This document shows, piece by piece, positions 1-64,000 of a stretch of 64,000 nt of DNA. This DNA is from Leucobacter triazinivorans. Lineage in GTDB: Bacteria > Actinomycetota > Actinomycetes > Actinomycetales > Microbacteriaceae. The translations under genes and the position numbers were made by a program. The notes under the pieces were generated by a model. It ran no database searches, was not told the origin of the DNA, and was given only the letters and a program-made list of their open reading frames with translations. Within the stretch, counting starts at the first letter, position 1. Every line of letters starts with the position of its first letter. The stretch is from the NCBI RefSeq assembly GCF_004208635.1, contig NZ_CP035806.1, positions 2,976,001 through 3,040,000 of the forward strand, given 5' to 3'.

Positions 1-362
1 TCGTGCCGAATCAGGTCTCGGTGCACGAGATCGTCGGCGAGGTGAAGGATCGCTGGTGCGTGGTGGTCGACGACATGATCGACACGGGCGGCACGATCGC
101 AAAGGCGGCCGAGGCGCTCAAGGCCAATGGTGCCAAGGGCGTCACCATCGCGTGCACGCACGCCATTTTCTCGGGTCGCGCGACCGAGCATCTGTCGCAG
201 GAGTTCATCGACCAGGTCGTGGTCACCGACACGCTGCCGGTGGGCCCCGAGAAGCGCTTCGACAAGCTCACGGTGCTGCCGATTGCGCCGCTGCTGGCGA
301 AGGCGATCCACGAGGTCTTCGAGGACGGCTCGGTTACCTCGATGTTCGAGGGCGCGGCCTGA
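1..362 (+). CDS. prs: ribose-phosphate pyrophosphokinase, 3' end only
   Basis: This is the C-terminal ~120 residues of PRPP synthetase, which makes 5-phosphoribosyl diphosphate from ribose 5-phosphate and ATP. The PRPP-binding loop VVDDMIDTGGTI is intact, followed by the family's THAIFSG and PEKRFDKLTVLPIAPLLAKAI stretch. The frame is open to the window edge, so the start lies upstream; the GTG at position 3 is not the real start. It converges on hutI, and a long perfect hairpin sits between the two stops. Nothing is odd in the visible part. Confidence 0.95.
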   Translation, partial: VPNQVSVHEIVGEVKDRWCVVVDDMIDTGGTIAKAAEALKANGAKGVTIACTHAIFSGRATEHLSQEFIDQVVVTDTLPVGPEKRFDKLTVLPIAPLLAKAIHEVFEDGSVTSMFEGAA

Positions 363-386
363 AAGCGGGACGAGGCGCAGTCCAGG

Positions 387-450
387 TAGGAGATCGCGAT
401 TCAGGAGGACGATTCACCGGCGGAACGTCCTCCTGAATCGCGATCTCCTA
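387..450. terminator. 25-bp perfect inverted repeat between prs and hutI
   Basis: Arms 387-411 and 426-450 are exact reverse complements of 25 bases, separated by a 14-base loop. The element lies between the convergent stops of prs and hutI. There is no T-run, but a stem this long and stable would fold on either transcript, so a bidirectional terminator or mRNA 3'-end stabiliser is the simplest reading. Confidence 0.75.
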
Positions 451-482
451 TTTGGATCGCGGTATTCGAGACCCGCGCGAGT

Positions 483-1703
483 TCAGGCCACCCGCGCGCC
501 CGCGCGCCAGACTGCGGCGGTGAGCGGCATGCCCGGGCGGTAGGCGAGGTGCGTCACCGAGGGCGCCTCGAGCACCTGCAGGTCGGCGCGGGCGCCGGGC
601 CGGATCGCCCCGACGGCGGGCTGCATCTGGCCGAGGGGATCCCGCCAGCCGTGCTCGTGCATGCCGAGCGCGATCGCGCCGCCGAGCGTCGCCGCCCGCA
701 CCGCCTCCTGCACGGAGAGGCCCATCTGCAGCACGGCGGTCGCCACGCAGAAGCCCATCGAGCTGGTGTACGACGTTCCGGGGTTGCAGTTGGAGGCGAT
801 CGCCAGCACCGCGCCTGCGTCGATGAGCCGGCGCGCCGGGGCGAGGGGCATGCGGGTCGAGAGGTCGCAGGCGGGGAGCACGGTCGCCACGGTGCCGCGA
901 GCGCCGTCGCTCCAGGATCCGGCCAGTGCCTCCACGTCGGCGTCGTCCAGGAAGCCGAGATGGTCGACGCTCAGCGAGCGGTGCTGCACCGCGAGGCGGA
1001 CGCCGGGACCGTGGCCGAGCTGGTTGCCGTGCACACGAGTGGCAAGCCCCCTCGCGGCCGCGGCCTCGAGCACGCGAGCCGAGGCGCTCTCGTCGAAGGC
1101 TCCCGCCTCGCAGAACACGTCGACCGCGCTGACGATCGGCGCGACCGCGTCGAGCATCGGCCCGGTCACGAGGTCGAGATAGGCCCGCGGATCCTGCCCG
1201 CCCGGAACCACATGCGCCCCCAGGAATGTCACGGCGTCGGCCTGCTCGGCCGCGATCCGCGCGCTGCGCACCTCGTCGTCGACCGTGAGACCGTAGCCGG
1301 TCTTCGTCTCCAGCGTGGTCGTGCCGCCCCGGCGGGCCTCGGCGACGAGCCGCGCGAGGTTTTCGGCGAGTGCAGCGTCGGTGGCCGCCCGGGTCGCCTC
1401 GACGGTCACGTTGATGCCGCCCGCGGCATACGCCTCGCCGGCCATGCGCGCCTCGAACTCCGCCGTGCGGTCGCCGGCGAAGACCATGTGGGTGTGCGAG
1501 TCCACCCAGCCGGGTAGCACTGCGCGCCCCGCCGCGTCGAATCGCTCGTCGGCGGGAGGAGCGGCGGCGGCCGCACCGACCCACGCGATCCGGCCGTCAT
1601 CGATCACCACGGCGGCTTCGCGCAGGCGACCTCCGACGCCCTCACCGAGCGACGCGTCGTTCGTCGTGAGCTCGCCGATGCCGTCGATCAGTAATGCAGT
1701 CAC
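483..1703 (-). CDS. hutI: imidazolonepropionase
   Basis: Amidohydrolase of histidine degradation; it hydrolyses imidazolone-5-propionate to N-formimidoyl-L-glutamate in the cytosol. The protein has 406 residues from the chosen GTG, which is where similarity to the family begins (VTALLIDGIGEL); an upstream ATG would add an unlikely Arg-rich leader. The metal-binding SHTH box, the TKTGYGL segment and the C-terminal RPGARADLQVLEAPS are present. The usual family motif AT/SDCNPG reads ASNCNPG here, so Asn stands where the metal/base Asp is expected. It lies 142 bp downstream of hutU on the same strand. The hydrolase next in the pathway and hutH are not in the window. Confidence 0.93.
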   Translation of the reverse strand: MTALLIDGIGELTTNDASLGEGVGGRLREAAVVIDDGRIAWVGAAAAAPPADERFDAAGRAVLPGWVDSHTHMVFAGDRTAEFEARMAGEAYAAGGINVTVEATRAATDAALAENLARLVAEARRGGTTTLETKTGYGLTVDDEVRSARIAAEQADAVTFLGAHVVPGGQDPRAYLDLVTGPMLDAVAPIVSAVDVFCEAGAFDESASARVLEAAAARGLATRVHGNQLGHGPGVRLAVQHRSLSVDHLGFLDDADVEALAGSWSDGARGTVATVLPACDLSTRMPLAPARRLIDAGAVLAIASNCNPGTSYTSSMGFCVATAVLQMGLSVQEAVRAATLGGAIALGMHEHGWRDPLGQMQPAVGAIRPGARADLQVLEAPSVTHLAYRPGMPLTAAVWRAGARVA

Positions 1704-1732
1704 AGTTCTACTTTCGCACCAAGGAGAGGGGC

Positions 1733-1836
1733 GCGGTGGCGGATTTCCGATTCTGGCGCTTTTGCGGCTGAACGATGTGCGATATTGCACATCGAGAAGA
1801 CGCAATGTCGTGCTGGAATCGGGAATCCGCCACCGC
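1733..1836. repeat. 104-bp imperfect palindrome between hutU and hutI
   Basis: The outer arms 1733-1753 and 1816-1836 match at 20 of 21 positions as an inverted repeat (GCGGTGGCGGATT at the left end). A second dyad lies near the middle: 8-base arms CGATGTGC and GCACATCG around GATATT, at 1773-1794. The inner dyad looks like an operator; the whole could also be a REP-like element or an attenuating hairpin between the two hut genes. Confidence 0.6.
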
Positions 1837-1845
1837 GAACCGGGG

Positions 1846-3573
1846 TCACCAGGCGGTGTCGGTGTTGCGGATGGTGGGTGTCATGGGAACCCGCACGCCG
1901 CGCTCGCCGGCGACGTCGACCGCGCGCTGGTAGCCGGCGTCGACGTGCCGGATCACGCCCATTCCCGGGTCGTTGGTCAGCAGGCGCTCGAGCTTCTCGG
2001 CTGCGAGCGGCGTGCCATCGGCGACCGAGACCTGGCCGGTGTGGACGGAGCGGCCGATGCCGACGCCGCCGCCGTGGTGGATGGACACCCAGGTCGCACC
2101 CGAGGCGGTCGCGGTGAGCGCGTTGAGCAGCGGCCAGTCGGCGATCGCGTCGGAGCCGTCGGCCATGGCCTCGGTCTCGCGGTACGGCGAGGCGACCGAC
2201 CCCGAGTCGAGGTGGTCGCGGCCGATCACGATCGGCGCCGAGACCTTGCCCTCGGCCACGAGCCGGTTGAAGAGCAGGCCGGCCTGGTGCCGCTCGCCGT
2301 AGCCGAGCCAGCAGATGCGGGCCGGGAGGCCCTCGAACTCGACGCGCTCGGCGGCGGCGTCGAGCCACTTGTGCAGGTGCGTGTTCTCCGGGAAGAGCTC
2401 CTTGAGCGCCTCGTCGGTCACACGGATGTCTTCGGGGTCTCCCGAGAGCGCGGCCCAGCGGAACGGCCCGAGGCCCTCGCAGAACAGCGGGCGGATGTAG
2501 GCCGGCACGAAGCCGGGGAATTCGAAGGCCCGGTCGTAGCCGCCCGTGCGGGCCTCGTCGCGGATCGAGTTGCCGTAGTCGAAGACCTCGGCGCCCGCAT
2601 CCTGGAACTCGACCATGGCCTTCACGTGCGCGGCCATCGCGGCCTGCGCGTCCCTGGTGAACTGCTCGGGATCCGCCTCGGCGCGCTCCAGTCGCTCCTC
2701 GACCCGGTAGCCGATGGGCAGGTACGACAGCGGATCGTGGGCCGACGTCTGGTCGGTCACGAGGTCGATCGTGATCTCGCCCGCACGGTGGCGGCGCAGG
2801 ATCTCGGGGAACACCTCGGCGGCATTGCCCACGAGGCCCACCGACCAGCCGCGCTGCTCGTCCTTCGCCTGCTGCACTTTGGCGAGCGCCTCGTCGAGGT
2901 CGGTGACGACCTCGTCGAGGTAGCGCTTGCCCGCGCGGCGGTCGAGGCGGGTCTTGTCGACGTCGACGATGAGGCAGGCGCCGTCGTTCAGCGTCACCGC
3001 GAGGGGCTGGGCGCCGCCCATGCCGCCGCAGCCGCCGGTGAGCGTGATGGTGCCGGCGAGGGAGCCCTTGCCCGCGACAGTCTCGATGCGATTCTGGCCC
3101 TGCAGCTTGCGGCCCGCCGCGGCGAAGGTCTCATAGGTGCCCTGCAGGATGCCCTGGGTGCCGATGTAGATCCACGATCCCGCGGTCATCTGGCCGTACA
3201 TGAGCAGCCCCTCGGCCTCGAGCTTGCGGAACTCGGGCCAGTTGGCCCAGTCGCCCACGAGGTTCGAATTGGCGATGAGCACGCGGGGTGCCCACTTGTT
3301 GGTGCGGAACACGCCGACCGGCTTGCCCGACTGCACGAGCAGGGTCTCGTCCTCCTCCAGATCGCGCAGCGTGTCCGCGATGGCGTCGTAGGCCTCCCAG
3401 CTGCGGGCAGCGCGGCCGGTGCCGCCGTAGACGACGAGATCGTCGGGCCGCTCGGCGACCTCGGGGTCGAGATTGTTCATGAGCATGCGCAGCGGTGCCT
3501 CGGTCTGCCAGCTCTTCGCCGAGAGCTCGGTGCCGCGGGGAGCGCGGACGGGGCGGGCGCCGGGGAGCGTCAT
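1846..3573 (-). CDS. hutU: urocanate hydratase
   Basis: Urocanase adds water to urocanate to give 4-imidazolone-5-propionate, the substrate of the downstream HutI. The NAD-binding glycine-rich box [13 protein letters not shown], the active-site cysteine segment [11 protein letters not shown] and the C-terminal [16 protein letters not shown] are all present. The length of 575 residues fits the family. The ATG at 3573 is preceded by AAAGGA at a good distance; an in-frame upstream start would add a poor leader. It is probably the first gene of a hutUI unit, although a large palindrome lies between the two. Confidence 0.96.
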
Positions 3574-4805
3574 GGTGGGGTCCTTTCGATCGTGTGCGGC
3601 GGCGATGCCGCGATGGATCCATCCCACCGCGTCTCGGTGCTCGGGGCAATGAACTCCTCGGCTCGCATGTCCGGGATCCCGGACGCGGACCGCCGCCGAC
3701 GCCGAGCGAGTGGACGTGGCGCCGATCGGGGAAGCGGAGCGTGTCGCCGATTGGGCGAGCTGACGCTGCAGACCCAGACCGATCCACTACACCGGCACGG
3801 TGCCCTCCAGTCCGACCGCCGCTGGTTCCGCAACCCGGTGGCTGAACGGGACCCTGTGCAGGCATATTGCGCGAATGCGCTCCACGATGCTCTCCTTGAG
3901 GATTCCGAGTTCGGGTATCGGTTCCTCGCTGATGAAGCGAAGAGCCTCGGTGAACCGATGTGTGACCGGACTGCGTGGCTGCTCTGCCGTGATCCGCGCT
4001 GGCGGTGACGCGTTGAATAGCGCCGTGCTTCGCCGTGGTGACGTGGATCGAGCGCACCTATCATCGACGTCGCAGACAGGCCCGATTGGGGCGGTTGACG
4101 CCAATCGAATACGAGACCATCATCAACAACCAGGTCGCACTCGCTGCCTGACCAAACGGTCACCCTGACTGCGACACTACTGAGAATAGGCTGCCCAGTG
4201 CCGTCAACTCCCTCGCATGCAGATTCTGGAGCGGATACATAGCCGCACTGTACCAAATCTCCGGTATCCGCATACCTAAACTCTCCTGAAGCATACTGAG
4301 TGCGATTCGTGTGAGGTTAGATTTTCTCCACAGCCGGGGCTCAAATTGAGAAGGCCATCTACAGGCCTTCCACGCAAACCCGGGTAATTACGCACCATTC
4401 TCAAAGAGGTCGGCAATGAGTGTCTCAAGGATGAGGCCTACGTTTCCAGTTACCATCTCCGGATCATGTACCCGGCGCCAGGGCAGTTGGCGACGAAGAG
4501 CCGGTTCGGGCTGAGCGGGCACAGAGATGAGTTCATTCATGAGAACTTGGCTTTCTGAACATGCAGAACCATGTCTTCGTTCGCGCCGGTACACACGATT
4601 TGCCGCTGGCTTGAGAACTCGAACCGCTCTGCCGTCAACTCGTGCCAGAAATGCCGCTGCCCCTGGGTACGGGAAGGACTAGTGCAGTTCGGTTGAACCT
4701 CTCGACAAGGGAGTGGCTGTCACAACTGGCTCCTTCAGTGCGCTGTGGCTCATTGTTTCAGCGTGGAGCTTGTATACGCAGTTTGGCCGACGATAGGAGA
4801 ACTTT
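3574..4805. other. 1.2-kb stretch without a recognisable gene
   Basis: From about 4.0 kb the base composition drops clearly below the surroundings. Open frames exist on both strands but none shows a known domain. A minus-strand frame at 3787-4104 contains a short soluble-looking helical segment (FTEALRFISEEP) that could be a remnant of a lost gene. A 50-codon minus-strand frame at 4388-4540 ends in a helical LILETLIADLFENGA but has no good ribosome site. I regard the stretch as decayed DNA or a promoter-rich spacer. Confidence 0.5.
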
Positions 4806-5036
4806 ATGCACGGCTCGCAAATACCTCAAGAAGCACCTGGGGTCTTGTGTCAGAGCAAGATCAAAAAGGTTACAAAATGGCTGCCCCTGGGTCTCGTGTC
4901 TCTAGTGCTTGTATCGCTTATTCCGATACCGATCACCGTTCATTCCAGCTCATCCTGCACTCTTCAGCGACCTTCCGCATGTGTCGAGAAGCAATTCGTG
5001 CAGTGGACTCCCGTCTATAGATTCTTCGTTCGCTAA
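4806..5036 (+). CDS. small putative secreted or membrane peptide
   Basis: A 76-residue open frame begins at an ATG placed seven bases after a clean AGGAG. The first third is hydrophilic and ends in basic residues (SKIKKVTKW). A hydrophobic run LPLGLVSLVLVSLIPIPI follows, then a short Ser/Cys-containing tail. This resembles a late signal sequence or a single membrane segment. It ends 36 bp before the metalloprotease and could be co-transcribed with it. Another plus-strand frame overlaps it, and no homologue is recognised. The 6-base dyad TTCGTT/AACGAA at 5025-5040 spans its stop codon. Confidence 0.35.
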   Translation: MHGSQIPQEAPGVLCQSKIKKVTKWLPLGLVSLVLVSLIPIPITVHSSSSCTLQRPSACVEKQFVQWTPVYRFFVR

Positions 5037-5072
5037 CGAATCCCACCCCGCAGGAAAGGAACCCCGAAGGAA

Positions 5073-6065
5073 ATGAAGAAGCTCATACCGCCAGTAGCTC
5101 TCGCGGCACTCGTCGTCCTCCCTGCGTCTCCGGCGCAAGCGCTTGATGATGAAACCATCCACTTGGAAGAACTTGCTACGGTGCACGTGGCTGAAGAAGA
5201 AACAACGTTTCTGATTCTTCCGGATGGTAGAGAGTTTGCTTTGCCGCCTCCTGGGTTCGAAGTAGCCGCAGAAGCCCTAACCACAGAAGGGTCTCCTGAA
5301 GTTCTTCCAGTGCTGATCGTCACCGATGAAGATGGGGCTGCCGCAATTCGGATCGGCGACGAGGCCGTAGGAAGTGAAGCAGGTCTCGAGCGCTTAGCTG
5401 AGATTGAATCGCTGCTTGAAGAGGAGGAACGGTCATTGCAGGTCCCTCATGGCGCCTCCGGGATCGCTCCTCTTGCTTCACCCATCAAATGCAGCTCATG
5501 GGACTCGGTGTTGCTCGGGCATGATTGGGCCAGCCGAAACGTCGAGTGGCAATACAATCCGGCAAACCAAAAAGGCACTGATGCGGCGGCAACTCTTCAA
5601 CGAGCTGCCAATCGCTGGAAAGGAACGCTTTCGGATGGCTGCGGGTTTACGGCTTCCTCAAAACTGAGAACGAGTTATGCAGGAACCACTACCCGTGCTC
5701 CGCTAAATAATAGCTCTGGCGGTTGTGGAGCTTGGAGTGCTGCGCTCAACACGAAGGGCTGGGGCTCGTTGCCTACCGACACGCTCGCCAACGCCTGCAC
5801 GTACACAGTGGGTGCTTACCCGTACCGTTCGGACCACAAATACAACACCAGATATGCCTGGAATACTGGAAGTAGCACGTCCTGCTCAGGGAGCAAATAC
5901 GATTTGCAGGGGGTGGCAACCCACGAGTTCGGTCACACCTACGGGCTCGGACACTCCAGCCAGTCGAACAACCAGGTGATGAAGCCCTCGGCCAACGCGT
6001 GCGAGTCCGCTATGCGCACACTCGGCAGAGGGGACATTCGAGGGATGAGCTACCTCTACGGCTAG
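5073..6065 (+). CDS. secreted metzincin-type zinc metalloprotease
   Basis: A 330-residue preproprotein. An N-terminal signal peptide (MKKLIPPVALAALVVLPASPAQA) is followed by an acidic propeptide-like region of about 110 residues and then a catalytic domain. The zinc box HEFGHTYGLGH matches the metzincin HExxHxxGxxH exactly, and a methionine downstream (NQVMKPS) can serve as the Met-turn. The paired cysteines suggest an extracellular enzyme. It resembles bacterial matrixin-like proteases; the substrate is unknown. GAAGG lies just before the ATG. Codon use is markedly AT-richer than in all later genes, which points to horizontal acquisition. Confidence 0.85.
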   Translation: MKKLIPPVALAALVVLPASPAQALDDETIHLEELATVHVAEEETTFLILPDGREFALPPPGFEVAAEALTTEGSPEVLPVLIVTDEDGAAAIRIGDEAVGSEAGLERLAEIESLLEEEERSLQVPHGASGIAPLASPIKCSSWDSVLLGHDWASRNVEWQYNPANQKGTDAAATLQRAANRWKGTLSDGCGFTASSKLRTSYAGTTTRAPLNNSSGGCGAWSAALNTKGWGSLPTDTLANACTYTVGAYPYRSDHKYNTRYAWNTGSSTSCSGSKYDLQGVATHEFGHTYGLGHSSQSNNQVMKPSANACESAMRTLGRGDIRGMSYLYG

Positions 6066-6178
6066 TTGCCCCACACCGTCGAAAAGCCGATGCTGGTAGG
6101 GAGAACGGTGTCTTCTGCCCGCATCGGCTTGAGAACTCGAATAGCGTCACCGGTGATTGCAGCACTGTCGAGGCGCAC

Positions 6179-6240
6179 GCCGAGAGGAGGGCTTCTCGGG
6201 CTGATCCGCCAGATCAGGCCAGAAGCTTCTCCTCTCGGCG
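6179..6240. terminator. hairpin between convergent metalloprotease and permease genes
   Basis: An imperfect inverted repeat: the outer 11 bases GCCGAGAGGAG pair exactly with CTCCTCTCGGC, and the arms continue inward with small bulges to GCTGATC/GATCAGGC. It lies between two convergent genes, so a bidirectional terminator is likely. The rest of 6066-6293 shows nothing. Confidence 0.65.
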
Positions 6241-6293
6241 CAGGGGGGGGCGGCGTCGCTGCGCCGCCGGCCCGCGGAAGGGGCCTCTCGCGC

Positions 6294-7829
6294 CTACTGC
6301 TCCACCACGTCGACCATCTCGGTGCCGTAGGCGCCGGGCTCGGTGCCGTGACCGATCTGCCGGTAGATCTCCGGCTTTCTGGCGCGCAGCACGAGCGCCC
6401 AGATGATGCCGACGATGGCGGCCACGAAGATCATGCCGGGCAGGATGAAGGTGGTGGCGTTGGGCTCGTCCTGATCCAGCATCAGCTGGAAGTTGCTCAG
6501 GATCATGATGAACACCCACAGCAGCGCGAGACCGGAGACGACCGGTGCGATCACGGTCGTCCAGACGCTGAGCCCGCGGTTGTTGCGCCGGAAGAAGCAG
6601 ATCACGGCGACTGCGATGACGGCCATGAGCAGCACGAGCGCCGCAGCGCCGGTGTTCGTCAGCCAGGTGAACATGGTGAGCACCGGGTAGAGGAACGCCA
6701 TGTCGCCGAACATCGACTCGGCCGCGCCGAAGGCGTCACCGGTCAGCGCGAAGCCGGCCACGACGACCACGGCGATCACGGTCTGGGCGACGGAGCCCGC
6801 CCAGGGCGCCCCGGACCGGCTCGTGCGGCTGAACCACGTCGGCAGCACGCCCTCGCGGCCGAGCGAGAAGAAGTAGCGGGCGACGGCGTTGTGGAAGGCC
6901 TGCAGCGCGGCGAAGAGGCTCGTGAGGAACAGGAGGGTCATGATGTCCGAGAAGATCACACCCACCTGATCGGTCATGAACACGAACATCAGGTCGGGGC
7001 CGAACGTCTGCGACTGCTCGACGACCTGCGAGGGGCCGATGCCCACCGAGAACGCCCAGGCGCTGAAGGCGTAGAAGACGCCGATGATGGCGACCGCCGC
7101 GTAGGTGGCGCGGGGCACCGTGCGCTTCGGATCCTTCGCCTCCTCGCCGTAGATCGCGGCACCCTCGAAGCCCATGAAGGCGGCCACGCCGAAGACGAGG
7201 ATGATGCCGAGTGCCGGCCCGAAGAGCGCGGCCGGATTGAGCGCCGCTGCGGTCACGCCCTCCGGGGCATGACCGAGCGCGACGATGTCGAAGACGATGA
7301 CGACGAGGAACTCGAGCGCCACGAGCACGCCCAGCACCTTCGCCGAGAGATCGACGCGGTTCACGCCGAGCACGCCGACGACGACGATGCAGAGGAGGAT
7401 CCAGACCCACCAGGGCGAGGCGAAGCCGAACTTGGTCTCGAGGAAGATGGAGAGCTGGAAGCCGAACAGGCCGTAGATGCCGATCTGCATCGCGTTGTAG
7501 GCGACGAGCGCGACGAGCGAGGCTCCCACGCCGAGCGGCCGGCCGATACCCTGGGCGATGTACGCGTAGAAGGCGCCGGCGTTCGTGATGTAGCGGCTCA
7601 TGGCGGTGTAGCCCACCGCGAAGACCGCGAGGATCACCGCGATGAGCAGGAAGCCGAGCGGCACACCGAGCGATTCGGTGACGGCGAACGATGTGGTGAC
7701 ACCGCCGGCGACCACCGTCAGGGGGGCCGAGGCCGCGATGATCATGAAGGTGATCGCGGGGACTCCGAGCGTCCGGCGGCTGAGCCCCGGATCGTGTTGC
7801 GCCGTTTCCGGCGTCGCGTGGGCACTCAT
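6294..7829 (-). CDS. APC-family amino acid permease
   Basis: A 511-residue inner-membrane transporter of the amino acid-polyamine-organocation superfamily, with about twelve hydrophobic segments. The N-terminal signature ASAPLTVVAGGV and the helix with YTAMSRYITNAGAFYAYIAQGIGRPLG are typical of the family. The central GFEGAAIYGEEAKDPKRTVPRA is the conserved cytoplasmic loop. The start at 7829 has GAGAGGAAG upstream; an in-frame start 11 codons earlier lacks this support. The substrate cannot be told from sequence. It is close in type to the permease at 9601. Confidence 0.92.
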   Translation of the reverse strand: MSAHATPETAQHDPGLSRRTLGVPAITFMIIAASAPLTVVAGGVTTSFAVTESLGVPLGFLLIAVILAVFAVGYTAMSRYITNAGAFYAYIAQGIGRPLGVGASLVALVAYNAMQIGIYGLFGFQLSIFLETKFGFASPWWVWILLCIVVVGVLGVNRVDLSAKVLGVLVALEFLVVIVFDIVALGHAPEGVTAAALNPAALFGPALGIILVFGVAAFMGFEGAAIYGEEAKDPKRTVPRATYAAVAIIGVFYAFSAWAFSVGIGPSQVVEQSQTFGPDLMFVFMTDQVGVIFSDIMTLLFLTSLFAALQAFHNAVARYFFSLGREGVLPTWFSRTSRSGAPWAGSVAQTVIAVVVVAGFALTGDAFGAAESMFGDMAFLYPVLTMFTWLTNTGAAALVLLMAVIAVAVICFFRRNNRGLSVWTTVIAPVVSGLALLWVFIMILSNFQLMLDQDEPNATTFILPGMIFVAAIVGIIWALVLRARKPEIYRQIGHGTEPGAYGTEMVDVVEQ

Positions 7830-8020
7830 GCTGTGACTTCCTCTCGTGGCTGCGCTGCGCACCTGCTTCGGCGCTGAAGGCTCTACGCGTCCGAGTCTAA
7901 GTACGGGCCCGGAAACGGCGAAGGGCAGGACTGTGCACAGCGCGCACGGCCCATGAGGATCGGCGCACGGCTATCCAAATGGACAGTCTGTGGAGCGGTT
8001 CGCCGGGGAGGGTCCGCCAC

Positions 8021-8103
8021 CGTCATTCTGCGCGCAGTCGCAGAATCTGCGCTTGTGGATCCTGCGACTACGTTCGCTACGCTCACTCCGCGCAGGATGA
8101 CGG
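8021..8103. repeat. palindromic REP-like element (CATCCTGCGC family)
   Basis: The left terminus CCGTCATTCTGCGCG and the right terminus CGCGCAGGATGACGG form an inverted repeat around a core that contains further internal dyads (GTCGCAGAATCTGCG, GGATCCTGCGAC). A related element lies at 13237-13329. The remainder of 7830-8020 contains only the permease upstream region. Confidence 0.6.
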
Positions 8104-8271
8104 AGGAGGCGGGGGTGCGCTCACTCCGCGCAGGATGACGGAGGAGGCGGGGGTGCGCTCTCGTCGCGCAGGATGACGGAGGAGGCGGGGGTGCGCTCAC
8201 TCCGCGCAGGATGACGGAGGATGCGGGGGTGCGCTCTCGTCGCGCAGGATGACGGAGGAGGCGGGAGGAGG
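8090..8271. repeat. 38-bp direct repeat array, five units
   Basis: Units start at 8090, 8128, 8166, 8204 and 8242, exactly 38 bp apart. Each begins GCGCAGGATGACGGAGGA, and the last is partial. The final bases alternate between TCACTCC (units 1 and 3) and TCTCGTC (units 2 and 4), so the true period is a 76-bp dimer. The array extends the right end of the palindromic element at 8021 and stops about 20 bp before the stop codon of the DmpA-type gene. There are no unique spacers, so it is not a CRISPR array. Confidence 0.9.
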
Positions 8272-8293
8272 TGCTGGGGGCGCGGCGGGAGGG

Positions 8294-9466
8294 TCACGCG
8301 GCGTCGAACGCCGCGCGCACCTCCTCGTGCGGCAGCGCGAAGCTCGTGTGCCCGTCGCGGCCGGTCATGTCCCGCGCGGCGATGAGCGCGTTGCAGACCG
8401 CCTCCTCGGTGGCCTGCACGACCGCCTCGAAGAAGGGGTCGATGCCGCCCCAGGCCACGTGCGAGAGCTGCTCGACGGCGATGCCGTCGCCGGCCATCCG
8501 CGAACCGAGCGCCCCCTCGTTCGCGGTTGAGAAAGCGAGGAAGATGTCGCCCGAGAAGTGGCTGCCGGTGGTTCCGGTGCGGGCGAGGCCGAGCGGCACG
8601 CGGCGCGCGAGCGCACGGCACTGGTCCGGCAGCAGGGGCGCGTCGGTGGCCACGACCACGATCACGCTGCCCGCGCCGGGGGCGGCCACGGCGCCGGCTC
8701 CTGCCTCGCGCGCGAACCAGCCGCTGGTCTCCATGGGGTTCGGGGCCTGCGACGCGGGGCCGAGCGGGCGCCCCGCGATCCTGAGCTCCTTGCGCGAGCC
8801 GAAGTTCGCCTGCAGCAGCACCCCCACGGTCCAGCGCTCGTCGCCCGAGCGCACGATCCGCGATGCCGTGCCGGTGCCGCCCTTGAACCCGTAGCAGTTC
8901 ATGCCGGTGCCGCCGCCGACGTTGCCCTCGGCGACCGGGCCGCTCGCTGCCGCGTCGAGGGCCGCGACGGCGTGCTCCGGGCGCACGGTGTCGGCGTTGA
9001 TGGAGTTGAGGTAGCCGTCCCAGGTCTCGCCGACGACGGGGAGCATCCATGAGGCAGCCGATGCCGGGTGGTGCTGCGCCATCCAGCGATCGACGCCGCG
9101 GTGCACGGCGCCGACGGCGTGGGAGTTCGTGATCGCGATGGGGGCCTGCAGCTGGCCCGACTCCTCGATCCAGCTACGGCCCGTGAGTTCGCCGTTGCCG
9201 TTGAGCACCGCGACGCCGGCGGCGCACGGCCCGCCGGCTGCGGCGCGGCCGCGGGGCAGGATCGCGGTGACGCCCGTGCGGGCGACCGCGGGCTGATCCT
9301 CGAGGATCGTGACGAGCCCCACTTCGAGGCCGGGCACGTCGGTGATGGCGTTCCAGCGGCCCGGTTCGCCGTCGCTGGGGACGCCGAGGTCGCGCGCGCG
9401 GGGGGCTCCCGGGTCGGCGCCGCCGCCGGCGCCGGTGCCGGCCTCAGGGGCGGGGTCGGATGCCAT
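8294..9466 (-). CDS. P1 (DmpA/BapA) family aminopeptidase
   Basis: A 390-residue member of the self-cleaving N-terminal-nucleophile family that includes DmpA (L-aminopeptidase/D-esterase) and beta-peptidyl aminopeptidases. The family glycine-rich motif EGNVGGGTGMNCYGFKGGTG is present. The predicted autocleavage site is the Gly-Ser pair in GAGSVIVVVATDAPLL, with Ser267 as the new N-terminal nucleophile. I chose the ATG at 9466, which has GAGG before it; the ATG at 9490 would fall inside a strong operator palindrome. It is divergent from a permease and probably acts on what that permease imports. The family is known; the substrate is not. Confidence 0.9.
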   Translation of the reverse strand: MASDPAPEAGTGAGGGADPGAPRARDLGVPSDGEPGRWNAITDVPGLEVGLVTILEDQPAVARTGVTAILPRGRAAAGGPCAAGVAVLNGNGELTGRSWIEESGQLQAPIAITNSHAVGAVHRGVDRWMAQHHPASAASWMLPVVGETWDGYLNSINADTVRPEHAVAALDAAASGPVAEGNVGGGTGMNCYGFKGGTGTASRIVRSGDERWTVGVLLQANFGSRKELRIAGRPLGPASQAPNPMETSGWFAREAGAGAVAAPGAGSVIVVVATDAPLLPDQCRALARRVPLGLARTGTTGSHFSGDIFLAFSTANEGALGSRMAGDGIAVEQLSHVAWGGIDPFFEAVVQATEEAVCNALIAARDMTGRDGHTSFALPHEEVRAAFDAA

Positions 9467-9483
9467 CGATCCATCCTCGATCT

Positions 9484-9496
9484 TGAACATTGTTTA
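9484..9496. promoter_or_regulatory. operator 1 of the peptidase/permease divergent promoter
   Basis: TGAACA-T-TGTTTA, one mismatch from the perfect palindrome TGAACA-N-TGTTCA. It lies 18 bp upstream of the chosen peptidase start. A matching copy is 65 bp away (centre to centre). The TetR-like gene at 11273 is the nearest candidate regulator. Confidence 0.6.
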
Positions 9497-9548
9497 ATCC
9501 TTTCGTCTGTGATTACATTACAGGCGATAACGAAATGCAGGAAGAACT

Positions 9549-9561
9549 TGATCATTGTTCA
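9549..9561. promoter_or_regulatory. operator 2 of the peptidase/permease divergent promoter
   Basis: TGATCA-T-TGTTCA, again one mismatch from TGAACA-N-TGTTCA. It lies 40 bp upstream of the permease start. The spacing to operator 1 is close to six helical turns, which would put both sites on the same face of the DNA. Confidence 0.6.
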
Positions 9562-9600
9562 GCAAGCGCAGTGATCTCGGAGTCAGACAAGGGAGTCCGC

Positions 9601-11115
9601 ATGTCCACCGCACCCACCCCATCGTCGCACCGCGGAAGCGGGCAGCTCGCCCGAGGTCGCCTCGGCACCTGGGACATCGTGTTCTTCGTGGTCTCGGCCG
9701 CAGCGCCCCTCACGGTGATCCTGAGCGGTGCCGTCACGACCTTCCGGCTGGGCGGTATCGGCGCACCCGGCGCCATCCTGTTCTGCGCCGTGGTGCTCGT
9801 CCTCTTCGCGCTCGGCTTCACCGCGATGTCGAAGAGCGTGCGCAACGCGGGAGCCTTCTACGCCTACGTGTCACGAGGGATCGGCAAGCCGTTCGGTCTC
9901 GGGGTCTCCTCGGCCACGGTCTTCGCCTACATCTCACTCGTCATCTCCTTCTACGGGTTCATCGGCTTCTTCGCGCAGTTCACCTTCGCCGAGCTCTTCG
10001 GTCTCGACCTGCCCTGGGGTGTCTGGTCGCTCATCGCCGTCGGGCTCGTCGCGTTCCTCGGCTACCGCAAGGTCGACGTCGGCGCGAAGGTGCTCGGCGT
10101 GCTGCTGACCCTCGAGGTCGCGATCCTGCTGGTCTTCGCGATCGCCGCGCTCGCCGACGGCGGCCCCGAGCCGTGGAGCCTCGTCTCCTTCGACCCGCAG
10201 AACGTGTTCTTCGCGCCGGCCGCGGGAACGCTCTTCATCGTGGGCTTCGGCGCTTATCTGGGTTTCGAGAGCACGGCGATCTACGCCGAGGAGGCGAAGC
10301 GCCCCGAGCGCACGATCCCGCGCGCCACGATCATCGCCATCGCGTTCCTGGGCCTGTTCTACGCGTTCACCTTCTGGGTGCTGACCGTCGCGTTCGGGGT
10401 GGACGGCGTGCTCGAGATGGCGCGCAGCGACGCGTTCGAGACCATGGTGATCACGGGCACGGAGAATCTCGCCGGCGCCTGGGCCGCCTTCGCCATGAAG
10501 GCGCTGATCGTCACCAGCTTCTTCGCGTGCGTGCTCGCCTTCCACAACGCCTGCACCCGCTACCTGTTCTCGCTCGGACGCGAGGGGCTGCTCCCTCGAG
10601 CGCTCGGCCGCACCAGCGCGCGCAGCCAGTCGCCGGCGGTCGCGAGCCTGACGCTCAGCGCGTGCTGCGCGATCGGCGTGCTCATCGCGATCCTCGTGAA
10701 CGCCGACCCCTTCCTCGGCCTGGCCCTCTGGACCTACGCGACGGGCGTGCAGGGTCTCGTCTTCGCGCAGGCCTTCACCGCCATCGCGGTCGTCTGGTAC
10801 TTCGCGAGGGATCGTCGCGGGCACAGCGTCTGGCGCGTGGTCGTCGCCCCGGTGCTCGGCGCGCTCGGCCTGGTCGTCGGATTCGTCCTGATCGTCACCA
10901 ACTTCGAGGTGGTGACGGGGCTCGAGGGGCCGATCAACCAGATCCTGCTGCTGCCGACGCCGATCCTGTTCTTCGGCGGGATCACGGTCGGCCTCGTGCT
11001 CAAGGCGCGCAGACCGGAGTACTACGCGGGGCTCACGGAGTCGGTGCGGGTCGTGCCGCAGGAGGAGCTGCCGGAGGAGCAGCGGGAGCGGGAAGAGCCG
11101 GAACCCGCCCGCTGA
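9601..11115 (+). CDS. APC-family amino acid permease
   Basis: A 504-residue membrane transporter with about twelve hydrophobic segments. It shows the APC signatures AAPLTVILSGA, FTAMSKSVRNAGAFYAYVSRGIGKPFG and GFESTAIYAEEAKRPERTIPRA. The start at 9601 follows AAGGGAG; the open frame extends further upstream across the operator region and is not credible there. It is divergent from the DmpA-type peptidase and upstream of a TetR-like gene. Together these suggest an inducible uptake-plus-hydrolysis unit for an amino acid amide, short peptide or beta-peptide. The substrate is inferred only from the neighbour. Confidence 0.92.
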   Translation: MSTAPTPSSHRGSGQLARGRLGTWDIVFFVVSAAAPLTVILSGAVTTFRLGGIGAPGAILFCAVVLVLFALGFTAMSKSVRNAGAFYAYVSRGIGKPFGLGVSSATVFAYISLVISFYGFIGFFAQFTFAELFGLDLPWGVWSLIAVGLVAFLGYRKVDVGAKVLGVLLTLEVAILLVFAIAALADGGPEPWSLVSFDPQNVFFAPAAGTLFIVGFGAYLGFESTAIYAEEAKRPERTIPRATIIAIAFLGLFYAFTFWVLTVAFGVDGVLEMARSDAFETMVITGTENLAGAWAAFAMKALIVTSFFACVLAFHNACTRYLFSLGREGLLPRALGRTSARSQSPAVASLTLSACCAIGVLIAILVNADPFLGLALWTYATGVQGLVFAQAFTAIAVVWYFARDRRGHSVWRVVVAPVLGALGLVVGFVLIVTNFEVVTGLEGPINQILLLPTPILFFGGITVGLVLKARRPEYYAGLTESVRVVPQEELPEEQREREEPEPAR

Positions 11116-11198
11116 TGCGGGATCCCCGATCCGCGATCCCGGATCCTTCGCTCCGAGGGATCCGCTCCCCGAGGGATCCGCCCCTCCAGGGATCTTCG

Positions 11199-11243
11199 CC
11201 CCGAGCCCTCCGGCGGCCGCGCGTCGCGCCGGAGGGCTCGGGG
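11199..11243 (+). terminator. intrinsic-type hairpin after the permease
   Basis: Perfect 16-base arms at 11199-11214 and 11228-11243 (CCCCGAGCCCTCCGGC and its complement) with a 13-base loop. The 60 bp before it carry five GGATCC/GATCC-type motifs in a loose repeat. Confidence 0.75.
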
Positions 11244-11272
11244 CCGTCCTGCGTACGAATAAGCTGGAGCGC

Positions 11273-11938
11273 ATGAACGCGACCGCACGCCGTCGATCGG
11301 AACGCCGCGAGGACATCGTCCGCGCATTCTGGCGCGTCGCCCGGTCGAATCCCCGGCGGGTGAACGTGCGATCGGTCGCGGCCGAGGCGGAGATGAGCCC
11401 CGCCAACGTGCTGCACTACTTCGCCAGTCTGGGGGAGCTGCAGATGACGGCGATCGCGGGGGCGCTCGAGCAGTTCTTCGAGCGACGCCAGGCGATCCTC
11501 GACCGCTCCGAGAGCGCGACCGCACGCATCGCGGCGATGATCGAGGCCGGCGTGCCCGACACCATCAGCGATGAATTGCGCCACGTCTACGAGAGCGTCG
11601 GCATTCTCGCCGACCACCCGGAGTACCTGCCCGCGCACCGCGCGCTCACGGATCGGCAGGTCATGCTCTACCGCACCCTCATCGAGATCGGCGCGGGCAC
11701 CGGCGAGTTCGCGCTCGCGTCGCCGCCCGGGATGATCGCCCGCAATCTGGTGGCGCTCGAGGACGCCTATGACCTGTACCCGCTCGTGGGCGACCAGACC
11801 CCGCGGGAGGAATGCCGCGCCGCCGTGCGCAGCTACGCCGAGCTGGCGCTCGGCATTCCCGGGCGCCTCACGGGCGGCCCCGGATCCGGGGATCCCGGCA
11901 CCGCCGCGTTCGGATCCGGGGATCCCGACTCCGCCTGA
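11273..11938 (+). CDS. TetR/AcrR-like transcriptional regulator
   Basis: A 221-residue protein with an N-terminal helix-turn-helix (VRSVAAEAEMSPANVLHYFAS, residues ~28-48) and a helical ligand domain. The HTH is typical of TetR-like regulators. The last 25 residues are a Gly/Ser/Pro/Asp repeat (GSGDPG-type), coded by repeated GGATCCGGGGATCCC, and are probably a disordered tail. GGAG precedes the ATG. It lies downstream of the permease and may bind the TGAACA-N-TGTTCA sites at 9484 and 9549; that link is inference. Confidence 0.82.
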   Translation: MNATARRRSERREDIVRAFWRVARSNPRRVNVRSVAAEAEMSPANVLHYFASLGELQMTAIAGALEQFFERRQAILDRSESATARIAAMIEAGVPDTISDELRHVYESVGILADHPEYLPAHRALTDRQVMLYRTLIEIGAGTGEFALASPPGMIARNLVALEDAYDLYPLVGDQTPREECRAAVRSYAELALGIPGRLTGGPGSGDPGTAAFGSGDPDSA

Positions 11939-11946
11939 ATCGACGA

Positions 11947-11977
11947 CGGGGCCGGAGCGCTGCGCGCCCCGGCCCCG
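11947..11977 (+). terminator. GC-rich hairpin after the regulator
   Basis: CGGGGCCGG at 11947-11955 pairs with CCGGCCCCG at 11969-11977. It lies between the convergent regulator gene and hpaD, with no T-run. Confidence 0.6.
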
Positions 11978-12070
11978 ATCCCCAGCCGCCTCTGAGAGGT
12001 GGTGCCAGAACCCGTCATGCTGCGACTCGCACGCGTGCGCAGGACGACGGGAACCAGCCCGAGAAGCGTG

Positions 12071-13213
12071 CTACAGCGTCTCGCCGAGCTTGAAGCCCTT
12101 CGTCTCGTCGCCCTCGCGGGTGTACGAGAACCCGTCGGCGCCGATCGTCACGGCCATCTCGCTGTCGTCGGTGCGCGCGATCACCGGCTGCGGGTTGCCG
12201 TCGAGATCGAGCACCAGGGAGGCCTCGGTGTACCACGAGGGCACGACCGGATTGCCCCACCAGTCGCGGCGCTGGTTGTCGTGCACGTCCCAGGTGACGA
12301 CCGGGTTGTCGGGGTCGCCGGTGTAGTAGTCCTGGGTGTAGATCTCGACGCGGTGGCCGTCGGGATCGAGCAGGTAGAGGTAGAAGGCGTTCGAGACGCC
12401 GTGGCGGCCCGGGCCGCGCTCGATGCGATCCGACAGGCGCAGCGCGCCGAGCTTGTCGCAGATCGCGAGGATGTTGTGCTTCTCGTGCGTGGCGAAGGCG
12501 ACGTGGTGCATGCGCGGCCCGTCGCCCCCGGTGGCGGCGGTGTCGTGCACGGTCGGCTTGCGGCGCAGCCACGCGGCGTAGACGGTGCCCTCGTTGTCCT
12601 GGATGTCCTCGGTCACGCGGAAGCCGAGATCCTGGTAGTGGCGCACCGCGCGCGGCACGTCGGGGGTCACCTGGTTGAAGTGATCGAGGCGCACGAGCTC
12701 ACCCGGGGTGTGCAGGTCGTAGCGCCAGGCGAGACGCTCGACGTGCTCGGTCTGGTAGAAGAACTCGTAGGGGAACCCGAGCGGGTCGACCACGCGCACC
12801 GAGTCGCCGATGCCCTTCACGAAGCCGTTCTCGTTGCGACGCACGTCGCAGCCGAGCTCGGTGTAGAAGGCGACCGCCTTGTCGAGGTCCTCGGGCGTGC
12901 GCACGCGGTACGAGAAGGCGGCGACCGCCGCCACGGGGCCCTTGCGCAGCACGAGGTTGTGGTGGATGAACTCCTCGGTCGAACGGAGGTAGATGGCCTC
13001 GTCGTCCTCCTCGGTCACGTAGAGGCCGAGCACGTCGACGTAGAACTCGCGCGAGGCCGCGAGGTCGGTGACCACGAGCTCCATGTACGCGCAGCGCAGG
13101 ATGTCGGGGGCGGCGGCCTGCGGGGTCGCAATGGGGTTGTCGGAGTGGATCGGGGCCTCTTCGGTCACCCAGAAGCCGGAGGAGGTCTTGTCGCTGTCGT
13201 TGAGTTTGGCCAT
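12071..13213 (-). CDS. hpaD: homoprotocatechuate 2,3-dioxygenase (extradiol)
   Basis: A 380-residue type-I extradiol dioxygenase that opens the ring of 3,4-dihydroxyphenylacetate to 5-carboxymethyl-2-hydroxymuconate semialdehyde. The metal ligands are His178 (RLDHFN), His237 (MHHVAF) and Glu290 (HRVEIY). With a constant offset of 23 they match His155, His214 and Glu267 of the Brevibacterium fuscum enzyme. The same offset also gives the second-sphere residues Asn180, His223 and Tyr280. Whether the native metal is Fe(II) or Mn(II) cannot be told. AAGGAAG precedes the ATG. It is the last gene of the hpa operon read from 17.1 kb. Confidence 0.94.
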   Translation of the reverse strand: MAKLNDSDKTSSGFWVTEEAPIHSDNPIATPQAAAPDILRCAYMELVVTDLAASREFYVDVLGLYVTEEDDEAIYLRSTEEFIHHNLVLRKGPVAAVAAFSYRVRTPEDLDKAVAFYTELGCDVRRNENGFVKGIGDSVRVVDPLGFPYEFFYQTEHVERLAWRYDLHTPGELVRLDHFNQVTPDVPRAVRHYQDLGFRVTEDIQDNEGTVYAAWLRRKPTVHDTAATGGDGPRMHHVAFATHEKHNILAICDKLGALRLSDRIERGPGRHGVSNAFYLYLLDPDGHRVEIYTQDYYTGDPDNPVVTWDVHDNQRRDWWGNPVVPSWYTEASLVLDLDGNPQPVIARTDDSEMAVTIGADGFSYTREGDETKGFKLGETL

Positions 13214-13236
13214 GATGTCGCTTCCTTGCAGTGTTC

Positions 13237-13329
13237 TGTCATCCTGCGCGAGCGCAGCGAGTCGCAGGATCCAGCTTCGTGTCGAGCCGGATGCCGCGCT
13301 TCGGTCTTCGGCCTTCGCGCAGGGTGACA
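13237..13329. repeat. palindromic REP-like element between hpaE and hpaD
   Basis: Termini TGTCATCCTGCGCGA (13237-13251) and TCGCGCAGGGTGACA (13315-13329) pair at 14 of 15 positions. The inner sequence repeats the same words (GCGCAGCGAGTCGCAGGATCC). It is the same family as the element at 8021-8103 but without tandem expansion. Confidence 0.65.
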
Positions 13330-13352
13330 TGGGTGGCGTATGGAGGTTGAGG

Positions 13353-14849
13353 TTACTTGCCGGCGCCGAACCGGGGGCTGTGCGCCTCGTTGAGCGTGAT
13401 GTGCACGGCCTGCTGATCGGTGTAGAAATCGATCGACCGGTACCCGCCCTCGTGGCCGAGGCCCGAGGCCTTCACGCCGCCGAAGGGCGTGCGGAGGTCG
13501 CGCACGTTGTTCGAGTTGAGCCACACCATGCCGGCCTCGACCGACTGCGCGAAGTTGTGCGCGCGCTTGAGGTTCGAGGTCCAGATGTAGGCGGCGAGGC
13601 CGTACTTCGTGTTGTTGGCGAGCTCGAGCGCCTCTTCGTCGGTGTCGAACGGCGTGATCGCGACGACGGGGCCGAAGATCTCCTCCTGGAAGATCCGGGC
13701 GTCGGGCGACACGTCGGCGAACACGGTGGGGGCCACGTAGTTGCCGGTGGGGAAGCCCTCGGGGCGCCCGCCGCCGGCGACGAGGCGGCCCTCGCCCTTG
13801 CCGATCTCGACGTAGCTCATGACCTTCTCGTAGTGCTCGGGGTGCACGAGCGCCCCGACCTCGGTGGCGGGATCGCTCGGCAGGCCGACCACGATGTTCT
13901 TCGCCCGCTCGGCGTAGCGCTCCACGAACTCGTCGTAGATGTCTCGCTGCACGAGCACGCGGCTGCCCGCGGTGCAGCGCTCGCCGTTCAGGCTGAACAC
14001 GCCGAAGACGGTGGCGTCGAGCGCGGCCTCGAGATCGGCATCGGCGAAGACGACGGCCGGGCTCTTGCCGCCCAGCTCCATCGACAGGCCCTTGAGGTAC
14101 GGAGCCGCGTTGCCGAAGATGATCTGCCCCGTGCGGCTCTCGCCCGTGAAGGAGATCAGCGGCACGTCGGGGTGCTTGACGAGCGCGTCGCCCGCCGACT
14201 CGCCGAAGCCGTTGACGAGGTTGAACACCCCGGCGGGCACGCCCGCCTCGGTGAAGATGTCGGCCCAGAGCGAGGCGGAGAGGGGAGTGAACTCGGCGGG
14301 CTTGAGCACCACGGTGTTGCCGGTCGAGAGCGCCGGGGCCAGCTTCCACGACTCGAGCATGAACGGGGTGTTCCAGGGGGTGATGAGCCCCGCGACGCCG
14401 ATCGGCTTGCGGTTGACGTAGTTCACCTGGCGACCCGGCACCTTGAAGGTGTCGTCGTGCTGGGCCACGATGAGATCGCCGAAGAACCGGAAGTTCTCGG
14501 CCGCGCGGCGGGCCTGGCCCTTCGCCTGGGTGATGGGCAGGCCGGAATCGAAGCTCTCGAACAGCGCCAGCTGCTCGTCGCGCGACTCGACGATATCGGC
14601 GATCCTGTGCATGATGCGCGAGCGCTCGCGGGGCAGCATCTTGGGCCACGGGCCCTCCTCGAAGGCCCGCTTGGCGGCGGCGACGGCGAGGTCGATGTCG
14701 GCCTGCTGGCCCGAGGAGGCCATGATGTAGGTCTCGTTGGTGACGGGCTCGAGCACCTCGAACTCCTCGCCCCCGACGGAGTCGACGAACCGGCCGTCGA
14801 TGTAGTGGCGGATCTTGTCGGGCAGCCCGGTGGGCTTCTCCTGAGTCAT
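13353..14849 (-). CDS. hpaE: 5-carboxymethyl-2-hydroxymuconate semialdehyde dehydrogenase
   Basis: A 498-residue NAD-dependent aldehyde dehydrogenase that oxidises the HpaD product to the diacid. The catalytic set is complete: Asn160 (PWNTPF), Lys183 (LKPAEF), Glu258 (ELGGKSP) and Cys292 (GERCTAGSR). The RHYIDGRFVDS opening and the cluster context separate it from general aldehyde dehydrogenases. The ATG follows GGAGAG. It lies between the GntR gene and hpaD, all on one strand. Confidence 0.93.
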   Translation of the reverse strand: MTQEKPTGLPDKIRHYIDGRFVDSVGGEEFEVLEPVTNETYIMASSGQQADIDLAVAAAKRAFEEGPWPKMLPRERSRIMHRIADIVESRDEQLALFESFDSGLPITQAKGQARRAAENFRFFGDLIVAQHDDTFKVPGRQVNYVNRKPIGVAGLITPWNTPFMLESWKLAPALSTGNTVVLKPAEFTPLSASLWADIFTEAGVPAGVFNLVNGFGESAGDALVKHPDVPLISFTGESRTGQIIFGNAAPYLKGLSMELGGKSPAVVFADADLEAALDATVFGVFSLNGERCTAGSRVLVQRDIYDEFVERYAERAKNIVVGLPSDPATEVGALVHPEHYEKVMSYVEIGKGEGRLVAGGGRPEGFPTGNYVAPTVFADVSPDARIFQEEIFGPVVAITPFDTDEEALELANNTKYGLAAYIWTSNLKRAHNFAQSVEAGMVWLNSNNVRDLRTPFGGVKASGLGHEGGYRSIDFYTDQQAVHITLNEAHSPRFGAGK

Positions 14850-14897
14850 ACTCTCTCCAGGTGGTCGGTGGTGGATGTGGATTCTGAACGGAGGGGA

Positions 14898-15584
14898 TCA
14901 GGCGGCCGGTGCCGCCCGCTGCTCTCCCGTGTGGCGGTGCTCGTCGGAGTAGGCGAGCACCGCGTCGAGCGTCGCCGTGCGGTGCGCTCGAGCGGCCATC
15001 TCGATGTCGAGCGGCGCGGCGCGATCCTCGATGAGCTGCAGCAGCCGCTCGTGCTCGTCGACCGACTCCTGCGCCCGGCCGGGCACGAAGCTGAACGACG
15101 AGTTGCGCAGCACCTTCATGCGATTCCAGCCGCGGTGCACGAGGTCGAGGATGTGCGGGTTGGGGCACGTCTCGAACAGCACGCTGTGGAACTCGAGGTT
15201 GAGCTCGGTGAAGCGCTGGGGGTCGAACGCGCTGAGCGACTCGCGCATCGTCCGGTTGACGAGGCGCGCGCGGCGGATCTGGTCCGCCGTGATGTGCGGC
15301 GCCGCGAGCCCCGTAGCGGCCCCCTCGACGAGCGCGAGCGTCTGCATGGTGTGCAGGTACTCGGTCTCCTTGATGAGCGAGACCTGGGCGCCGACGTTGC
15401 GCTCGAAGGTGACGAGCTGCTCCGCCTCCAGACGTCGGATGGCCTCGCGCACCGGCACGACCGACATGCCGAGCTCGGTGGCGATCGGTGCGAGCACCAG
15501 GCGGTATCCCGGCACGTACTGCCCGCTGTCGATCCGATCCCGGATCAGGCGGTACGCGCGCTCGGACTTCGACTCGGCGGCCAT
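14898..15584 (-). CDS. GntR family regulator, FCD subfamily
   Basis: A 228-residue regulator. The N-terminal winged helix (GQYVPGYRLVLAPIATELGM, VVPVREAIRRLEAEQLV) is followed by a helical FCD-type effector domain with His-containing helices (ELNLEFHSVLFE, HRTATLDAVL). Its ATG lies two bases after the stop of the upstream fusion gene, so it is translationally coupled and sits inside the operon it probably controls. FCD regulators commonly bind palindromes centred on GTATAC. Two identical ATCGTATACGAT sites occur in the cluster. Assignment as the hpa repressor is inference. Confidence 0.9.
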   Translation of the reverse strand: MAAESKSERAYRLIRDRIDSGQYVPGYRLVLAPIATELGMSVVPVREAIRRLEAEQLVTFERNVGAQVSLIKETEYLHTMQTLALVEGAATGLAAPHITADQIRRARLVNRTMRESLSAFDPQRFTELNLEFHSVLFETCPNPHILDLVHRGWNRMKVLRNSSFSFVPGRAQESVDEHERLLQLIEDRAAPLDIEMAARAHRTATLDAVLAYSDEHRHTGEQRAAPAA

Positions 15585-15586
15585 GG

Positions 15587-17119
15587 CTACGCCCGTGCGC
15601 CCTGCCCGGCCGTCTCGGCCTCGTACTTCGCGCGCCACTCGGCGTTCATGGGGAACAGGCCGTCGACCGGGGCGCCCTGGGCGACCTGCTCGGCGACCCA
15701 CGCGTCGGCGCGCTCCTGGGCGGCGGCCTCGCGGGCCACCTCCTCGAGCAGGAACGGCGGGATCACGATCACGCCGTCGCGGTCGCCCATGACGATGTCG
15801 CCCGGCTGCACGGCCGCGCCGCCGCAGGCGATGGTCACGTCGGTCTCCCACGGCACGTGACGGCGGCCGAGCACGCTCGGGTGCGCGCCCTGGGAGAAGA
15901 CGGGGATGTCGAACTCCTGCACGGCCGCGAAGTCGCGCACGCCGCCGTCGGTGACGATGCCGGCGGCGCCGCGGACCTGCGCGCGCAGCGCGAGCACGTC
16001 GCCCACGGTGCCGGTCGACGGGATGCCGCGGGCCTCGACCACGAGCACCTCGCCGGCCTCGACGGTGTCGAAGGCGCGCTTCTGCGCGTTGAAGCCGCCG
16101 CCGTGCTGCTTGAACAGGTCGGGGCGAAACGGGATGAAGCGCAGGGTCTTGGCGGTGCCGAGGATCGTGTCGCCCTCGTGGTTCGGGTGCACCCCGTCGA
16201 TGAAGACGTCGACGTACCCGCGCTTGCGCAGCGCCGCCGAGACGGTGGCGACCGCCACGCCGTCGAGCAGCGCGCGGATCTCGTCGGTGAGGGGCGAGCC
16301 GTCGGTCGCGCTCGTCGAGACCGGGCTCTCGCTCAGCGGGGACGCCTTGCCGGCGGCGACCGCAGCGGCGTGCGCCGCCTCGTCGCCCCACGCCTCGACC
16401 CGCTGCGTGTCGTTGACTGCGGGCGTGTTGCCGAAGTCGCCGAACGCGGTGCCGCCCTGGGCGACGGTGGTGACCAGGCGGCCGGTGCTGGGGGAGCCCG
16501 CGGCGTTCGGTGCGTCGACCTCGACCTCGACCACGTCGCCCGGCACGACGACCGAGGAGCCGGCCGGGGTGCCTGTGAGGATCACGTCGCCCGACTCGAG
16601 CGTCATGTGCTGCGAGAGGTCGGCCACGAGCTGCCCGAAGGGGAACGCGAGGGTGTCGCTCGTGTCGTCCTGCACCAGCGCCCCGTTGACCCAGGTGCGC
16701 ACGCGCCAGGCATCCTGGCCGATGCCCGCGGTGGGGATCGCGACGGGGCCGATCGGGGTGAAGCCGTCGCCGCCCTTGTTGCGCACGTTGGAGCCCTTGT
16801 CGGCGGCGCGCAGGTCGTAGAGGCCGAAGTCGTTGGCCGCGGTGACCCGGGCCACGTGCTTCCAGCCGTCCTCGGGGGAGACCCAGCGGGCCGGCTCGCC
16901 GATCACGAGGGCGATCTCACCCTCGAAGGCGAGCAGCTCGGTGCCCGCGGGGCGCTCGATCGTGCCGCCGGTGGGGGCGAGCGACGAGGCCGGCTTGAAG
17001 AAGTAGGAGGGGAACTGGGGAGTGCGGCCGCGCTGCGCGATCCGCGAGGGGTAGTTGAGGTGGACGGCAATGATCTTGCCCGGCGTCTCGATGCCCAGCT
17101 GCTCGATTCCGTACGTCAT
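15587..17119 (-). CDS. FAH-domain / RraA-domain fusion protein of homoprotocatechuate degradation
   Basis: A 510-residue two-domain enzyme. Residues 1-~235 are a fumarylacetoacetate-hydrolase fold as in HpaG, with metal ligands Glu66 and Glu68 (FEGEIALVIG) and Asp97 (ANDFGLYDLR). A linker of ~40 residues follows. Residues ~275-490 are an RraA-like domain with the family's Arg395-Asp396 (DGGVRDFAAV), found in 4-hydroxy-4-methyl-2-oxoglutarate aldolases and oxaloacetate decarboxylases. E. coli HpaG joins two FAH domains, an isomerase and a decarboxylase. Here the RraA half may do the decarboxylation, which is inference. The ATG at 17119 has GAGG five bases before it; an ATG at 17134 is possible. 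Confidence 0.88.
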   Translation of the reverse strand: MTYGIEQLGIETPGKIIAVHLNYPSRIAQRGRTPQFPSYFFKPASSLAPTGGTIERPAGTELLAFEGEIALVIGEPARWVSPEDGWKHVARVTAANDFGLYDLRAADKGSNVRNKGGDGFTPIGPVAIPTAGIGQDAWRVRTWVNGALVQDDTSDTLAFPFGQLVADLSQHMTLESGDVILTGTPAGSSVVVPGDVVEVEVDAPNAAGSPSTGRLVTTVAQGGTAFGDFGNTPAVNDTQRVEAWGDEAAHAAAVAAGKASPLSESPVSTSATDGSPLTDEIRALLDGVAVATVSAALRKRGYVDVFIDGVHPNHEGDTILGTAKTLRFIPFRPDLFKQHGGGFNAQKRAFDTVEAGEVLVVEARGIPSTGTVGDVLALRAQVRGAAGIVTDGGVRDFAAVQEFDIPVFSQGAHPSVLGRRHVPWETDVTIACGGAAVQPGDIVMGDRDGVIVIPPFLLEEVAREAAAQERADAWVAEQVAQGAPVDGLFPMNAEWRAKYEAETAGQGARA

Positions 17120-17182
17120 GGCGACCTCGCTCATCTTTCTCGTGCGCGGGGTTCAGGAACTCCGCGCCTCGTTATATTTCTT

Positions 17183-17211
17183 ATCGTATACGATCTGAAG
17201 GGGTTTGTGAA
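17183..17211 (-). promoter_or_regulatory. promoter and operator of the FAH-RraA/gntR/hpaE/hpaD operon
   Basis: Read on the minus strand: -35 TTCACA (17211-17206), a 17-bp spacer and -10 TACGAT (17188-17183). The -10 is the half of the perfect palindrome ATCGTATACGAT (17183-17194), so a bound regulator would block polymerase. The identical palindrome lies upstream of hpaH, and 16 bases (TCAGATCGTATACGAT) are shared between the two sites. Confidence 0.75.
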
Positions 17212-17231
17212 GAGGGGTGTGTGGCCGGCCG

Positions 17232-18050
17232 TCAGTAGCTCGCGCGTTCACCGTTCGCGCCGCCCGCGAAGCGATCCACGAGGGCCTCGGTCTGGCGAGC
17301 GAGGATCGCCACGTCGGCGCCCACCGCGACGAACGAGGCGCCCGCCGCGATGTAGCGGTCGGCGTCCGCTGCGACGAAGGCGTTCACGCCGACGGGCGTT
17401 CCCGCGGCCACGCCGGCGGCGATCGCGCGCAGCACCGACTCGACCACCTCGGGGTGATTCTGCTGGCCCAGCAGGCCCATCGAGGCGGCGAGGTCGGACG
17501 GCCCCACGAAGATCGCGTCGACGCCGTCGACCGCCACGATGCGCTCGACGTCGGCCACCGCCGCGGCCGACTCGATCTGCACGGTCAGACTGATGGTCTC
17601 CGCCGCCCGGCCGAGGTAGCCCTCCACCCGGTTCCAGCGGGCCGAGCGCGCGAGCGCTGATCCCACGCCCCGCACCCCGCCGCCGGCCGAGCCGTCCGGA
17701 TAGCGCACGGCGCGCACGATCCGCTCCGCCTGCTCGGCCGAGTCGACCATCGGGATCAGCAGATTCTGCGCGCCCAGATCGAGGAACTGCTTGATCGTGA
17801 CGGTGTCGCCGAAGGGCGGCCGCACGAGCGGGGCGACCGGGTATGCAGACATCGCGTAGAGCTGGGCGAGCACCGACTCCAGGCCGTTGGGGGAGTGCTC
17901 CGCATCGAGCAGCACCCAGTCGCAGCCGCTCCCGGCCACGATCTCGGCGGTGATGGGGCTCCCCGCGCACGCCCACAGACCGATGAGCGGGCGGTCGGCC
18001 TCAGCGAGGCGCTTGCGCAGCGTGGCCGGCAGGTCTACACGAATCGGCAT
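17232..18050 (-). CDS. hpaI: 4-hydroxy-2-oxo-heptane-1,7-dioate aldolase
   Basis: A 272-residue class II aldolase of the HpcH/HpaI family, splitting 4-hydroxy-2-oxoheptanedioate into pyruvate and succinate semialdehyde. The family landmarks are WVLLDAEHSPN, a metal-binding glutamate in VQIESAAAV and VGPSDLAASMG. Its ATG overlaps the end of hpaH by 16 bases, so the two are coupled. The order hydratase then aldolase matches the order of the pathway. Confidence 0.93.
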   Translation of the reverse strand: MPIRVDLPATLRKRLAEADRPLIGLWACAGSPITAEIVAGSGCDWVLLDAEHSPNGLESVLAQLYAMSAYPVAPLVRPPFGDTVTIKQFLDLGAQNLLIPMVDSAEQAERIVRAVRYPDGSAGGGVRGVGSALARSARWNRVEGYLGRAAETISLTVQIESAAAVADVERIVAVDGVDAIFVGPSDLAASMGLLGQQNHPEVVESVLRAIAAGVAAGTPVGVNAFVAADADRYIAAGASFVAVGADVAILARQTEALVDRFAGGANGERASY

Positions 18051-18820
18051 GTCACCGACCCCAGCTCGTGGTAGTCGGCGTGCACGGTGTCGCCGCGCTC
18101 GACCCACATGGGCTTCGTGAACGAGCCCGCGAGGATGATCTCTCCCGCCTCGAGCGTCTGGCCGTGCTGCGCGAGCTTGTTCGCCAGCCACGCCACGCCG
18201 AGTGCGGGGTGGCCGAGCACGGCGCCCGCGACTCCCGAGTCCTCGATGGTCTCGTTGCGGTAGAGCAGCGCCTTGGCCCAGGTGAGGTCGAGCTCGTCGA
18301 TCCGCACCGGGCGGCCGCCGAGCACCATGGCGCCCATCGCCGCGTTGTCGCTGATCGTGTCGACGATGGTGCGGCCCTCGAGCTCGAGGTGCGAGTTGAG
18401 CACCTCGAGCGCGGGGACGACATAGGCCGTCGCGTCCAACACGTCGAAGAGGGTGACGTCCGGGCCCGCGAGCGGCCGCGACAGCACGAAGGCGAGCTCG
18501 ACCTCGATGCGCACGTTCGAGAAGCGATCGAACTCGAGCACCGATCCGGACTCGTAGACCATGTCGTCGTGGATCACGCCGTAGTCGGGTTCGGAGATGC
18601 CGGTGGCGAGCTGCATGACCTTCGAGGTGAGCCCGATCTTGTGGCCCACGAGCCGGGCCCCGTCGGCGATGCGTCGATCCGACCACACCTTCTGGATGGC
18701 GTAGGAATCCTCGACCACCATTCCCGGGTAGCGCGAGGTGAGCTTCGGGAGGATCGTGCGATCCCGGTCGGCCTGCACCAATTCCTCGGCGATGGATTCA
18801 ATCTGCGACTGCTCGAGCAC
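18035..18820 (-). CDS. hpaH: 2-oxo-hept-4-ene-1,7-dioate hydratase
   Basis: A 261-residue member of the hydratase/decarboxylase family (MhpD, HpaH), adding water to 2-oxohept-4-enedioate. Conserved segments include VGHKIGLTSKVMQ, RIEVELAFVLSRPL and GSFTKPMWVERGD. It is the first gene of a short hpaHI operon. An ATCGTATACGAT operator lies 30 bp upstream. It is divergent from the ABC transporter operon at 19.1 kb. Confidence 0.92.
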   Translation of the reverse strand: MLEQSQIESIAEELVQADRDRTILPKLTSRYPGMVVEDSYAIQKVWSDRRIADGARLVGHKIGLTSKVMQLATGISEPDYGVIHDDMVYESGSVLEFDRFSNVRIEVELAFVLSRPLAGPDVTLFDVLDATAYVVPALEVLNSHLELEGRTIVDTISDNAAMGAMVLGGRPVRIDELDLTWAKALLYRNETIEDSGVAGAVLGHPALGVAWLANKLAQHGQTLEAGEIILAGSFTKPMWVERGDTVHADYHELGSVTCRFV

Positions 18821-18849
18821 GAGTCCTCCGTTTCCTGGGTCCTGGTCAG

Positions 18850-18861
18850 ATCGTATACGAT
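18850..18861. promoter_or_regulatory. operator upstream of hpaH
   Basis: Perfect 12-bp palindrome ATCGTATACGAT, identical to the one at 17183. The minus-strand TACGAT can again be the -10 of the hpaH promoter, but the -35 region is poor. Confidence 0.7.
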
Positions 18862-18937
18862 CCTGGGCCGCCGCGCCAGGGGTCGGCGCCGCCTCGCGCC
18901 GTGTCGAATTCGTGATGTTCGCGAGGGTCCGGATGAC

Positions 18938-18965
18938 TTGCGTTTTTTGTCAACGCACGTAGAAT
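18938..18965 (+). promoter_or_regulatory. promoter of the Dpp-type transporter
   Basis: TTGCGT (18938-18943), 16 bp, TAGAAT (18960-18965). The dyad TGCGTT-N7-AACGCA at 18939-18957 overlaps the -35 and could be an operator. The leader to the start codon is about 130 bases and I see no riboswitch in it. Confidence 0.55.
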
Positions 18966-19097
18966 GAAATCCGACGGCACGCCGAAGTGACGTCCATCGC
19001 AGCTGGGAGAATGTTCTCCTCCCGCGCTGCATGGCGGATCTGCAACGGTGCCTCACCCCCAAGAAACGACATGTCCGAACTACCGAGAGAAGCAGAC

Positions 19098-20630
19098 ATG
19101 AAGAAGAACACCCTCACGGGCATCGCGGTCGTCGCCGCTGCGGCGCTCGCGCTCACCTCCTGCTCGGCGGGCGGCGCGGAGACCGGCGGCGAGGACGCGC
19201 CCGGCGGCGCGGTCCCTCTGAGCATCGGCAACTTCCTGGACGTCACCAACTGGGACCCCGCGAACGCCGATCTCGGCTTCGACGGCCCCTACCTGTCGGC
19301 CGTCTACGACGCGCTCATCACCACCGATGAGGCCGGCGAACCCCAGCCGGGGATCGCCACCGAGTGGCAGGTGTCGGACGACTTCCGCACCGTGACGTTC
19401 GACATCCGCACCGACGCGGAGTTCTCGGACGGCACGCCGGTCGACGCCGACGCGGTCGTCGCCGGCCTGCAGCACCTCAAGGACGGCACCACGGCGAGCG
19501 AGGCCTACCTCAACGTCGAGCAGATCGCGAAGGTCGACGACGACACGATCGAGTTCTCGCTGTCGAAGCGCGACGACACCATGCTCTACTTCCTCGGACT
19601 CGGCCGCAGCTATCTCGCCGCGCCGAGCGCGATCGACGCCGGCACGCTCTCGGAGGCACCCGTCGGCTCGGGCCCCTACACGCTCAGCGACTCGAGCGTT
19701 CCCGGCAGCGAGTACGCCTTCGACAAGGTCGAGGGGCACTGGGACGCCGGCGCGTTCCCGTTCGACCCGCTGAAGATCACGCCGCTCAGCGATCCCACGG
19801 CCATGCTCAACGCCATGGAGGCGGAACAGCTCAACCTCATCTACACCGACAAGACCGGGGCGGATCTGGCCGAGCAGAACGACTGGAAGGTCGCGCGCGG
19901 GCTCGCCACCTGGGCCGGGCTCAACTTCTCGGATCGCTCGGGCGACATGGGATCGCCGCTCGGCGACGTGCGGGTGCGTCAGGCGCTCAACTTCGCGTTC
20001 GACCGCCAGGGCATCCACGACTCCATCGCGCAGGGGGAGGGCTTCGTCTCGACCCAGCTGTTCCCGACCGGCACGCCGGGCAATGTGGAATCCCTCGACG
20101 CGGAGTTCCCCGTCGACCTCGATCGGGCCAAGTCGCTGCTGGCCGAGGCGGGCTACGCCGACGGCTTCGACGTCGCCATGCCGATGGCCGCTCCCTTCCA
20201 GCCCTACCAGGCCATCGTCGAGCAGACGCTCGCCGAGCTCGGGATCACGGTCACCTGGGAGGAGACCGACTTCATGAGCTACATGGGCAAGGCCCCCACC
20301 TACCCCATGTACATCGCGGTGATCGCGATGGACGCCAACCCGGTGGCCACCGTCGAGCGCCAGATCTCGAAGCCGCAGTGGTACAACCCGAACCCGGGCC
20401 TCGCGAACCTCGACGGTGTGCAGGAGCAGGTCGACGCCGTGTTCGCGGCCGAGCCCGGCGACGCGCAGCTCGCCGAGATCGAGCAGCTCAACGCGCTCGT
20501 GACCGAGCAGGGGTACAACGCGGTCTTCGGCCAGAACGAGAACATCTTCGTGAGCACCTCGGAGTTCGACGTGAAGCCGGTCATCGGCCTCATGTTCCCG
20601 ACGCTGCGTCAGATCTCCGTCGGAGGCTGA
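19098..20630 (+). CDS. ABC transporter substrate-binding lipoprotein, peptide/nickel type
   Basis: A 510-residue extracellular binding protein (SBP_bac_5 family, DppA-like). The signal peptide ends in the lipobox LTSC at the N-terminus. The family opening NWDPANADLGFDGPYLSAVYDALI and the DVRVRQALNFAFDRQGI segment are clear. GAGAGAAG precedes the ATG. It is divergent from hpaH and heads a full importer. Since it shares the region with the aromatic cluster, the ligand may be an arylacetate or a peptide; the sequence alone does not decide. Confidence 0.92.
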   Translation: MKKNTLTGIAVVAAAALALTSCSAGGAETGGEDAPGGAVPLSIGNFLDVTNWDPANADLGFDGPYLSAVYDALITTDEAGEPQPGIATEWQVSDDFRTVTFDIRTDAEFSDGTPVDADAVVAGLQHLKDGTTASEAYLNVEQIAKVDDDTIEFSLSKRDDTMLYFLGLGRSYLAAPSAIDAGTLSEAPVGSGPYTLSDSSVPGSEYAFDKVEGHWDAGAFPFDPLKITPLSDPTAMLNAMEAEQLNLIYTDKTGADLAEQNDWKVARGLATWAGLNFSDRSGDMGSPLGDVRVRQALNFAFDRQGIHDSIAQGEGFVSTQLFPTGTPGNVESLDAEFPVDLDRAKSLLAEAGYADGFDVAMPMAAPFQPYQAIVEQTLAELGITVTWEETDFMSYMGKAPTYPMYIAVIAMDANPVATVERQISKPQWYNPNPGLANLDGVQEQVDAVFAAEPGDAQLAEIEQLNALVTEQGYNAVFGQNENIFVSTSEFDVKPVIGLMFPTLRQISVGG

Positions 20631-20636
20631 CCTTCG

Positions 20637-20674
20637 CGGGGCGGGGGCCGCAGTGCGACGCGGCCCCCGCCCCG
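20637..20674 (+). terminator. hairpin between binding-protein and permease genes
   Basis: Perfect 14-base arms (CGGGGCGGGGGCCG and its complement) with a 10-base loop, 6 bp after the binding-protein stop. No T-run follows. In ABC operons such a stem often stabilises or partly ends the first message, so that the binding protein is made in excess. Confidence 0.6.
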
Positions 20675-20735
20675 TCGGTTCCGCCCCGCTCCGCTCCGTC
20701 AGTTCCGCCCCGCTCCGTTCGACCAGGGAAACCCG

Positions 20736-21677
20736 ATGATCCTCTTCATACTCAAGCGGCTGCTCTCCGGCATCGTGCTGCTCTTCGTCGTGGCGAGCGG
20801 CACCTTCTTCCTCGCGCACGCGGCCATCCCGAACCCCGCACTCGGCCTGCTCGGCAGCGGGGCCACGCCCGAGGCCATCGCCGCGCTCACCGTCAAGATC
20901 GGCGCCGATCGCCCGGTGCTCGTGCAGTACCAGGAGTGGCTGCTGAACCTCCTCCAGGGCGACTTCGGCACCTCCTGGAAGAATGACCAGCCCATCGACA
21001 AGATCCTCGCTCTGCGGCTGCCGGTCACCCTGTCGCTCGTCACCGCGTCGGTCGCCCTCTCCGCACTGCTCGGCGCCATGCTCGGCACCCTCGCCGGCCT
21101 GCGCCCCCACAGCTGGATCGACAAGACCGTCAAAGCGGGGGCCGTCATCCTCTTCGCACTGCCCGGCTTCTGGGTCGCCGTCGTGCTCGTCATGACGTTC
21201 GCCGTGCAGCTCAAGTGGTTCCCGGCCATCGGATACGTGCAGCCGAGCGAGTCGCTGCCCGGCTGGCTGAGATCCATCACCCTGCCCGCGATCTCCCTCG
21301 CGCTGGGCGCGATCGTCATGATCGCCGAGCAGCTGCGCAACGGGATCATCCAAGCCGACGCCCAGGACTACACCCGTACGCTGCGCAGCCGGGGCATCCC
21401 GTTCTGGCGCGTCGCCCTCCACCTGCTGCGCAACTCGGCGCCGGCGTCCCTGACGATCCTCGCCCTCCTGTTCGTCGGCCTGCTCTCGGGTGCGATCATC
21501 GTCGAGCAGATATTCGGCATCAAGGGTATCGGCGAGCTCACGCAGAGCTCGTCCCAGAACGGAGACATCCCCACGCTGCTCGGCATCACGGTCGTCACCG
21601 TCGTGTTCGTCATCGTCGTCAACCTCCTGCTCGACATCGTGCTCGGCTGGATCAACCCGAAGGTTCGAGTGAAATGA
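20736..21677 (+). CDS. ABC transporter permease, DppB type
   Basis: A 313-residue inner-membrane permease with six expected helices. The N-terminal opening FILKRLLSGIVLLFVVASGTFFLAHAA is typical of the first permease of peptide importers. The EAA-like loop is seen around YTRTLRSRGIPFWRVALHLLRNS. Its TGA overlaps the ATG of the next gene. It works with the binding protein at 19098 and the permease-ATPase fusion downstream. Confidence 0.92.
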   Translation: MILFILKRLLSGIVLLFVVASGTFFLAHAAIPNPALGLLGSGATPEAIAALTVKIGADRPVLVQYQEWLLNLLQGDFGTSWKNDQPIDKILALRLPVTLSLVTASVALSALLGAMLGTLAGLRPHSWIDKTVKAGAVILFALPGFWVAVVLVMTFAVQLKWFPAIGYVQPSESLPGWLRSITLPAISLALGAIVMIAEQLRNGIIQADAQDYTRTLRSRGIPFWRVALHLLRNSAPASLTILALLFVGLLSGAIIVEQIFGIKGIGELTQSSSQNGDIPTLLGITVVTVVFVIVVNLLLDIVLGWINPKVRVK

Positions 21678-23629
21678 CCACCACCACCGCGCCCCTCTCC
21701 GCGCGACCGGACACGCGGTCCGGCGAACGCGGCTCCGTGCTCCGCCGACTGCTCCGGCGCCCTGCGGGCGCCGTCTCGCTCTCGGTGCTCGCGCTCATCG
21801 TGCTCGTCGCGATCCTCGCGCCCTGGCTGTCCCCGTACGACCCCAACGAGGTGATCCTGTCGCAGGCGCGCGCGCTGCCGAGCTGGGAGCACCCGCTCGG
21901 CGGCGACACCACCGGACGGGACGTGCTGAGCCGCCTCATCTGGGGCGCCCAGATCACCCTGTGGGGTGCCTTCGTCGCGATCCTCACCTCGCTCGTGCTC
22001 GGCGTCCCCTCCGGCCTCGCCGCCGGGTACTACGGCGGGGCGACCGATCGCATCGGCACGTGGATCAGCGACGGGCTGCAGTCCGTGCCCGGCATGGTGA
22101 TCCTGCTCATCGTCGGCGCCAACACCGGCAACGACCTGACGCTGCTCATGATCACCATCGGCATCTTCATGGCTCCCGGCTACTTCCGACTCACGCGCTC
22201 GACCGTGCTCGCCGTGCGGGGGGAGATGTACGTCGACGCCGCGCGGGTCTCGGGCCTCACCGATCTGCGCATCATGGCGCGGCACGTCATCCGCCAGGTC
22301 TTCGCGCCGCTCGTCATCCAGTCGGCGCTCACGGCAGGCATCGCCATGGGCATGCAGGCCGGCCTCCAGTTCCTCGGCATCGGCGGCGGCACGACGCCCG
22401 GCTGGGGCGCGGCTATGAACGAGGGCTTCCAGGTCATGCGCACCGATCCGCTGCTGCTGCTCTGGCCGTCGCTCGCGCTGGGCATCTCGATCGCCGCCTT
22501 CGCGGTGCTGGGCTCGACGCTCGGCGACGTCATCAACGCGAAGACCCCCGTGCTGTCCCGCCGTCAGCGCAAGGCCATCGAGGCCGAGAACGCCGCCCGC
22601 GGCTCGGCACCCGCGACGACGTCGACCACCGGGTCGATCTCCGTCGCCGCGGTCGATTCGGCCGTGCGGCTCGAGAACCTGCGGGTGAGCTACGAGACTC
22701 CCGACGGAGAGGTCGAGGTGGTGCACGGGATCACCCTCGACGTGGCGCCGGGCGAGGTGCTCGGGATCGTGGGCGAATCGGGATCCGGCAAGTCGCAGAC
22801 CGTGTTCTCGATGCTCGACCTGCTGCCCCAGTCGGGCTACTACACCGCCGACGCGATCTGGATCGGCGGCGAGGACGTGACCACGCTGTCGAAGCGCGAC
22901 CGGGCGCGGCTGCTCGGTCATGAGATCGGCTACATCCCGCAGGAGCCGATGACGAACCTCGATCCCTCGTACACGATCGGCTACCAGCTCACCGAGCCGC
23001 TGCGCGCCGTGCACGGGATGAGCCGGTCCGAGGCGCGCGAGCGCGCGCTCGCGATGCTCGACCGGGTCGGCATCGTGGATCCCCATCGGGTCATGAAGTC
23101 GTACCCGCACGAGCTCTCGGGCGGCATGGCGCAGCGCGTGCTCATCGCGGGGGCGATCGCCGGCAGGCCGTCGGTGCTCGTGGCCGACGAGCCCACCACG
23201 GCGCTCGACGTCACCGTGCAGGCCGAGGTGCTCGAGCTGCTGCGCGAGCTGCAGCAGGAGGACCAGATGGCGCTCGTCATCGTCACCCACAACTTCGGCG
23301 TTGTGGCCGACATCTGCGATCGCGTCGTGGTGATGCGATCCGGATCCATCGTCGAGATCGACGACGTCGGTCCGATCTTCGCGCACCCCGAGAGCGACTA
23401 CACCCGCGAGCTCATCGCGGCCTCGCTCGACGGGGCCGCGAGCCGGGTCGAGCTCGACGCGGAGGTCGGATCCGGTGCCGGTGCCGAGCTGGGATCCGGG
23501 GCCGGTGCCGAGCCGGGATCCGGGGCCGGCGCCGTGCCCGGAGTCGATGCCGAGCCCGGATCCGGGGCCGGTGCCGTGCCCGGCCCCGAACCGGTCTCAG
23601 CAGGTGCGAACAAGGAGGGCGACGTATGA
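21674..23629 (+). CDS. ABC transporter permease-ATPase fusion (DppC-DppD)
   Basis: A 651-residue protein joining what are usually two subunits. Residues 1-~290 are a DppC-type permease (PYDPNEV near residue 55, GGDTTGRDVLSRL, EAA-like loop AARVSGLTDLRIMARHVIR). After a ~35-residue linker comes an ATPase: Walker A GESGSGKS at 367-374, signature LSGGM, Walker B VLVADEP. The last ~60 residues are GSGAGAEP-type repeats coded by a ~24-bp DNA repeat and are probably disordered. The ATG overlaps the previous stop. I see no stop or frameshift between the domains. Confidence 0.92.
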   Translation: MTTTTAPLSARPDTRSGERGSVLRRLLRRPAGAVSLSVLALIVLVAILAPWLSPYDPNEVILSQARALPSWEHPLGGDTTGRDVLSRLIWGAQITLWGAFVAILTSLVLGVPSGLAAGYYGGATDRIGTWISDGLQSVPGMVILLIVGANTGNDLTLLMITIGIFMAPGYFRLTRSTVLAVRGEMYVDAARVSGLTDLRIMARHVIRQVFAPLVIQSALTAGIAMGMQAGLQFLGIGGGTTPGWGAAMNEGFQVMRTDPLLLLWPSLALGISIAAFAVLGSTLGDVINAKTPVLSRRQRKAIEAENAARGSAPATTSTTGSISVAAVDSAVRLENLRVSYETPDGEVEVVHGITLDVAPGEVLGIVGESGSGKSQTVFSMLDLLPQSGYYTADAIWIGGEDVTTLSKRDRARLLGHEIGYIPQEPMTNLDPSYTIGYQLTEPLRAVHGMSRSEARERALAMLDRVGIVDPHRVMKSYPHELSGGMAQRVLIAGAIAGRPSVLVADEPTTALDVTVQAEVLELLRELQQEDQMALVIVTHNFGVVADICDRVVVMRSGSIVEIDDVGPIFAHPESDYTRELIAASLDGAASRVELDAEVGSGAGAELGSGAGAEPGSGAGAVPGVDAEPGSGAGAVPGPEPVSAGANKEGDV

Positions 23630-24513
23630 GCGCGCAGGAGCAGACGGCGTCCGACAGAGGCGTGCGGGAGACGTCCACGCCCGAGCCCCTGCTGCGGGCG
23701 GAGCGAGTGGCCGTCGAGTACGGGTCGAAGCGCAGGCCCAACCGCGTGCTGCACGAGGTGTCGCTCGAGGTGGGCGCGGGCGAGTGCGTGGGCCTGGTGG
23801 GCGAGTCGGGCTCCGGCAAGTCGACGCTGGGCAAGGCGATCCTGGGCCTCGTCCCCGTGACGAGCGGCACCATCACCTTCGACGGCCGCGACATCACGCA
23901 CCTCGCGGGGCGCGAGCGTCGGGAGCTCGCCTCGGACATCCAGGTGGTCTTCCAGGATCCGTACGGCTCGCTCAACCCCCGCATGACCGTCGGCGAGATC
24001 CTCGCCGAACCGCTCTCGACCGCGGGGACCGGGCGGGCCGAGGCCCGCCGCATCGTGGGAGAGATGCTCGAGCGGGTCAACCTCCCGGCCGGGGTGATCG
24101 ATCGCTTCCCGAGCGAGTTCTCCGGGGGGCAGCGCCAGCGCATCGCCATCGCCCGCGCGCTCGTGCGCAAGCCCCGGCTCATCATCTGCGATGAGCCGGT
24201 GAGCGCGCTCGACCTCACCACGCAGGCGACCGTGCTCGACCTGCTCATCGAGCTGCAGCGCGATACCGGTGTGTCGTACCTCTTCGTGTCGCACGATCTG
24301 GGGGTGGTGCGTCGCATCTGCCACCGGGTGGCGGTCATGTACCGGGGCGATCTGGTGGAGGTGGGCGACGGCGAGCAGGTGACGCGGGATCCGCAGCACC
24401 CCTACAGCCGGCGTCTGCTCGCGGCCTCGCCCGTGGCGGATCCGGTGCTCCAGGCGCAGCGCCGCGCGGACTGGCTCGCGCTGCGCGAGACGCAGGCGGC
24501 GGCTTCGGCGTAG
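23626..24513 (+). CDS. ABC transporter ATPase, DppF type
   Basis: A 295-residue second ATPase of the importer. It has Walker A GESGSGKS, signature FSGGQRQR, Walker B LIICDEPVSALD and switch histidine SHDLG. The C-terminal YSRRLLAASPVADP is typical of oligopeptide ATPases. The ATGA overlap with the fusion gene shows coupling. It should pair with the ATPase half of the fusion. Confidence 0.92.
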   Translation: MSAQEQTASDRGVRETSTPEPLLRAERVAVEYGSKRRPNRVLHEVSLEVGAGECVGLVGESGSGKSTLGKAILGLVPVTSGTITFDGRDITHLAGRERRELASDIQVVFQDPYGSLNPRMTVGEILAEPLSTAGTGRAEARRIVGEMLERVNLPAGVIDRFPSEFSGGQRQRIAIARALVRKPRLIICDEPVSALDLTTQATVLDLLIELQRDTGVSYLFVSHDLGVVRRICHRVAVMYRGDLVEVGDGEQVTRDPQHPYSRRLLAASPVADPVLQAQRRADWLALRETQAAASA

Positions 24514-24678
24514 GCCGCGGCGCAGCCGTGCTCGCCGGCGCCGCGCGGCTCGCGGCGTGGCTCGCGCCGCCGTCCGCCGCTCGCACCGCCGCTCGCACCG
24601 CCGCCCGCACAGCGGGGTGCCCGCCCGGGGTGCTCGCCCGGGGTGCCCGCCCCGGGTGCCCGCCCCGGGGCGTCTGCC

Positions 24679-24745
24679 CCGAAGTGGGAGTCCCGTTCTG
24701 CCGCATCGAACGAGGCGAAACGGCAGAACGGGACTCCCGCTTCGG
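24679..24745. repeat. intergenic inverted repeat, family A copy 1
   Basis: 25-base arms at 24679-24703 and 24721-24745 match at 24 positions (CCGAAG(T/C)GGGAGTCCCGTT at the outer end), with a 17-base loop. Related copies lie at 39266 and 40544. The surrounding 24514-24830 has GC-rich repeats (CGCACCGCC, GGGGTGCCCGCC) and no gene. Confidence 0.8.
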
Positions 24746-24830
24746 TGCGGCGCACGGCAGAGGGGGCCGGGGGTCGCCGGCCATGACCCGTGTGGTGGCT
24801 CGCGGCGGCGTGGCGCCGCAGAATCCGGGG

Positions 24831-24843
24831 TAGAATCGTATGA
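24831..24843 (+). promoter_or_regulatory. -10 of a leaderless helicase transcript
   Basis: TAGAAT at 24831-24836 is followed six bases later by the A of ATG at 24843. There is no ribosome-binding site. This spacing is the one seen for actinobacterial leaderless mRNAs, in which transcription starts on the initiation codon. No convincing -35 is seen. Confidence 0.65.
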
Positions 24844-27266
24844 TGAGCAATTCCGAAAACGTCGACGCCGCAGAGCCCCACGAGACGGCCGCGACCGACG
24901 TCGCCTCCACCGAGGCCGCAGTACCGGCTGAGACCCAGCCCGAGCCCGCCGCGGAGCCCGCAACCCCGGCCGCGCCCGCATCCGACCCCGCATCCGATCC
25001 CGAATCCGCCGCAGAGACCGACGCCGAAGCCGCGCCGGCCGAACCGGAGGCTCTCGAGACACTCGCCGAGGAGGCCGCTACCGCCGCTCCCGCCGCTCCC
25101 GCCGCTCCCGCCGCCGAGGCCCCCGCTGCCGCGGAGCCCGCGGCACCCGAGCGCGTCACCTTCGCCGATCTCGGCCTCGCCCCAGAGGTGTTGCGCGCGG
25201 TCACCGCGGTCGGCTACGAGACTCCGTCGGCCATCCAGGAGGCCACGATCCCGGTGCTGCTCAGCGGCCGCGATGTCGTCGGTCTCGCGCAGACGGGCAC
25301 CGGCAAGACCGCGGCATTCGCGCTGCCGATCCTCAGCCGCATCGAGCCAGGCCAGGGTGTGCCGCAGGCGCTCGTGCTCGCCCCCACCCGCGAGCTCGCG
25401 CTGCAGGTCTGCGAGGCGTTCGAGAGCTACGCGTCCCAGTTGCCCGAGGTGCACCTGCTGCCCGTCTACGGCGGCCAGGCCTACGGGCAGCAGCTCTCGG
25501 CGCTGCGCCGCGGCGTGGACATCGTGGTGGGCACCCCGGGCCGCATCATGGACCACCTGAACCGGGGATCCCTCGATCTCAGCGAGATCAAGTACCTGGT
25601 GCTCGACGAGGCCGACGAGATGCTGAAGATGGGCTTCGCCGAGGACGTCGAGACGATCCTCGCCGACACTCCCGATACCAAGCAGGTCGCGCTGTTCTCG
25701 GCGACCATGCCCGCGCAGATCCGGCGCATCTCGCAGCAGCACCTCAACGATCCGCAAGAGATCAAGATCGCGGGCAAGACCCAGACGAGCTCCAACATCA
25801 CGCAGCGCTACAACGTCGTCTCGTACACGCAGAAGCTCGATGCGCTCACGCGCATTCTCGAGGTGGAGGAGTTCGACGGCATGATCGTCTTCACCCGCAC
25901 GCGCGGGGACTCCGAGCAGGTGGCCGAGAAGCTGCGCGCCCGCGGCTACTCGGCCGCCGCGATCAACGGCGACATCCAGCAGGCCCAGCGCGAGCGCACC
26001 GTGCAGGCGCTCAAGGACGGCAAACTCGACATCCTGGTCGCGACCGACGTCGCCGCGCGCGGCCTCGACGTCGAGCGCATCAGCCACGTCATCAACTACG
26101 ACCTGCCCATCGACACCGAGTCGTACGTGCACCGCATCGGCCGCACGGGCCGAGCGGGCCGCTCGGGCGATGCGATCAGCTTCGTCACGCCGCGCGAGCA
26201 GCGTCTGCTCAAAGCGATCGAGAAGGCCACGAAGCAGCCGCTCACGCAGATGCCGCTGCCGCGCGTCGAGGAGGTCAACGCCACTCGCCTCAGCCGCTTC
26301 GACGACGCGATCACCGCGGCGCTCGACGAGACCAAACGCATCGAGGCATTCCGCGACATCATCGATCACTACGTGCGGCACCACGACGTGCCGGAGGCGG
26401 ATGTCGCCGCGGCGCTCGCGGTCGTGGCGCAGGGGGACACCCCGCTGCTGCTGACCGAGGAGGACGACCGCAAGTTCGAGCGCGACCGCAAGCAGGCCGC
26501 GCGATTCCTGGAGGACGGCGCGCGGGATCGAGCCCGCGGCGACCGCCCGGATCGCGAGCGCGGGGAGCGCGGCGAGCGCGGCCCGAAGCGCGACGACCTG
26601 CGCATGTACCGCATCGAAGTGGGTCACCGGCAGCGCGTGAAGCCGGGGCAGATCGTGGGCGCGATCGCCAACGAGGGCGGTCTCGGGCGCGACGATTTCG
26701 GCCGGATCCAGATGCGCGACGATTTCTCGCTCGTCGAGCTGCCCGCGAAGCTGTCCCGGGAGGCCCTGGACGCGCTGTCCCAGACCCGCATCAGCGGCAA
26801 GCTCATCGAGCTGCGCCCCGACACGGGCCCCGTGCGCGACGGCAAGCGCGGCGGCTATGACCGCGGGGATCGCGGGGATCGCGGGGGCCGCGGCGGGTAT
26901 GACCGCGGCGGCCGCTCGGGCTACGACCGAGGTGATCGTGGGGGCTACGACCGCGACCGTCAGGGTCGGGGCGGCCACGATCGGGATCGCGGTGGGGTCG
27001 AGCGGGATCGCGGCGAGCGTCGCGATCGCGGCGCCGGTGGTGATCGCGGAGACCGCGGGAGCTACGACCGGGATCGCGGGGGCTATGATCGCGGCGACCG
27101 CAAGCCGCGCTGGGACCGCGACGACCGCCGAGGGGGGCGCGACGGCAGGAACGACCGGAACGACCGCGATGCTCGTGGCGGCGGGCAGGACCGCGGATTC
27201 CGCGACGATCGCAAGCGCGACTCCGGGTCGGATCGCTCGGACGGCAAGCGCAAGCCCCGCTGGTAG
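24843..27266 (+). CDS. deaD: DEAD-box ATP-dependent RNA helicase, DeaD/CsdA type
   Basis: An 807-residue cold-shock-type helicase that unwinds RNA in ribosome assembly and mRNA turnover. An acidic Ala/Pro/Glu-rich leader of ~100 residues precedes the core. The Q motif (FADLGLAPEVLRAVTAVGYETPSAIQ), AQTGTGKT, PTRELA, DEAD in VLDEADEM, SAT, and HRIGRTGRAGR are complete. A DbpA-like RNA-binding domain follows (MYRIEVGHRQRVKPGQIVGAI). The last ~130 residues are Arg/Gly/Asp/Tyr repeats (GGYDRGDRGDRGG type), a disordered RNA-binding tail. I place the start at the second of two adjacent ATGs because of the leaderless promoter. Confidence 0.95.
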   Translation: MSNSENVDAAEPHETAATDVASTEAAVPAETQPEPAAEPATPAAPASDPASDPESAAETDAEAAPAEPEALETLAEEAATAAPAAPAAPAAEAPAAAEPAAPERVTFADLGLAPEVLRAVTAVGYETPSAIQEATIPVLLSGRDVVGLAQTGTGKTAAFALPILSRIEPGQGVPQALVLAPTRELALQVCEAFESYASQLPEVHLLPVYGGQAYGQQLSALRRGVDIVVGTPGRIMDHLNRGSLDLSEIKYLVLDEADEMLKMGFAEDVETILADTPDTKQVALFSATMPAQIRRISQQHLNDPQEIKIAGKTQTSSNITQRYNVVSYTQKLDALTRILEVEEFDGMIVFTRTRGDSEQVAEKLRARGYSAAAINGDIQQAQRERTVQALKDGKLDILVATDVAARGLDVERISHVINYDLPIDTESYVHRIGRTGRAGRSGDAISFVTPREQRLLKAIEKATKQPLTQMPLPRVEEVNATRLSRFDDAITAALDETKRIEAFRDIIDHYVRHHDVPEADVAAALAVVAQGDTPLLLTEEDDRKFERDRKQAARFLEDGARDRARGDRPDRERGERGERGPKRDDLRMYRIEVGHRQRVKPGQIVGAIANEGGLGRDDFGRIQMRDDFSLVELPAKLSREALDALSQTRISGKLIELRPDTGPVRDGKRGGYDRGDRGDRGGRGGYDRGGRSGYDRGDRGGYDRDRQGRGGHDRDRGGVERDRGERRDRGAGGDRGDRGSYDRDRGGYDRGDRKPRWDRDDRRGGRDGRNDRNDRDARGGGQDRGFRDDRKRDSGSDRSDGKRKPRW

Positions 27267-27408
27267 TCGCCCCTCAGCGCCACCGGATCGCGGCCGGATG
27301 GCTTTCGAGCAGCTTCTCGATCGTCGCGTTCGGGCTGGACAGCATCGACGCGGCGGGCCAAGCTGGGAGGCACGGTCGCGACACCGGGGCCGAGAATCGG
27401 AGGGCACC

Positions 27409-27963
27409 ATGCGCATCGGCACCATCGTCGGGAGTCTCTCGGCGGTCTCGATCAACCGGCGGATCCTGGCGGCGCTCACAGAGATCATCGGCGACCGCGC
27501 CGAGCTCGTCGACGTGCGGATCGACGACCTGCCGCTCTACAATCGGGATCTCGACGATCGCTTCCCGGCCGAGGCAGTGCGGTTCAAGGCGCAGCTCGGC
27601 GAGGTCGACGGTCTCATTCTCGTGACGCCGGAGTACAACCGCTCGATGCCCGCTGCGCTGAAGAACGCTCTCGAGTGGGGGTCGCGTCCGGGAGGCGAGA
27701 ACGCGTTCCCGGGGATCCCGGCCGGTGTGCTCGGTGCGTCGGGCGGTCGGCTGGGCACGGCGCTCGCGCAGCACCAGCTGCGCGAGGTGCTCGCATACCT
27801 CGACATGCCGACGCTCGGCCAGCCCGAGGTGTATCTCACCTTCGACGCCTCGGAGCTGGACCCGGTGACCGGCGCCGCGACCGACCCGGCGCTGCGCCGC
27901 CGCCTGGAGCGATGGTCCGCGCGATTCCTCGCCCACGTCGAACGGCACCCGCGGCATGCGTGA
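27409..27963 (+). CDS. NADPH-dependent FMN reductase family protein
   Basis: A 184-residue flavodoxin-fold reductase. The N-terminal GTIVGSLSAVSINRRILAAL binds the FMN phosphate, and the family motif TPEYNRSMPAALKNALEW is intact. Such enzymes reduce FMN, quinones, azo compounds or chromate with NAD(P)H. CGGAGG lies five bases before the ATG. The helicase is 142 bp upstream. A strong hairpin separates the gene from the convergent aldehyde dehydrogenase. Confidence 0.92.
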   Translation: MRIGTIVGSLSAVSINRRILAALTEIIGDRAELVDVRIDDLPLYNRDLDDRFPAEAVRFKAQLGEVDGLILVTPEYNRSMPAALKNALEWGSRPGGENAFPGIPAGVLGASGGRLGTALAQHQLREVLAYLDMPTLGQPEVYLTFDASELDPVTGAATDPALRRRLERWSARFLAHVERHPRHA

Positions 27964-27990
27964 CCACGCCCGGTGCCTCGCGCGCACGCA

Positions 27991-28024
27991 GAGGGGGCGG
28001 CGACCCGTCGGTCGCCGCCCCCTC
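27991..28024. terminator. bidirectional terminator hairpin
   Basis: Perfect 15-base arms 27991-28005 and 28010-28024 with loop CGTC, between two convergent stops. Confidence 0.8.
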
Positions 28025-28041
28025 CACTCGTGGGCTGGCGG

Positions 28042-29454
28042 TCAGCCGCTGATGACGTGGGGCTCGGCGACGGCCTTGAGGCCTTCGACGCCGAACTCGC
28101 GGCCGTAGCCCGACTGCTTGGCGCCGCCGAAGGGGACCATGGGGTGCAGTCCGCCGTGGGAGTTGATCCAGGTGGTGCCGGCCTTGAGACGGGCGGCGAC
28201 CTCGAGCGCCTTGGCGCGATCGGAGCTCCAGACCGACGAGCCGAGGCCGAACTCGAGCTCGTTGGCGAGCCCGATCACCTCGTCGAGGTCGGTGTAGCGG
28301 ATGATGGGCAGCGCGGGGCCGAACTGCTCCTCGACGACGAGATCGTTGTGCGGATCGATGTCCGCGATCAGGGTCGTGGGGTAGAAGTTGCCCGGGGCGT
28401 CGTAGTCGGGCTCGCCGCCGAGCACCACGCGGGCTCCGGACTCCTTGGCCGCCGTGACGAGGCGGTCGACGGTGTCGAACTGGCCCCGGTTCTGCAGCGG
28501 GCCGAGCACGTTGTCCTCGTCGAGGCCGACGCCCATGGGAACGTTGGCGGCGAACTTCGCGAGCTCCTCGACGACACGGTCGTAGACGGAGTCGTGCACG
28601 TAGAGGCGCTTGAGCGCCGCACAGGTCTGCCCGGTGTTGATGAACGCGCCCCAGAACAGGTCTTCGGCGATGGCCGCCGGGTCGACGTCGGGCAGCACGA
28701 TGCCGGCGTCGTTGCCGCCGAGCTCGAGGGTGAGACGGGTGACGTTGTCGGCCGAGGCCTCGATGATCTGCTTGCCCACGGGAGTCGATCCGGTGAACAT
28801 GATCTTCCCGATCTTGGGGCTCTTGGTGAGCGCGTCGCCGATGGTGCGGCCGGGGCCGGTGACGATGTTGAGCACACCCTCGGGCAGCACCTGGTTCATC
28901 ACGGCGACCAGGGCGCGCACCGAGAGGGCGGTGGTATCGGCCGGCTTGATGACGACCGTGTTGCCCATGCGCAGCGACGGTGCGATCTGCCAGATCGAGA
29001 TCATCATCGGCCAGTTCCACGGCGAGATCGCGCCGACCACGCCGATCGGGCGGTAGTGCATCTCTGCGTAGCCCGACTCATCGTCGATGAGCACCTCGAC
29101 CGGGAGGGGGGTGTCGGCCGCGGTGCGCGTCCAGACCTCGCACCCGCCGACCTCGAAGCGGGCGTTGGGGCCGTTGAGGGGCTTGCCCTGCTCACGGGAG
29201 AGGAGCTCGGCCAGGGCCTCGGAGGACTCCTTGATGGCGTCGGCTGCGCGGTGCAGGTAGGCCTTTCGCTCGTCATCGCTGAGCGCGGCCCACGCCGGCT
29301 GGGCGGCCTCGGCCGTGTCGATCGCGGCCTCGAGGTCGGCGACGGTCTGCGTCGGCGACTTGCCGATGACCTCTCCGGTCGCGGGATCCACTGCGTCGCG
29401 GGCATCACCGCTCTTCGCCGTGACCGCCTCGAGCAGCTCTGCATACGTTTTCAT
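28042..29454 (-). CDS. NAD(P)-dependent aldehyde dehydrogenase
   Basis: A 470-residue aldehyde dehydrogenase. The catalytic Asn is in SPWNWPM, Glu in LELGGND and Cys in NTGQTCAA, so it should be active. GGAGG lies nine bases before the chosen ATG; a GTG five codons earlier is not supported. The substrate is open. As a single gene near an aromatic cluster and an amine oxidase, it could oxidise arylacetaldehydes, but succinate semialdehyde (the HpaI product) is equally possible. Confidence 0.92.
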   Translation of the reverse strand: MKTYAELLEAVTAKSGDARDAVDPATGEVIGKSPTQTVADLEAAIDTAEAAQPAWAALSDDERKAYLHRAADAIKESSEALAELLSREQGKPLNGPNARFEVGGCEVWTRTAADTPLPVEVLIDDESGYAEMHYRPIGVVGAISPWNWPMMISIWQIAPSLRMGNTVVIKPADTTALSVRALVAVMNQVLPEGVLNIVTGPGRTIGDALTKSPKIGKIMFTGSTPVGKQIIEASADNVTRLTLELGGNDAGIVLPDVDPAAIAEDLFWGAFINTGQTCAALKRLYVHDSVYDRVVEELAKFAANVPMGVGLDEDNVLGPLQNRGQFDTVDRLVTAAKESGARVVLGGEPDYDAPGNFYPTTLIADIDPHNDLVVEEQFGPALPIIRYTDLDEVIGLANELEFGLGSSVWSSDRAKALEVAARLKAGTTWINSHGGLHPMVPFGGAKQSGYGREFGVEGLKAVAEPHVISG

Positions 29455-29490
29455 GGAATGAACCTCCACCTTGAGTCCGGTTGCGTGATT

Positions 29491-30969
29491 TCAGGGTAAT
29501 CGCTCGGTGTGCGAAGCGCTTGACTCGCGCGGTATCCCCGTTGTCTTTGCGGGCACGGTCGTCGCGTCCCGGTGCGCAGGCGCAGGAGCTGCTGCTGCTG
29601 ATGCCGTTGCTGCTGCTGCCGTCGCCCCGGGCTCGGTCCCGGCCGCCACCGTCGCCCCGGGGTCGATCCCCGCGGGACCGCACGAGGGGTCGGCCCGCGG
29701 CGCGCGGCGACGCACCGCGAACCAGCCGATCAGCGCCGCGAGCACGGCGCCCGCGGCGACGGTGGCCGCGAGCGTGAGCGTGGAGGTGCCGGCAACGGCC
29801 GACACGAGCGGCGCGACGACCGCACCCGCGGTGAACATCGCCATGCCGAGCAGCGCCGATGCGGTGCCGGCGCGCGAACCGTGGCCGCCGAGCGCGATCG
29901 TGGTGCCGTTGGGGCCGCCGAGGCCGGAGGCGCCGAGATACAGCGCCAGCAGCAGGATGTAGGCGACCGCCGGGGCCTGCAGCAGGGTCGCCGTCAGCAG
30001 CAGGATCGCGGCCGCGGCGCCGGCGAGCTGGCCCGAGAGGTACATGCGCACGGTGCCGAAGCGGCGCACGAGCGAGCGGCTCACCTGCGCCCCGCCGAGA
30101 TGCGCCAGTGCGTTCGCCGCGAAGATCAGGCTGAAGATCTGCGGGGTGAGCCCGAACTCGCCCTGCAGCACGAAGCTCGACATGGAGAGGTAGGCGAAGA
30201 ACGCCGTGCCGCCGAGGCACCCGGCGAGCATGATCGCCACGAACAGCGGATCCCGCATCACCGACGCGATGTGGACGGCCGTGGTGCCGAGCGGGCCGCC
30301 GGTGTGGCGCCCCTCGTGGAGGGTTTCGCGCAGCCCCAGCTGCGCGACGAGCACGAGCGCCGCCCCGATCCCGGCGAGGACGAAGAAGATGCCCCGCCAA
30401 TCCATGAACCGGGCCAGCTGGCCGCCGATCACCGGGGCGATGATCGGCGTGAGCGAGGAGACGAGGGCCAGGAGCGAGAGCATGCGCGACAGCTCCACCC
30501 CCTGGAAGAGATCCCGCGCCACCGCCATGCTGATCACCACGCCCGCCGATCCGGCGAGCCCCTGCAGGAAGCGCGCCGCGAGCAGCACCTCCACGGTCGG
30601 GGCGACCGCGCAGACCGCCGAGAGCACGGCGAACAGCACGACGCCCGCCACGAGGGGCCGCTTGCGGCCGAAGCGGTCAGAGAGCGGGCCGGCGATCAGC
30701 TGCCCGATCCCGAGCCCGATCATGCACACCGACATCGTCGCCTGCGCGAGCGCGTCGGAGGTGCCGAGCGAGCGCGCCAGCTGGGGCAGCTGCGGCAGGT
30801 AGAGGTCCATCGAGAGCGGGCCGAAGGCCTCGAGCGCACCGAGTACGAGCGTGATGCGCACGAGCCCCATCGGGGGTCTCGCCGCGCGGCGATCTCGCGC
30901 GCGACCTCGGCGGGCGCTGCGGCCTGCGCTGCGGCCTGCGCTGCGGCCTGCGCTGCGGCGCGCGCTCAT
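29491..30969 (-). CDS. MFS transporter, Bcr/CflA type
   Basis: A 492-residue multidrug/metabolite exporter with 12 expected helices. The Bcr/CflA signatures SMDLYLPQLPQLARSL, GPLSDRFGRKRPLVAG and RFLQGLAGSAGVVISMAVARDLF are present. The N-terminus is an Arg-rich leader with SAGR repeated three times, coded by a 12-bp tandem repeat (GCTGCGGCCTGC) at 30916-30963. The C-terminus is a ~60-residue Ala/Gly/Pro tail. The ATG at 30969 overlaps the esterase stop (ATGA). A start at 30870 would remove the odd leader. Confidence 0.9.
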   Translation of the reverse strand: MSARRSAGRSAGRSAGRSARRGRARDRRAARPPMGLVRITLVLGALEAFGPLSMDLYLPQLPQLARSLGTSDALAQATMSVCMIGLGIGQLIAGPLSDRFGRKRPLVAGVVLFAVLSAVCAVAPTVEVLLAARFLQGLAGSAGVVISMAVARDLFQGVELSRMLSLLALVSSLTPIIAPVIGGQLARFMDWRGIFFVLAGIGAALVLVAQLGLRETLHEGRHTGGPLGTTAVHIASVMRDPLFVAIMLAGCLGGTAFFAYLSMSSFVLQGEFGLTPQIFSLIFAANALAHLGGAQVSRSLVRRFGTVRMYLSGQLAGAAAAILLLTATLLQAPAVAYILLLALYLGASGLGGPNGTTIALGGHGSRAGTASALLGMAMFTAGAVVAPLVSAVAGTSTLTLAATVAAGAVLAALIGWFAVRRRAPRADPSCGPAGIDPGATVAAGTEPGATAAAATASAAAAPAPAHRDATTVPAKTTGIPRESSASHTERLP

Positions 30970-32066
30970 CGGTCGAGGATCCTGCGCCACCAGCTGTCGC
31001 GTGCGTCGAGCGCGGCCCGGGACACGACGGCGTCGGGTGAGAAGCCGCTGAAGCCGTGGTAGGCGCCCGACCACACGTGCAGCTCGGCCTCGCCGCCCGC
31101 CGCCCAGATGCGCTCGGCGTAGTCGACCGTCTCGTCGCGGAAGATCTCGGCGGACCCCACCTCGAGGAAGGCGGGCGGCAGGCCCGAGAGATCCTCCGCG
31201 CGCGACGGGGCCTGATAGGGATGCACACGATCGGTGCCGCGATCCTCGCCCAGAGCCGCGTCCCAGCCCGTGTCGTTGTTGTTGCGATCCCACGCTCCGA
31301 TGCCGTCGTACTGCCACGCGGAGACGCTGCTGTTGCGATCGTCGATCATGGGGCAGTTCACCAGCTGGCCCGCGAGCGGAGGGCCGCCGCGATCCCGTGC
31401 CATGAGCGCCACCGCAGCGCTGAGCCCGCCGCCCGCAGAGGCCCCGGAGACGACGACGCGCGCGGGATCGATGCCGAGCTCGGCGGCGTGCTCGGCCATC
31501 CACACGAGCGCCGCGTAGCAGTCCTCGGCCGCGGCGGGCGCGGGGTGCTCGGGGGCGAGGCGGTACTCCACGGCCACGCCGACGGTGCCGTAGCGCTCGG
31601 CGAGATCGATCAGCTCGCCCGTGCCGAAGAAGCGCGTGCCGAGCACGTAGCCTCCGCCGTGGATGCCGAGCACCGCGGGGCGTGCGACGGCGGATCCGGA
31701 TCCCGGTCCGGCCGATCCCGGTTCGGCCGATCCCGGTTCGGCCGGCCCGGGAACGTCCGATCCCGTTCCGTGCTCGGCCGGCCGCACGATCGTCACCTCG
31801 ATGTCGGGGGCGCCCGCGGGGCCGGGGATCACCCGGTTCTCCCACCGCACCGCACGGCCCTCGGCCTGGGATTCCATGGGCGGGATCACCGTGGCGAAGT
31901 GGGTCCGGTTGTCGAGGATCGTGTGCGCGCGCAGCGGGATGCGCTCGACGAGGTCGAGGAAGAACGCGAGCCCGGCCTCGAGCTGGGGATCGTAGGGCAC
32001 CGGCGCGGGGCGCGGATCGGGCTCGGCGGCGCGGTAGCGGGCGGGCAGGGGCCGGCGCTCAGTCAT
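30966..32066 (-). CDS. alpha/beta hydrolase, hormone-sensitive-lipase type
   Basis: A 366-residue esterase. It has the oxyanion HGGGY box, nucleophile GASAGGG, the conserved DPAR before it, acid DETVDYA and histidine AYHGF. A Gly/Ser/Pro/Ala linker (PAEPGSAEPGSAGPGSGSA) interrupts the N-terminal part, coded by a 15-bp repeat GATCCCGGTTCGGCC. It overlaps the neighbouring paralogous esterase by 8 bases and couples to the MFS gene. The substrate is unknown; such enzymes act on short acyl esters. Confidence 0.9.
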   Translation of the reverse strand: MTERRPLPARYRAAEPDPRPAPVPYDPQLEAGLAFFLDLVERIPLRAHTILDNRTHFATVIPPMESQAEGRAVRWENRVIPGPAGAPDIEVTIVRPAEHGTGSDVPGPAEPGSAEPGSAGPGSGSAVARPAVLGIHGGGYVLGTRFFGTGELIDLAERYGTVGVAVEYRLAPEHPAPAAAEDCYAALVWMAEHAAELGIDPARVVVSGASAGGGLSAAVALMARDRGGPPLAGQLVNCPMIDDRNSSVSAWQYDGIGAWDRNNNDTGWDAALGEDRGTDRVHPYQAPSRAEDLSGLPPAFLEVGSAEIFRDETVDYAERIWAAGGEAELHVWSGAYHGFSGFSPDAVVSRAALDARDSWWRRILDR

Positions 32067-33174
32067 CGTCTGCTCCGTTCAGAATGCGCTGCAGCCAGGA
32101 GTCGCGCGAGGCGAGCGCCGCACGCGTGATCTCGGCCCCGGGCGCGTACATGTCGAAGCCGTGGAAGCCGCCCGACCACACGTGCAGCTCGGCGGTGCCG
32201 CCGGCCGCCCAGATGCGCCGGGCGTAGTCGACGTCCTCGTCGCGGAACATCTCGGCGGCCCCCACCTCGATGCAGGCGGGCGGCAGGCCCGAGAGATCGG
32301 CGGCGCGGCCCGGAGCCGCGTAGGCCGGCGCCTCGGGGGAGAAGGCGAGCTCCTCGCCGAGCACGCAGCGCCAGGCGAGCAGGTTCGCGTCGCGCTGCCA
32401 CGTGCCGATGCCGTCGTACTGCAGGCTCGAGACCGACGAGTTGGTGTTGTCGAGCATGGGGCACAGCAGCAGCTGCCCGGCGAGCGCGGGGCCGCCGCGA
32501 TCCCGCGCCATGAGCGCCACTGCGGCCGCGAATGCGCCGCCCGCGCTGCCGCCCATCACCACGATGCGCGAGGCGTCGCCGCCGAGCTCCGCGGCGTGCT
32601 CGGCGACCCAGCGCGTGGCCGCGTAGTTGTCCTCGACGCCCGCGGGGAAGGGATGCTTGGGGGCCAGGCGGTACTCGACGTTGACGCCGACGACCCCGTG
32701 CCGGGCGACGAGGTCGGCCACGCGGCCGTGTTCCCAGCTGCGATGCCCCACGATCATGCCGCCGCCGTGGAAGTTGACGAGGATCGGGAGCGGGACCGGG
32801 CCGGGATCCTCGGGGCGGAACACCGTGATCTCGAGCGCGGGGGAGCCCGGCGGGCCGGGGATGACGAGCTCCTCGGCGGTCACGGGCAGCCCGGCGGCGA
32901 CCTCGGCCCCGCTGGGGAATGCCGGTGCTCCATCGCGCATGAGCGGCAGCGTCTCCTCGGTGAGCGGCGGCTGCGGGGCCGCGGCCATCGCCTCGAGGAT
33001 CGGCGCGATCTCGGGGTCGAAGGGCACCGGTGCGATGCTCGGGAAGCCGTGCGCCACCGGGGCGGCGCCGGGCGTCATCGCCGCGGCGGCGTCTGCGGCG
33101 GGCGCGGGGTCGGGGGTGGAGGCCGCACGCTCGGGGGTGGCGGCCGCCGTGGCGGACTGGGTCGGTGTCGTCAT
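32059..33174 (-). CDS. alpha/beta hydrolase, hormone-sensitive-lipase type (paralogue)
   Basis: A 371-residue esterase with HGGGM, nucleophile GGSAGGA, acid DEDVDYA and histidine GFHGF. Long stretches are close to those in the next gene (ALMARDRGGP.LAGQL, SSVS..QYDGIG.W, AELHVWSG), so the two arose by tandem duplication. The start at 33174 lies two bases after the aldo/keto reductase stop. An Ala/Pro/Thr-rich leader of ~45 residues precedes the fold. Confidence 0.9.
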   Translation of the reverse strand: MTTPTQSATAAATPERAASTPDPAPAADAAAAMTPGAAPVAHGFPSIAPVPFDPEIAPILEAMAAAPQPPLTEETLPLMRDGAPAFPSGAEVAAGLPVTAEELVIPGPPGSPALEITVFRPEDPGPVPLPILVNFHGGGMIVGHRSWEHGRVADLVARHGVVGVNVEYRLAPKHPFPAGVEDNYAATRWVAEHAAELGGDASRIVVMGGSAGGAFAAAVALMARDRGGPALAGQLLLCPMLDNTNSSVSSLQYDGIGTWQRDANLLAWRCVLGEELAFSPEAPAYAAPGRAADLSGLPPACIEVGAAEMFRDEDVDYARRIWAAGGTAELHVWSGGFHGFDMYAPGAEITRAALASRDSWLQRILNGADDD

Positions 33175-33176
33175 GG

Positions 33177-34139
33177 TCACGGTCCCTCCGGGTCGACGAG
33201 GCCGCGATCGGCCCAGAACGGCTCGACGCGGGCGCGGATCTCCTCGGCACCCACGCGGTGCAGCACGTCCAGACTGCCGAGGTTGGCCTCCAACTGGCCG
33301 ACGCTCGACGCACCGAAGAGCGTCGTGGCCGTGGCGGGGTGGGTGAGGGTGAAGGCGATGGCGAGCTGCGCGGGGGTGCAGCCCAGATCCTCGGCGAGGC
33401 CGACGAATCCGGGCACGTCGTCGATGATCCGCTGGCGGATGCCGCCGGGATCCCGTCCCACCTCGCGCTCGGTCGCCACCTTGCCCGCGAGGTAGCCGCC
33501 CTCCATCACGTCGGAGGCCTGCATCGAGAGGCCCTGCTCCCACAGCCTCGCGAACGGCTCGCCGTCGGGGATCGCGCGCCGCGAGACGCTGTACTTGAGC
33601 TGAGCGATCTCCGGCGCGGGCGCGCCCTCTGCCGCCGCGATGTCGAGGAGCGACTGGACGCTCGACGCCGACCAGTTGTTCACACCCCAGGCGCGGATCA
33701 TGCCGGCCTTCCGCAGCTCCGCGAGGCTGAGCACGATGTCGCGCAGCGCGACGTCGTCGCGGCGCAGATCGCCGAGCACGACGAGGTCGGCGTGCTCGGC
33801 GCCCACGCGGAACAGCGCGCGCTCGAGCTGCGGGCGGAAACCGGCCTCGTCGTCCCAGCCCTCGACCCAGAGTTTCTCGGAGAGCAGGTAGTCGTCGCGG
33901 CGCGCACCCGTCGCCCGGATGATCGCCGAGAAGAGCACGTCGGTGAACGCCGGCGGCATGCCGGGGGCGCCGTAGACGCCCACGTCGAACAGGGTGATGC
34001 CGCTGTCGAGCGCGGTGCGCACGAGGTCCACGGCGTCCTCGAAGTGCATGCGGTCGTAGATGTGCCAGGAGCCGAGGGCGAAGATCGAGGTCTCGAGCTC
34101 GCTGCGGCCGATGCGGCGGCGGGGGATCGGGGTGGTCAT
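33177..34139 (-). CDS. aldo/keto reductase family protein
   Basis: A 320-residue NAD(P)-dependent TIM-barrel reductase. Asp and Tyr of the catalytic set are seen in LFDVGVYG and Lys in LSEKLW. The position usually holding the catalytic His (as in LYLIH) reads LVVLGD, with Gly. The C-terminal cofactor site GASSVGQLEANLG is intact. It is paralogous to the gene at 38155. AAGGA precedes the ATG. It is transcribed with the two esterases. Confidence 0.88.
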   Translation of the reverse strand: MTTPIPRRRIGRSELETSIFALGSWHIYDRMHFEDAVDLVRTALDSGITLFDVGVYGAPGMPPAFTDVLFSAIIRATGARRDDYLLSEKLWVEGWDDEAGFRPQLERALFRVGAEHADLVVLGDLRRDDVALRDIVLSLAELRKAGMIRAWGVNNWSASSVQSLLDIAAAEGAPAPEIAQLKYSVSRRAIPDGEPFARLWEQGLSMQASDVMEGGYLAGKVATEREVGRDPGGIRQRIIDDVPGFVGLAEDLGCTPAQLAIAFTLTHPATATTLFGASSVGQLEANLGSLDVLHRVGAEEIRARVEPFWADRGLVDPEGP

Positions 34140-34211
34140 GGCGTCCTTTCGAGGATCGGGATCGGGGGGCTGGGGCGGTGTGCGGTGGTGCCGGGCGTCG
34201 CCCGGGGAGGC

Positions 34212-35351
34212 TCAGAGAGCCGTGAGCCGCGGATCGATGACGGCCTTGACCTCGCCGAGCCGGTGCATGTTCGCGATGCGGTCGGAGGCCCGCTCCAGGC
34301 CGCACGGCGCTGAGAACAGCTCGTCCCAGGGGAAGCGATCGGCGAACGTGCGGAAGAACTCGATGGAGCGGAAGTAGTCGGAGACGTCGCCGTTGAGCGA
34401 GCCGACCACGGTGAGCTCCTTGCCCATGACCGCCGAGAGCGGGAACGGATCGCCCGCGGGGCCGGTCGATCCCACGATCGCGACGGTGCCGCGCTGCGCC
34501 GCCATGCCGATCGCCTCGGGTCCGATGCTCGGCGCGCCCGCGAAGTCGAGCACGAGGTCGGCGCCGTGCCCGCCGGTCAGGTCCATCACGCGGGCCACTG
34601 TGGCGTCGGAGCCGCCGGCATCGCCGCTCGCGGGGGGAGCGCCGATGTCGACGGTGTGATCGGCCCCGAAGCGCTCGGCCAGCTCGAGTCGTGCGGCGGG
34701 AGCGCCGACGGTGATGACGGTGCCCGCTCCCGAGATGCTCGCGACCGCCGTGGCGAAGAGACCGAGGGCGCCGGATCCCTGCACCACGACTCGGGATCCC
34801 GGCCGTACGCCGCCGGCGCGCTCGAAGGCCCGCAGCACGGTCTTCGCCGCGCACCCGGCGGCGGATGCCCAGGTGTCCTTGACCTCCGCGGGCAGGCGCA
34901 GCTTCTGCGCGCCCGGGGTCACGTAGGCGTACTCCGAGAGTCCCGCGGTGGCGTAGGGCGGCGTGTCGGAGCGCTGCAGGAAGCCGTAGCCCCGCCGGGA
35001 GCACGCCACCGGTTGGCGCAGCACGGTGCAGCCGAAGCAGCGGCCGCAGACCGATTCCGACCAGCCGATGCGGTCGCCGACGGAGAGCGGCTCGCCGAGC
35101 GCGTCGACGGCTCCTTCGCCCACGGCGATCACCTCGCCGACCATCTCGTGCCCGAGCACCATGGGGAGCATGCCGGGGAAGCTCATCTTGCCCGCCCAGA
35201 TCTCGATGTCGGTGCCGCAGAGGGTGGTGCAGGTGATGCGCACCAGGGCGGCGCCGGCCTCGAGCGCGTCGGGCAGCGGCAGTTCCTGCAGTTCGAGCGG
35301 GGCGCCGTGCTCGGTCAGCACGGCCGCGAGTGTGGAGGTGGGGATCGTCAT
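34212..35351 (-). CDS. zinc-dependent alcohol dehydrogenase (medium chain)
   Basis: A 379-residue MDR enzyme. The catalytic zinc site is indicated by TLCGTD and GHEMVGEV. The usual four-cysteine structural zinc lobe is partly kept (CGRCFGCTVLRQPVACSR). The Rossmann motif GSGALGLFA binds NAD(P). It heads the operon that continues to the aldo/keto reductase, the two esterases and the MFS exporter. A palindrome of the TTCTAC-N4-GTAGAA type lies 65 bp upstream in the divergent promoter region. Confidence 0.9.
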   Translation of the reverse strand: MTIPTSTLAAVLTEHGAPLELQELPLPDALEAGAALVRITCTTLCGTDIEIWAGKMSFPGMLPMVLGHEMVGEVIAVGEGAVDALGEPLSVGDRIGWSESVCGRCFGCTVLRQPVACSRRGYGFLQRSDTPPYATAGLSEYAYVTPGAQKLRLPAEVKDTWASAAGCAAKTVLRAFERAGGVRPGSRVVVQGSGALGLFATAVASISGAGTVITVGAPAARLELAERFGADHTVDIGAPPASGDAGGSDATVARVMDLTGGHGADLVLDFAGAPSIGPEAIGMAAQRGTVAIVGSTGPAGDPFPLSAVMGKELTVVGSLNGDVSDYFRSIEFFRTFADRFPWDELFSAPCGLERASDRIANMHRLGEVKAVIDPRLTAL

Positions 35352-35415
35352 CGAGTGCTCCGTTTCCGTGGGTTCGGCATGGCGTCGTTGCCGGGACGCC
35401 GACGATGTGGTTTTA

Positions 35416-35431
35416 TTCTACATACGTTGAC
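35416..35431. promoter_or_regulatory. candidate operator of the 33-45 kb regulon, site 1
   Basis: TTCTAC-ATAC-GTTGAC, 10 of 12 positions of the consensus TTCTAC-N4-GTAGAA. It lies between the divergent alcohol dehydrogenase and amidohydrolase genes. Confidence 0.45.
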
Positions 35432-35508
35432 CTAAACGGGAAGCCCTGAATGCCGCCGCCCGCGCACCGGTCGGAATCGGCGGGATCCCGCCCCCATGGA
35501 GGAATGTG

Positions 35509-36990
35509 ATGAGCTCGAGCGAAGCGACGATGCGGAGCGATGCACTCGTGCGGGACGGGGCGCCGGCGAGCACGCCGGCGAGTGCACCGCCGAGCACCGC
35601 CGACCTGGTGCTGCGCGGCGGAGCGGTGCTGGTGATGGACCCGGCCGGATCCCGCGCCGAAGCCGTTGCGGTGGCGCGCGGCCGCATCGTCGCCGTGGGT
35701 ACCGATGCCGAGCTCGCCTCTTGGGTCGGCGACGAGACCCGGGTGGTCGAGCTCGACGGCCGGGCCGTGCTGCCCGGCATCAACGATTCCCACGTGCACG
35801 GCGCCTGGCTCGGCGCGCGCTGGCCGCACACCTTCTTCGACGCCCCGGATCCGGACGCCGCCGCGGCGGTGAGCGGGGTGCTCGCCGGCACTCGTGCACA
35901 GCGGCGCGCCGCGATCCTGCGCACCGGCCGGTTGCTCGCGGAGTACGGGATCACGAGCTACACCGAGCCCGGCATCGGCCCCGGCGAGGACGACGGGGAG
36001 ACCGGCTGCTTCCACAGCGAGATCATCGACGTCTACCGCGAGCTCGCGGCCGAGGGGGCGCTGCTGCAGCGCGTCACGCTGCTCGCGCTGTACGGGGTGC
36101 TCGACGGCCCGAGCGATGTCGAGACCGTGCTGCGCGGGGTCGCGGAGCGCGCTGCGGCGGCAGCCGAGGCCGACCCGGCGTGGTTCAACGTGCCGGGCGT
36201 CAAGCTGTTCGGAGACCTGATCCCGCTGTCGCGCCAGGCCTGGACCGCGCGGGCCTACGACGACGGCAGCCACGGGGACCTGCTGGTGCGGGGCGACACG
36301 ATCGAGCAGAAGGCCGAGCGCCTCGCCGAGATGATCCGCGCAGCGCACCTCGCGGGGCTGCAGATCGGACTGCACGCGACCGGCGACCGCACCGTCGAAC
36401 TCGCGCTCGACGCCATCGCCGAGGCGGCCGCGGTTCCGGGCGCTCCCGCGGCCCGCGACGCCGGGCACGTGATCATCCACGGCGACCTGGCCACCGGGGC
36501 GCAGGTGCGGCGCATGGCCGAACTCGGCGTGTGGCTCAACGCGCAATCGGGGATCGCGGCCGCAACGGGCGGCTGGCTGGGGCGCATGCTGGGCGAGTCG
36601 GCCGCCGCCGAGGCCTGGGCATACGGCGCCGCGCTCGACGCGGGGGTGCTCGTGCTGTCGTCAGACTCGCCCGTGCTCGGGTTCGACTGGCGGCGCGGGA
36701 TCGCCGACGCCGAGGCGCGCATCGTCGCGATGGGCGGGTCGGCGTCGGTCGCCGCGGCGCGGGATCGCCTGCACCGCCTGCTGCGCGCCTACACCGCGGT
36801 GCCCGCCGAGCAGGACCGGGCGGGCTCGTGGAAGGGCACGGTCGAGGCGGGCAAGGTCGCCGACCTGGTGGTGCTGGGCCGCGACCCCTTCGACGTCGGT
36901 GCGGCCGGACTGCCCGAGGTGCCGATCGAGCTCACGGTGCTCGACGGGCGGGTGGTGTTCGAGGGGGAGGGATTCCGCTCCGCCGGGTGA
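35509..36990 (+). CDS. amidohydrolase family protein, YtcJ-like
   Basis: A 493-residue metal-dependent hydrolase. It has the N-terminal beta-sandwich (ADLVLRGGAVLVMDPAG), metal-binding SHVH, ATGDRTVE, VIIHGDLA and the C-terminal KVADLVVLGRDPFDV. Family members cleave amides, esters or formyl groups on ring or chain substrates. GGAGGA lies five bases before the ATG. It is divergent from the alcohol dehydrogenase. The leader of ~30 residues is low in complexity. It is the same family as the gene at 56119 but only distantly similar. Confidence 0.88.
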   Translation: MSSSEATMRSDALVRDGAPASTPASAPPSTADLVLRGGAVLVMDPAGSRAEAVAVARGRIVAVGTDAELASWVGDETRVVELDGRAVLPGINDSHVHGAWLGARWPHTFFDAPDPDAAAAVSGVLAGTRAQRRAAILRTGRLLAEYGITSYTEPGIGPGEDDGETGCFHSEIIDVYRELAAEGALLQRVTLLALYGVLDGPSDVETVLRGVAERAAAAAEADPAWFNVPGVKLFGDLIPLSRQAWTARAYDDGSHGDLLVRGDTIEQKAERLAEMIRAAHLAGLQIGLHATGDRTVELALDAIAEAAAVPGAPAARDAGHVIIHGDLATGAQVRRMAELGVWLNAQSGIAAATGGWLGRMLGESAAAEAWAYGAALDAGVLVLSSDSPVLGFDWRRGIADAEARIVAMGGSASVAAARDRLHRLLRAYTAVPAEQDRAGSWKGTVEAGKVADLVVLGRDPFDVGAAGLPEVPIELTVLDGRVVFEGEGFRSAG

Positions 36991-36998
36991 GCGCCTCC

Positions 36999-37110
36999 GC
37001 CGGTTGCGCGAGGAGTGCAGCGCCTCGAAACCCGCCCGTTCTGCCGGTTGCGCGAGGGGCGCAGCGCGTCGACAACCGAGGACCGAAACCTCGGTGGCGA
37101 CTCCGTGGTC
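36999..37110. repeat. imperfect repeats related to family C
   Basis: Two direct copies of GCCGGTTGCGCGAGG, each followed by a GCAGCGC(C/G)TCGA word, start at 37000 and 37043. A small hairpin ACCGAGG/CCTCGGT follows at 37074-37102. The rest of 36991-37217 shows no gene. Confidence 0.5.
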
Positions 37111-37217
37111 CCTCCGCCCCGCAGCGCCCCGCGAGTGTCGGGCTTCGAGGGTGATTTCCCGGGCGGTGTCACGTGGTGGGGGCAACGCTGGGGGCGGAGG
37201 GAGTCGGGCAGGGAGGC

Positions 37218-38006
37218 TCAGGTGAGCAGCTGCCCGCCGTCGACCGCCAGGCTCACCCCTGTGATGTGCGCCGCACCGGCGCCCGCCAGGAAGGTCACGG
37301 CCGGGGCGATGTCGTCCACCCGCGCGAGATCGCCCAGCGGGATGCGGCTCGACCACGCCTCTCGTGCGGGCGATCCCTCGGGCATGCCCATTTCGAGCAT
37401 GGGGGTGAGGACCGGCCCGGGGGCGACCGCGTTGACCCGGATCCCGTGCGCCGCGAGCTCGATCGCCGCCCAGCGTGTCACCGAGTCGACCGCGGCCTTG
37501 CTCGACTCGTAGGCGCCCATGCCGGGGGTCGGCTGACGCCCGCCGATCGAGGAGATGTTGACGATCGAGCCACCGCCTCCCGCCGCGATCCGGTGCGCTG
37601 CGAACGCCTGGATCATGGTGAACGTGCCGATCACGTTGACCTCGAGGATGGAGCGGTAGGCGTCGGGGCCGAGTTCGGTGACGGCGCCGTGCACCGAGAG
37701 GATGCCCGCGTTGTTGACGAGCACGTCGGCGCCGCCGGCGCCCCCGTCCTGCGCGGGGCGCGCGAACGCGGCCGCCACGGCCTCCGCGTCGGTGATGTCG
37801 AGCGCGAGCGCGCTGACGGGCGTGCCGGTGTTCGCACCGCCGCTCGCGCCGACGCTCTCGGCGAGCGCTGCGGACGCCGCGTGCACCGCCGCGGCATCGC
37901 GATCCGCGAGGATCACGCGGGCGCCCGACTCGATGAACGCCCGGGCGATGCCCTGGCCGATGCCGCCGGCGCCGCCGGTGATGAGAACGGTGCGGGGAGA
38001 GGTCAC
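37218..38006 (-). CDS. short-chain dehydrogenase/reductase
   Basis: A 262-residue SDR with nucleotide-binding GGAGGIG, NNAG, catalytic Ser in NISSIGG and YESSK. The C-terminal HITGVSLAVDGGQ is typical. It oxidises or reduces an alcohol/ketone with NAD(P). The GTG start follows GAAGGAG. It is divergent from the second aldo/keto reductase. A TTCTAC-type palindrome lies between the two genes, so it probably belongs to the same regulon. Confidence 0.92.
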   Translation of the reverse strand: MTSPRTVLITGGAGGIGQGIARAFIESGARVILADRDAAAVHAASAALAESVGASGGANTGTPVSALALDITDAEAVAAAFARPAQDGGAGGADVLVNNAGILSVHGAVTELGPDAYRSILEVNVIGTFTMIQAFAAHRIAAGGGGSIVNISSIGGRQPTPGMGAYESSKAAVDSVTRWAAIELAAHGIRVNAVAPGPVLTPMLEMGMPEGSPAREAWSSRIPLGDLARVDDIAPAVTFLAGAGAAHITGVSLAVDGGQLLT

Positions 38007-38072
38007 GGTGACTCCTTCGTCGTGGGCCGCCGCGAAGGATTCGTGGAGGCACTGGATCGGTGGTGGTTTATA

Positions 38073-38088
38073 TTATACGATTGTAGAA
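38073..38088. promoter_or_regulatory. candidate operator of the 33-45 kb regulon, site 2
   Basis: TTATAC-GATT-GTAGAA, 11 of 12 positions of the consensus. The wider word TACGATTGTAGAAAATAA matches 16 of 18 bases at 41541-41558. Confidence 0.55.
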
Positions 38089-38154
38089 AATAAAGAGCAA
38101 TGGGCTCGGGTGCGCGCACGCGGCCCGGCTCGCGAGTGCTGCGAGGAGGCGGTT

Positions 38155-39153
38155 GTGACGTTCACTGGTGAGGTGCCCGTGCGGAGACTCGGGCCCGGAG
38201 GCCCGGAGGTGCCGGTCTTCGCGCTCGGCTCCTGGAACATCTGGGACCGCATGGAGCCCGAGGATCGCCGTGCGCTCATCGAGCGCGCGGTCGAGGCCGG
38301 TACGGCGTTCTTCGACGTGGCCTACTACAACATGGGGCCGCACGCCGAGGCCTCGCGCACGGATCTGCTCTTCGGCGAAGCCATCCGCGAGCTCGGGCTC
38401 GACCGATCCCGATATCAGCTGTGCGGCAAGCTGTGGCTGTGGGAGTACCCGCGCACCGGTTTCGCCGAGCAGATGGACGTGTCGCTCGAGCGGATCGGCG
38501 CCGCCGGGGCGGATCCCGGATCGTTCGAGACCGTGGTCGTGGGCGACTTCATGGGAGACATCGACATCGCGCAGGTGGTGCGCGATGTCCAGCTCGAGAT
38601 CGACCGCGGCAGCTTCGCGAGCTGGGGCGTCAACAACTGGCCGGCCGAGGCGCTGCAGCTGGCGCTCGACACCGCAGAGGCCGAGGGGCTCACCGCGCCG
38701 AGCTTCGCGCAGCTGAAGTACGGTCTGGTGCGCCGCAGCATGGCGGAGGGGGAGTTCTACGGGAAGTGGTTCGCCGACGGCACGCTCGCGCTGCAGGCCT
38801 CCGACGCGTTCGAGGGCGGGATCCTGGTCGGCAAGCTCACTCCCGGGCGCAAGATCGGCGCCGACGTGGGCGGGATCCGCGAGCGGATCGTCGCCGCGTA
38901 CCCGCGCGTCGCCGAGATCGCGGCCTCGTTCGGCGCGACGCCCGCGCAGCTCGGGATCGCGTTCTGCCTCGCGAACCCCGCCACCGCGAACGTGCTCTTC
39001 GGCGCGTCGAGCGTGCGGCAGCTGGATGACAACCTCGGCGCGATCTCGCTGCTGGCGCGGGAGGGCGCGGAGCGGATCCGCGAGGCCACGGCAGAGCTCT
39101 GGCTGGACCGCGAGGTGCGCGCCGACGGGGTCTGGGCGCCGCCCGCGGCGTAG
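38155..39153 (+). CDS. aldo/keto reductase family protein (paralogue)
   Basis: A 332-residue TIM-barrel reductase close to the protein at 33177. Shared words include FALGSW.I.DRM, SWGVNNW or AWGVNNW, and FGASSV.QL..NLG. Asp and Tyr are in FFDVAYYN and Lys in LCGKLW. The catalytic His position again carries Gly (VVVGDFMGD). GAGGAGG lies five bases before the GTG start. It is divergent from the SDR. The sharing of an odd active site by two paralogues suggests a real, specialised function. Confidence 0.88.
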   Translation: MTFTGEVPVRRLGPGGPEVPVFALGSWNIWDRMEPEDRRALIERAVEAGTAFFDVAYYNMGPHAEASRTDLLFGEAIRELGLDRSRYQLCGKLWLWEYPRTGFAEQMDVSLERIGAAGADPGSFETVVVGDFMGDIDIAQVVRDVQLEIDRGSFASWGVNNWPAEALQLALDTAEAEGLTAPSFAQLKYGLVRRSMAEGEFYGKWFADGTLALQASDAFEGGILVGKLTPGRKIGADVGGIRERIVAAYPRVAEIAASFGATPAQLGIAFCLANPATANVLFGASSVRQLDDNLGAISLLAREGAERIREATAELWLDREVRADGVWAPPAA

Positions 39154-39265
39154 TCCGCGTCCTTCGGTGCGCGCCGTGCCTGCGCCGCGCCCGCGCCGTG
39201 CCTGCGCCCGCCGCGCCCGCGCCCGCCGCGCCCGCCGCGCCCGCCGGCGATCCCATCTCGCCCTC

Positions 39266-39332
39266 CCGAAGTGGGAGTCCCGTTCTGCCGCATCACCGCT
39301 GACGAAGCGGCAGAACGCGACTCCCACTTTCC
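39266..39332. repeat. intergenic inverted repeat, family A copy 2
   Basis: The left arm CCGAAGTGGGAGTCCCGTTC continues as in copy 1 to 39290. The right arm 39308-39332 is the near-complement with a few changes. Before it, 39160-39250 is a GCGCCCGCC-type low-complexity run. Confidence 0.75.
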
Positions 39333-39500
39333 GTGTTCTGAGGAGGAGAGGCAGGACGCGGGTCACGACCGGCGGCAGGTACGGTGCCCGGGGCGGCGCG
39401 CTTCGCTCACAGACTGCGGATCCTTGGGATCCTCGTCATTTCTGCCAGGGCCTCTGTGGACCACTCGATGCGGGGCGGGGCATCGGATCAGTATGGAGGC

Positions 39501-40439
39501 ATGTCGAGGATCGCCGGGCCGTTGCCCCATGAGTTGCGCGCCGCGCCGTTCACGGTGCGGCAGGCCGCTGCGGCCCGGATCCCGCTCGGCCGCCTGCGCA
39601 GACTCGACCTGGATCACGAGTTCCGCGGCGTGCGCGAACTGCGACGACCCGGTCCGGCCCTCGACCGGGTCGCTGAGCTCGCACGCAGGTCTCGCCTCGC
39701 CCTCGCGGGCAAGCCGGCGAGTTGGGCCGTGTCGGGCGCGACGGCGGCCCTGCTGCACGGCCTCTATCTCCCCAGAACGCTCGAGCGCGATGCGCGGCTG
39801 CACGTGGTCGCGATCGGAGCGGCGAACGCGCCGCGCGGGTCCGGAATCGTCGGCAGGCGCACCGGTCTTCCGGTGCCGGTCGTGCACGCCCGCGGAGTGC
39901 GGGTCGTGGTCCCGGAATATGCTTGGGCCGCGCTGGCCTCCCTGCTCGATGACGAGGAATCGCTGGTCGTCGCAGGCGAGCGGCTGTGGGATCCGTTCGA
40001 CCCGATCGCGACTGTCGCGGCGGTCGATGCGATGCTCTCGAGCCTCGGCAACTGGAACGGGGTATCTCGCCTCCGTGCGGCCCGCAGGCTGATGCGGCCC
40101 GGCTCGCACTCGCCGAGGGAGACGCTGATGAGGCTCCTCTTCGAGCGCAACGGCCTGCCGACCGGGGTGCCCAACGGTCGGATCGACGTGCGGAGCGGTC
40201 GGACCTACTACGGCGACCTCGTCTTGCGGGAGTATCGGATCGTCTTCGAGTACGACGGTGGTTGGCACTGGGACGAGCAGGGGCGCAGGCGAAGCGAGGA
40301 TCTGCGGCGTCAGAACGAGCTGGGAGCGGAGGGCTGGCTGCTCGTCAGGTTCGCCTCCGAGAGCGCTGAGGAGGGAATGCTCGAGATGGCGCGGGCTGCC
40401 TTGCGCTCTCGCGGCTGGCGCTCGGACGACGCGACATGA
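39501..40439 (+). CDS. AbiEi-like N-terminal / DUF559-like nuclease-fold protein
   Basis: A 312-residue protein of a kind common in actinobacteria. The N-terminal half resembles the AbiEi winged-helix antitoxin-like proteins (SWAVSGATAALLHGLYLP). The C-terminal ~100 residues resemble DUF559/Vsr-type endonuclease folds (DLVLREYRIVFEYDGGWHW, then LRRQNELGAEGWLLVRF, with Asp and Glu in place for metal). Function is unknown; it is not a toxin-antitoxin pair, as no partner is seen. GGAGG precedes the ATG. The gene is flanked on both sides by family A hairpins, unlike its catabolic neighbours. Confidence 0.7.
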   Translation: MSRIAGPLPHELRAAPFTVRQAAAARIPLGRLRRLDLDHEFRGVRELRRPGPALDRVAELARRSRLALAGKPASWAVSGATAALLHGLYLPRTLERDARLHVVAIGAANAPRGSGIVGRRTGLPVPVVHARGVRVVVPEYAWAALASLLDDEESLVVAGERLWDPFDPIATVAAVDAMLSSLGNWNGVSRLRAARRLMRPGSHSPRETLMRLLFERNGLPTGVPNGRIDVRSGRTYYGDLVLREYRIVFEYDGGWHWDEQGRRRSEDLRRQNELGAEGWLLVRFASESAEEGMLEMARAALRSRGWRSDDAT

Positions 40440-40543
40440 CTCGGGATCGCATCCGGTGACGCCAGTGTTGCCGGTGGTGCTTGCGGTGCCGGTGGTGCTT
40501 GCGGGGCCGGTGGTGTTCGGAGTCTTCGGGGTGCCTCATCTCC

Positions 40544-40610
40544 CCGAAGTGGGAGTCGCGTTCTGCCGTTTCGGACCACGGATAGCGGCAGAACGCGACT
40601 CCTGCTTCGG
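40544..40610. repeat. intergenic inverted repeat, family A copy 3
   Basis: Arms 40544-40568 and 40586-40610 are near-perfect complements of 25 bases (CCGAAGTGGGAGTCGCGTTC at the left end), with a 17-base loop. It lies between convergent genes. Three copies of GCCGGTGGTG precede it at about 40470-40515. Confidence 0.8.
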
Positions 40611-40619
40611 GTGGATCCG

Positions 40620-41339
40620 CTATGCCAGGAACTGGATCGCGGCCGTCCGGAACTCGATGCTGTCGAGCGCGCCACGGTGATCACCCGGCACGTGGGTGAG
40701 TGCTCCCTGGCGGAGCGCCTCCGCGAGCTCTTCGATGCCCCGGGTCATCGGATCGCCGCTCCCCGCGACGAGCAGGGCCGGCACCTGCGGCGCCGCCGTC
40801 TGCGGAGCGAACGGCTCCGAGGCGAGGCCCGGGATCAGCCGAGCGAGCGACTCAGTATCTCGACCGGGCGCCGAGATCATCCCTGCCATCATGCCGACGA
40901 GCGGGGTGCTGGGCTCCGCTCCGAGAAGCACGGCATCGAGTTCGGCGGGGTCGACAGTGGCGAAGGGCTCGAACGGGCTGAGTCCGCCGAGCACCACCCG
41001 GCGCACCCTCGGTGACGCCGCAGGGAGCTCCCAGGCGAGCCGCGCGCCGAGGGAGTACCCCACCACGTCGAAGGGTCCCTCGGGAACGGCGGCAGAAATG
41101 GCCTCGAGGATCGCGGCGACGACCGCCGATGTGGTCGCCCGGGTGTCGGCATCGACCGAGGGGCTCCCTCCGTGGCCGGGGAGGTCTACGGCGATGACCG
41201 TGCGTCCAGCGGCGGCGAGGGACTCGGCCCAGCCGGTTGCGAGGTAATCCTCGGCGGCACTGGACGCGAACCCGTGGAGGAGTACGACGGGCGGGTGCGC
41301 GGATCCCGGGGAGGGGAGGTGATGGATTGCGAGGGGCAT
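40620..41339 (-). CDS. alpha/beta hydrolase
   Basis: A 239-residue single-domain hydrolase of the MenH/esterase type. It has the oxyanion strand VVLLHGFASS, nucleophile GYSLGAR, acid in AGSGDPMT and histidine in VPGDHRGALD. The start is chosen at the ATG after GAAAGG; the open frame goes further upstream without homology. It is divergent from the methyltransferase-like operon, and two regulon-type palindromes lie in between. An ester, thioester or lactone could be the substrate. Confidence 0.88.
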   Translation of the reverse strand: MPLAIHHLPSPGSAHPPVVLLHGFASSAAEDYLATGWAESLAAAGRTVIAVDLPGHGGSPSVDADTRATTSAVVAAILEAISAAVPEGPFDVVGYSLGARLAWELPAASPRVRRVVLGGLSPFEPFATVDPAELDAVLLGAEPSTPLVGMMAGMISAPGRDTESLARLIPGLASEPFAPQTAAPQVPALLVAGSGDPMTRGIEELAEALRQGALTHVPGDHRGALDSIEFRTAAIQFLA

Positions 41340-41537
41340 GGGTGACCTTTCGTCGGCGAATGGCGGAGTGTATGTATGGAATGAGGGTGTGATGGTGTGA
41401 TGAAACCGCGATATCACTGAGGATGCGTTTCGGTCCGGGAGCAGTGCGGTCGGGCGCGCGGTGGCGCGGGCAGTGCGGGAGCGGCGAGGGGGCGAGAGCG
41501 GGGTGCGCCGCCCGGGGCGGCCCACCGCGATGTGTTT

Positions 41538-41553
41538 TTCTATGATAGTAGAA
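41538..41553. promoter_or_regulatory. candidate operator of the 33-45 kb regulon, site 3
   Basis: TTCTAT-GATA-GTAGAA, 11 of 12 positions of the consensus TTCTAC-N4-GTAGAA, in the 338-bp divergent region upstream of the methyltransferase-like gene. The rest of 41340-41677 shows no gene. Confidence 0.6.
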
Positions 41554-41583
41554 AATAAGCTCGGCGGGCGCTGGACTTTAAGT

Positions 41584-41599
41584 TTCTACAGTTGTAGAG
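41584..41599. promoter_or_regulatory. candidate operator of the 33-45 kb regulon, site 4
   Basis: TTCTAC-AGTT-GTAGAG, 11 of 12 positions of the consensus; the inner TCTACA-GT-TGTAGA is a perfect dyad. It is 46 bp from site 3, which is compatible with co-operative binding. Confidence 0.65.
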
Positions 41600-41677
41600 T
41601 TTCCCGCAGGCCACCATTCGGACATCGTCGTCCCGCAATCGCCGGGACGGCCCGCACAGCGAAGGACGATCCACACC

Positions 41678-42652
41678 ATGACCGCAACCCCCGAACGCAT
41701 CGTCGACATCGCCATCGGCTTCATGGGCGCGAAGCAGCTCGACGCGGCGAGCCGCATCGGCATCTTCACGGCCCTGGCCGACGGTCCCAAGAACGTCGCC
41801 GAGCTCGCCGCGGCAACGCAGCACGCCGAGCGCCAGGTGCGCACGCTGGCCGACGCCATGAACTCGCTCGGGCTGCTCGACCGCGAGAACGGCAGCTACT
41901 CGCTCCAGGCCGACGCCGCGAAGTATCTCTCGGGCGCGGGCGAGATCGATCTGACCCCCTTCATCGCCTTCCTCGGCGACATCAGCTACCGGCAGTGGCT
42001 GGGATACGGCCGCACCGTCGACTCCGACGAAGCGGGCACCCTCGACCTCGACGAGGCCGGCTGGGGCGAATTCATGAACGGCGTCATGACCTACAACGCG
42101 CTCCACGCCGAGCAGTTCGGCCGAGCCTTCGACTTCTCGGGATTCCGCAGCGCGCTCGACTTCGGCGGCCTGGCGGCGGGCTTCTCCATCGAGGCGATGC
42201 GGCAGAATCCCGAACTCACGACGCGCTTCGTCTACGCCCCGGGCTTCACCGACGGGATCGCCGCAGCGGCCCGTGAGGCGGGCGTCGCCGATCGCATCGT
42301 GCTGGAGGAGGGGCCGACCGAGTCCACCGCTCCCGGCGGCGATCACGATCTGCTGCTGCTCACGCACGTGCTGCACCGCTTCGACGAGGCGCAGAACCGC
42401 GCGATCCTCGCCGCGGCCCGCGACGCCGCCGCCGACGGGGCCACCCTGATGCTGCTCGACTTCTTCCTGGACCGTGACGAGGTGCAGCGCCCCATCGACG
42501 CCCTGCACGCCGGCGAGTACTTCAACATCGACGGCACCGTCGTCTACCCGATCGAGCAGGTCGAGGGGTGGCTCGCCGAGACCGGGTGGACGGTCGACCG
42601 CCTGGTCGCGCTGCCGGGCAGTCCGCGCGTGCTCGTCGCCACCGCCTCCTGA
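41678..42652 (+). CDS. methyltransferase-like protein with degenerate SAM site
   Basis: A 324-residue protein of the plant-type/antibiotic O-methyltransferase fold. The N-terminal helical dimerisation domain is typical (DIAIGFMGAKQLDAASRIGIF, RTLADAMNSLGLLDR). The SAM loop, normally LDVGGGxG, reads ALDFGGLAAG. The acidic residue expected at the end of the second strand is absent (RFVYAPGFT). The later THVLHRFDEAQNRAIL segment is conserved. It may bind SAM poorly or have a new role. GAAGGA precedes the ATG. Two phosphotriesterase-like genes follow directly. Confidence 0.82.
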   Translation: MTATPERIVDIAIGFMGAKQLDAASRIGIFTALADGPKNVAELAAATQHAERQVRTLADAMNSLGLLDRENGSYSLQADAAKYLSGAGEIDLTPFIAFLGDISYRQWLGYGRTVDSDEAGTLDLDEAGWGEFMNGVMTYNALHAEQFGRAFDFSGFRSALDFGGLAAGFSIEAMRQNPELTTRFVYAPGFTDGIAAAAREAGVADRIVLEEGPTESTAPGGDHDLLLLTHVLHRFDEAQNRAILAAARDAAADGATLMLLDFFLDRDEVQRPIDALHAGEYFNIDGTVVYPIEQVEGWLAETGWTVDRLVALPGSPRVLVATAS

Positions 42653-42671
42653 CCCATCCGGCCGCTCCGCC

Positions 42672-43838
42672 GTGTCCACGCTCACCACCGTTCTCGGCCG
42701 GATCGACTCCGGCTCTCTCGAGACCGTGCTCGCCGCGGAAACCCTGCTGTGCGCGCCGGCCGATGACCCGGGGCCCTGCGGGCGGCCGGCGACCGACGCG
42801 GCATTCGAGCGTGCACCGGTGACGATGGAGCGGCTCGGCCGGCTGATGCTGGGGGCGGAGAACCGCGACGACCGCACGCTCGCGGGCGCGGACGCCGAGG
42901 CCGCGCTGGACGGCCTCGCGGCCACCGTCTCGCACGGTGCGCTCACCGGTGACGTCTCGCACGGTGCACACACCGGCAACGGCCGACCCGTTCCGCGCCC
43001 CGCCGCGGCGGTCGTCGTGCTGGCGGGACGCGGATCGACCGCGACTCCCGCGCTGCTCGCCGCGCTCAGCCGGGCGAGCGGCGTGGCGCTGGTGCGCGGC
43101 GTCGACGGCTCCCAGGGGCCGCACGGTGCGGCCTGCGGAGCTGCTCCGGAGCTCGTCGCCGAGCGCATCGCCGCCGCGCTGTGCGCCGCGGAGCACGCGG
43201 CGGGCGCGGTCGGTGCGCTGCCGCTGCCAGCCCCGGATCCCGCCGCCGACCCGGCGGATGCGGCGCGCATCGAGGCGGCGGCGGGAGCGGCGCGCGCGGC
43301 GGGCGCCGCGCTGGTGCTCGCGCCGCGCGAAGACCCCTGGGGTATCGCGATCGCCGACGAGCCCGGTCGCGGGTCACTGCTCCGCGCGCTCGCCGCCGTC
43401 GATGCCGCGGGGCTCGAACGCGACCGGGTGATCCTGGGCGGTGCGGCGGCGTGCATCGCCCGGCGCGACGGCCGCGGCGCACCGCTCGCCGGCGTCGATC
43501 CCGCGCGTCTCGACGCGCTGCTCGGCCTCGGCACCGCGATCTGCTTCGACGATCTGGGGAGGATCCCGAACGTGCGCACCGCGGTCTCCGACCACGATGT
43601 CGCACTGGCGGTTCTGCGAGCCGCCGAGCGAGGGGACGCGTCGCGGATCCTGCTCAGCAGCGGGATCCGCAACAAGCATCGTCTCACCGCGTACGGGGGC
43701 ACCGGGCTCGAGTTCGTCCCGGAGCGATTCCTGCCTTACCTCCGCGGGCTCGGGGCGAACGACGCGCTGCTGCGCGCGGTCGGCGGAGCCAACGCGGCCG
43801 GTGTGCTCGCGCGCGCGACGACGGAGCAGACATCGTGA
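42672..43838 (+). CDS. phosphotriesterase-like protein lacking metal ligands
   Basis: A 388-residue protein homologous along its length to the next gene. The opening VLGRIDSGSLETVL aligns with VLGPVSPQALGTTL, and the end LTAYGGTGLEFVPERFLPYLRGLG matches the family's C-terminus. The HxH metal box (MHEH in the neighbour) reads AAET at residues 21-24. The strands that should carry two His and one Asp read LVLAPRE, VILGGAA and LLSSG. It should not bind the binuclear metal centre, so it is probably a pseudoenzyme or partner subunit. The GTG start has no clear ribosome site; coupling to the gene 19 bp upstream is likely. Confidence 0.75.
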   Translation: MSTLTTVLGRIDSGSLETVLAAETLLCAPADDPGPCGRPATDAAFERAPVTMERLGRLMLGAENRDDRTLAGADAEAALDGLAATVSHGALTGDVSHGAHTGNGRPVPRPAAAVVVLAGRGSTATPALLAALSRASGVALVRGVDGSQGPHGAACGAAPELVAERIAAALCAAEHAAGAVGALPLPAPDPAADPADAARIEAAAGAARAAGAALVLAPREDPWGIAIADEPGRGSLLRALAAVDAAGLERDRVILGGAAACIARRDGRGAPLAGVDPARLDALLGLGTAICFDDLGRIPNVRTAVSDHDVALAVLRAAERGDASRILLSSGIRNKHRLTAYGGTGLEFVPERFLPYLRGLGANDALLRAVGGANAAGVLARATTEQTS

Positions 43839-45025
43839 CCGGCGCGCACACCGGGGCTCGGGGTCGTCCGGGCGAGGCCCCGGGGCATCGATCCGCGGGG
43901 CTCGACACCCGTGTGATCCCGGATCGCGACGCGCGGGTGATCCCGACCCTCGACTCCCTCGTGATCCCGAACCTCGAGGGCCTCGTGCAGACCGTGCTCG
44001 GCCCGGTGTCGCCGCAGGCGCTCGGCACCACGCTGATGCACGAGCACCTCTTCCTCGACATCCGTCGTCCGGCGCACTCCCGCAACCCGCGGCCGGGCGA
44101 GTGGGAGCCGCAGGCCCGGGATCCGCTGACGCTCGCGAATCTCGCCGCGGTGCGCGGCGGCCGCCCCAATGCCGACAACGACGTTCTCGGGGATCTCGCG
44201 GAGATGCTCGACGAGATCGGCGATTTCGCGCGTCAGGGCGGTGGCGCGATGGTCGAGGTGACGAGCGCGGGCATCGGGCGCGATCCGCGGGCGCTCGCCC
44301 GGCTGAGCCGCGCGTCGGGGCTGCATCTCGTGATGGGCGCCGGGTGGTATCAGCGGGACCTCCACCCCGCGGACTTCCCGGACCGGACCCTCGAAGACCT
44401 CACGGCCGAGATCGTGCGCGATCTCGTCGTGGGGGTCGACGGGACCGGGATCCGATCCGGCATCATCGGAGAGGTGGGAGCCGAGGGCGATCCCGTGGAT
44501 CCGCAGGAGATGCGCAGCGTGCGCGCTGCGGGCCGGGCCGCGGCGATCACGGGCGCGCCGATCACCCTGCACATGGGCGGCTTCGGCGAGGCCAAGCTGC
44601 GCGTGCTCGACGCGCTCGAGGAGGAGGGGGCTGATCCCCGATCCGTGATCTTCGGACACGCCGGATCCATCGCCGACGACATGCACCTCGCCAGGCGCCT
44701 GCTCGCGCGCGGGGCGTCCGTCGAAGCCGACTTCCTCGGCACGACGGGCAGTCCCTGGGGCACGCTCTTCCCGTTCACCGATCGCACCGCGGCGCGCGGC
44801 TTCGCCGAGCTCGTCGCCGACGGCTGGGGCGCGCAGCTGGTGCTCGGCGGTGACGTCTGCCAGCGGGTGCAGCTGCGCCGCTGCGGCGGGCACGGCTACG
44901 GATACGTCGTGGAGCACTTCCTGCCGACGCTGGCGGAGTTCGGGGTGGGGCCGGCCGACCTCGACCGGATCATGGTCGAGAACCCGGCACGGCTGCTGGC
45001 CTTCCGGGCGCCGCGGGCGGCGTGA
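43835..45025 (+). CDS. phosphotriesterase-like metal-dependent hydrolase/lactonase
   Basis: A 396-residue amidohydrolase-superfamily enzyme with a full metal set: His69 and His71 (MHEH), Glu213 in IIGEVG as the bridging ligand, His246 (TLHMG), His275 (FGHAG) and Asp340 (LGGDV). Members hydrolyse phosphotriesters or, more often, lactones. The GTG overlaps the pseudoenzyme stop (GTGA). The first ~50 residues are a repetitive leader (RVIP, RVIP, LVIP), and the fold starts near residue 50. It forms one operon with the two degenerate proteins upstream. Confidence 0.9.
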   Translation: MTGAHTGARGRPGEAPGHRSAGLDTRVIPDRDARVIPTLDSLVIPNLEGLVQTVLGPVSPQALGTTLMHEHLFLDIRRPAHSRNPRPGEWEPQARDPLTLANLAAVRGGRPNADNDVLGDLAEMLDEIGDFARQGGGAMVEVTSAGIGRDPRALARLSRASGLHLVMGAGWYQRDLHPADFPDRTLEDLTAEIVRDLVVGVDGTGIRSGIIGEVGAEGDPVDPQEMRSVRAAGRAAAITGAPITLHMGGFGEAKLRVLDALEEEGADPRSVIFGHAGSIADDMHLARRLLARGASVEADFLGTTGSPWGTLFPFTDRTAARGFAELVADGWGAQLVLGGDVCQRVQLRRCGGHGYGYVVEHFLPTLAEFGVGPADLDRIMVENPARLLAFRAPRAA

Positions 45026-45115
45026 GTCGGCGGCGTGAGGCGGCGGTCTGGGGCGGCGGCGCACGGCAGAAGCCCGAGAGCGGCCGCCGCGTGCGTCAGG
45101 GCCTCGGACTGAACA

Positions 45116-45712
45116 TCAGTCGGCGCGACGCAGACGCGCGATGAAGTCGGTGACCTGCGCGTCGAGCACGGCGACGCTCATGTGCTCGGGGCTGACCACC
45201 CGCACCACCGTGGCGCCGATGTTCATCATGACGATCTCGTCGACGAGCTGCTCGTCCGGGGTCGCGGTGACGATGTCGCCGTCCTCGCGGCCCTCCCGCA
45301 GGTACTGCCGGTGCATGGCCTTCCAGGAGTCGAGGTGCTCGCTGTAGCCGTGGTCGAGCTCCGGGCTGAACGCGCACCGCTCCCAGAACGAGAGCAGCAC
45401 CCGGGCCGCGGTGGCGTCGCCCTCCTCGATCGGCAGGGTGAAGCGCATCGACATCTCGAGCGCCTCGATGCCGCGCCGGCCCGCGACGTGTGCGGCGAGA
45501 CGGTCTCCGAGGCCGTGCAGCGACCGTTCGTAGGCGCCCTTGATGATCTGGTCCTTGCCCGTGAAGTAGTGCTTCAGCGCACCGTTCGCGAATCCGGCGC
45601 GCGCGGCGATCTCGCGCATCGTCGCGGCTTCGATGCCTCCCTCGACGATCAGTTCCCAGGTGACGTCGACGATGTCGCTCCGTCGCTGATCGTGGTCGAT
45701 GATCTTCGGCAT
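45116..45712 (-). CDS. TetR/AcrR family regulator
   Basis: A 198-residue repressor. The helix-turn-helix TMREIAARAGFANGALKHYFTGKDQI lies at residues ~31-56; the ligand domain is of the BetI-like type. It opens with PKIIDHDQRRSDIV, close to the second TetR at 47622 (PKIVDHDERRAHIV), so the two are paralogues. It is convergent with the phosphotriesterase operon and divergent from the GMC gene. It is the best candidate for the TTCTAC-N4-GTAGAA sites; this is inference. GAAGGA precedes the ATG. Confidence 0.9.
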   Translation of the reverse strand: MPKIIDHDQRRSDIVDVTWELIVEGGIEAATMREIAARAGFANGALKHYFTGKDQIIKGAYERSLHGLGDRLAAHVAGRRGIEALEMSMRFTLPIEEGDATAARVLLSFWERCAFSPELDHGYSEHLDSWKAMHRQYLREGREDGDIVTATPDEQLVDEIVMMNIGATVVRVVSPEHMSVAVLDAQVTDFIARLRRAD

Positions 45713-45930
45713 GGCGGCGTCCTTCGGCGTGCGGCGAGTTTTTCTCCTCCAGTGTAGACGAACCGGGCCGCCAACGGTCGGCTCGCGGCCGGGCGACGTC
45801 TGTTGCGCTGGAGCGCACGCGCGTTGATCGACCGGGCACGACCGGCAGCCGGTGCTCGACCGTCGCTTCGTGTCGGTGCGATGCTTGAATGGACTGTGCG
45901 GCGAGGGTGCCGCGAGCGAGAGGAGTTCTG

Positions 45931-47517
45931 ATGTCGAGTCAGTCCGGATCGGCCGCGCGGCCGAACAGCGTGATCGTGGTGGGTGCGGGGTCGGCCGGTT
46001 CCGTGGTCGCCCGTCGCCTCACCGACGCCGGGGTGGAGGTGACGCTTCTCGAGGCCGGGGGCGAGGACACCAACCCCGCGATCCACGACCTGAGCCGAAT
46101 GGGCGAGCTGTGGCACAGTCCCGACGACTGGGACTACTACACGGTGCCGCAGGAGGGCGCCGGCGGGCACCGCCTGCACTGGCCGCGGGGCAAGGTGCTG
46201 GGCGGATCCCACTCGTTGAACGCCATGATCTGGGTGCGTTGCGTGCCCGGCGACTTCGACCACTGGGCTTCCCTCGGCAACCCGGGCTGGGAGTGGGAGA
46301 GCGTGCTCCCCGTCTACCGGGACATCGAGAACTACCGGGGCGCGGGGGATCCCGAGTGGCACGGCACCGACGGCCTGCTCGACGTCACCGACGAGTACGA
46401 GCTGTCGCCGATCCAGGCGTCGATCATCGATGCCGCGGTGGAGGAGGGGCTGCCGCGCAATCCCGACTACAACGGTGCGTCGATCGAGGGCGTGTCGCAG
46501 CAGCAGGTGACGATTCGGGATGGCAAGCGCCTCAACACCTACATGGCGTACGTGAAGCCGGTGCGGGATCGCCTCACCCTCGAGGTGGGCTGCCACGTGC
46601 ACGAGCTGATCTTCGCCGACGAGGCCGACGCGCCCGAGGGCGGCCGGCCCCGGGTTGTCGGTGTGCGCTTCGCCCAGGGCGGGCGGCTGCGCGAGCTGTT
46701 CGCCGACGAGGTGATCCTCGCCGCAGGTGCGATCGATTCGCCGCGGGTGCTGCTGCGCAGCGGGATCGGCCCCGCCGACGAGCTGGGCGAAGTGGGGATC
46801 GCGTCGCGCGTCGACCTGCCCGGCGTGGGCAAGAACCTGCACGACCACTACCTCGCGCCCGTGATCTTCGACACCGCCGCGCCCATCGACCCGCCCCGCG
46901 AGGGCGTGTCGGTGACCCAGTCCCACCTGTTCTGGAAGAGCCGGGAGGATCTGGATCGCCCCGATACGCAGCCGATCTTGTTCTCGGTGCCCATGTACGG
47001 CGACTTCCTCGAGCCCCAGGGCGGCAACGGCTTCTCGCTGATGGCCGGACTCGTGACCCCGGAGTCGCGGGGCGAGATCCGGCTGTCCGGGCCGAATCCC
47101 GAGGATCCGCTGCTGCTGGACCCGCACGCGCTGGAGCACGAGGACGACGTCGCGTCGCTCGTCGCCTCGGTGCGTCAGTGCCGCCGCATCGGCCGGCAGC
47201 CGGCGCTCGCGGCCGCGCCGGCGGACGGCGGCTGGGGCGCCACGGAGATGTACCCCGGTCCCGAGGTGGGGGATGGTGAGGATCTCGTGGAGTACGTGCG
47301 CAACACGCTCGCGACGTATCACCACCAGGTCGGCACCTGCAAGATGGGTGTCGACGAGCTGGCCGTCGTGTCGCCGCGGCTCGCGGTGCACGGGGTGGAC
47401 GGGCTGCGGGTGATCGACGCGTCGATCATGCCCCGCGTCACGACGGGCAACACGAACGCCCCGTCGGTGCTGATCGGCGAGCTCGGCGCGCGGTTCGTGC
47501 TGAACGGGGAGCGGTAG
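45931..47517 (+). CDS. GMC-family FAD oxidoreductase
   Basis: A 528-residue flavoenzyme of the glucose-methanol-choline family, oxidising a primary or secondary alcohol. The FAD motif GAGSAGSVVARRLTDAG is near the N-terminus, and the GMC boxes PRGKVLGGSHSLNAM and GAIDSPRVLLRSGIGP follow. The catalytic His is in YHHQVGTCKMG and the partner Asn in TTGNTNAPS. GAGAGGAG precedes the ATG. It lies between two TetR genes and is probably controlled by one of them. It could feed the alcohol/aldehyde steps of the neighbouring cluster. Confidence 0.92.
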   Translation: MSSQSGSAARPNSVIVVGAGSAGSVVARRLTDAGVEVTLLEAGGEDTNPAIHDLSRMGELWHSPDDWDYYTVPQEGAGGHRLHWPRGKVLGGSHSLNAMIWVRCVPGDFDHWASLGNPGWEWESVLPVYRDIENYRGAGDPEWHGTDGLLDVTDEYELSPIQASIIDAAVEEGLPRNPDYNGASIEGVSQQQVTIRDGKRLNTYMAYVKPVRDRLTLEVGCHVHELIFADEADAPEGGRPRVVGVRFAQGGRLRELFADEVILAAGAIDSPRVLLRSGIGPADELGEVGIASRVDLPGVGKNLHDHYLAPVIFDTAAPIDPPREGVSVTQSHLFWKSREDLDRPDTQPILFSVPMYGDFLEPQGGNGFSLMAGLVTPESRGEIRLSGPNPEDPLLLDPHALEHEDDVASLVASVRQCRRIGRQPALAAAPADGGWGATEMYPGPEVGDGEDLVEYVRNTLATYHHQVGTCKMGVDELAVVSPRLAVHGVDGLRVIDASIMPRVTTGNTNAPSVLIGELGARFVLNGER

Positions 47518-47526
47518 GCGGAGACC

Positions 47527-47613
47527 CCGCCGGTTGAGCGGAGCGCAGCGGAGTCGGAACCGCGGATCGCGTCGGGTTTCGACCTCCTCGTTCCTCGGTC
47601 GCTCAACCGGCGG
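47527..47613. repeat. intergenic inverted repeat, family C copy 1
   Basis: The outer arms CCGCCGGTTGAGCG (47527-47540) and CGCTCAACCGGCGG (47600-47613) are exact complements. Inner words GGAGTCGGAAC and GTTTCGACCTCC also pair in part. It lies between convergent genes and probably ends both transcripts. Confidence 0.75.
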
Positions 47614-47621
47614 AGCCGCCG

Positions 47622-48242
47622 TCAGGCGGTGCGCGAGCGCTCGGCGCCGCGGTCGGCGTGCAGGGCGTCGAGGATGGAGTCGATGCTCGCGAGCAGGCTG
47701 GCCTCATCGGCCGACTCGGGGACGAGCACGGCCATCATCTGCCAACCGGCGTTGTGCGCGGAGACGCGGTTGACCCCGTCTTCGATGACCAGGGTGGGGT
47801 CGAGCTCCCCGTCGTCGCGCGCCTCGACGAGGAAGCGCCGGATCAGCTCCCGGCGGCGCGTGATGTTCTCGTGGTGGATCTCCCACAGCTCCTGATCCTG
47901 CGCTGCCCGGTCCCAGAAGGAGAGTACGACGCGCGCCCGTTCCGGGCCGTCCGCTTCGAAGGGGAGCAGTTCGAGGAACATCTGTCGCAGGGCCTGCAGG
48001 CCGCGCACCCCCTCCACCCGCTGGAGGGTGCGCTCGTGCGAGCCCTGGAACACCTGCAGGAACGCGGCGGTGAGCAGACTCTTCTTGTCGGGGAAGTAGC
48101 GCGCGATCGCCCCGTGCGCGTATCCGGCCTCGGCTGCGATCTCGCGCATGGTGACCCGGTCGAAGCCGTCTCGAATGATGATCTGCGTGACGGCCTCGAC
48201 GATGTGCGCGCGGCGTTCGTCGTGGTCGACGATCTTCGGCAT
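47622..48242 (-). CDS. TetR/AcrR family regulator
   Basis: A 206-residue repressor with helix-turn-helix TMREIAAEAGYAHGAIARYFPDKKSL and a BetI-like C-terminal domain. It is divergent from the ABC transporter-sulfatase-amidase operon. Two palindromes TCACC(A/G)-N2-(T)GGTGA lie in the 226 bp between, one near each start, which is the usual layout for a self-regulated TetR and its target operon. Confidence 0.9.
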   Translation of the reverse strand: MPKIVDHDERRAHIVEAVTQIIIRDGFDRVTMREIAAEAGYAHGAIARYFPDKKSLLTAAFLQVFQGSHERTLQRVEGVRGLQALRQMFLELLPFEADGPERARVVLSFWDRAAQDQELWEIHHENITRRRELIRRFLVEARDDGELDPTLVIEDGVNRVSAHNAGWQMMAVLVPESADEASLLASIDSILDALHADRGAERSRTA

Positions 48243-48331
48243 GGTGCGGGCTCCTTCCGCGGGTCCTGTGCTCGATCATAGGGTCACGCGCGCTGGATGC
48301 GCGGTCTCCGGGCGACACTCGAAGTTTATTA

Positions 48332-48345
48332 TCACCAAGTGGTGA
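48332..48345. promoter_or_regulatory. TetR-type operator near the regulator gene
   Basis: TCACCA-AG-TGGTGA, perfect arms of six. Flanking TTATxA and CTAAT extend the similarity to the second site. It lies 90 bp upstream of the tetR start. Confidence 0.75.
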
Positions 48346-48398
48346 CTAATCGTTATCCGCTCGTTACCGAAGGGGAGTCGCTGGAGATTATCCTTTAG

Positions 48399-48412
48399 TC
48401 ACCGATTGGTGA
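48399..48412. promoter_or_regulatory. TetR-type operator near the transporter operon
   Basis: TCACCG-AT-TGGTGA, one mismatch from TCACCA-N2-TGGTGA, inside TTTAGTCACCGATTGGTGATTAAA-type symmetry. It is 67 bp centre to centre from the first site and 57 bp before the binding-protein start. Confidence 0.75.
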
Positions 48413-48468
48413 TTAAACGGATCGGCGAACCTCAACGGGAGTGCCTCCCACCGACGAAGGAGTCGTTC

Positions 48469-49485
48469 ATGCAGAAATCCAACCGCCTCGCCGCCGGCAT
48501 CGCGCTCGCGGCCTCGGCCGTCCTCGCCCTCGCGGGCTGCTCGTCCGGGACCTCCGGTCAGGACGACGCCGGCTCGGACGCCATGGACGGCGGCGAGCTC
48601 ACGACGCTGAGCGTGGCGACCATCGGCCTCACGTCCGACGGCAGCCTCCTCACCGGCATCGAGCAAGGCTTCTTCGAGGAGGAGGGGCTCGAGATCGAGA
48701 CCTCGATCGTCGCCAACCCGCCCGCGGGCCTCGCCGCGGTGCAGAGCGGGCAGGTCGACATCGCCTACTCCCCGAGCATCCCGCTGCTCAACGCGCTCAG
48801 CCAGGGCGTGCCCATCCAGGTGATCGGCGCGGCCGACGGGTATCCCGACGACCCCGCGGAGATCGACGACCCCGCCGAGTTCGACGACACCGGGCTCTTC
48901 GCCGCGGTCGACAGCGGCATCGAGTCGATCGAGGATCTCGACGGCAAGACGATCGCGATCCCCGCGCGCAAGGCGCAGCTGGAGGTCGTCATCGCAGGCG
49001 AGCTCGAGAAGGCCGGGATCGACCCGGCGAGCGGCGTCAACTGGGTGGTGCTCGACTTCACCTCCGCCGTGGCCGGGCTCAAGAACGGCACGGTCGACGC
49101 CGCCGGCCTCGTGAGCCCCTTCACCACCGAGGCGGCAGAGGCGGGCGCGACCCAGCTCTCCGCGCCGTCGATCGGCTTCTTCGAGACCGGTGCGACCGGC
49201 CTGTGGACCGCCGGCACGGCGACCGTCGAGGAGAAGGGCGAGGCCATCGCCGCATTCCAGCGCGCGATCGTCAAGTCGAACGAGTACGCCACGGCCAACC
49301 CGGAGGAGGCGATCCAGGCAGGCCTCGACTACACGGGATCGACGCTGACGGTCGACCAGGTCAAGACCCCGGTCTGGCCCCTGGTGGTGAACCCGGAAGA
49401 CCTGGAGCGCCCCAACGAGAAGATGGTCGCCCTCGGCTTCCTGCCCCAGCCGGTCGATCTCGACGGCGTGATCCTGCAGGGCTGA
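48469..49485 (+). CDS. ABC transporter substrate-binding lipoprotein, NMT1/SsuA type
   Basis: A 338-residue lipoprotein with lipobox LAGC at the end of a signal peptide. It has the NMT1/SsuA-like fold (GIEQGFFEEEGLEIETS, LAAVQSGQVDIAYSPS). Relatives bind sulfonates, nitrate, pyrimidine precursors or aromatic acids. GAAGGAG lies six bases before the ATG. It leads the operon with two permeases, an ATPase, a sulfatase and an amidase, so a sulfated or amide-containing compound is a reasonable ligand; this is inference. Confidence 0.92.
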   Translation: MQKSNRLAAGIALAASAVLALAGCSSGTSGQDDAGSDAMDGGELTTLSVATIGLTSDGSLLTGIEQGFFEEEGLEIETSIVANPPAGLAAVQSGQVDIAYSPSIPLLNALSQGVPIQVIGAADGYPDDPAEIDDPAEFDDTGLFAAVDSGIESIEDLDGKTIAIPARKAQLEVVIAGELEKAGIDPASGVNWVVLDFTSAVAGLKNGTVDAAGLVSPFTTEAAEAGATQLSAPSIGFFETGATGLWTAGTATVEEKGEAIAAFQRAIVKSNEYATANPEEAIQAGLDYTGSTLTVDQVKTPVWPLVVNPEDLERPNEKMVALGFLPQPVDLDGVILQG

Positions 49486-49494
49486 CCCACGACC

Positions 49495-50274
49495 ATGCGA
49501 GACTCTCGACTGCTCAATTCCGGCATCGGCGCGCTGGGCGCCGTGGCGGCGATCGGCCTCTGGCAGTTCGCCGCTACGGCGGGGCCGCTGGCCGACTCGC
49601 CGCTGCCGACCGCCGTGGATGCGTTCCGCGCGTTCTTCGGCCTGCTCGGCACTCCCGAGATGTGGATGGCGACCTGGGACACCGTGTACATGGCGCTCGT
49701 GGGCCTCATCGTCGCGACGGTGGCGGGCGTGCTGCTGGGTGTGGGCATCGGCGTCTCGCCGCTCGCCATGCACGCCACGCGCGTGCCGCTCGAGTTCTTG
49801 AAGCCGATCCCGCCGATCGTGATCCTGCCGGTGGTGGTGCTCGTGCTCGGCCCGACCGCGGGCATGGGCGTGTTCCTCGTGTTCATGGGCTGCTTCGTGT
49901 CGATCGTGGTGCAGTCGTCGGCCGGGGTCTTCGACACCGACCCGGTGGCGAAGGCGACCGGGCAGTCGTACGGCCTCGGTTCGGGCGAGATCCTCGGGCG
50001 CATCGTGCTGCCGAGCGCCCTGCCCTACATCGGCACGGCGGTGCGGGTGGCGGCGCCCACCGCGCTCATCGTCGCGGTGGTGGCCGGGCTGCTGGGCGGG
50101 GGCCCCGGGCTCGGGCAGAGCCTGCTGCTCGCCCAGATCACCGGCAACCAGGATCAGCTGTTCGCCTACGTGCTGATCCTCGGCGTGCTCGGCCTCATCG
50201 TGCAGGGACTCAGCCAGTGGGGCGAGCGGCGCCTGCTGCACTGGCATCCCCAGTATCGGAAGCAGGTGGTGTGA
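49495..50274 (+). CDS. ABC transporter permease, SsuC/TauC type (first)
   Basis: A 259-residue permease with about six membrane segments. The EAA loop is near SYGLGSGEILGRIVLPSALPYIG. It starts 9 bp after the binding-protein gene and ends in a TGATG overlap with the second permease. Importers of this family normally use one permease gene as a homodimer. Confidence 0.9.
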   Translation: MRDSRLLNSGIGALGAVAAIGLWQFAATAGPLADSPLPTAVDAFRAFFGLLGTPEMWMATWDTVYMALVGLIVATVAGVLLGVGIGVSPLAMHATRVPLEFLKPIPPIVILPVVVLVLGPTAGMGVFLVFMGCFVSIVVQSSAGVFDTDPVAKATGQSYGLGSGEILGRIVLPSALPYIGTAVRVAAPTALIVAVVAGLLGGGPGLGQSLLLAQITGNQDQLFAYVLILGVLGLIVQGLSQWGERRLLHWHPQYRKQVV

Positions 50275-51110
50275 TGACGTTCACCTCGACCGTCCTCGTG
50301 CGCACGCGCGAGGCCCGACGCCAGAAGCGCAGCGGTCTGCCCAAGTGGGTGCTGATCGGCGCCGAGATCCTCGTGCCGATCCTGCTGCTGGCCCTGTGGT
50401 GGGTGGCCTCGGCGGGCTCGACGAACACCTTCTTCCCGCCGCTGCAGACGATCCTCCAGCGCCTCGTCGAGCTGCTCGGCACGCCGATGTTCTGGGGCGA
50501 CGTGGGATCCTCGGTGGGCAACCTGGTGCTCTCGTTCGTGCTGGCCTGCGCGATCGGCGTGCTGCTGGGCATCGTGCTCGGCACCTCGCGCTGGCTCTCC
50601 GCGCTCGTCGAGCCGACCATCCACTTCTTCCGCGCCATCCCGCCGGTCGCGCTCGTGCCGATCTTCGTGTCGCTCATCGGATTCGGCAACGAGACCCGAA
50701 TCCTCGCCATCACGCTCTCGGCGCTGTTCCCCGTGCTCATCTCGACGATCGACGGCATCCACGCCACCGATCCCGACCGACGCGCCGTGGGGCAGATCTA
50801 CCGCCTGAGCCGCTGGGACCGCGTCTTCTCGGTCGCCCTTCCCGAGGCGAGCCCGCGCATCCTGTCGGGCATGCAGGTGAGCCTGATCACGGCCTTCGTC
50901 GTGATGGTCGCGAGCGAGATGCTCGGCTCCTCCAACGGCCTCGGGGCCCGGACGCTGCTCGCGCAGCAGTCCTTCATGATCGCCGACATGTGGGTCGGGA
51001 TCCTCGTGCTGGGCATCATCGGCTACGCCGCCACCGCCCTGCTCTCCCTCTTCCGGCGCCGCGTGCTGCGCTGGTACATCGCGATCCGACAGCAGGAGAA
51101 GAACCTATGA
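50274..51110 (+). CDS. ABC transporter permease, SsuC/TauC type (second)
   Basis: A 278-residue permease of the same family, with EAA loop QIYRLSRWDRVFSVALPEASPRIL. Its sequence differs widely from the first, so it is not a recent duplicate. The two probably form a heterodimer. It overlaps the ATPase gene by ATGA. Confidence 0.9.
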   Translation: MTFTSTVLVRTREARRQKRSGLPKWVLIGAEILVPILLLALWWVASAGSTNTFFPPLQTILQRLVELLGTPMFWGDVGSSVGNLVLSFVLACAIGVLLGIVLGTSRWLSALVEPTIHFFRAIPPVALVPIFVSLIGFGNETRILAITLSALFPVLISTIDGIHATDPDRRAVGQIYRLSRWDRVFSVALPEASPRILSGMQVSLITAFVVMVASEMLGSSNGLGARTLLAQQSFMIADMWVGILVLGIIGYAATALLSLFRRRVLRWYIAIRQQEKNL

Positions 51111-51901
51111 ACACCACCTCGACCGTCGACGCGCCGGCGCGCCTGAGCGTGCAGGGCCTCGCCAAGACCTACGACACGAAGCACGGCCCGGTGCCCGTGA
51201 TCGCGGACCTCACGTTCGACGTGCGCAGCGCCGAGATCGCGTGCATCGTCGGCCCGTCGGGCATCGGGAAGACCACGCTGCTCAAGTGCCTCACCGGTCT
51301 GCAGTCGATCACGTCGGGCTCGGCGCGGATCGACGGCAAGCAGATCGACGGGCCGCCGGAGGAGATGGCGCTCGTGTTCCAGGAGTACACGCGATCGCTC
51401 ATGCCCTGGCTGACGGTGGAGAAGAACGTGCGGCTGCCGCTGAAGCACCTGCGCCTGCCCGCCGCCGAACGCGAGGAGCGGATCGGCTCGGCCCTCGCCG
51501 CCGTCGGCCTCGCCGGCGCAGAGGCGAAGTACCCGTGGCAGCTCTCCGGCGGCATGCAGCAGCGCGTGGCGATCGCCCGCGCGATCGCCTACCGGCCCGA
51601 GGTGCTCATCATGGACGAGCCCTTCGCGTCGGTCGACGCCCAGACCCGCTTCGAGCTCGAGGATCTGTGCCTCAAGATCCGCGAGGAGTTCGGCATGACC
51701 ATCGTCATCGTCACCCACGACATCGACGAGGCCGTCTATCTCTCCGACCGGGTCGTCGTGCTCGGGGAACGCCCCGCCCGCGTCACCGAGATCATCGACA
51801 TCGACTTCGGCGGCCCGCGGGATCAGATCACCACCCGCTCGGTGCCCGAGTTCGCCGAACTGCGCACCCGCATCTTCGAACTCATCCGGAAGGCGGGCTG
51901 A
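51107..51901 (+). CDS. ABC transporter ATPase, SsuB/TauB type
   Basis: A 264-residue ATPase. It has Walker A GPSGIGKTT, Q-loop VFQEYTRSLMPWLTV, signature LSGGMQQRVAIARA, Walker B VLIMDEPFASVD and switch His VTHDIDEA. The Q-loop and its MPWLTV extension are typical of nitrate/sulfonate importers. The sulfatase gene follows after two bases. Confidence 0.93.
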   Translation: MNTTSTVDAPARLSVQGLAKTYDTKHGPVPVIADLTFDVRSAEIACIVGPSGIGKTTLLKCLTGLQSITSGSARIDGKQIDGPPEEMALVFQEYTRSLMPWLTVEKNVRLPLKHLRLPAAEREERIGSALAAVGLAGAEAKYPWQLSGGMQQRVAIARAIAYRPEVLIMDEPFASVDAQTRFELEDLCLKIREEFGMTIVIVTHDIDEAVYLSDRVVVLGERPARVTEIIDIDFGGPRDQITTRSVPEFAELRTRIFELIRKAG

Positions 51902-51903
51902 GC

Positions 51904-54267
51904 GTGGGGGCGCGGCCCGGGGCGGCCGAGCGGCGGCGCGCGAGCGGCCCGGATCCGGCGGGGAGCCGGGGCTACGAGTCGTTCGGCGGCGGCGTCGCGG
52001 AGTTCGCCTCCGAGTCGTCGCCGTGGTGGCGACCGCGGCCGACCGCTCCGGCGGGATCGCCGAACGTCATCGTGATGCTCGTCGACGACCTCGGTTTCAG
52101 CGATCTCGGTCCGTTCGGCAGCGAGATCCCCACGCCGAACATCGACGCGCTGGCCGACGACGGCTGGGTGTTCACGAACTACCGCACCGCTCCCATGTGC
52201 TCGCCCGCCCGGGCCGCGCTCTTGACGGGGCTGAACCCGCACCGCGCCGGCTTCGGCTTCGTCGCGCACACCGATCCCGGCTACCCGGGATTTACCTGCG
52301 AGCTCCCTGACGACGCGCCCACCCTCGCCGAGTCCCTGCGCGCGGGCGGCTACGCCACATTCGCGGTGGGCAAGTGGCACCTGACCCTCGAATCGCGGTT
52401 GCACGACGCGGCCGACCGCTCGTCGTGGCCCCTGCAGCGGGGCTTCGATCGCTACTTCGGCAGCATGGACGGCTTCACCTCGCTGCACCACCCGCACCGG
52501 CTCGTGCGCGACAACTCAGTGGTCGATGTGCAGCAGTTCCCCGACGGCTACTTCCTCACGGATCAGCTCACGGATGAGGCGCTGGCGATGATCGACGAAC
52601 TGCGCGTCAACGACGCGGAGAAGCCGTTCTTCCTCTACTACGCCCACACCTCTGTGCACGGCCCGATCCAGGCGAAGCCGGTGGACATCGAGCGCCATCG
52701 CGGACGCTACGAGGCGGGGTGGAACGCGCTGCGCGAGTCGCGGTTCGCGCGGCAGCGCGAACTGGGGATCGTGCCGCCGCACGCCGAACTGCCCGGAGAC
52801 GCGCTCGCCGACGGGGATCGGATTCCGCACTGGGAGCACCTCGGCGATGACGAACGCGCACTCTTCGCCCGCCACATGGAGGTCTACGCGGCAGCGGTCG
52901 ACGAGGTCGATCAGAGCGTCGGGCGTCTCGTCGCGCACCTCGAAGACCTCGGCGAGCGCGAGAACACGGTCATCGTGATCGCGAGCGACAACGGGGGGAC
53001 CGCGGAGGGCGGCCCGAGCGGCACGCGCAGCTACTTCGCGCAGTTCGGGCACTCGGCGCCGCTGCCCGACGGCTGGGTGCGCGACGTGCCGAGGGACCCG
53101 GAAGAGATCGGGGGACCCCGGGTGTTCTCGCAGTACCCGACCGGGTGGGCCCGGGTCTCGAACACCCCGTTCCGCTCGTTCAAGTCGTCGACCTACGAGG
53201 GCGGTGTGCACGCGCCGCTCATCGTGTCGTGGCCGGAGGCGCCCGTCGCCGCGCGCGGCCTGCGCGATCAGTTCGTGTTCGTGTCCGACCTCTCGCCCAC
53301 GATTCTCGATCTCGTCGGCGTCCCGCCGCTCGCCGAACTGCGCGGGCGGCCGGCGCAGGAGATCGACGGTCGCAGCGTCGCCGGGGTGCTCAGAGACCCC
53401 GCCGCCGAGGGGCGCGCGGCGCAGTACTTCGAGTGCGTGGGGCGCCGTGCGATGGTCGACGGCGAGTGGAAGGCGGTCTCGCCAGAGCCGCCGCGGCGCG
53501 AGGAGGGCGCGGCCGGCGGCCGCTGGGAGCTGTACCACCTCGCCGACGACCCCACGGAGACGCGGGATCTTGCCGCGGACAGACCCGAGCGCGTGGCCGA
53601 TCTCGCCGAGCGCTGGCGCTCCGAGGCGTGGCGCAACACGGTCTTTCCGCTCGACGACGACGGCACGCTCCACAGCACGCGCCCGGCCACCGAGGCCGCG
53701 CTCGCCGCTCCCGTGGCGCTCGTGCCGTTCCGCGCGCCGCTCGAGCGGTTCCGCTCGGCGCAGCTCACGGTGCTGAAGTCGTTCGCGGTGGAGGCGACCG
53801 TCGTGGTCGGCCCCGACACCGCGGGGGTCGTCGTCGCGCACGGCGACCAGGGCGGGGGATACCTGCTCGGCATCGAGGACGGCGCGCCGTTTCTCTCGTA
53901 CAACGCCTACGGCGAGATGCACCGCGCGATCGGGCCGGTGCTCGCACCGGGAACCAGGGAGCTCGTGCTGCACGTCGACGAGTCGGAGGGCCTGCGCTGG
54001 CGGCTGCGGCTCGAGGTCGACGGCGAGCGCTCGGCCGAGATCGCCGGGGTGCCGATGCTGCTCGGCATGGCGCCGTTCACCGGCATCAGCGTCGGCTACG
54101 ACTACGGGGGGCCCGTGGACTGGGAGCTGCACGAGCGGCACGGCGACGGCTTCCGCTTCTCGGGCGGTGCGATCGAGCGCCTGCGCTACGTGCCCGGTGC
54201 GCGCTCACGGCACGATCCGACCGTGCTGCGCCGCATCGGCGAGGCGGTCGCCGAGCTGGCCGACTGA
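51904..54267 (+). CDS. formylglycine-dependent arylsulfatase
   Basis: A 787-residue type I sulfatase. The CxPxR motif CSPAR at residues 99-103 makes Cys99 the formylglycine precursor. The metal Asp pair is in VDDLGFSDLG, and GKWHL and ASDNGG complete the active site. A C-terminal extension of ~200 residues (LKSFAVEATVVV onward) looks like a beta-rich lectin-like domain of large arylsulfatases. No signal peptide is visible, so it is probably cytosolic, acting after import. It needs a formylglycine-generating enzyme encoded elsewhere. The GTG start lies two bases after the ATPase stop. Confidence 0.92.
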   Translation: MGARPGAAERRRASGPDPAGSRGYESFGGGVAEFASESSPWWRPRPTAPAGSPNVIVMLVDDLGFSDLGPFGSEIPTPNIDALADDGWVFTNYRTAPMCSPARAALLTGLNPHRAGFGFVAHTDPGYPGFTCELPDDAPTLAESLRAGGYATFAVGKWHLTLESRLHDAADRSSWPLQRGFDRYFGSMDGFTSLHHPHRLVRDNSVVDVQQFPDGYFLTDQLTDEALAMIDELRVNDAEKPFFLYYAHTSVHGPIQAKPVDIERHRGRYEAGWNALRESRFARQRELGIVPPHAELPGDALADGDRIPHWEHLGDDERALFARHMEVYAAAVDEVDQSVGRLVAHLEDLGERENTVIVIASDNGGTAEGGPSGTRSYFAQFGHSAPLPDGWVRDVPRDPEEIGGPRVFSQYPTGWARVSNTPFRSFKSSTYEGGVHAPLIVSWPEAPVAARGLRDQFVFVSDLSPTILDLVGVPPLAELRGRPAQEIDGRSVAGVLRDPAAEGRAAQYFECVGRRAMVDGEWKAVSPEPPRREEGAAGGRWELYHLADDPTETRDLAADRPERVADLAERWRSEAWRNTVFPLDDDGTLHSTRPATEAALAAPVALVPFRAPLERFRSAQLTVLKSFAVEATVVVGPDTAGVVVAHGDQGGGYLLGIEDGAPFLSYNAYGEMHRAIGPVLAPGTRELVLHVDESEGLRWRLRLEVDGERSAEIAGVPMLLGMAPFTGISVGYDYGGPVDWELHERHGDGFRFSGGAIERLRYVPGARSRHDPTVLRRIGEAVAELAD

Positions 54268-55664
54268 TGCCGGCAGCGCTGCCCGACGGCGCCGTCGACG
54301 AGACCCTGCGCGCCAGGGACGCGGCCGAGACGCTCGGGGGCGCAGCATTCGTGACGGTCGTCGGCACCGCCGAGATCGAGCGCGAGCTCGTGCGGGCCGC
54401 GCGGATCGGCCGGCCGGCCGCCGATCCGCTCGTCGGCCGCGCGGTCGCCGTGAAGGACAACATCCACGTCGGCGGTCTGCCGAGCACCGCGGCGACGCCG
54501 GCTCTGCGGCACTACGTGCCCCGCGTCGACGCCTCCGCGGTCGCCCGGCTGCGCGCGCGGGGCATGGTGGTGGTCGGCAAAGCGAACCTGCACGAGCTCG
54601 CGCTCGGGGTGACGTCGACCCGCACCGCGATCGGGCCGGTGGCGAACCCGGCGCTGCCGGGGCGGGTGGCGGGCGGGTCGAGCGGAGGGAACGCCGCGAT
54701 CATCGCGGCCGGGGTCTGCCGCTACGGCATCGGCAGCGACACCGGCGGGTCGACCCGGATCCCGGCGGCCTGCACCGACACCTGGGGGTTCCGCCCGAGC
54801 ACCGGGCGCTACCCCGAGGACGGCGCGGTGAGCATCGCGTTCTCCCGGGATACCGTGGGGCCGATGGCGGCCGACCTCGCGTCGCTCCGCCGCCTCGACG
54901 CGGTGCTGGCGGGGGAGCTCGTGGGGGCGTGCGCCGGACGGAGCGCCGAGGGAGCGGTGCCGTCCACGCTGCGCATCGGCGTCGACGCCGACGATCTCGC
55001 GCGCTGCGACGCGGCGGTGGCCGCGGGGGCCTCGGCCGCCCTGACGCTGCTCGCCGCGGCGCCGGAGGTGCGGCTGGTGCCGATCGACCTGGCCGCCCTC
55101 GATCGCGCCGTCGCGGCGTTCGAACCGGCGCTCGGCGCGCACGAGCTGGCGCCGTCGCTCAGGAGCGTCCTCGCGGGCGACGCGCGGCTGCCGTCGCTGG
55201 ACGCCGTGATCGAGCAGATGGTGGATCCGCACGCGGTGCACCTGCTCGAGTCGAGCCTCGCCGCGACGGCCGGCGGTGTCTGGAGCGCGCGCCTGCACAC
55301 CCTGCTGAACGATTGCGCGCGTGCGCGAGCGGCGTACCTCGCCCTGCTCGGGCGGCACCGGATCGACGCGGTGTTGCGGCCTGCGGTGCCGGTCCTCCCA
55401 CCGGCGTCGGAGGAGACGGCGACCTCCTCGCTCGCGGGCTGCGGCGACCTCTTCGCGCGCATGACCTCCTTCACCCGTCTCGCGACGGTGGTGGGCTCGC
55501 CCAGCCTCGCGCTGCCGCTCGGCCGGCTGCTCGGACGCGCGGGAACCGGGCTGCTGCTCGACGGAGCGCCGGGTCGCGACGCCGAACTGCTCGCCGCGGC
55601 GGCGCGCGTCGAGCGGGTCCTCGCCTCCGGCTCGCTCGCCCGGCGGCGGCCGCTCGCCGGGTGA
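54267..55664 (+). CDS. amidase signature family hydrolase
   Basis: A 465-residue amidase with the Ser-cisSer-Lys triad: Lys63 in AVAVKDNIH, the GGSSGG box at 136-141 and the nucleophile Ser162 in DTGGSTR. It cleaves an amide or ester bond. It overlaps the sulfatase gene by one base (TGATG), so the two enzymes are made together. The natural substrate could carry both a sulfate ester and an amide; this is inference. Confidence 0.92.
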   Translation: MPAALPDGAVDETLRARDAAETLGGAAFVTVVGTAEIERELVRAARIGRPAADPLVGRAVAVKDNIHVGGLPSTAATPALRHYVPRVDASAVARLRARGMVVVGKANLHELALGVTSTRTAIGPVANPALPGRVAGGSSGGNAAIIAAGVCRYGIGSDTGGSTRIPAACTDTWGFRPSTGRYPEDGAVSIAFSRDTVGPMAADLASLRRLDAVLAGELVGACAGRSAEGAVPSTLRIGVDADDLARCDAAVAAGASAALTLLAAAPEVRLVPIDLAALDRAVAAFEPALGAHELAPSLRSVLAGDARLPSLDAVIEQMVDPHAVHLLESSLAATAGGVWSARLHTLLNDCARARAAYLALLGRHRIDAVLRPAVPVLPPASEETATSSLAGCGDLFARMTSFTRLATVVGSPSLALPLGRLLGRAGTGLLLDGAPGRDAELLAAAARVERVLASGSLARRRPLAG

Positions 55665-55698
55665 GCTGAGCGCTGCGGAGTCGACACCCAGGAGTGCC

Positions 55699-56010
55699 TC
55701 AGCCGAGCGGAAACGACTCGGCCGCGTGCGGGATCACGATGGCCCCGCCGCTCGCGTAGTTCGGCACATCGGCCTCGACGGCCCGCCCCTCGGGCGAGGC
55801 CAGGGCCGCGCCCATCGCGGCCTCGTCGGCGAAGGTCGCCCGGAAGATCGCGTAGTACGGACCCTCGCCGGGCTCGCAGACGTCGAGCGCGTACGTGATG
55901 TCCTGCACCCCCGGCAGCTGCGCGCACAGCGGCAGGTGGGTGCTCCGGTAGTACTCCGCGAATGCGGCGCGGTCGGTCGGCTCGGGGTAGAGCACGGTGA
56001 GCACCTGCAT
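55699..56010 (-). CDS. EthD-domain protein
   Basis: A 103-residue ferredoxin-like-fold protein. The motif VLYPEPTDRAAFAEYYRSTHLPLCAQLPG is the EthD signature. Relatives act in ether or polyketide degradation or as small dimeric cyclases or isomerases. GAAGGAG precedes the ATG. It is the last gene of the minus-strand unit that starts with the amine oxidase. Confidence 0.88.
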   Translation of the reverse strand: MQVLTVLYPEPTDRAAFAEYYRSTHLPLCAQLPGVQDITYALDVCEPGEGPYYAIFRATFADEAAMGAALASPEGRAVEADVPNYASGGAIVIPHAAESFPLG

Positions 56011-56118
56011 GGGTTCTCCTTCGATCGGGTCGGTGTCGGCGTGAGGTGGACGGGCGGGGTCCCGCCCTCGGTATGACGGGCGGGGTCCCGCCCGGATGGA
56101 CGGGAACGGCGGGGAGCG

Positions 56119-57756
56119 TCAGTCGCGCGCGAAGACTCGGCGGCCCGCGAACCAGGTCTCCGAGACCGTCGTCTGCACCAGTTCGTTCGCGGGATGCGCG
56201 AATGGGTCGCGATCCAGCAGCACGAAATCGGCTGACTTGCCCGGCTCGAGCGAACCCGTCTCGTGCTCGAGCCCCATGGCCGTGGCGCCGCCGATCGTGA
56301 ACGCGGCGATCGCCTCGTCGAGGGTGATCGCCTGCTCGGGCCAGAGCGTGCCGGGGTACTGCCCGCTCGGGTCCTCGCGGGTGACGAGACCGTGGATGCC
56401 CTCCCACGCGTTCGGAGACGGCGACACCGGCCAGTCGGATCCGCCGGCGACGACGGCCCCGGCATCGAGCAGCGCGCGGTTCGGCTGGATGCGGTCGGCG
56501 CGATCGCGCGGCAGCACCTCGCGGATCGCCTCGACGATGGGGCCCGGCACCCAGATGAAGGGCGAGATCTCGGCCGACACGCCCAGAGCGGCGAAGCGCG
56601 CGATGTCGTCGGGGTGCACGAACTGGCCGTGCGCCACCTGATAGCGCGTGTCCGTGTATCCCTCGTCGCGCAGCTTCTCCACGGCATTCAGCACCGCGTG
56701 CACCGAGGCGTCGCCGGTGCAGTGCACCTTCGCCGAGAGCCCGACGTCCGCCACGCGGCGGAGCCAGTCGGCGAGCTCCTCCGGGTCGAGCAGCGTCTCG
56801 CCGTGGAAGTGAGCGCCGTGCACCTCGTCGGGCAGGTACGGCTCGAGGAAGGCTCCGGTGCGGGTGGGCGGCACGCCGTCGAGGAAGATCTTCACGAAGT
56901 CGGGGCGGTGGTGCTCGGTGCGGTACGGCTCGCCGGCGAACACGAGGTCGTCGCCGATCTCGGCGTAGCCGAAGATGTCGTCGTTGATGAGCATCGACGA
57001 GACCACCCAGGCGTCCAGCTCGCCATCGGCGTCGAGCGCCCGCAGCGCCTCGAGGGTCGGCGTCGAGACGGCGGCGTCCTGGAACGCCGTGACGCCGTAC
57101 GAGTTCAGGATCGCGACCCCGTGCTGCGACGACGCGCGCTGCTGCTCGGCGGTCAGCGCGCCGGCCTCGCGCTGCGCCCGTGCGACCGGGATCCCCGCCG
57201 CTTCGAGCAGCACGCCCGTCGCTCGGCCCTCGGTGTCGAGCACCACGCCCGGCTGCCCGGGCTCCACCCCCGCGATCTCCATGGCGCGACTGTTGACCCA
57301 GCGATTGTGGTGGGAGTCGTCCGAGAGCATCACCGGGCGCCCGCCCGCGGCTTCGTCGAGCTGCGCGAGCGCCTCCGCCGTGTTGACCTCGCCCAGGCGA
57401 TCGCTCGCCCAGGGGCCGCCGACCACCCACGCGTCTGCCGGCAGCGCGGCGGCGTGCGCGCGCACGGCGTCGACGATACCGTCGAGGTGCGCGCCGAGCG
57501 GCACGCGCAGCTGGAAGAGCTCCTCCTCGCCCGCGATGGCGTGATGATTGTGGGCGTCGACGAGCCCGGGCATGAGGAAGGCCCCGGCGAGGTCGCGCAC
57601 CCGGGTCTCGGGGCCGGCGAGCGCCCCGACCTCCGACGAGGAGCCGACGGCGACGATGCGGCCGTCCGAGACGGCGATCGCCTCGGCCCACGGCTGCGCA
57701 GGATCGACGGTGTAGACGCGGCCGCCGGTGAGGATGAGATCGGGAGAGGTGGTCAA
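56119..57756 (-). CDS. amidohydrolase family protein, YtcJ-like
   Basis: A 545-residue metal-dependent hydrolase. It has the beta-sandwich ends (DLILTGGRVYTVDPA, KSADFVLLDRDPF), the metal box DAHNHH, KIFLDGV, HCTGDASVH, VAHGQFV and GGSDWPV. The substrate is unknown. The start codon is TTG with GGAG seven bases upstream, a rare choice in this window. It lies between the amine oxidase and EthD on the same strand. Confidence 0.9.
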   Translation of the reverse strand: MTTSPDLILTGGRVYTVDPAQPWAEAIAVSDGRIVAVGSSSEVGALAGPETRVRDLAGAFLMPGLVDAHNHHAIAGEEELFQLRVPLGAHLDGIVDAVRAHAAALPADAWVVGGPWASDRLGEVNTAEALAQLDEAAGGRPVMLSDDSHHNRWVNSRAMEIAGVEPGQPGVVLDTEGRATGVLLEAAGIPVARAQREAGALTAEQQRASSQHGVAILNSYGVTAFQDAAVSTPTLEALRALDADGELDAWVVSSMLINDDIFGYAEIGDDLVFAGEPYRTEHHRPDFVKIFLDGVPPTRTGAFLEPYLPDEVHGAHFHGETLLDPEELADWLRRVADVGLSAKVHCTGDASVHAVLNAVEKLRDEGYTDTRYQVAHGQFVHPDDIARFAALGVSAEISPFIWVPGPIVEAIREVLPRDRADRIQPNRALLDAGAVVAGGSDWPVSPSPNAWEGIHGLVTREDPSGQYPGTLWPEQAITLDEAIAAFTIGGATAMGLEHETGSLEPGKSADFVLLDRDPFAHPANELVQTTVSETWFAGRRVFARD

Positions 57757-57808
57757 CAGTGACTCCGTTCGTAGGTGTGGGGTGTGTGCGGTGGCGGGAT
57801 CCGCTCGA

Positions 57809-59818
57809 TCAGCCGGGGGAGCAGCAGTCGGCGGATCCGGTGCCGGTCGCGCGGTCCGAGCTGCTCGCGCGGGCGTCCGCGGGCAGATCCATCGCCGGAT
57901 TCTGATCGAGGAAGCCGTGCGGCTTGAACCAGAATCCCGAGTAGTCGACCGGCATGATCGGCCAGTCCTCGGTGCGCGGGATGTGCGTCGGGCCGAAGGT
58001 GTGCCAGAGCACGATGTCCTCGCCGTCGAGTGAGCGATCCTGCTGCGTCCACTCGGGCAGGCCGGCCCCCGGCGCGTGGGCGTTCGGGAAGAAGCCCGCG
58101 GGGTACAGCTCGTCGGGCGCGTACTGCGTGCCCCAGAGATGCTTGGTCGCGAAGGCCGCGCGGCCGTGCACCGTCGCCTCGGGCTGCGCGGCGAGCAGCA
58201 TCTTCCCCTCCGGAATCAGCCGGTACGAGGTGGGCTTGCCCACGTAATTGGTGCGGTGGGCCGAGCGCACCTCCCAGACGCGGCTCGTGAGCCCGTCGGC
58301 GATCCGCTGCGCCTCGGCCTCGCTCGTCAGCTGGGTGTCGGACCAGGTGAACGCGTTGCCGTGGGGGTTGTCCGGGCCCGTGGGGATCCGCACCGCCTCG
58401 ACCTCGTGGAGCGTGTTGTCCTCCCCGTCGATCGCCACGTCGAGGCGGGCGCAGAAGAGGTGCTGGTGGATCGGCGTGAAGATGCCCGGCGCGATCTCGG
58501 GGGCGTGCGGATTGTCGGATCCGGGGATCCCTGCGCCCGCGAACACGATTCCGGTGGCCTTCGCCTCGACCTGGATCGAGCCGTCCAGATAGAAGTACCA
58601 GAAGAAGCCGTAGTCGTAGTTGCCGATCGTCGAGAAGGTGCTCACGACCAGGCGCCGGCTGCGTCGGGTCTCGGCCCGGCCCTCGAGGTCGGTGTGCTTC
58701 CAGAGGATCCCGTAGTCCTCCTCGTGCATGCAGATGGCCTGCGGGATCTTCACCGGATTGCCGTGGTCGTCCGGCACGAAGGCGTCGAAGTAGTGGATCA
58801 CGCCGAGGCAGTCGCAGCCGAGGGCGAGAGAGTTCGCGTTCTTGCCGAGCAGGTACTCGCCGGCGTCGAAGTAGCTGATCCAGTAGCGGCTCACCGAGGT
58901 GTCGCCGTAGGGCACCACCATCTCCGGGACGCTCGCGCGGGTCGCCACCGAGCGCTCCTCGTCTCCGTCGCGGAAGGCGATCTGGTTGAGCACCAGCCCC
59001 TCCTGCTGGGTGAAGCCGACGCGGAAGCTCCAGTTCTCCCAGCGCACGAGCGCGCCGTCGACGGAGAACGAGGGCCCCTCGGGCTGGGTGATCTCGATGG
59101 GCGTGAGGCTCGTGCGGGCGGGGCCCTGCGCGTCGAGCCCGTAGTTGCCGTGCTGCTCGGGCACGGGCACGTCGCCCTCGTCGTCGATGCGGATCACCCG
59201 GCGCTCGGTGAGATCCACGTGCACCACGAGCCCCTCGATCGGGTGCGCCCACGGACTGTCGTGCTCGTCGAAGCGAAGATAGGTGTGCGAGCGCACGATG
59301 CGCCTGCCCACCTCGTCCTCGCGGCCGAAGAACCCTGGTGCGAGCGGGGAGCAGAAGGCGAGCTCCATGTGCGTCTCAAGGCCCCGGCGGCGCATCGCGG
59401 CCCGCCACTCCGGCGAGGCCTTGACGATGTCGGCGGCGTCGGCGTACTCCTCGAAGAGGTACTGCGGCTGGCCGTAGGGCTCTTCCGCGTTGGGCAGCAC
59501 GCGGAACGCGTCGATCTCCCCGCGGGTCACTGCGACGATCGCCTCGGAGGCGATACCCGTGCTGCGATCGAGCAGGGTCACGCGGATGCGGCGGTCCAGC
59601 GCATCGCCCGGCCGCCAGGCCGCGAGATCCGTCTTGGCGGGATCGACGGGCAGCATGCGCGGTACGCGCGTGTGCTCGGTGAGGCGTCCGGCATCGGCGA
59701 GAATGCGACGAGCCTCGGCGATCTCGTCCCCGGTGAGGGGATCGAGCGGGTGCACGGCGGCGGTGGGCGTGGTGACCCGCTTCCCGTGCGTGTGGGTGCT
59801 ATCGGGCGTGTGCGACAT
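57809..59818 (-). CDS. copper-containing primary amine oxidase
   Basis: A 669-residue enzyme that oxidises primary amines (for example tyramine, phenethylamine) to aldehyde, ammonia and peroxide. The topaquinone precursor is Tyr401 in TIGNYDYGF, and the catalytic base is Asp318 in SYFDAGEY. Copper ligands are His451 and His453 (HQHLF) and a third His expected near the C-terminus (THIPRTEDWP region). Length and layout match Arthrobacter-type oxidases. The start follows GAGG by eight bases; the longer frame upstream is not credible. It could supply arylacetaldehydes to the hpa pathway. Confidence 0.94.
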   Translation of the reverse strand: MSHTPDSTHTHGKRVTTPTAAVHPLDPLTGDEIAEARRILADAGRLTEHTRVPRMLPVDPAKTDLAAWRPGDALDRRIRVTLLDRSTGIASEAIVAVTRGEIDAFRVLPNAEEPYGQPQYLFEEYADAADIVKASPEWRAAMRRRGLETHMELAFCSPLAPGFFGREDEVGRRIVRSHTYLRFDEHDSPWAHPIEGLVVHVDLTERRVIRIDDEGDVPVPEQHGNYGLDAQGPARTSLTPIEITQPEGPSFSVDGALVRWENWSFRVGFTQQEGLVLNQIAFRDGDEERSVATRASVPEMVVPYGDTSVSRYWISYFDAGEYLLGKNANSLALGCDCLGVIHYFDAFVPDDHGNPVKIPQAICMHEEDYGILWKHTDLEGRAETRRSRRLVVSTFSTIGNYDYGFFWYFYLDGSIQVEAKATGIVFAGAGIPGSDNPHAPEIAPGIFTPIHQHLFCARLDVAIDGEDNTLHEVEAVRIPTGPDNPHGNAFTWSDTQLTSEAEAQRIADGLTSRVWEVRSAHRTNYVGKPTSYRLIPEGKMLLAAQPEATVHGRAAFATKHLWGTQYAPDELYPAGFFPNAHAPGAGLPEWTQQDRSLDGEDIVLWHTFGPTHIPRTEDWPIMPVDYSGFWFKPHGFLDQNPAMDLPADARASSSDRATGTGSADCCSPG

Positions 59819-60025
59819 TGGACGACCTCGAGTTCGGCTGCGCGGCAGACATCTTCCATCCTCAGTATCGCAAGTGTCGGCGCTGCGGTGTTGACTGTGG
59901 GCGAAAACCGATGCGCTGGGAGCGTAGAGGTGGTCGTGTCGCGCCCGGCTAGGGGAGAGGATGAGTGCCAGGAGGCCGGAGCGGCCGCGGCCCGGAGCAT
60001 CGGGCATCGATCAGAGAGGATCCTC

Positions 60026-60856
60026 ATGGCACCCCAGAACAGCGAGAACGAGGGACGCGTCGTCGTCATCACCGGCGGCGGCACCGGCATCGGCGCGGCG
60101 ATCGCCGAGCGCTACGCGAGCGAGGGCGCGCACGTGGTCGTCGTCGGCCGCCGGCAGGGCCCGATCGCGGAGGTCGCGGCCCGCATCGGCGGCACCGCGG
60201 TCGTGGCCGACGCCTCCGACGGGGCTTCGTCGCGGGCCGCCGTGGCGCAGGTGGTCGAGAAGTTCGGGCGCCTCGATGTGCTGGTCGCGAACGCGGGCGG
60301 GCACGGGTTCTCGCCCGTCGGAGAGACGAGCGACGACGATTGGGCGTCGTCGATCACGGTCAACCTCTCGACGGCGTTCGTGATGGCGCGCGAGGCGCTC
60401 CCGGCGCTCCTCGAGACGGGGGAGCGCCACGGCGGCGCCCAGATCGTGATCGTCTCATCGCTCGCGGGGCTCTTCGCCGGGCCCTCAGTCGCCGGCTACA
60501 CGGTGGGCAAGCACGCGCTCATCGGCCTCACGCGCAGCCTTGCACGCGACTACAGCCGGCGCGGGGTGCGGGTCAACGCCGTCTGCCCGGGATGGGTGCG
60601 CACGCCCATGGCCGATTCCGAGATGGACGAGTTCGCCGAGCACGCGCCCGAGATCGCCGATCGCGAGGCGGGGTACGCGGCGGTGACGCGCGATGTGCCC
60701 CTGGGGCGCCCGGCCGAGCCGGCCGAGATCGCATCGATCGTGCGGTTCCTCGGCTCGCCGCAGTCGTCGTACATGACGGGCGCCGTGCTCGTTGCCGACG
60801 GTGGTGCGCACGTCGTCGATCTGCCCACGGTCGCGTTCGAGCACGCCGGCATGTGA
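60026..60856 (+). CDS. short-chain dehydrogenase/reductase
   Basis: A 276-residue SDR with nucleotide-binding TGGGTGIG, ANAGG, catalytic Ser in VSSLAG and Tyr-Lys in YTVGK. The end YMTGAVLVADGGAHV is standard. GAGAGGA precedes the ATG. It is divergent from the amine oxidase and convergent with the liv genes. The substrate is unknown. Confidence 0.92.
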   Translation: MAPQNSENEGRVVVITGGGTGIGAAIAERYASEGAHVVVVGRRQGPIAEVAARIGGTAVVADASDGASSRAAVAQVVEKFGRLDVLVANAGGHGFSPVGETSDDDWASSITVNLSTAFVMAREALPALLETGERHGGAQIVIVSSLAGLFAGPSVAGYTVGKHALIGLTRSLARDYSRRGVRVNAVCPGWVRTPMADSEMDEFAEHAPEIADREAGYAAVTRDVPLGRPAEPAEIASIVRFLGSPQSSYMTGAVLVADGGAHVVDLPTVAFEHAGM

Positions 60857-60870
60857 GGCGGCGCCCGGCC

Positions 60871-60960
60871 CCGCCGATCGAGCGGAGCGGAGCGGAGTCG
60901 AAATCTCCCGGCCCGGGTGGGCTGGGAGATTTCGACTTGCTCTGCTCGCTCAACCGGCGG
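60871..60960. repeat. intergenic inverted repeat, family C copy 2
   Basis: The outer arms CCGCCGATCGAGCG (60871-60884) and CGCTCAACCGGCGG (60947-60960) pair with two mismatches. An exact inner stem GTCGAAATCTCCC (60898-60910) pairs with GGGAGATTTCGAC (60923-60935). It lies between convergent genes. Confidence 0.75.
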
Positions 60961-60971
60961 AGCGGATCAGA

Positions 60972-61667
60972 TCACCCGCCGAGGTAGGCCTGCCGCAGCA
61001 TCGCCTCGTCGTCGCGGAGCGCGGCGGCCGGCGCCTGCGCGTGGCTGACGCGGCCGCTCGAGACGACCATCGCGTCGTTCGCGATGCCGAGGGCGAGGTG
61101 GGTGAACTGCTCCACGAGCAGCACGCCCACCCCCGACTCGGCGAACTGCTGGATCAGCGGCAGCAGCCGCATGAACACGACGGGGGCGAGCCCCAGCGAC
61201 ATCTCGTCGATGAGCAGGAAGCGCGGTCGCGACGCGAACGCTCGTGCCAGCACCACCATCTGCTGCTCGCCGCCCGAGAGCAGCACCGCCTGCGAGTCGA
61301 TGCGCTTCTGCAGCTCGGGGAACGAGGCCAGCACCTCCTGCACCGCGGCGTCGGTCTTCGCCGTGAGCAGCAGGTTCTCGCGCACCGTCAGCGACGGGAA
61401 GATGGCCCGCCCCTGTTCGATGTGCGCGATCCCCGCGCGAGAGCGCTGCACCCGCTTCCACTTGGCGATCGATTCGCCGTCGATGGCGATATCGCCGCCC
61501 GAGTGCCCGATGACCCCGGAGATCGATTCGAGCAGGCTGGTCTTGCCCGCGCCGTTCGGCCCGACGAGCGCCAGGATCTCGCCCTGGCGCAGCGTGAGGT
61601 CGACGTCCGAGACCACGGGGCCGGCCCCGCGGCTCACGGTGACGCCGCTCAGGTGCAGTTCGCTCAT
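60972..61667 (-). CDS. livF: branched-chain amino acid type ABC transporter ATPase
   Basis: A 231-residue ATPase with Walker A GPNGAGKT, signature LSGGEQQM, the typical EQGRAIFPSLTVRENL and Walker B FLLIDEMSLGLAP. These features are characteristic of LivF. The ATG overlaps the stop of the livMG fusion (ATGA). Related systems import leucine, amides, urea or aromatic acids, so the substrate is open. Confidence 0.92.
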   Translation of the reverse strand: MSELHLSGVTVSRGAGPVVSDVDLTLRQGEILALVGPNGAGKTSLLESISGVIGHSGGDIAIDGESIAKWKRVQRSRAGIAHIEQGRAIFPSLTVRENLLLTAKTDAAVQEVLASFPELQKRIDSQAVLLSGGEQQMVVLARAFASRPRFLLIDEMSLGLAPVVFMRLLPLIQQFAESGVGVLLVEQFTHLALGIANDAMVVSSGRVSHAQAPAAALRDDEAMLRQAYLGG

Positions 61668-63427
61668 TGCGTCATCTCCGCATCTCCCATGTAGGCCGCG
61701 ATCACGGCCGGGTCGTCGAGAACCTCTGTGCTCGGTCCCTGGGCGAGCACTCTGCCGAAGTCGAGCACGGTGAGCTCGGTGCAGACGGAGCGTACGAGAT
61801 CGAGATCGTGCTCGATCAGCACGATCGCGGTGTCGAAGCGCGACGGGATCCGGGTGAGCCGGTGCCCGAACTGCAGGTGCTCCTCGTGCGAGAGACCGGC
61901 CGCGGGCTCGTCGAGGATCAGCACGCGCGGACCCGACAGCACGGCCGCCGCGACCTCGATGAGGCGTCGCGTGCCGACATCGACGCTCGCCAGCTGAGCC
62001 TCGGGGGGCGGGCAGCCGAGGAACGCCAGCGCATCGGCGAGCTCGTCGTGGTCGAGCCGCTTGCGCGCCACGAAGCGCACGTAGGCCTCGACCGTCAGCT
62101 GCGGCGGCACCCGATCCTGCTGGAACGTGCGCCGCAGCCCCTTGCGCGCCCGGGCCACGGGGGAGAGGCGGGTGATGTCCTCACCGTCGAGCAGCACGGT
62201 TCCGGTGTGCTGCGGCAGGAAGCCGCTGACCGCGTCGACGAAGGTCGACTTGCCGGCGCCGTTCGGTCCGATGAGTCCCATGATGCTGCGCGGCTTGACC
62301 TCGAGAGACACGTCGTCGTTGGCCTTGAGCGCGCCGAACTGCACGCCGAGATCGCGCACCTCGAGCACGGGCGCCGCATCGGCGGGCACCGGCTCGGCGG
62401 CTTCCGGCACCGCGAAGACGTCGAGCACGCTCGTGCCCACGTCGTCGGGCTGAGCCTCCGCCGCTGCGGCGGCCCGCTTCCCGGCCCGTTTGCGGAACCC
62501 GCCGCGGATCGCCTCTCCGAGGTTCGACCCGCTCGTGAGCGCCTGGATGCCGAGCAGGCCGAAGATGACGAATCCCCAGTCCTGCGGCACGCCCCAGCGC
62601 TTGAGCAGCTCGGGCACGAGCACCCAGAGCACGCCGCCGAAGACGGCCATGTCGATGAGGTAGGCGCCGCTCATCACCGCGAGGATGTAGAGCGCGAGCG
62701 ACATGATCGGCGTGAAGCTCGAGGCGTAGGGGATGCCCACCTGGCCGGCCAGCAGGCCGCCGGCGACGCCGCCGAGGGCGGCGCTGACCGCGAATGCGGA
62801 CAGCTTCGCGGAGCGCACGCTCTGGCCGACGGCCGCCGTGCCGCGCTCGGAGAACGACACCGCCTTCCAGCTGCTCCCGACCCTGCTGCGCTGCAGCAGG
62901 AAGACCAGGTATGCGCACACGATGAGCACGATCATCGCGAAGAAGAAGTACTCCCGATCGCTCGAGAAGAGGCCGGGCCGCTCCACGGAGAGCCCCTCGG
63001 TCTGGCCGGGGAACTGGGTCTGCACCAGCAGCACGTCGAACGCTGCGGCGGCGCCCAGCGTGACCACCGCGAGGTTGACGCCTCGCAGGCGCAGCGCGGG
63101 GAGGCCGAGGAGCACGCCGGCGAGGGCCGCGACGGCGGCGCCGGCGATCAGCCACACGACGAAGCCTCCGGGGGCCTCGTTCTGGTTCAGGAAGGTGACC
63201 ACCCAGGCGCCGATGGCGCCGAAGGTGAGCTGGCACAGTGCGATGATGCCCGCGGATCCCGTCACCACCCCGAGACCGAGGATCGAGATCGTGGCGGTCA
63301 CCATGCTGATGGCGAGGTAGACGGTGTAGCCCGACAGGCCCACGCTCAGCGCCCAGGCCACCCCGAGGGAGACGACGGCGACGGCGACGGGCAGGACGGC
63401 GCGCATGCGTCGATTAGCGAGCAGCAT
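61664..63427 (-). CDS. permease-ATPase fusion of a branched-chain type ABC transporter
   Basis: A 587-residue LivM-LivG fusion. The first ~310 residues are a membrane permease (GLGVVTGSAGIIALCQLTFGAIGAW is the LivM hallmark). A linker rich in Ala and Asp follows. The last ~240 residues are a LivG-type ATPase with GPNGAGKST, the AxxGLRRTFQ-like KGLRRTFQQD and Walker B VLILDEPAAGLS. AGGAGG lies six bases before the ATG. The fusion is known in several phyla. It overlaps livH by 14 bases. Confidence 0.92.
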   Translation of the reverse strand: MLLANRRMRAVLPVAVAVVSLGVAWALSVGLSGYTVYLAISMVTATISILGLGVVTGSAGIIALCQLTFGAIGAWVVTFLNQNEAPGGFVVWLIAGAAVAALAGVLLGLPALRLRGVNLAVVTLGAAAAFDVLLVQTQFPGQTEGLSVERPGLFSSDREYFFFAMIVLIVCAYLVFLLQRSRVGSSWKAVSFSERGTAAVGQSVRSAKLSAFAVSAALGGVAGGLLAGQVGIPYASSFTPIMSLALYILAVMSGAYLIDMAVFGGVLWVLVPELLKRWGVPQDWGFVIFGLLGIQALTSGSNLGEAIRGGFRKRAGKRAAAAAEAQPDDVGTSVLDVFAVPEAAEPVPADAAPVLEVRDLGVQFGALKANDDVSLEVKPRSIMGLIGPNGAGKSTFVDAVSGFLPQHTGTVLLDGEDITRLSPVARARKGLRRTFQQDRVPPQLTVEAYVRFVARKRLDHDELADALAFLGCPPPEAQLASVDVGTRRLIEVAAAVLSGPRVLILDEPAAGLSHEEHLQFGHRLTRIPSRFDTAIVLIEHDLDLVRSVCTELTVLDFGRVLAQGPSTEVLDDPAVIAAYMGDAEMTQ

Positions 63428-64000
63428 CCCACACCTCCTTTCGCTGCGACCACAGCAGCAGGATCACGATGAACAGGAGCGGGACGAAGCTGCGCACGAG
63501 CGCCAGCTCGTTGATCTGCGCCACCATGCCGTTGATGAGGCCGAGCAGCAGGCCGCCCACGACCGCCAGGTCGAGGCGCTTGAAGCCGCCGAGCAGGGCG
63601 GCCGCGGCCGCCGGGATGATCAGCATCGAGAGGCTGACGGCGTCGTTCGACTGCGTCGGCGCGATGATGAGGATCGTGACGGCGCTGATCGCGCCCGTCA
63701 CGGCCCACACCCCGATCGCGAGCGGCTTCGAGGAGATGCCGATGAGTTCGGCGGTGGTGGGGCGGTCGGAGAGCGCGCGCAGCTTCGTGCCGATCGTCGT
63801 CTTGCGCAGCACGAGCGCCGACGCCACCGCCACGATCACGGCGAGCGACACGGTGATGACGGTGACCCAGCTCACGACGACCCCCGCGACGGTGAATGCG
63901 GGGCCGTTGAAGATCGGGGCGAACGGCTGCGGCTTGTTGCCGAACATGATGTAGGAGAGCGACATCAGCAGCAGGAACGGGCCGACGGTCATCGCGGAAC
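63414..64000 (-). CDS. livH: branched-chain type ABC transporter permease, 3' part
   Basis: The visible ~195 C-terminal residues form a LivH-type permease with five or so hydrophobic segments. They include TTIGTKLRALSDRPTTAELIGI, equivalent to the LivH loop (T..G.A.RA...N...A.L.GI), and ALLGGFKRLDLAVVGGLLLGLI. The gene runs off the window, so its start and any binding-protein gene are not seen. Confidence 0.88.
   Translation of the reverse strand, partial: SAMTVGPFLLLMSLSYIMFGNKPQPFAPIFNGPAFTVAGVVVSWVTVITVSLAVIVAVASALVLRKTTIGTKLRALSDRPTTAELIGISSKPLAIGVWAVTGAISAVTILIIAPTQSNDAVSLSMLIIPAAAAALLGGFKRLDLAVVGGLLLGLINGMVAQINELALVRSFVPLLFIVILLLWSQRKEVWDAAR

What the first reader, a model, noticed from the sequence alone, without database searches (positions are those of the whole stretch)
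41678..45025. Operon of a degenerate methyltransferase, a metal-less phosphotriesterase and an intact phosphotriesterase
Three coupled genes pair one apparently active metallohydrolase with a full-length homologue in which every metal ligand is lost (HEH becomes AET; the His, His and Asp strands read LVLAP, LGGAA and LLSSG). A methyltransferase fold with a broken SAM loop precedes them. Ends and internal strands of the dead copy remain alignable and the frame is open, so it is kept under selection rather than decaying. It may be an active/inactive heterodimer acting on a lactone or ester intermediate. I know of no described system with this arrangement.
Basis: partly seen in the sequence, partly recalled or inferred. 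Interest (0 to 1): 0.72.

Follow-up and report, generated by a model that had tools for sequence, protein, structure and literature searches.

The report
Dead enzyme copy beside live twin
A Leucobacter bacterium keeps, right next to a hydrolase gene with an intact metal site, a full-length sister copy that has lost its metal-holding residues yet is preserved by selection in related species, which suggests that the dead copy serves as a partner subunit of the live enzyme.

Summary
In a Leucobacter genome, window 42672-43838 (PTEd) is a full-length phosphotriesterase homologue without metal ligands. It lies directly upstream of an intact phosphotriesterase (PTE, 43835-45025) and downstream of a methyltransferase-fold gene with a degenerate SAM loop (41678-42652). 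PTEd and PTE occur together in 18 of 37 sampled Leucobacter genomes and neither was found alone. None of six ligands survives in 17 of 17 complete PTEd copies; all six do in 17 of 17 PTE copies. PTEd is under purifying selection: dN/dS median 0.42, or 0.45 against 1.45 and 1.61 in shifted frames. An overlapping PTE start exists in 16 of 16 measurable genomes. A second genus has the pair with a half-degenerate dead copy; a third has it at another locus. A separate dead/live pair arose independently, also on a Caballeronia plasmid. Best reading: PTEd is a non-catalytic partner of PTE, possibly a lactonase. The complex is inferred; structure prediction never ran and rate covariation gave no support. 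The methyltransferase has its own distribution. Substrate, stoichiometry and SAM-independence are unknown.

The parts
41678..42652 (+). Methyltransferase-fold protein (PF08100 + PF00891) with degenerate SAM motif I (DFGGLAAGF) and Tyr at the usual acidic position after strand 2
   Evidence: Pfam; the loop is invariant in 18 of 18 Leucobacter copies; DFGG kept and third Gly absent in 12 of 12 rows that include four other genera; 7wdq alignment
42672..43838 (+). PTEd: full-length phosphotriesterase-family pseudoenzyme, all six metal ligands lost
   Evidence: the single sequence is below the Pfam PTE cut-off (18.3 vs 22.4 bits)
42729..42743 (+). Former HxH metal site, now L-A-A-E-T (residues 20-24); the Glu is kept in 17 of 17
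43530..43607 (+). Most conserved block of PTEd, residues 287-312 (GTAICFDDLGRIPNVRTAVSDHDVAL)
   Evidence: mean pairwise identity 0.78 over 17 copies
43650..43766 (+). Second conserved block, residues 327-365, corresponding by alignment to loop 8 and the following helix of phosphotriesterases; Asp ligand replaced by Gly331
   Evidence: mean pairwise identity 0.69; alignment to 3k2g
43835..43838 (+). 4-base overlap GTGA between the PTEd stop and a possible PTE start (later starts possible at 43913, 43937 or 43961)
   Evidence: a possible start with the same 4-base overlap in 12 of 16 genomes, with some overlap in 16 of 16
43835..45025 (+). PTE: RBP/PTER-like phosphotriesterase-family metallohydrolase with intact ligands (H69, H71, E213, H246, H275, D340)
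   Evidence: PF02126 E 2e-54; 3k2g E 1e-69; all six ligands in 17 of 17 Leucobacter copies aligned
45116..45712 (-). TetR/BetI-like regulator convergent with PTE; the pair sits between it and the methyltransferase, and is absent there in G024 and G035

Best explanation
PTEd is a retained, non-catalytic partner of the adjacent PTE. An ancestral phosphotriesterase-like hydrolase gene (a family of homodimers, as in SsoPox) was duplicated in tandem. The upstream copy lost the carboxylate ligand, both later His ligands and the Asp, and afterwards, in Leucobacter, the HxH pair. Its reading frame, its first strand region and two C-terminal blocks (the second covering loop 8) were kept. I infer that the two proteins are made together by translational coupling and form a heteromer, in which PTEd supplies stability or shapes the loop 8 side of the PTE active site while PTE alone performs metal-dependent hydrolysis. 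The most likely substrate is a lactone made by the neighbouring dehydrogenases. Shown: ligand loss, selection, pairing, overlap of possible starts, parallel origin on a tree. Inferred: complex, role, substrate.
For: Pairing: PTEd and the PTE orthologue are both present in 18 of 37 sampled Leucobacter genomes and never one alone. A possible PTE start overlaps the PTEd stop in 16 of 16 measurable genomes, by exactly 4 bases in 12, while the gap to the upstream methyltransferase, at the starts I chose, varies from 2 to 141 bases. Selection: NG86 dN/dS medians are PTEd 0.42 (125 of 136 pairs with dS<1.5), PTE 0.21 (130 of 136), MT 0.22 (151 of 153); PTEd in frame 0.45 against 1.45 and 1.61 in shifted frames, 136 pairs each. 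Age: four of five sampled g384 genomes carry a dead/live pair, in the same order after MT, with an intermediate dead copy (ligands HHRTDG in three, SHRADG in one); G931 carries the pair at another locus. Dead and live copies of this set are sister clades, support 94/89. Parallel case: in five of five ps2 loci read, a dead copy lies directly upstream of a live copy of its sister clade, 100/99. Loop 8 is at the homodimer interface in SsoPox (PMC3781021, passages). An inactive dihydroorotase homologue is needed for a partner's activity in P. aeruginosa ATCase (PMC7053772, abstract start and passages).
Against: No direct evidence of a complex: structure prediction was never run, and no pair model was possible. 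Rate covariation of PTEd with PTE is not raised (partial r 0.14, the lowest of ten gene pairs). PTEd is the fastest evolving of the three. Its most conserved block (287-312) is not known to lie at an interface. The G931 dead copy has an apparent frameshift near its C-terminus. A third group of dead copies (ps3, three loci) has no adjacent live sister, so loss of these ligands does not always come with a partner. Some Leucobacter genomes lack both genes, and adjacency by itself can be linkage.
Confidence: 0.55

Rival explanations
1. PTEd is a metal-free barrel with a separate job (binding a ligand or catalysing a metal-free reaction) in the same pathway, without touching PTE.
For: It has invariant residues of its own that the window PTE does not share (R297, P299, S306, H308, H336); its most conserved block is 287-312, not known to be an interface; ps3 copies with four ligands lost stand without an adjacent live sister; no rate covariation with PTE.
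Against: Never found without PTE in 37 sampled Leucobacter genomes; the pair stays together at another locus in G931; the other well-conserved block covers loop 8, an interface element in SsoPox.
Confidence: 0.27
2. PTEd acts only during synthesis or as a regulator: a transient assembly helper or an inhibitor of PTE, not a permanent subunit.
For: Overlapping possible starts in 16 of 16 genomes fit co-translational action; faster evolution than PTE.
Against: No specific evidence; a helper would not obviously need to keep a recognisable loop 8 and helix 8.
Confidence: 0.12
3. PTEd still binds metal through relocated ligands and is an enzyme of altered chemistry.
For: Invariant D293, D307, H308, H336 exist.
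Against: By alignment none of these falls in a ligand column; D293 and D307 are also present in the intact PTE and H336 has a counterpart in 9efa. Not tested on a structure.
Confidence: 0.04
4. PTEd is a decaying pseudogene.
For: Lower identity to the window copy than MT has (43-68% against 75-88%) and hypervariable Ala/Gly-rich inserts.
Against: Open in 17 of 17 complete copies; dN/dS between 0.20 and 0.71 in 136 of 136 pairs and above 1 in both shifted frames; overlap with PTE kept.
Confidence: 0.02

Closest known systems
Resiniferatoxin-binding protein / PTER branch of the phosphotriesterase family (PF02126; 3k2g, 9efa)
   Same: PTE matches over nearly its whole length with all six ligands including a Glu; PTEd matches 3k2g best of the 122 solved sequences found
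   Different: PTEd lacks every ligand. PTE has Gly, Ser/Thr and Cys where, by spacing from the ligands, PTER has R204, R233 and H300, which PMC11374699 (passages read) names as contacting N-acetyltaurine, so it is probably not an N-acetyltaurine hydrolase
Pseudo-dihydroorotase subunit of Pseudomonas aeruginosa aspartate transcarbamoylase (PMC7053772)
   Same: An inactive member of the amidohydrolase superfamily (membership recalled) kept as a subunit needed for an active enzyme
   Different: The partner there is an unrelated enzyme; here the putative partner is of the dead copy's own sister clade
Prozyme-type dead paralogues (trypanosome AdoMetDC, PMC5201418; deoxyhypusine synthase, PMC3663545)
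   Same: Dead paralogue that activates its live paralogue as a heteromer
   Different: Other folds and eukaryotic (recalled); no complex shown here. Seen only as listing and abstract start
AlpH and other SAM-independent O-methyltransferase-like enzymes (PMC10477347)
   Same: Same fold with a changed glycine-rich loop; 8h3t (AlpH) is among the matches of the methyltransferase profile
   Different: AlpH is CxGxG (passages); here the third Gly and the motif II acid are replaced; cofactor independence not tested

Membership tests
Phosphotriesterase family (PF02126), for PTE | Family profile over cut-off and six metal ligands HxH, E/K, H, H, D | tested here: met
   185 bits against 22.4; 17 of 17 copies aligned HHEHHD, the frameshifted L054 copy left out
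Phosphotriesterase family (PF02126), for PTEd | Sequence descent from the family | tested here: met
   Profile of 17 copies matches 3k2g over positions 4-349, E 5e-28; sister to the live copies in a tree. The single window sequence is under the Pfam cut-off (18.3 vs 22.4)
Phosphotriesterase family (PF02126), for PTEd | Binuclear metal site | tested here: not met
   0 of 17 copies keep any of the six ligands in a multiple alignment; a profile alignment places a His at H230 in 3 of those 17
N-acetyltaurine hydrolase PTER, for PTE | Substrate-contact residues R204, R233, H300 | tested here: not met
   Gly, Ser/Thr, Cys at the positions inferred by spacing
PF00891/PF08100 O-methyltransferases | Fold profile over cut-off | tested here: met
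   35.1 and 38.3 bits against 22.3 and 25.6
PF00891/PF08100 O-methyltransferases | SAM motif GGGxG and acidic residue after strand 2 (motif recalled, seen in 7wdq) | tested here: not met
   GGLAA and Tyr in 18 of 18; third Gly absent and Tyr/Phe at the acidic position in 12 of 12 wider rows; one of these (L107) has an Asp one residue further on
PF00891/PF08100 O-methyltransferases | Methyl transfer | not testable with these tools
   Needs an assay
Pseudoenzyme-enzyme heteromers (prozyme, pseudo-DHO) | Physical complex needed for activity | not tested
   Eighteen structure submissions were answered 'machine is busy'; needs co-purification in any case
Pseudoenzyme-enzyme heteromers (prozyme, pseudo-DHO) | Catalytic residues lost while the gene stays under purifying selection beside its live paralogue | tested here: met

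The most novel reading that the evidence does not exclude
Phosphotriesterase-family hydrolases have repeatedly (at least twice) split a homodimer into a heteromer of one metal-less and one metal-bearing sister chain, made from overlapping or adjacent genes, with loss of the carboxylate, the two later His and the Asp ligands first and of the HxH pair later. In Leucobacter this unit works beside a methyltransferase-fold protein that no longer uses SAM.
Probability: 0.45. Interest if true: 0.75.

Novelty: new variant of a known kind. Interest (0 to 1): 0.62.

Why it matters
Dead paralogues that support live ones are known, but four literature searches on the point listed none in the phosphotriesterase family (open-access PubMed Central only; 0 papers, 20 of 65, 17 of 17 and 15 of 18 rows seen, as titles and abstract starts). 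That family is studied for pesticide detoxification and for how new activities evolve. Here living intermediates exist: copies with HxH kept and four ligands lost, copies with all six lost, and an independent second pair in Actinobacteria and Caballeronia. That makes the order of decay and the gain of dependence directly testable, and warns that genes annotated 'phosphotriesterase' may be non-catalytic.

Tried and rejected
Random decay: rejected. Ligands shifted elsewhere: not seen in alignments to 3k2g and to PTE. Trio as one obligate unit: rejected, since MT occurs without the pair in G024 and G035, and without it alongside in G762, G133 and G105, and in G931 the pair lies away from MT. N-acetyltaurine hydrolysis for PTE: disfavoured. 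Rate covariation as evidence for the complex: gave no support (partial r 0.14, lowest of ten). Plasmid search with PTEd: no match; with a g384 dead copy, 166 records, of which I saw ten rows at 35-38% identity and did not read their ligands. Literature on Leucobacter with phosphotriesterase: two papers, listing only. Wider surveys with the profiles return many other phosphotriesterase-family genes; I read ligands only in loci I fetched, not in all of the 91 of 398 family genomes or the 45 of 246 phylum genomes. In the order survey (6 of 297 genomes including the own) three of the five other matches were read and are intact; two (G264, G150) were not resolved. In the phylum survey (7 of 396 including the own) the six others were read and are intact, one (L102) cut before the Asp. 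Rows dropped before counts: the split G001 copy (L052, L053) for PTEd; L054 for PTE, because of its apparent frameshift; three distant rows from the first tree. The second tree used only part of the sets: 6 of 17 PTEd, 3 of 4 g384 dead, 3 of 17 PTE and 2 of 4 g384 live copies.
Full report
What is there. The window lies in a 3.48 Mb one-contig genome. The two named genomes found to hold the middle gene are Leucobacter salsicius and L. chromiireducens, and their contigs reappear among the same-genus relatives, so the host is taken as Leucobacter. Three same-strand ORFs fill the stated interval: a methyltransferase-fold protein (MT, 41678-42652), PTEd (42672-43838) and PTE (43835-45025). Pfam gives PF08100+PF00891 for MT, PF02126 at 2e-54 for PTE, and only a sub-threshold PF02126 match for PTEd.

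The ligand loss is real. Aligned with PTE and its orthologues, PTEd reads A-E-T for H-x-H, Ala for the carboxylate, Ala for the third His, Gly for the fourth His and Gly for Asp. A profile of 17 PTEd copies matches the solved protein 3k2g at positions 4-349 of 356 (E 5e-28) with the same replacements. In a joint alignment 17 of 17 PTEd copies keep none of the six, and 17 of 17 PTE copies keep all six. A profile-based alignment differs at one place: it sets a His in the fourth-His column in 3 of those 17 and in one split copy.

Kept under selection. The gene is present in the own genome and in 17 of 36 other sampled same-genus genomes, the same genomes that hold the PTE orthologue; none holds one alone (some of the 19 without either are incomplete assemblies). 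The order AKR, hydrolase, MT, PTEd, PTE, TetR is shared in 16 single stretches, and one further genome is split on two contigs (the AKR strand differs in L049). All 17 complete copies are open. Pairwise NG86 dN/dS has a median of 0.42 for PTEd, against 0.21 for PTE and 0.22 for MT. In a second alignment the true frame gives 0.45 and the shifted frames 1.45 and 1.61. So PTEd is constrained, though about half as strictly as its neighbours. Constraint is uneven: residues 20-72, 287-312 and 327-365 have mean pairwise identities of 0.59, 0.78 and 0.69, while 73-110, 146-200 and 218-238 lie at 0.15-0.24. The block 327-365 corresponds by alignment to loop 8 and the next helix. [quoted passage not shown]

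Coupling. A possible PTE start overlaps the PTEd stop in 16 of 16 measurable genomes, in 12 by the same four bases, while the MT-PTEd gap, at the starts I chose, ranges from 2 to 141 bases. In the window the overlapping GTG would give PTE a longer N-terminus than in relatives (68 residues before HEH against 30-56), so a later start is possible there.

History. Four of five sampled genomes of another genus of the family (g384) hold a dead copy and a PTE, in the same order after MT. The dead copy there keeps HxH in three (one His lost in the fourth) but has lost the other four ligands in four of four. In one genome of a third genus (G931) a dead copy and a 57%-identical live PTE are adjacent at another locus, beside a ROK regulator, a YdjC-like protein and an MFS_2 sugar transporter, while MT of that genome lies elsewhere. 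The dead copy there has an apparent frameshift near its end. In a tree, dead copies (10 rows) and live copies (6 rows) of this set form two sister clades (each 100/99; joint 94/89). An earlier tree with 52 rows separates PTEd plus the g384 dead copies from all other rows at 100/99; it warns of long branches there.

A second, independent pair. The survey met a different set (ps2) in which a dead copy lies directly upstream of a live, lysine-type phosphotriesterase: three genomes of the same family, one genome of another family of the class (G381), and Caballeronia insecticola plasmid p2, where the two genes overlap by four bases and are annotated 'phosphotriesterase' and 'aryldialkylphosphatase'. 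All five dead copies lack E/K, H201, H230 and D; one His of HxH is kept in four and none in Caballeronia. Dead and live ps2 copies are sisters (100/99), apart from the first set. A third dead group (ps3, three rows) keeps HxH and has no adjacent live sister. Thus in the copies read the four later ligands go first, and pairing with the live sister recurs but is not universal.

The methyltransferase. MT carries DFGGLAAGF and Tyr at the usual acidic position in 18 of 18 Leucobacter copies. In 12 rows that include four other genera, the third Gly is absent and Tyr or Phe stands at the acidic position in 12 of 12, so the change is old and fixed. SAM-independent enzymes of this fold exist, for instance AlpH, whose loop is also changed (PMC10477347, passages). 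MT occurs without the PTE pair in G024 and G035 (whole genome) and without it alongside in G762, G133, G105 and G931, so it is not an obligate part of the pair.

Mechanism proposed. PTE is, by sequence, a metal-dependent hydrolase of the RBP/PTER branch. It is probably not an N-acetyltaurine hydrolase, because the residues at the positions of PTER R204, R233 and H300 differ (positions inferred by spacing). Neighbouring aldo-keto reductases, zinc and short-chain dehydrogenases and a GMC oxidoreductase, and the sugar-transport setting in G931, make a lactone a plausible substrate (inference). PTEd is proposed to replace one chain of the ancestral homodimer. Against this: no complex has been shown, rate covariation is not raised (lowest of ten pairs), structure prediction could not be run, the best-conserved block is not known to be an interface, and ps3 shows that such losses can occur without an adjacent partner.

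Known or new. Phosphotriesterase together with pseudoenzyme finds no paper, and the rows listed by three broader searches show none on point (titles and abstract starts only; 20 of 65, 17 of 17 and 15 of 18 rows). The general kind, a dead paralogue kept beside a live one, is known; its occurrence here, twice, with intermediates, appears new within what I could search.

Noticed in passing
L179 4890-6928 (Caballeronia insecticola plasmid p2, NC_021295.1) and L138, L140, L149, L180: Independent dead/live phosphotriesterase pair (ps2). On the Caballeronia plasmid it is followed by FAD monooxygenase, alpha/beta hydrolase, MBL-fold and CocE/NonD genes and preceded by P450, ferredoxin and reductase genes; by eye similar genes follow in the stretches around L138, L140 and L149.
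   Followed up: partly
L154 6487-7503, L155 6965-8005, L152 7342-8805: Third group of phosphotriesterase homologues that keep HxH but have lost the other four ligands, without a live sister next to them; beside an aldehyde-dehydrogenase-like gene (by eye) in L154 and L155.
   Followed up: partly
L054 9857-10995 (G028): The live PTE is apparently frameshifted between the HxH region and the rest, while its PTEd is open; the only such case in the Leucobacter stretches read.
   Followed up: no
L144 8618-9627 (G931): The dead copy has an apparent frameshift near its C-terminus; could be real or a sequencing error.
   Followed up: no
window 37900-47517: The neighbourhood is conserved: AKR, alpha/beta hydrolase, MT and TetR in 16 of 16 single Leucobacter stretches, GMC oxidoreductase in 12 of 16 as fetched. 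In four genomes of other genera without the pair beside MT, the hydrolase and a TetR gene are within the stretch in 4 of 4 and an AKR in 2 of 4.
   Followed up: partly
window 48469-55664: SsuA-like substrate-binding protein (below its family cut-off) with likely permease and ATPase genes (by eye), followed by a sulfatase and an amidase; a possible sulfate-ester or sulfonate uptake and use set.
   Followed up: no
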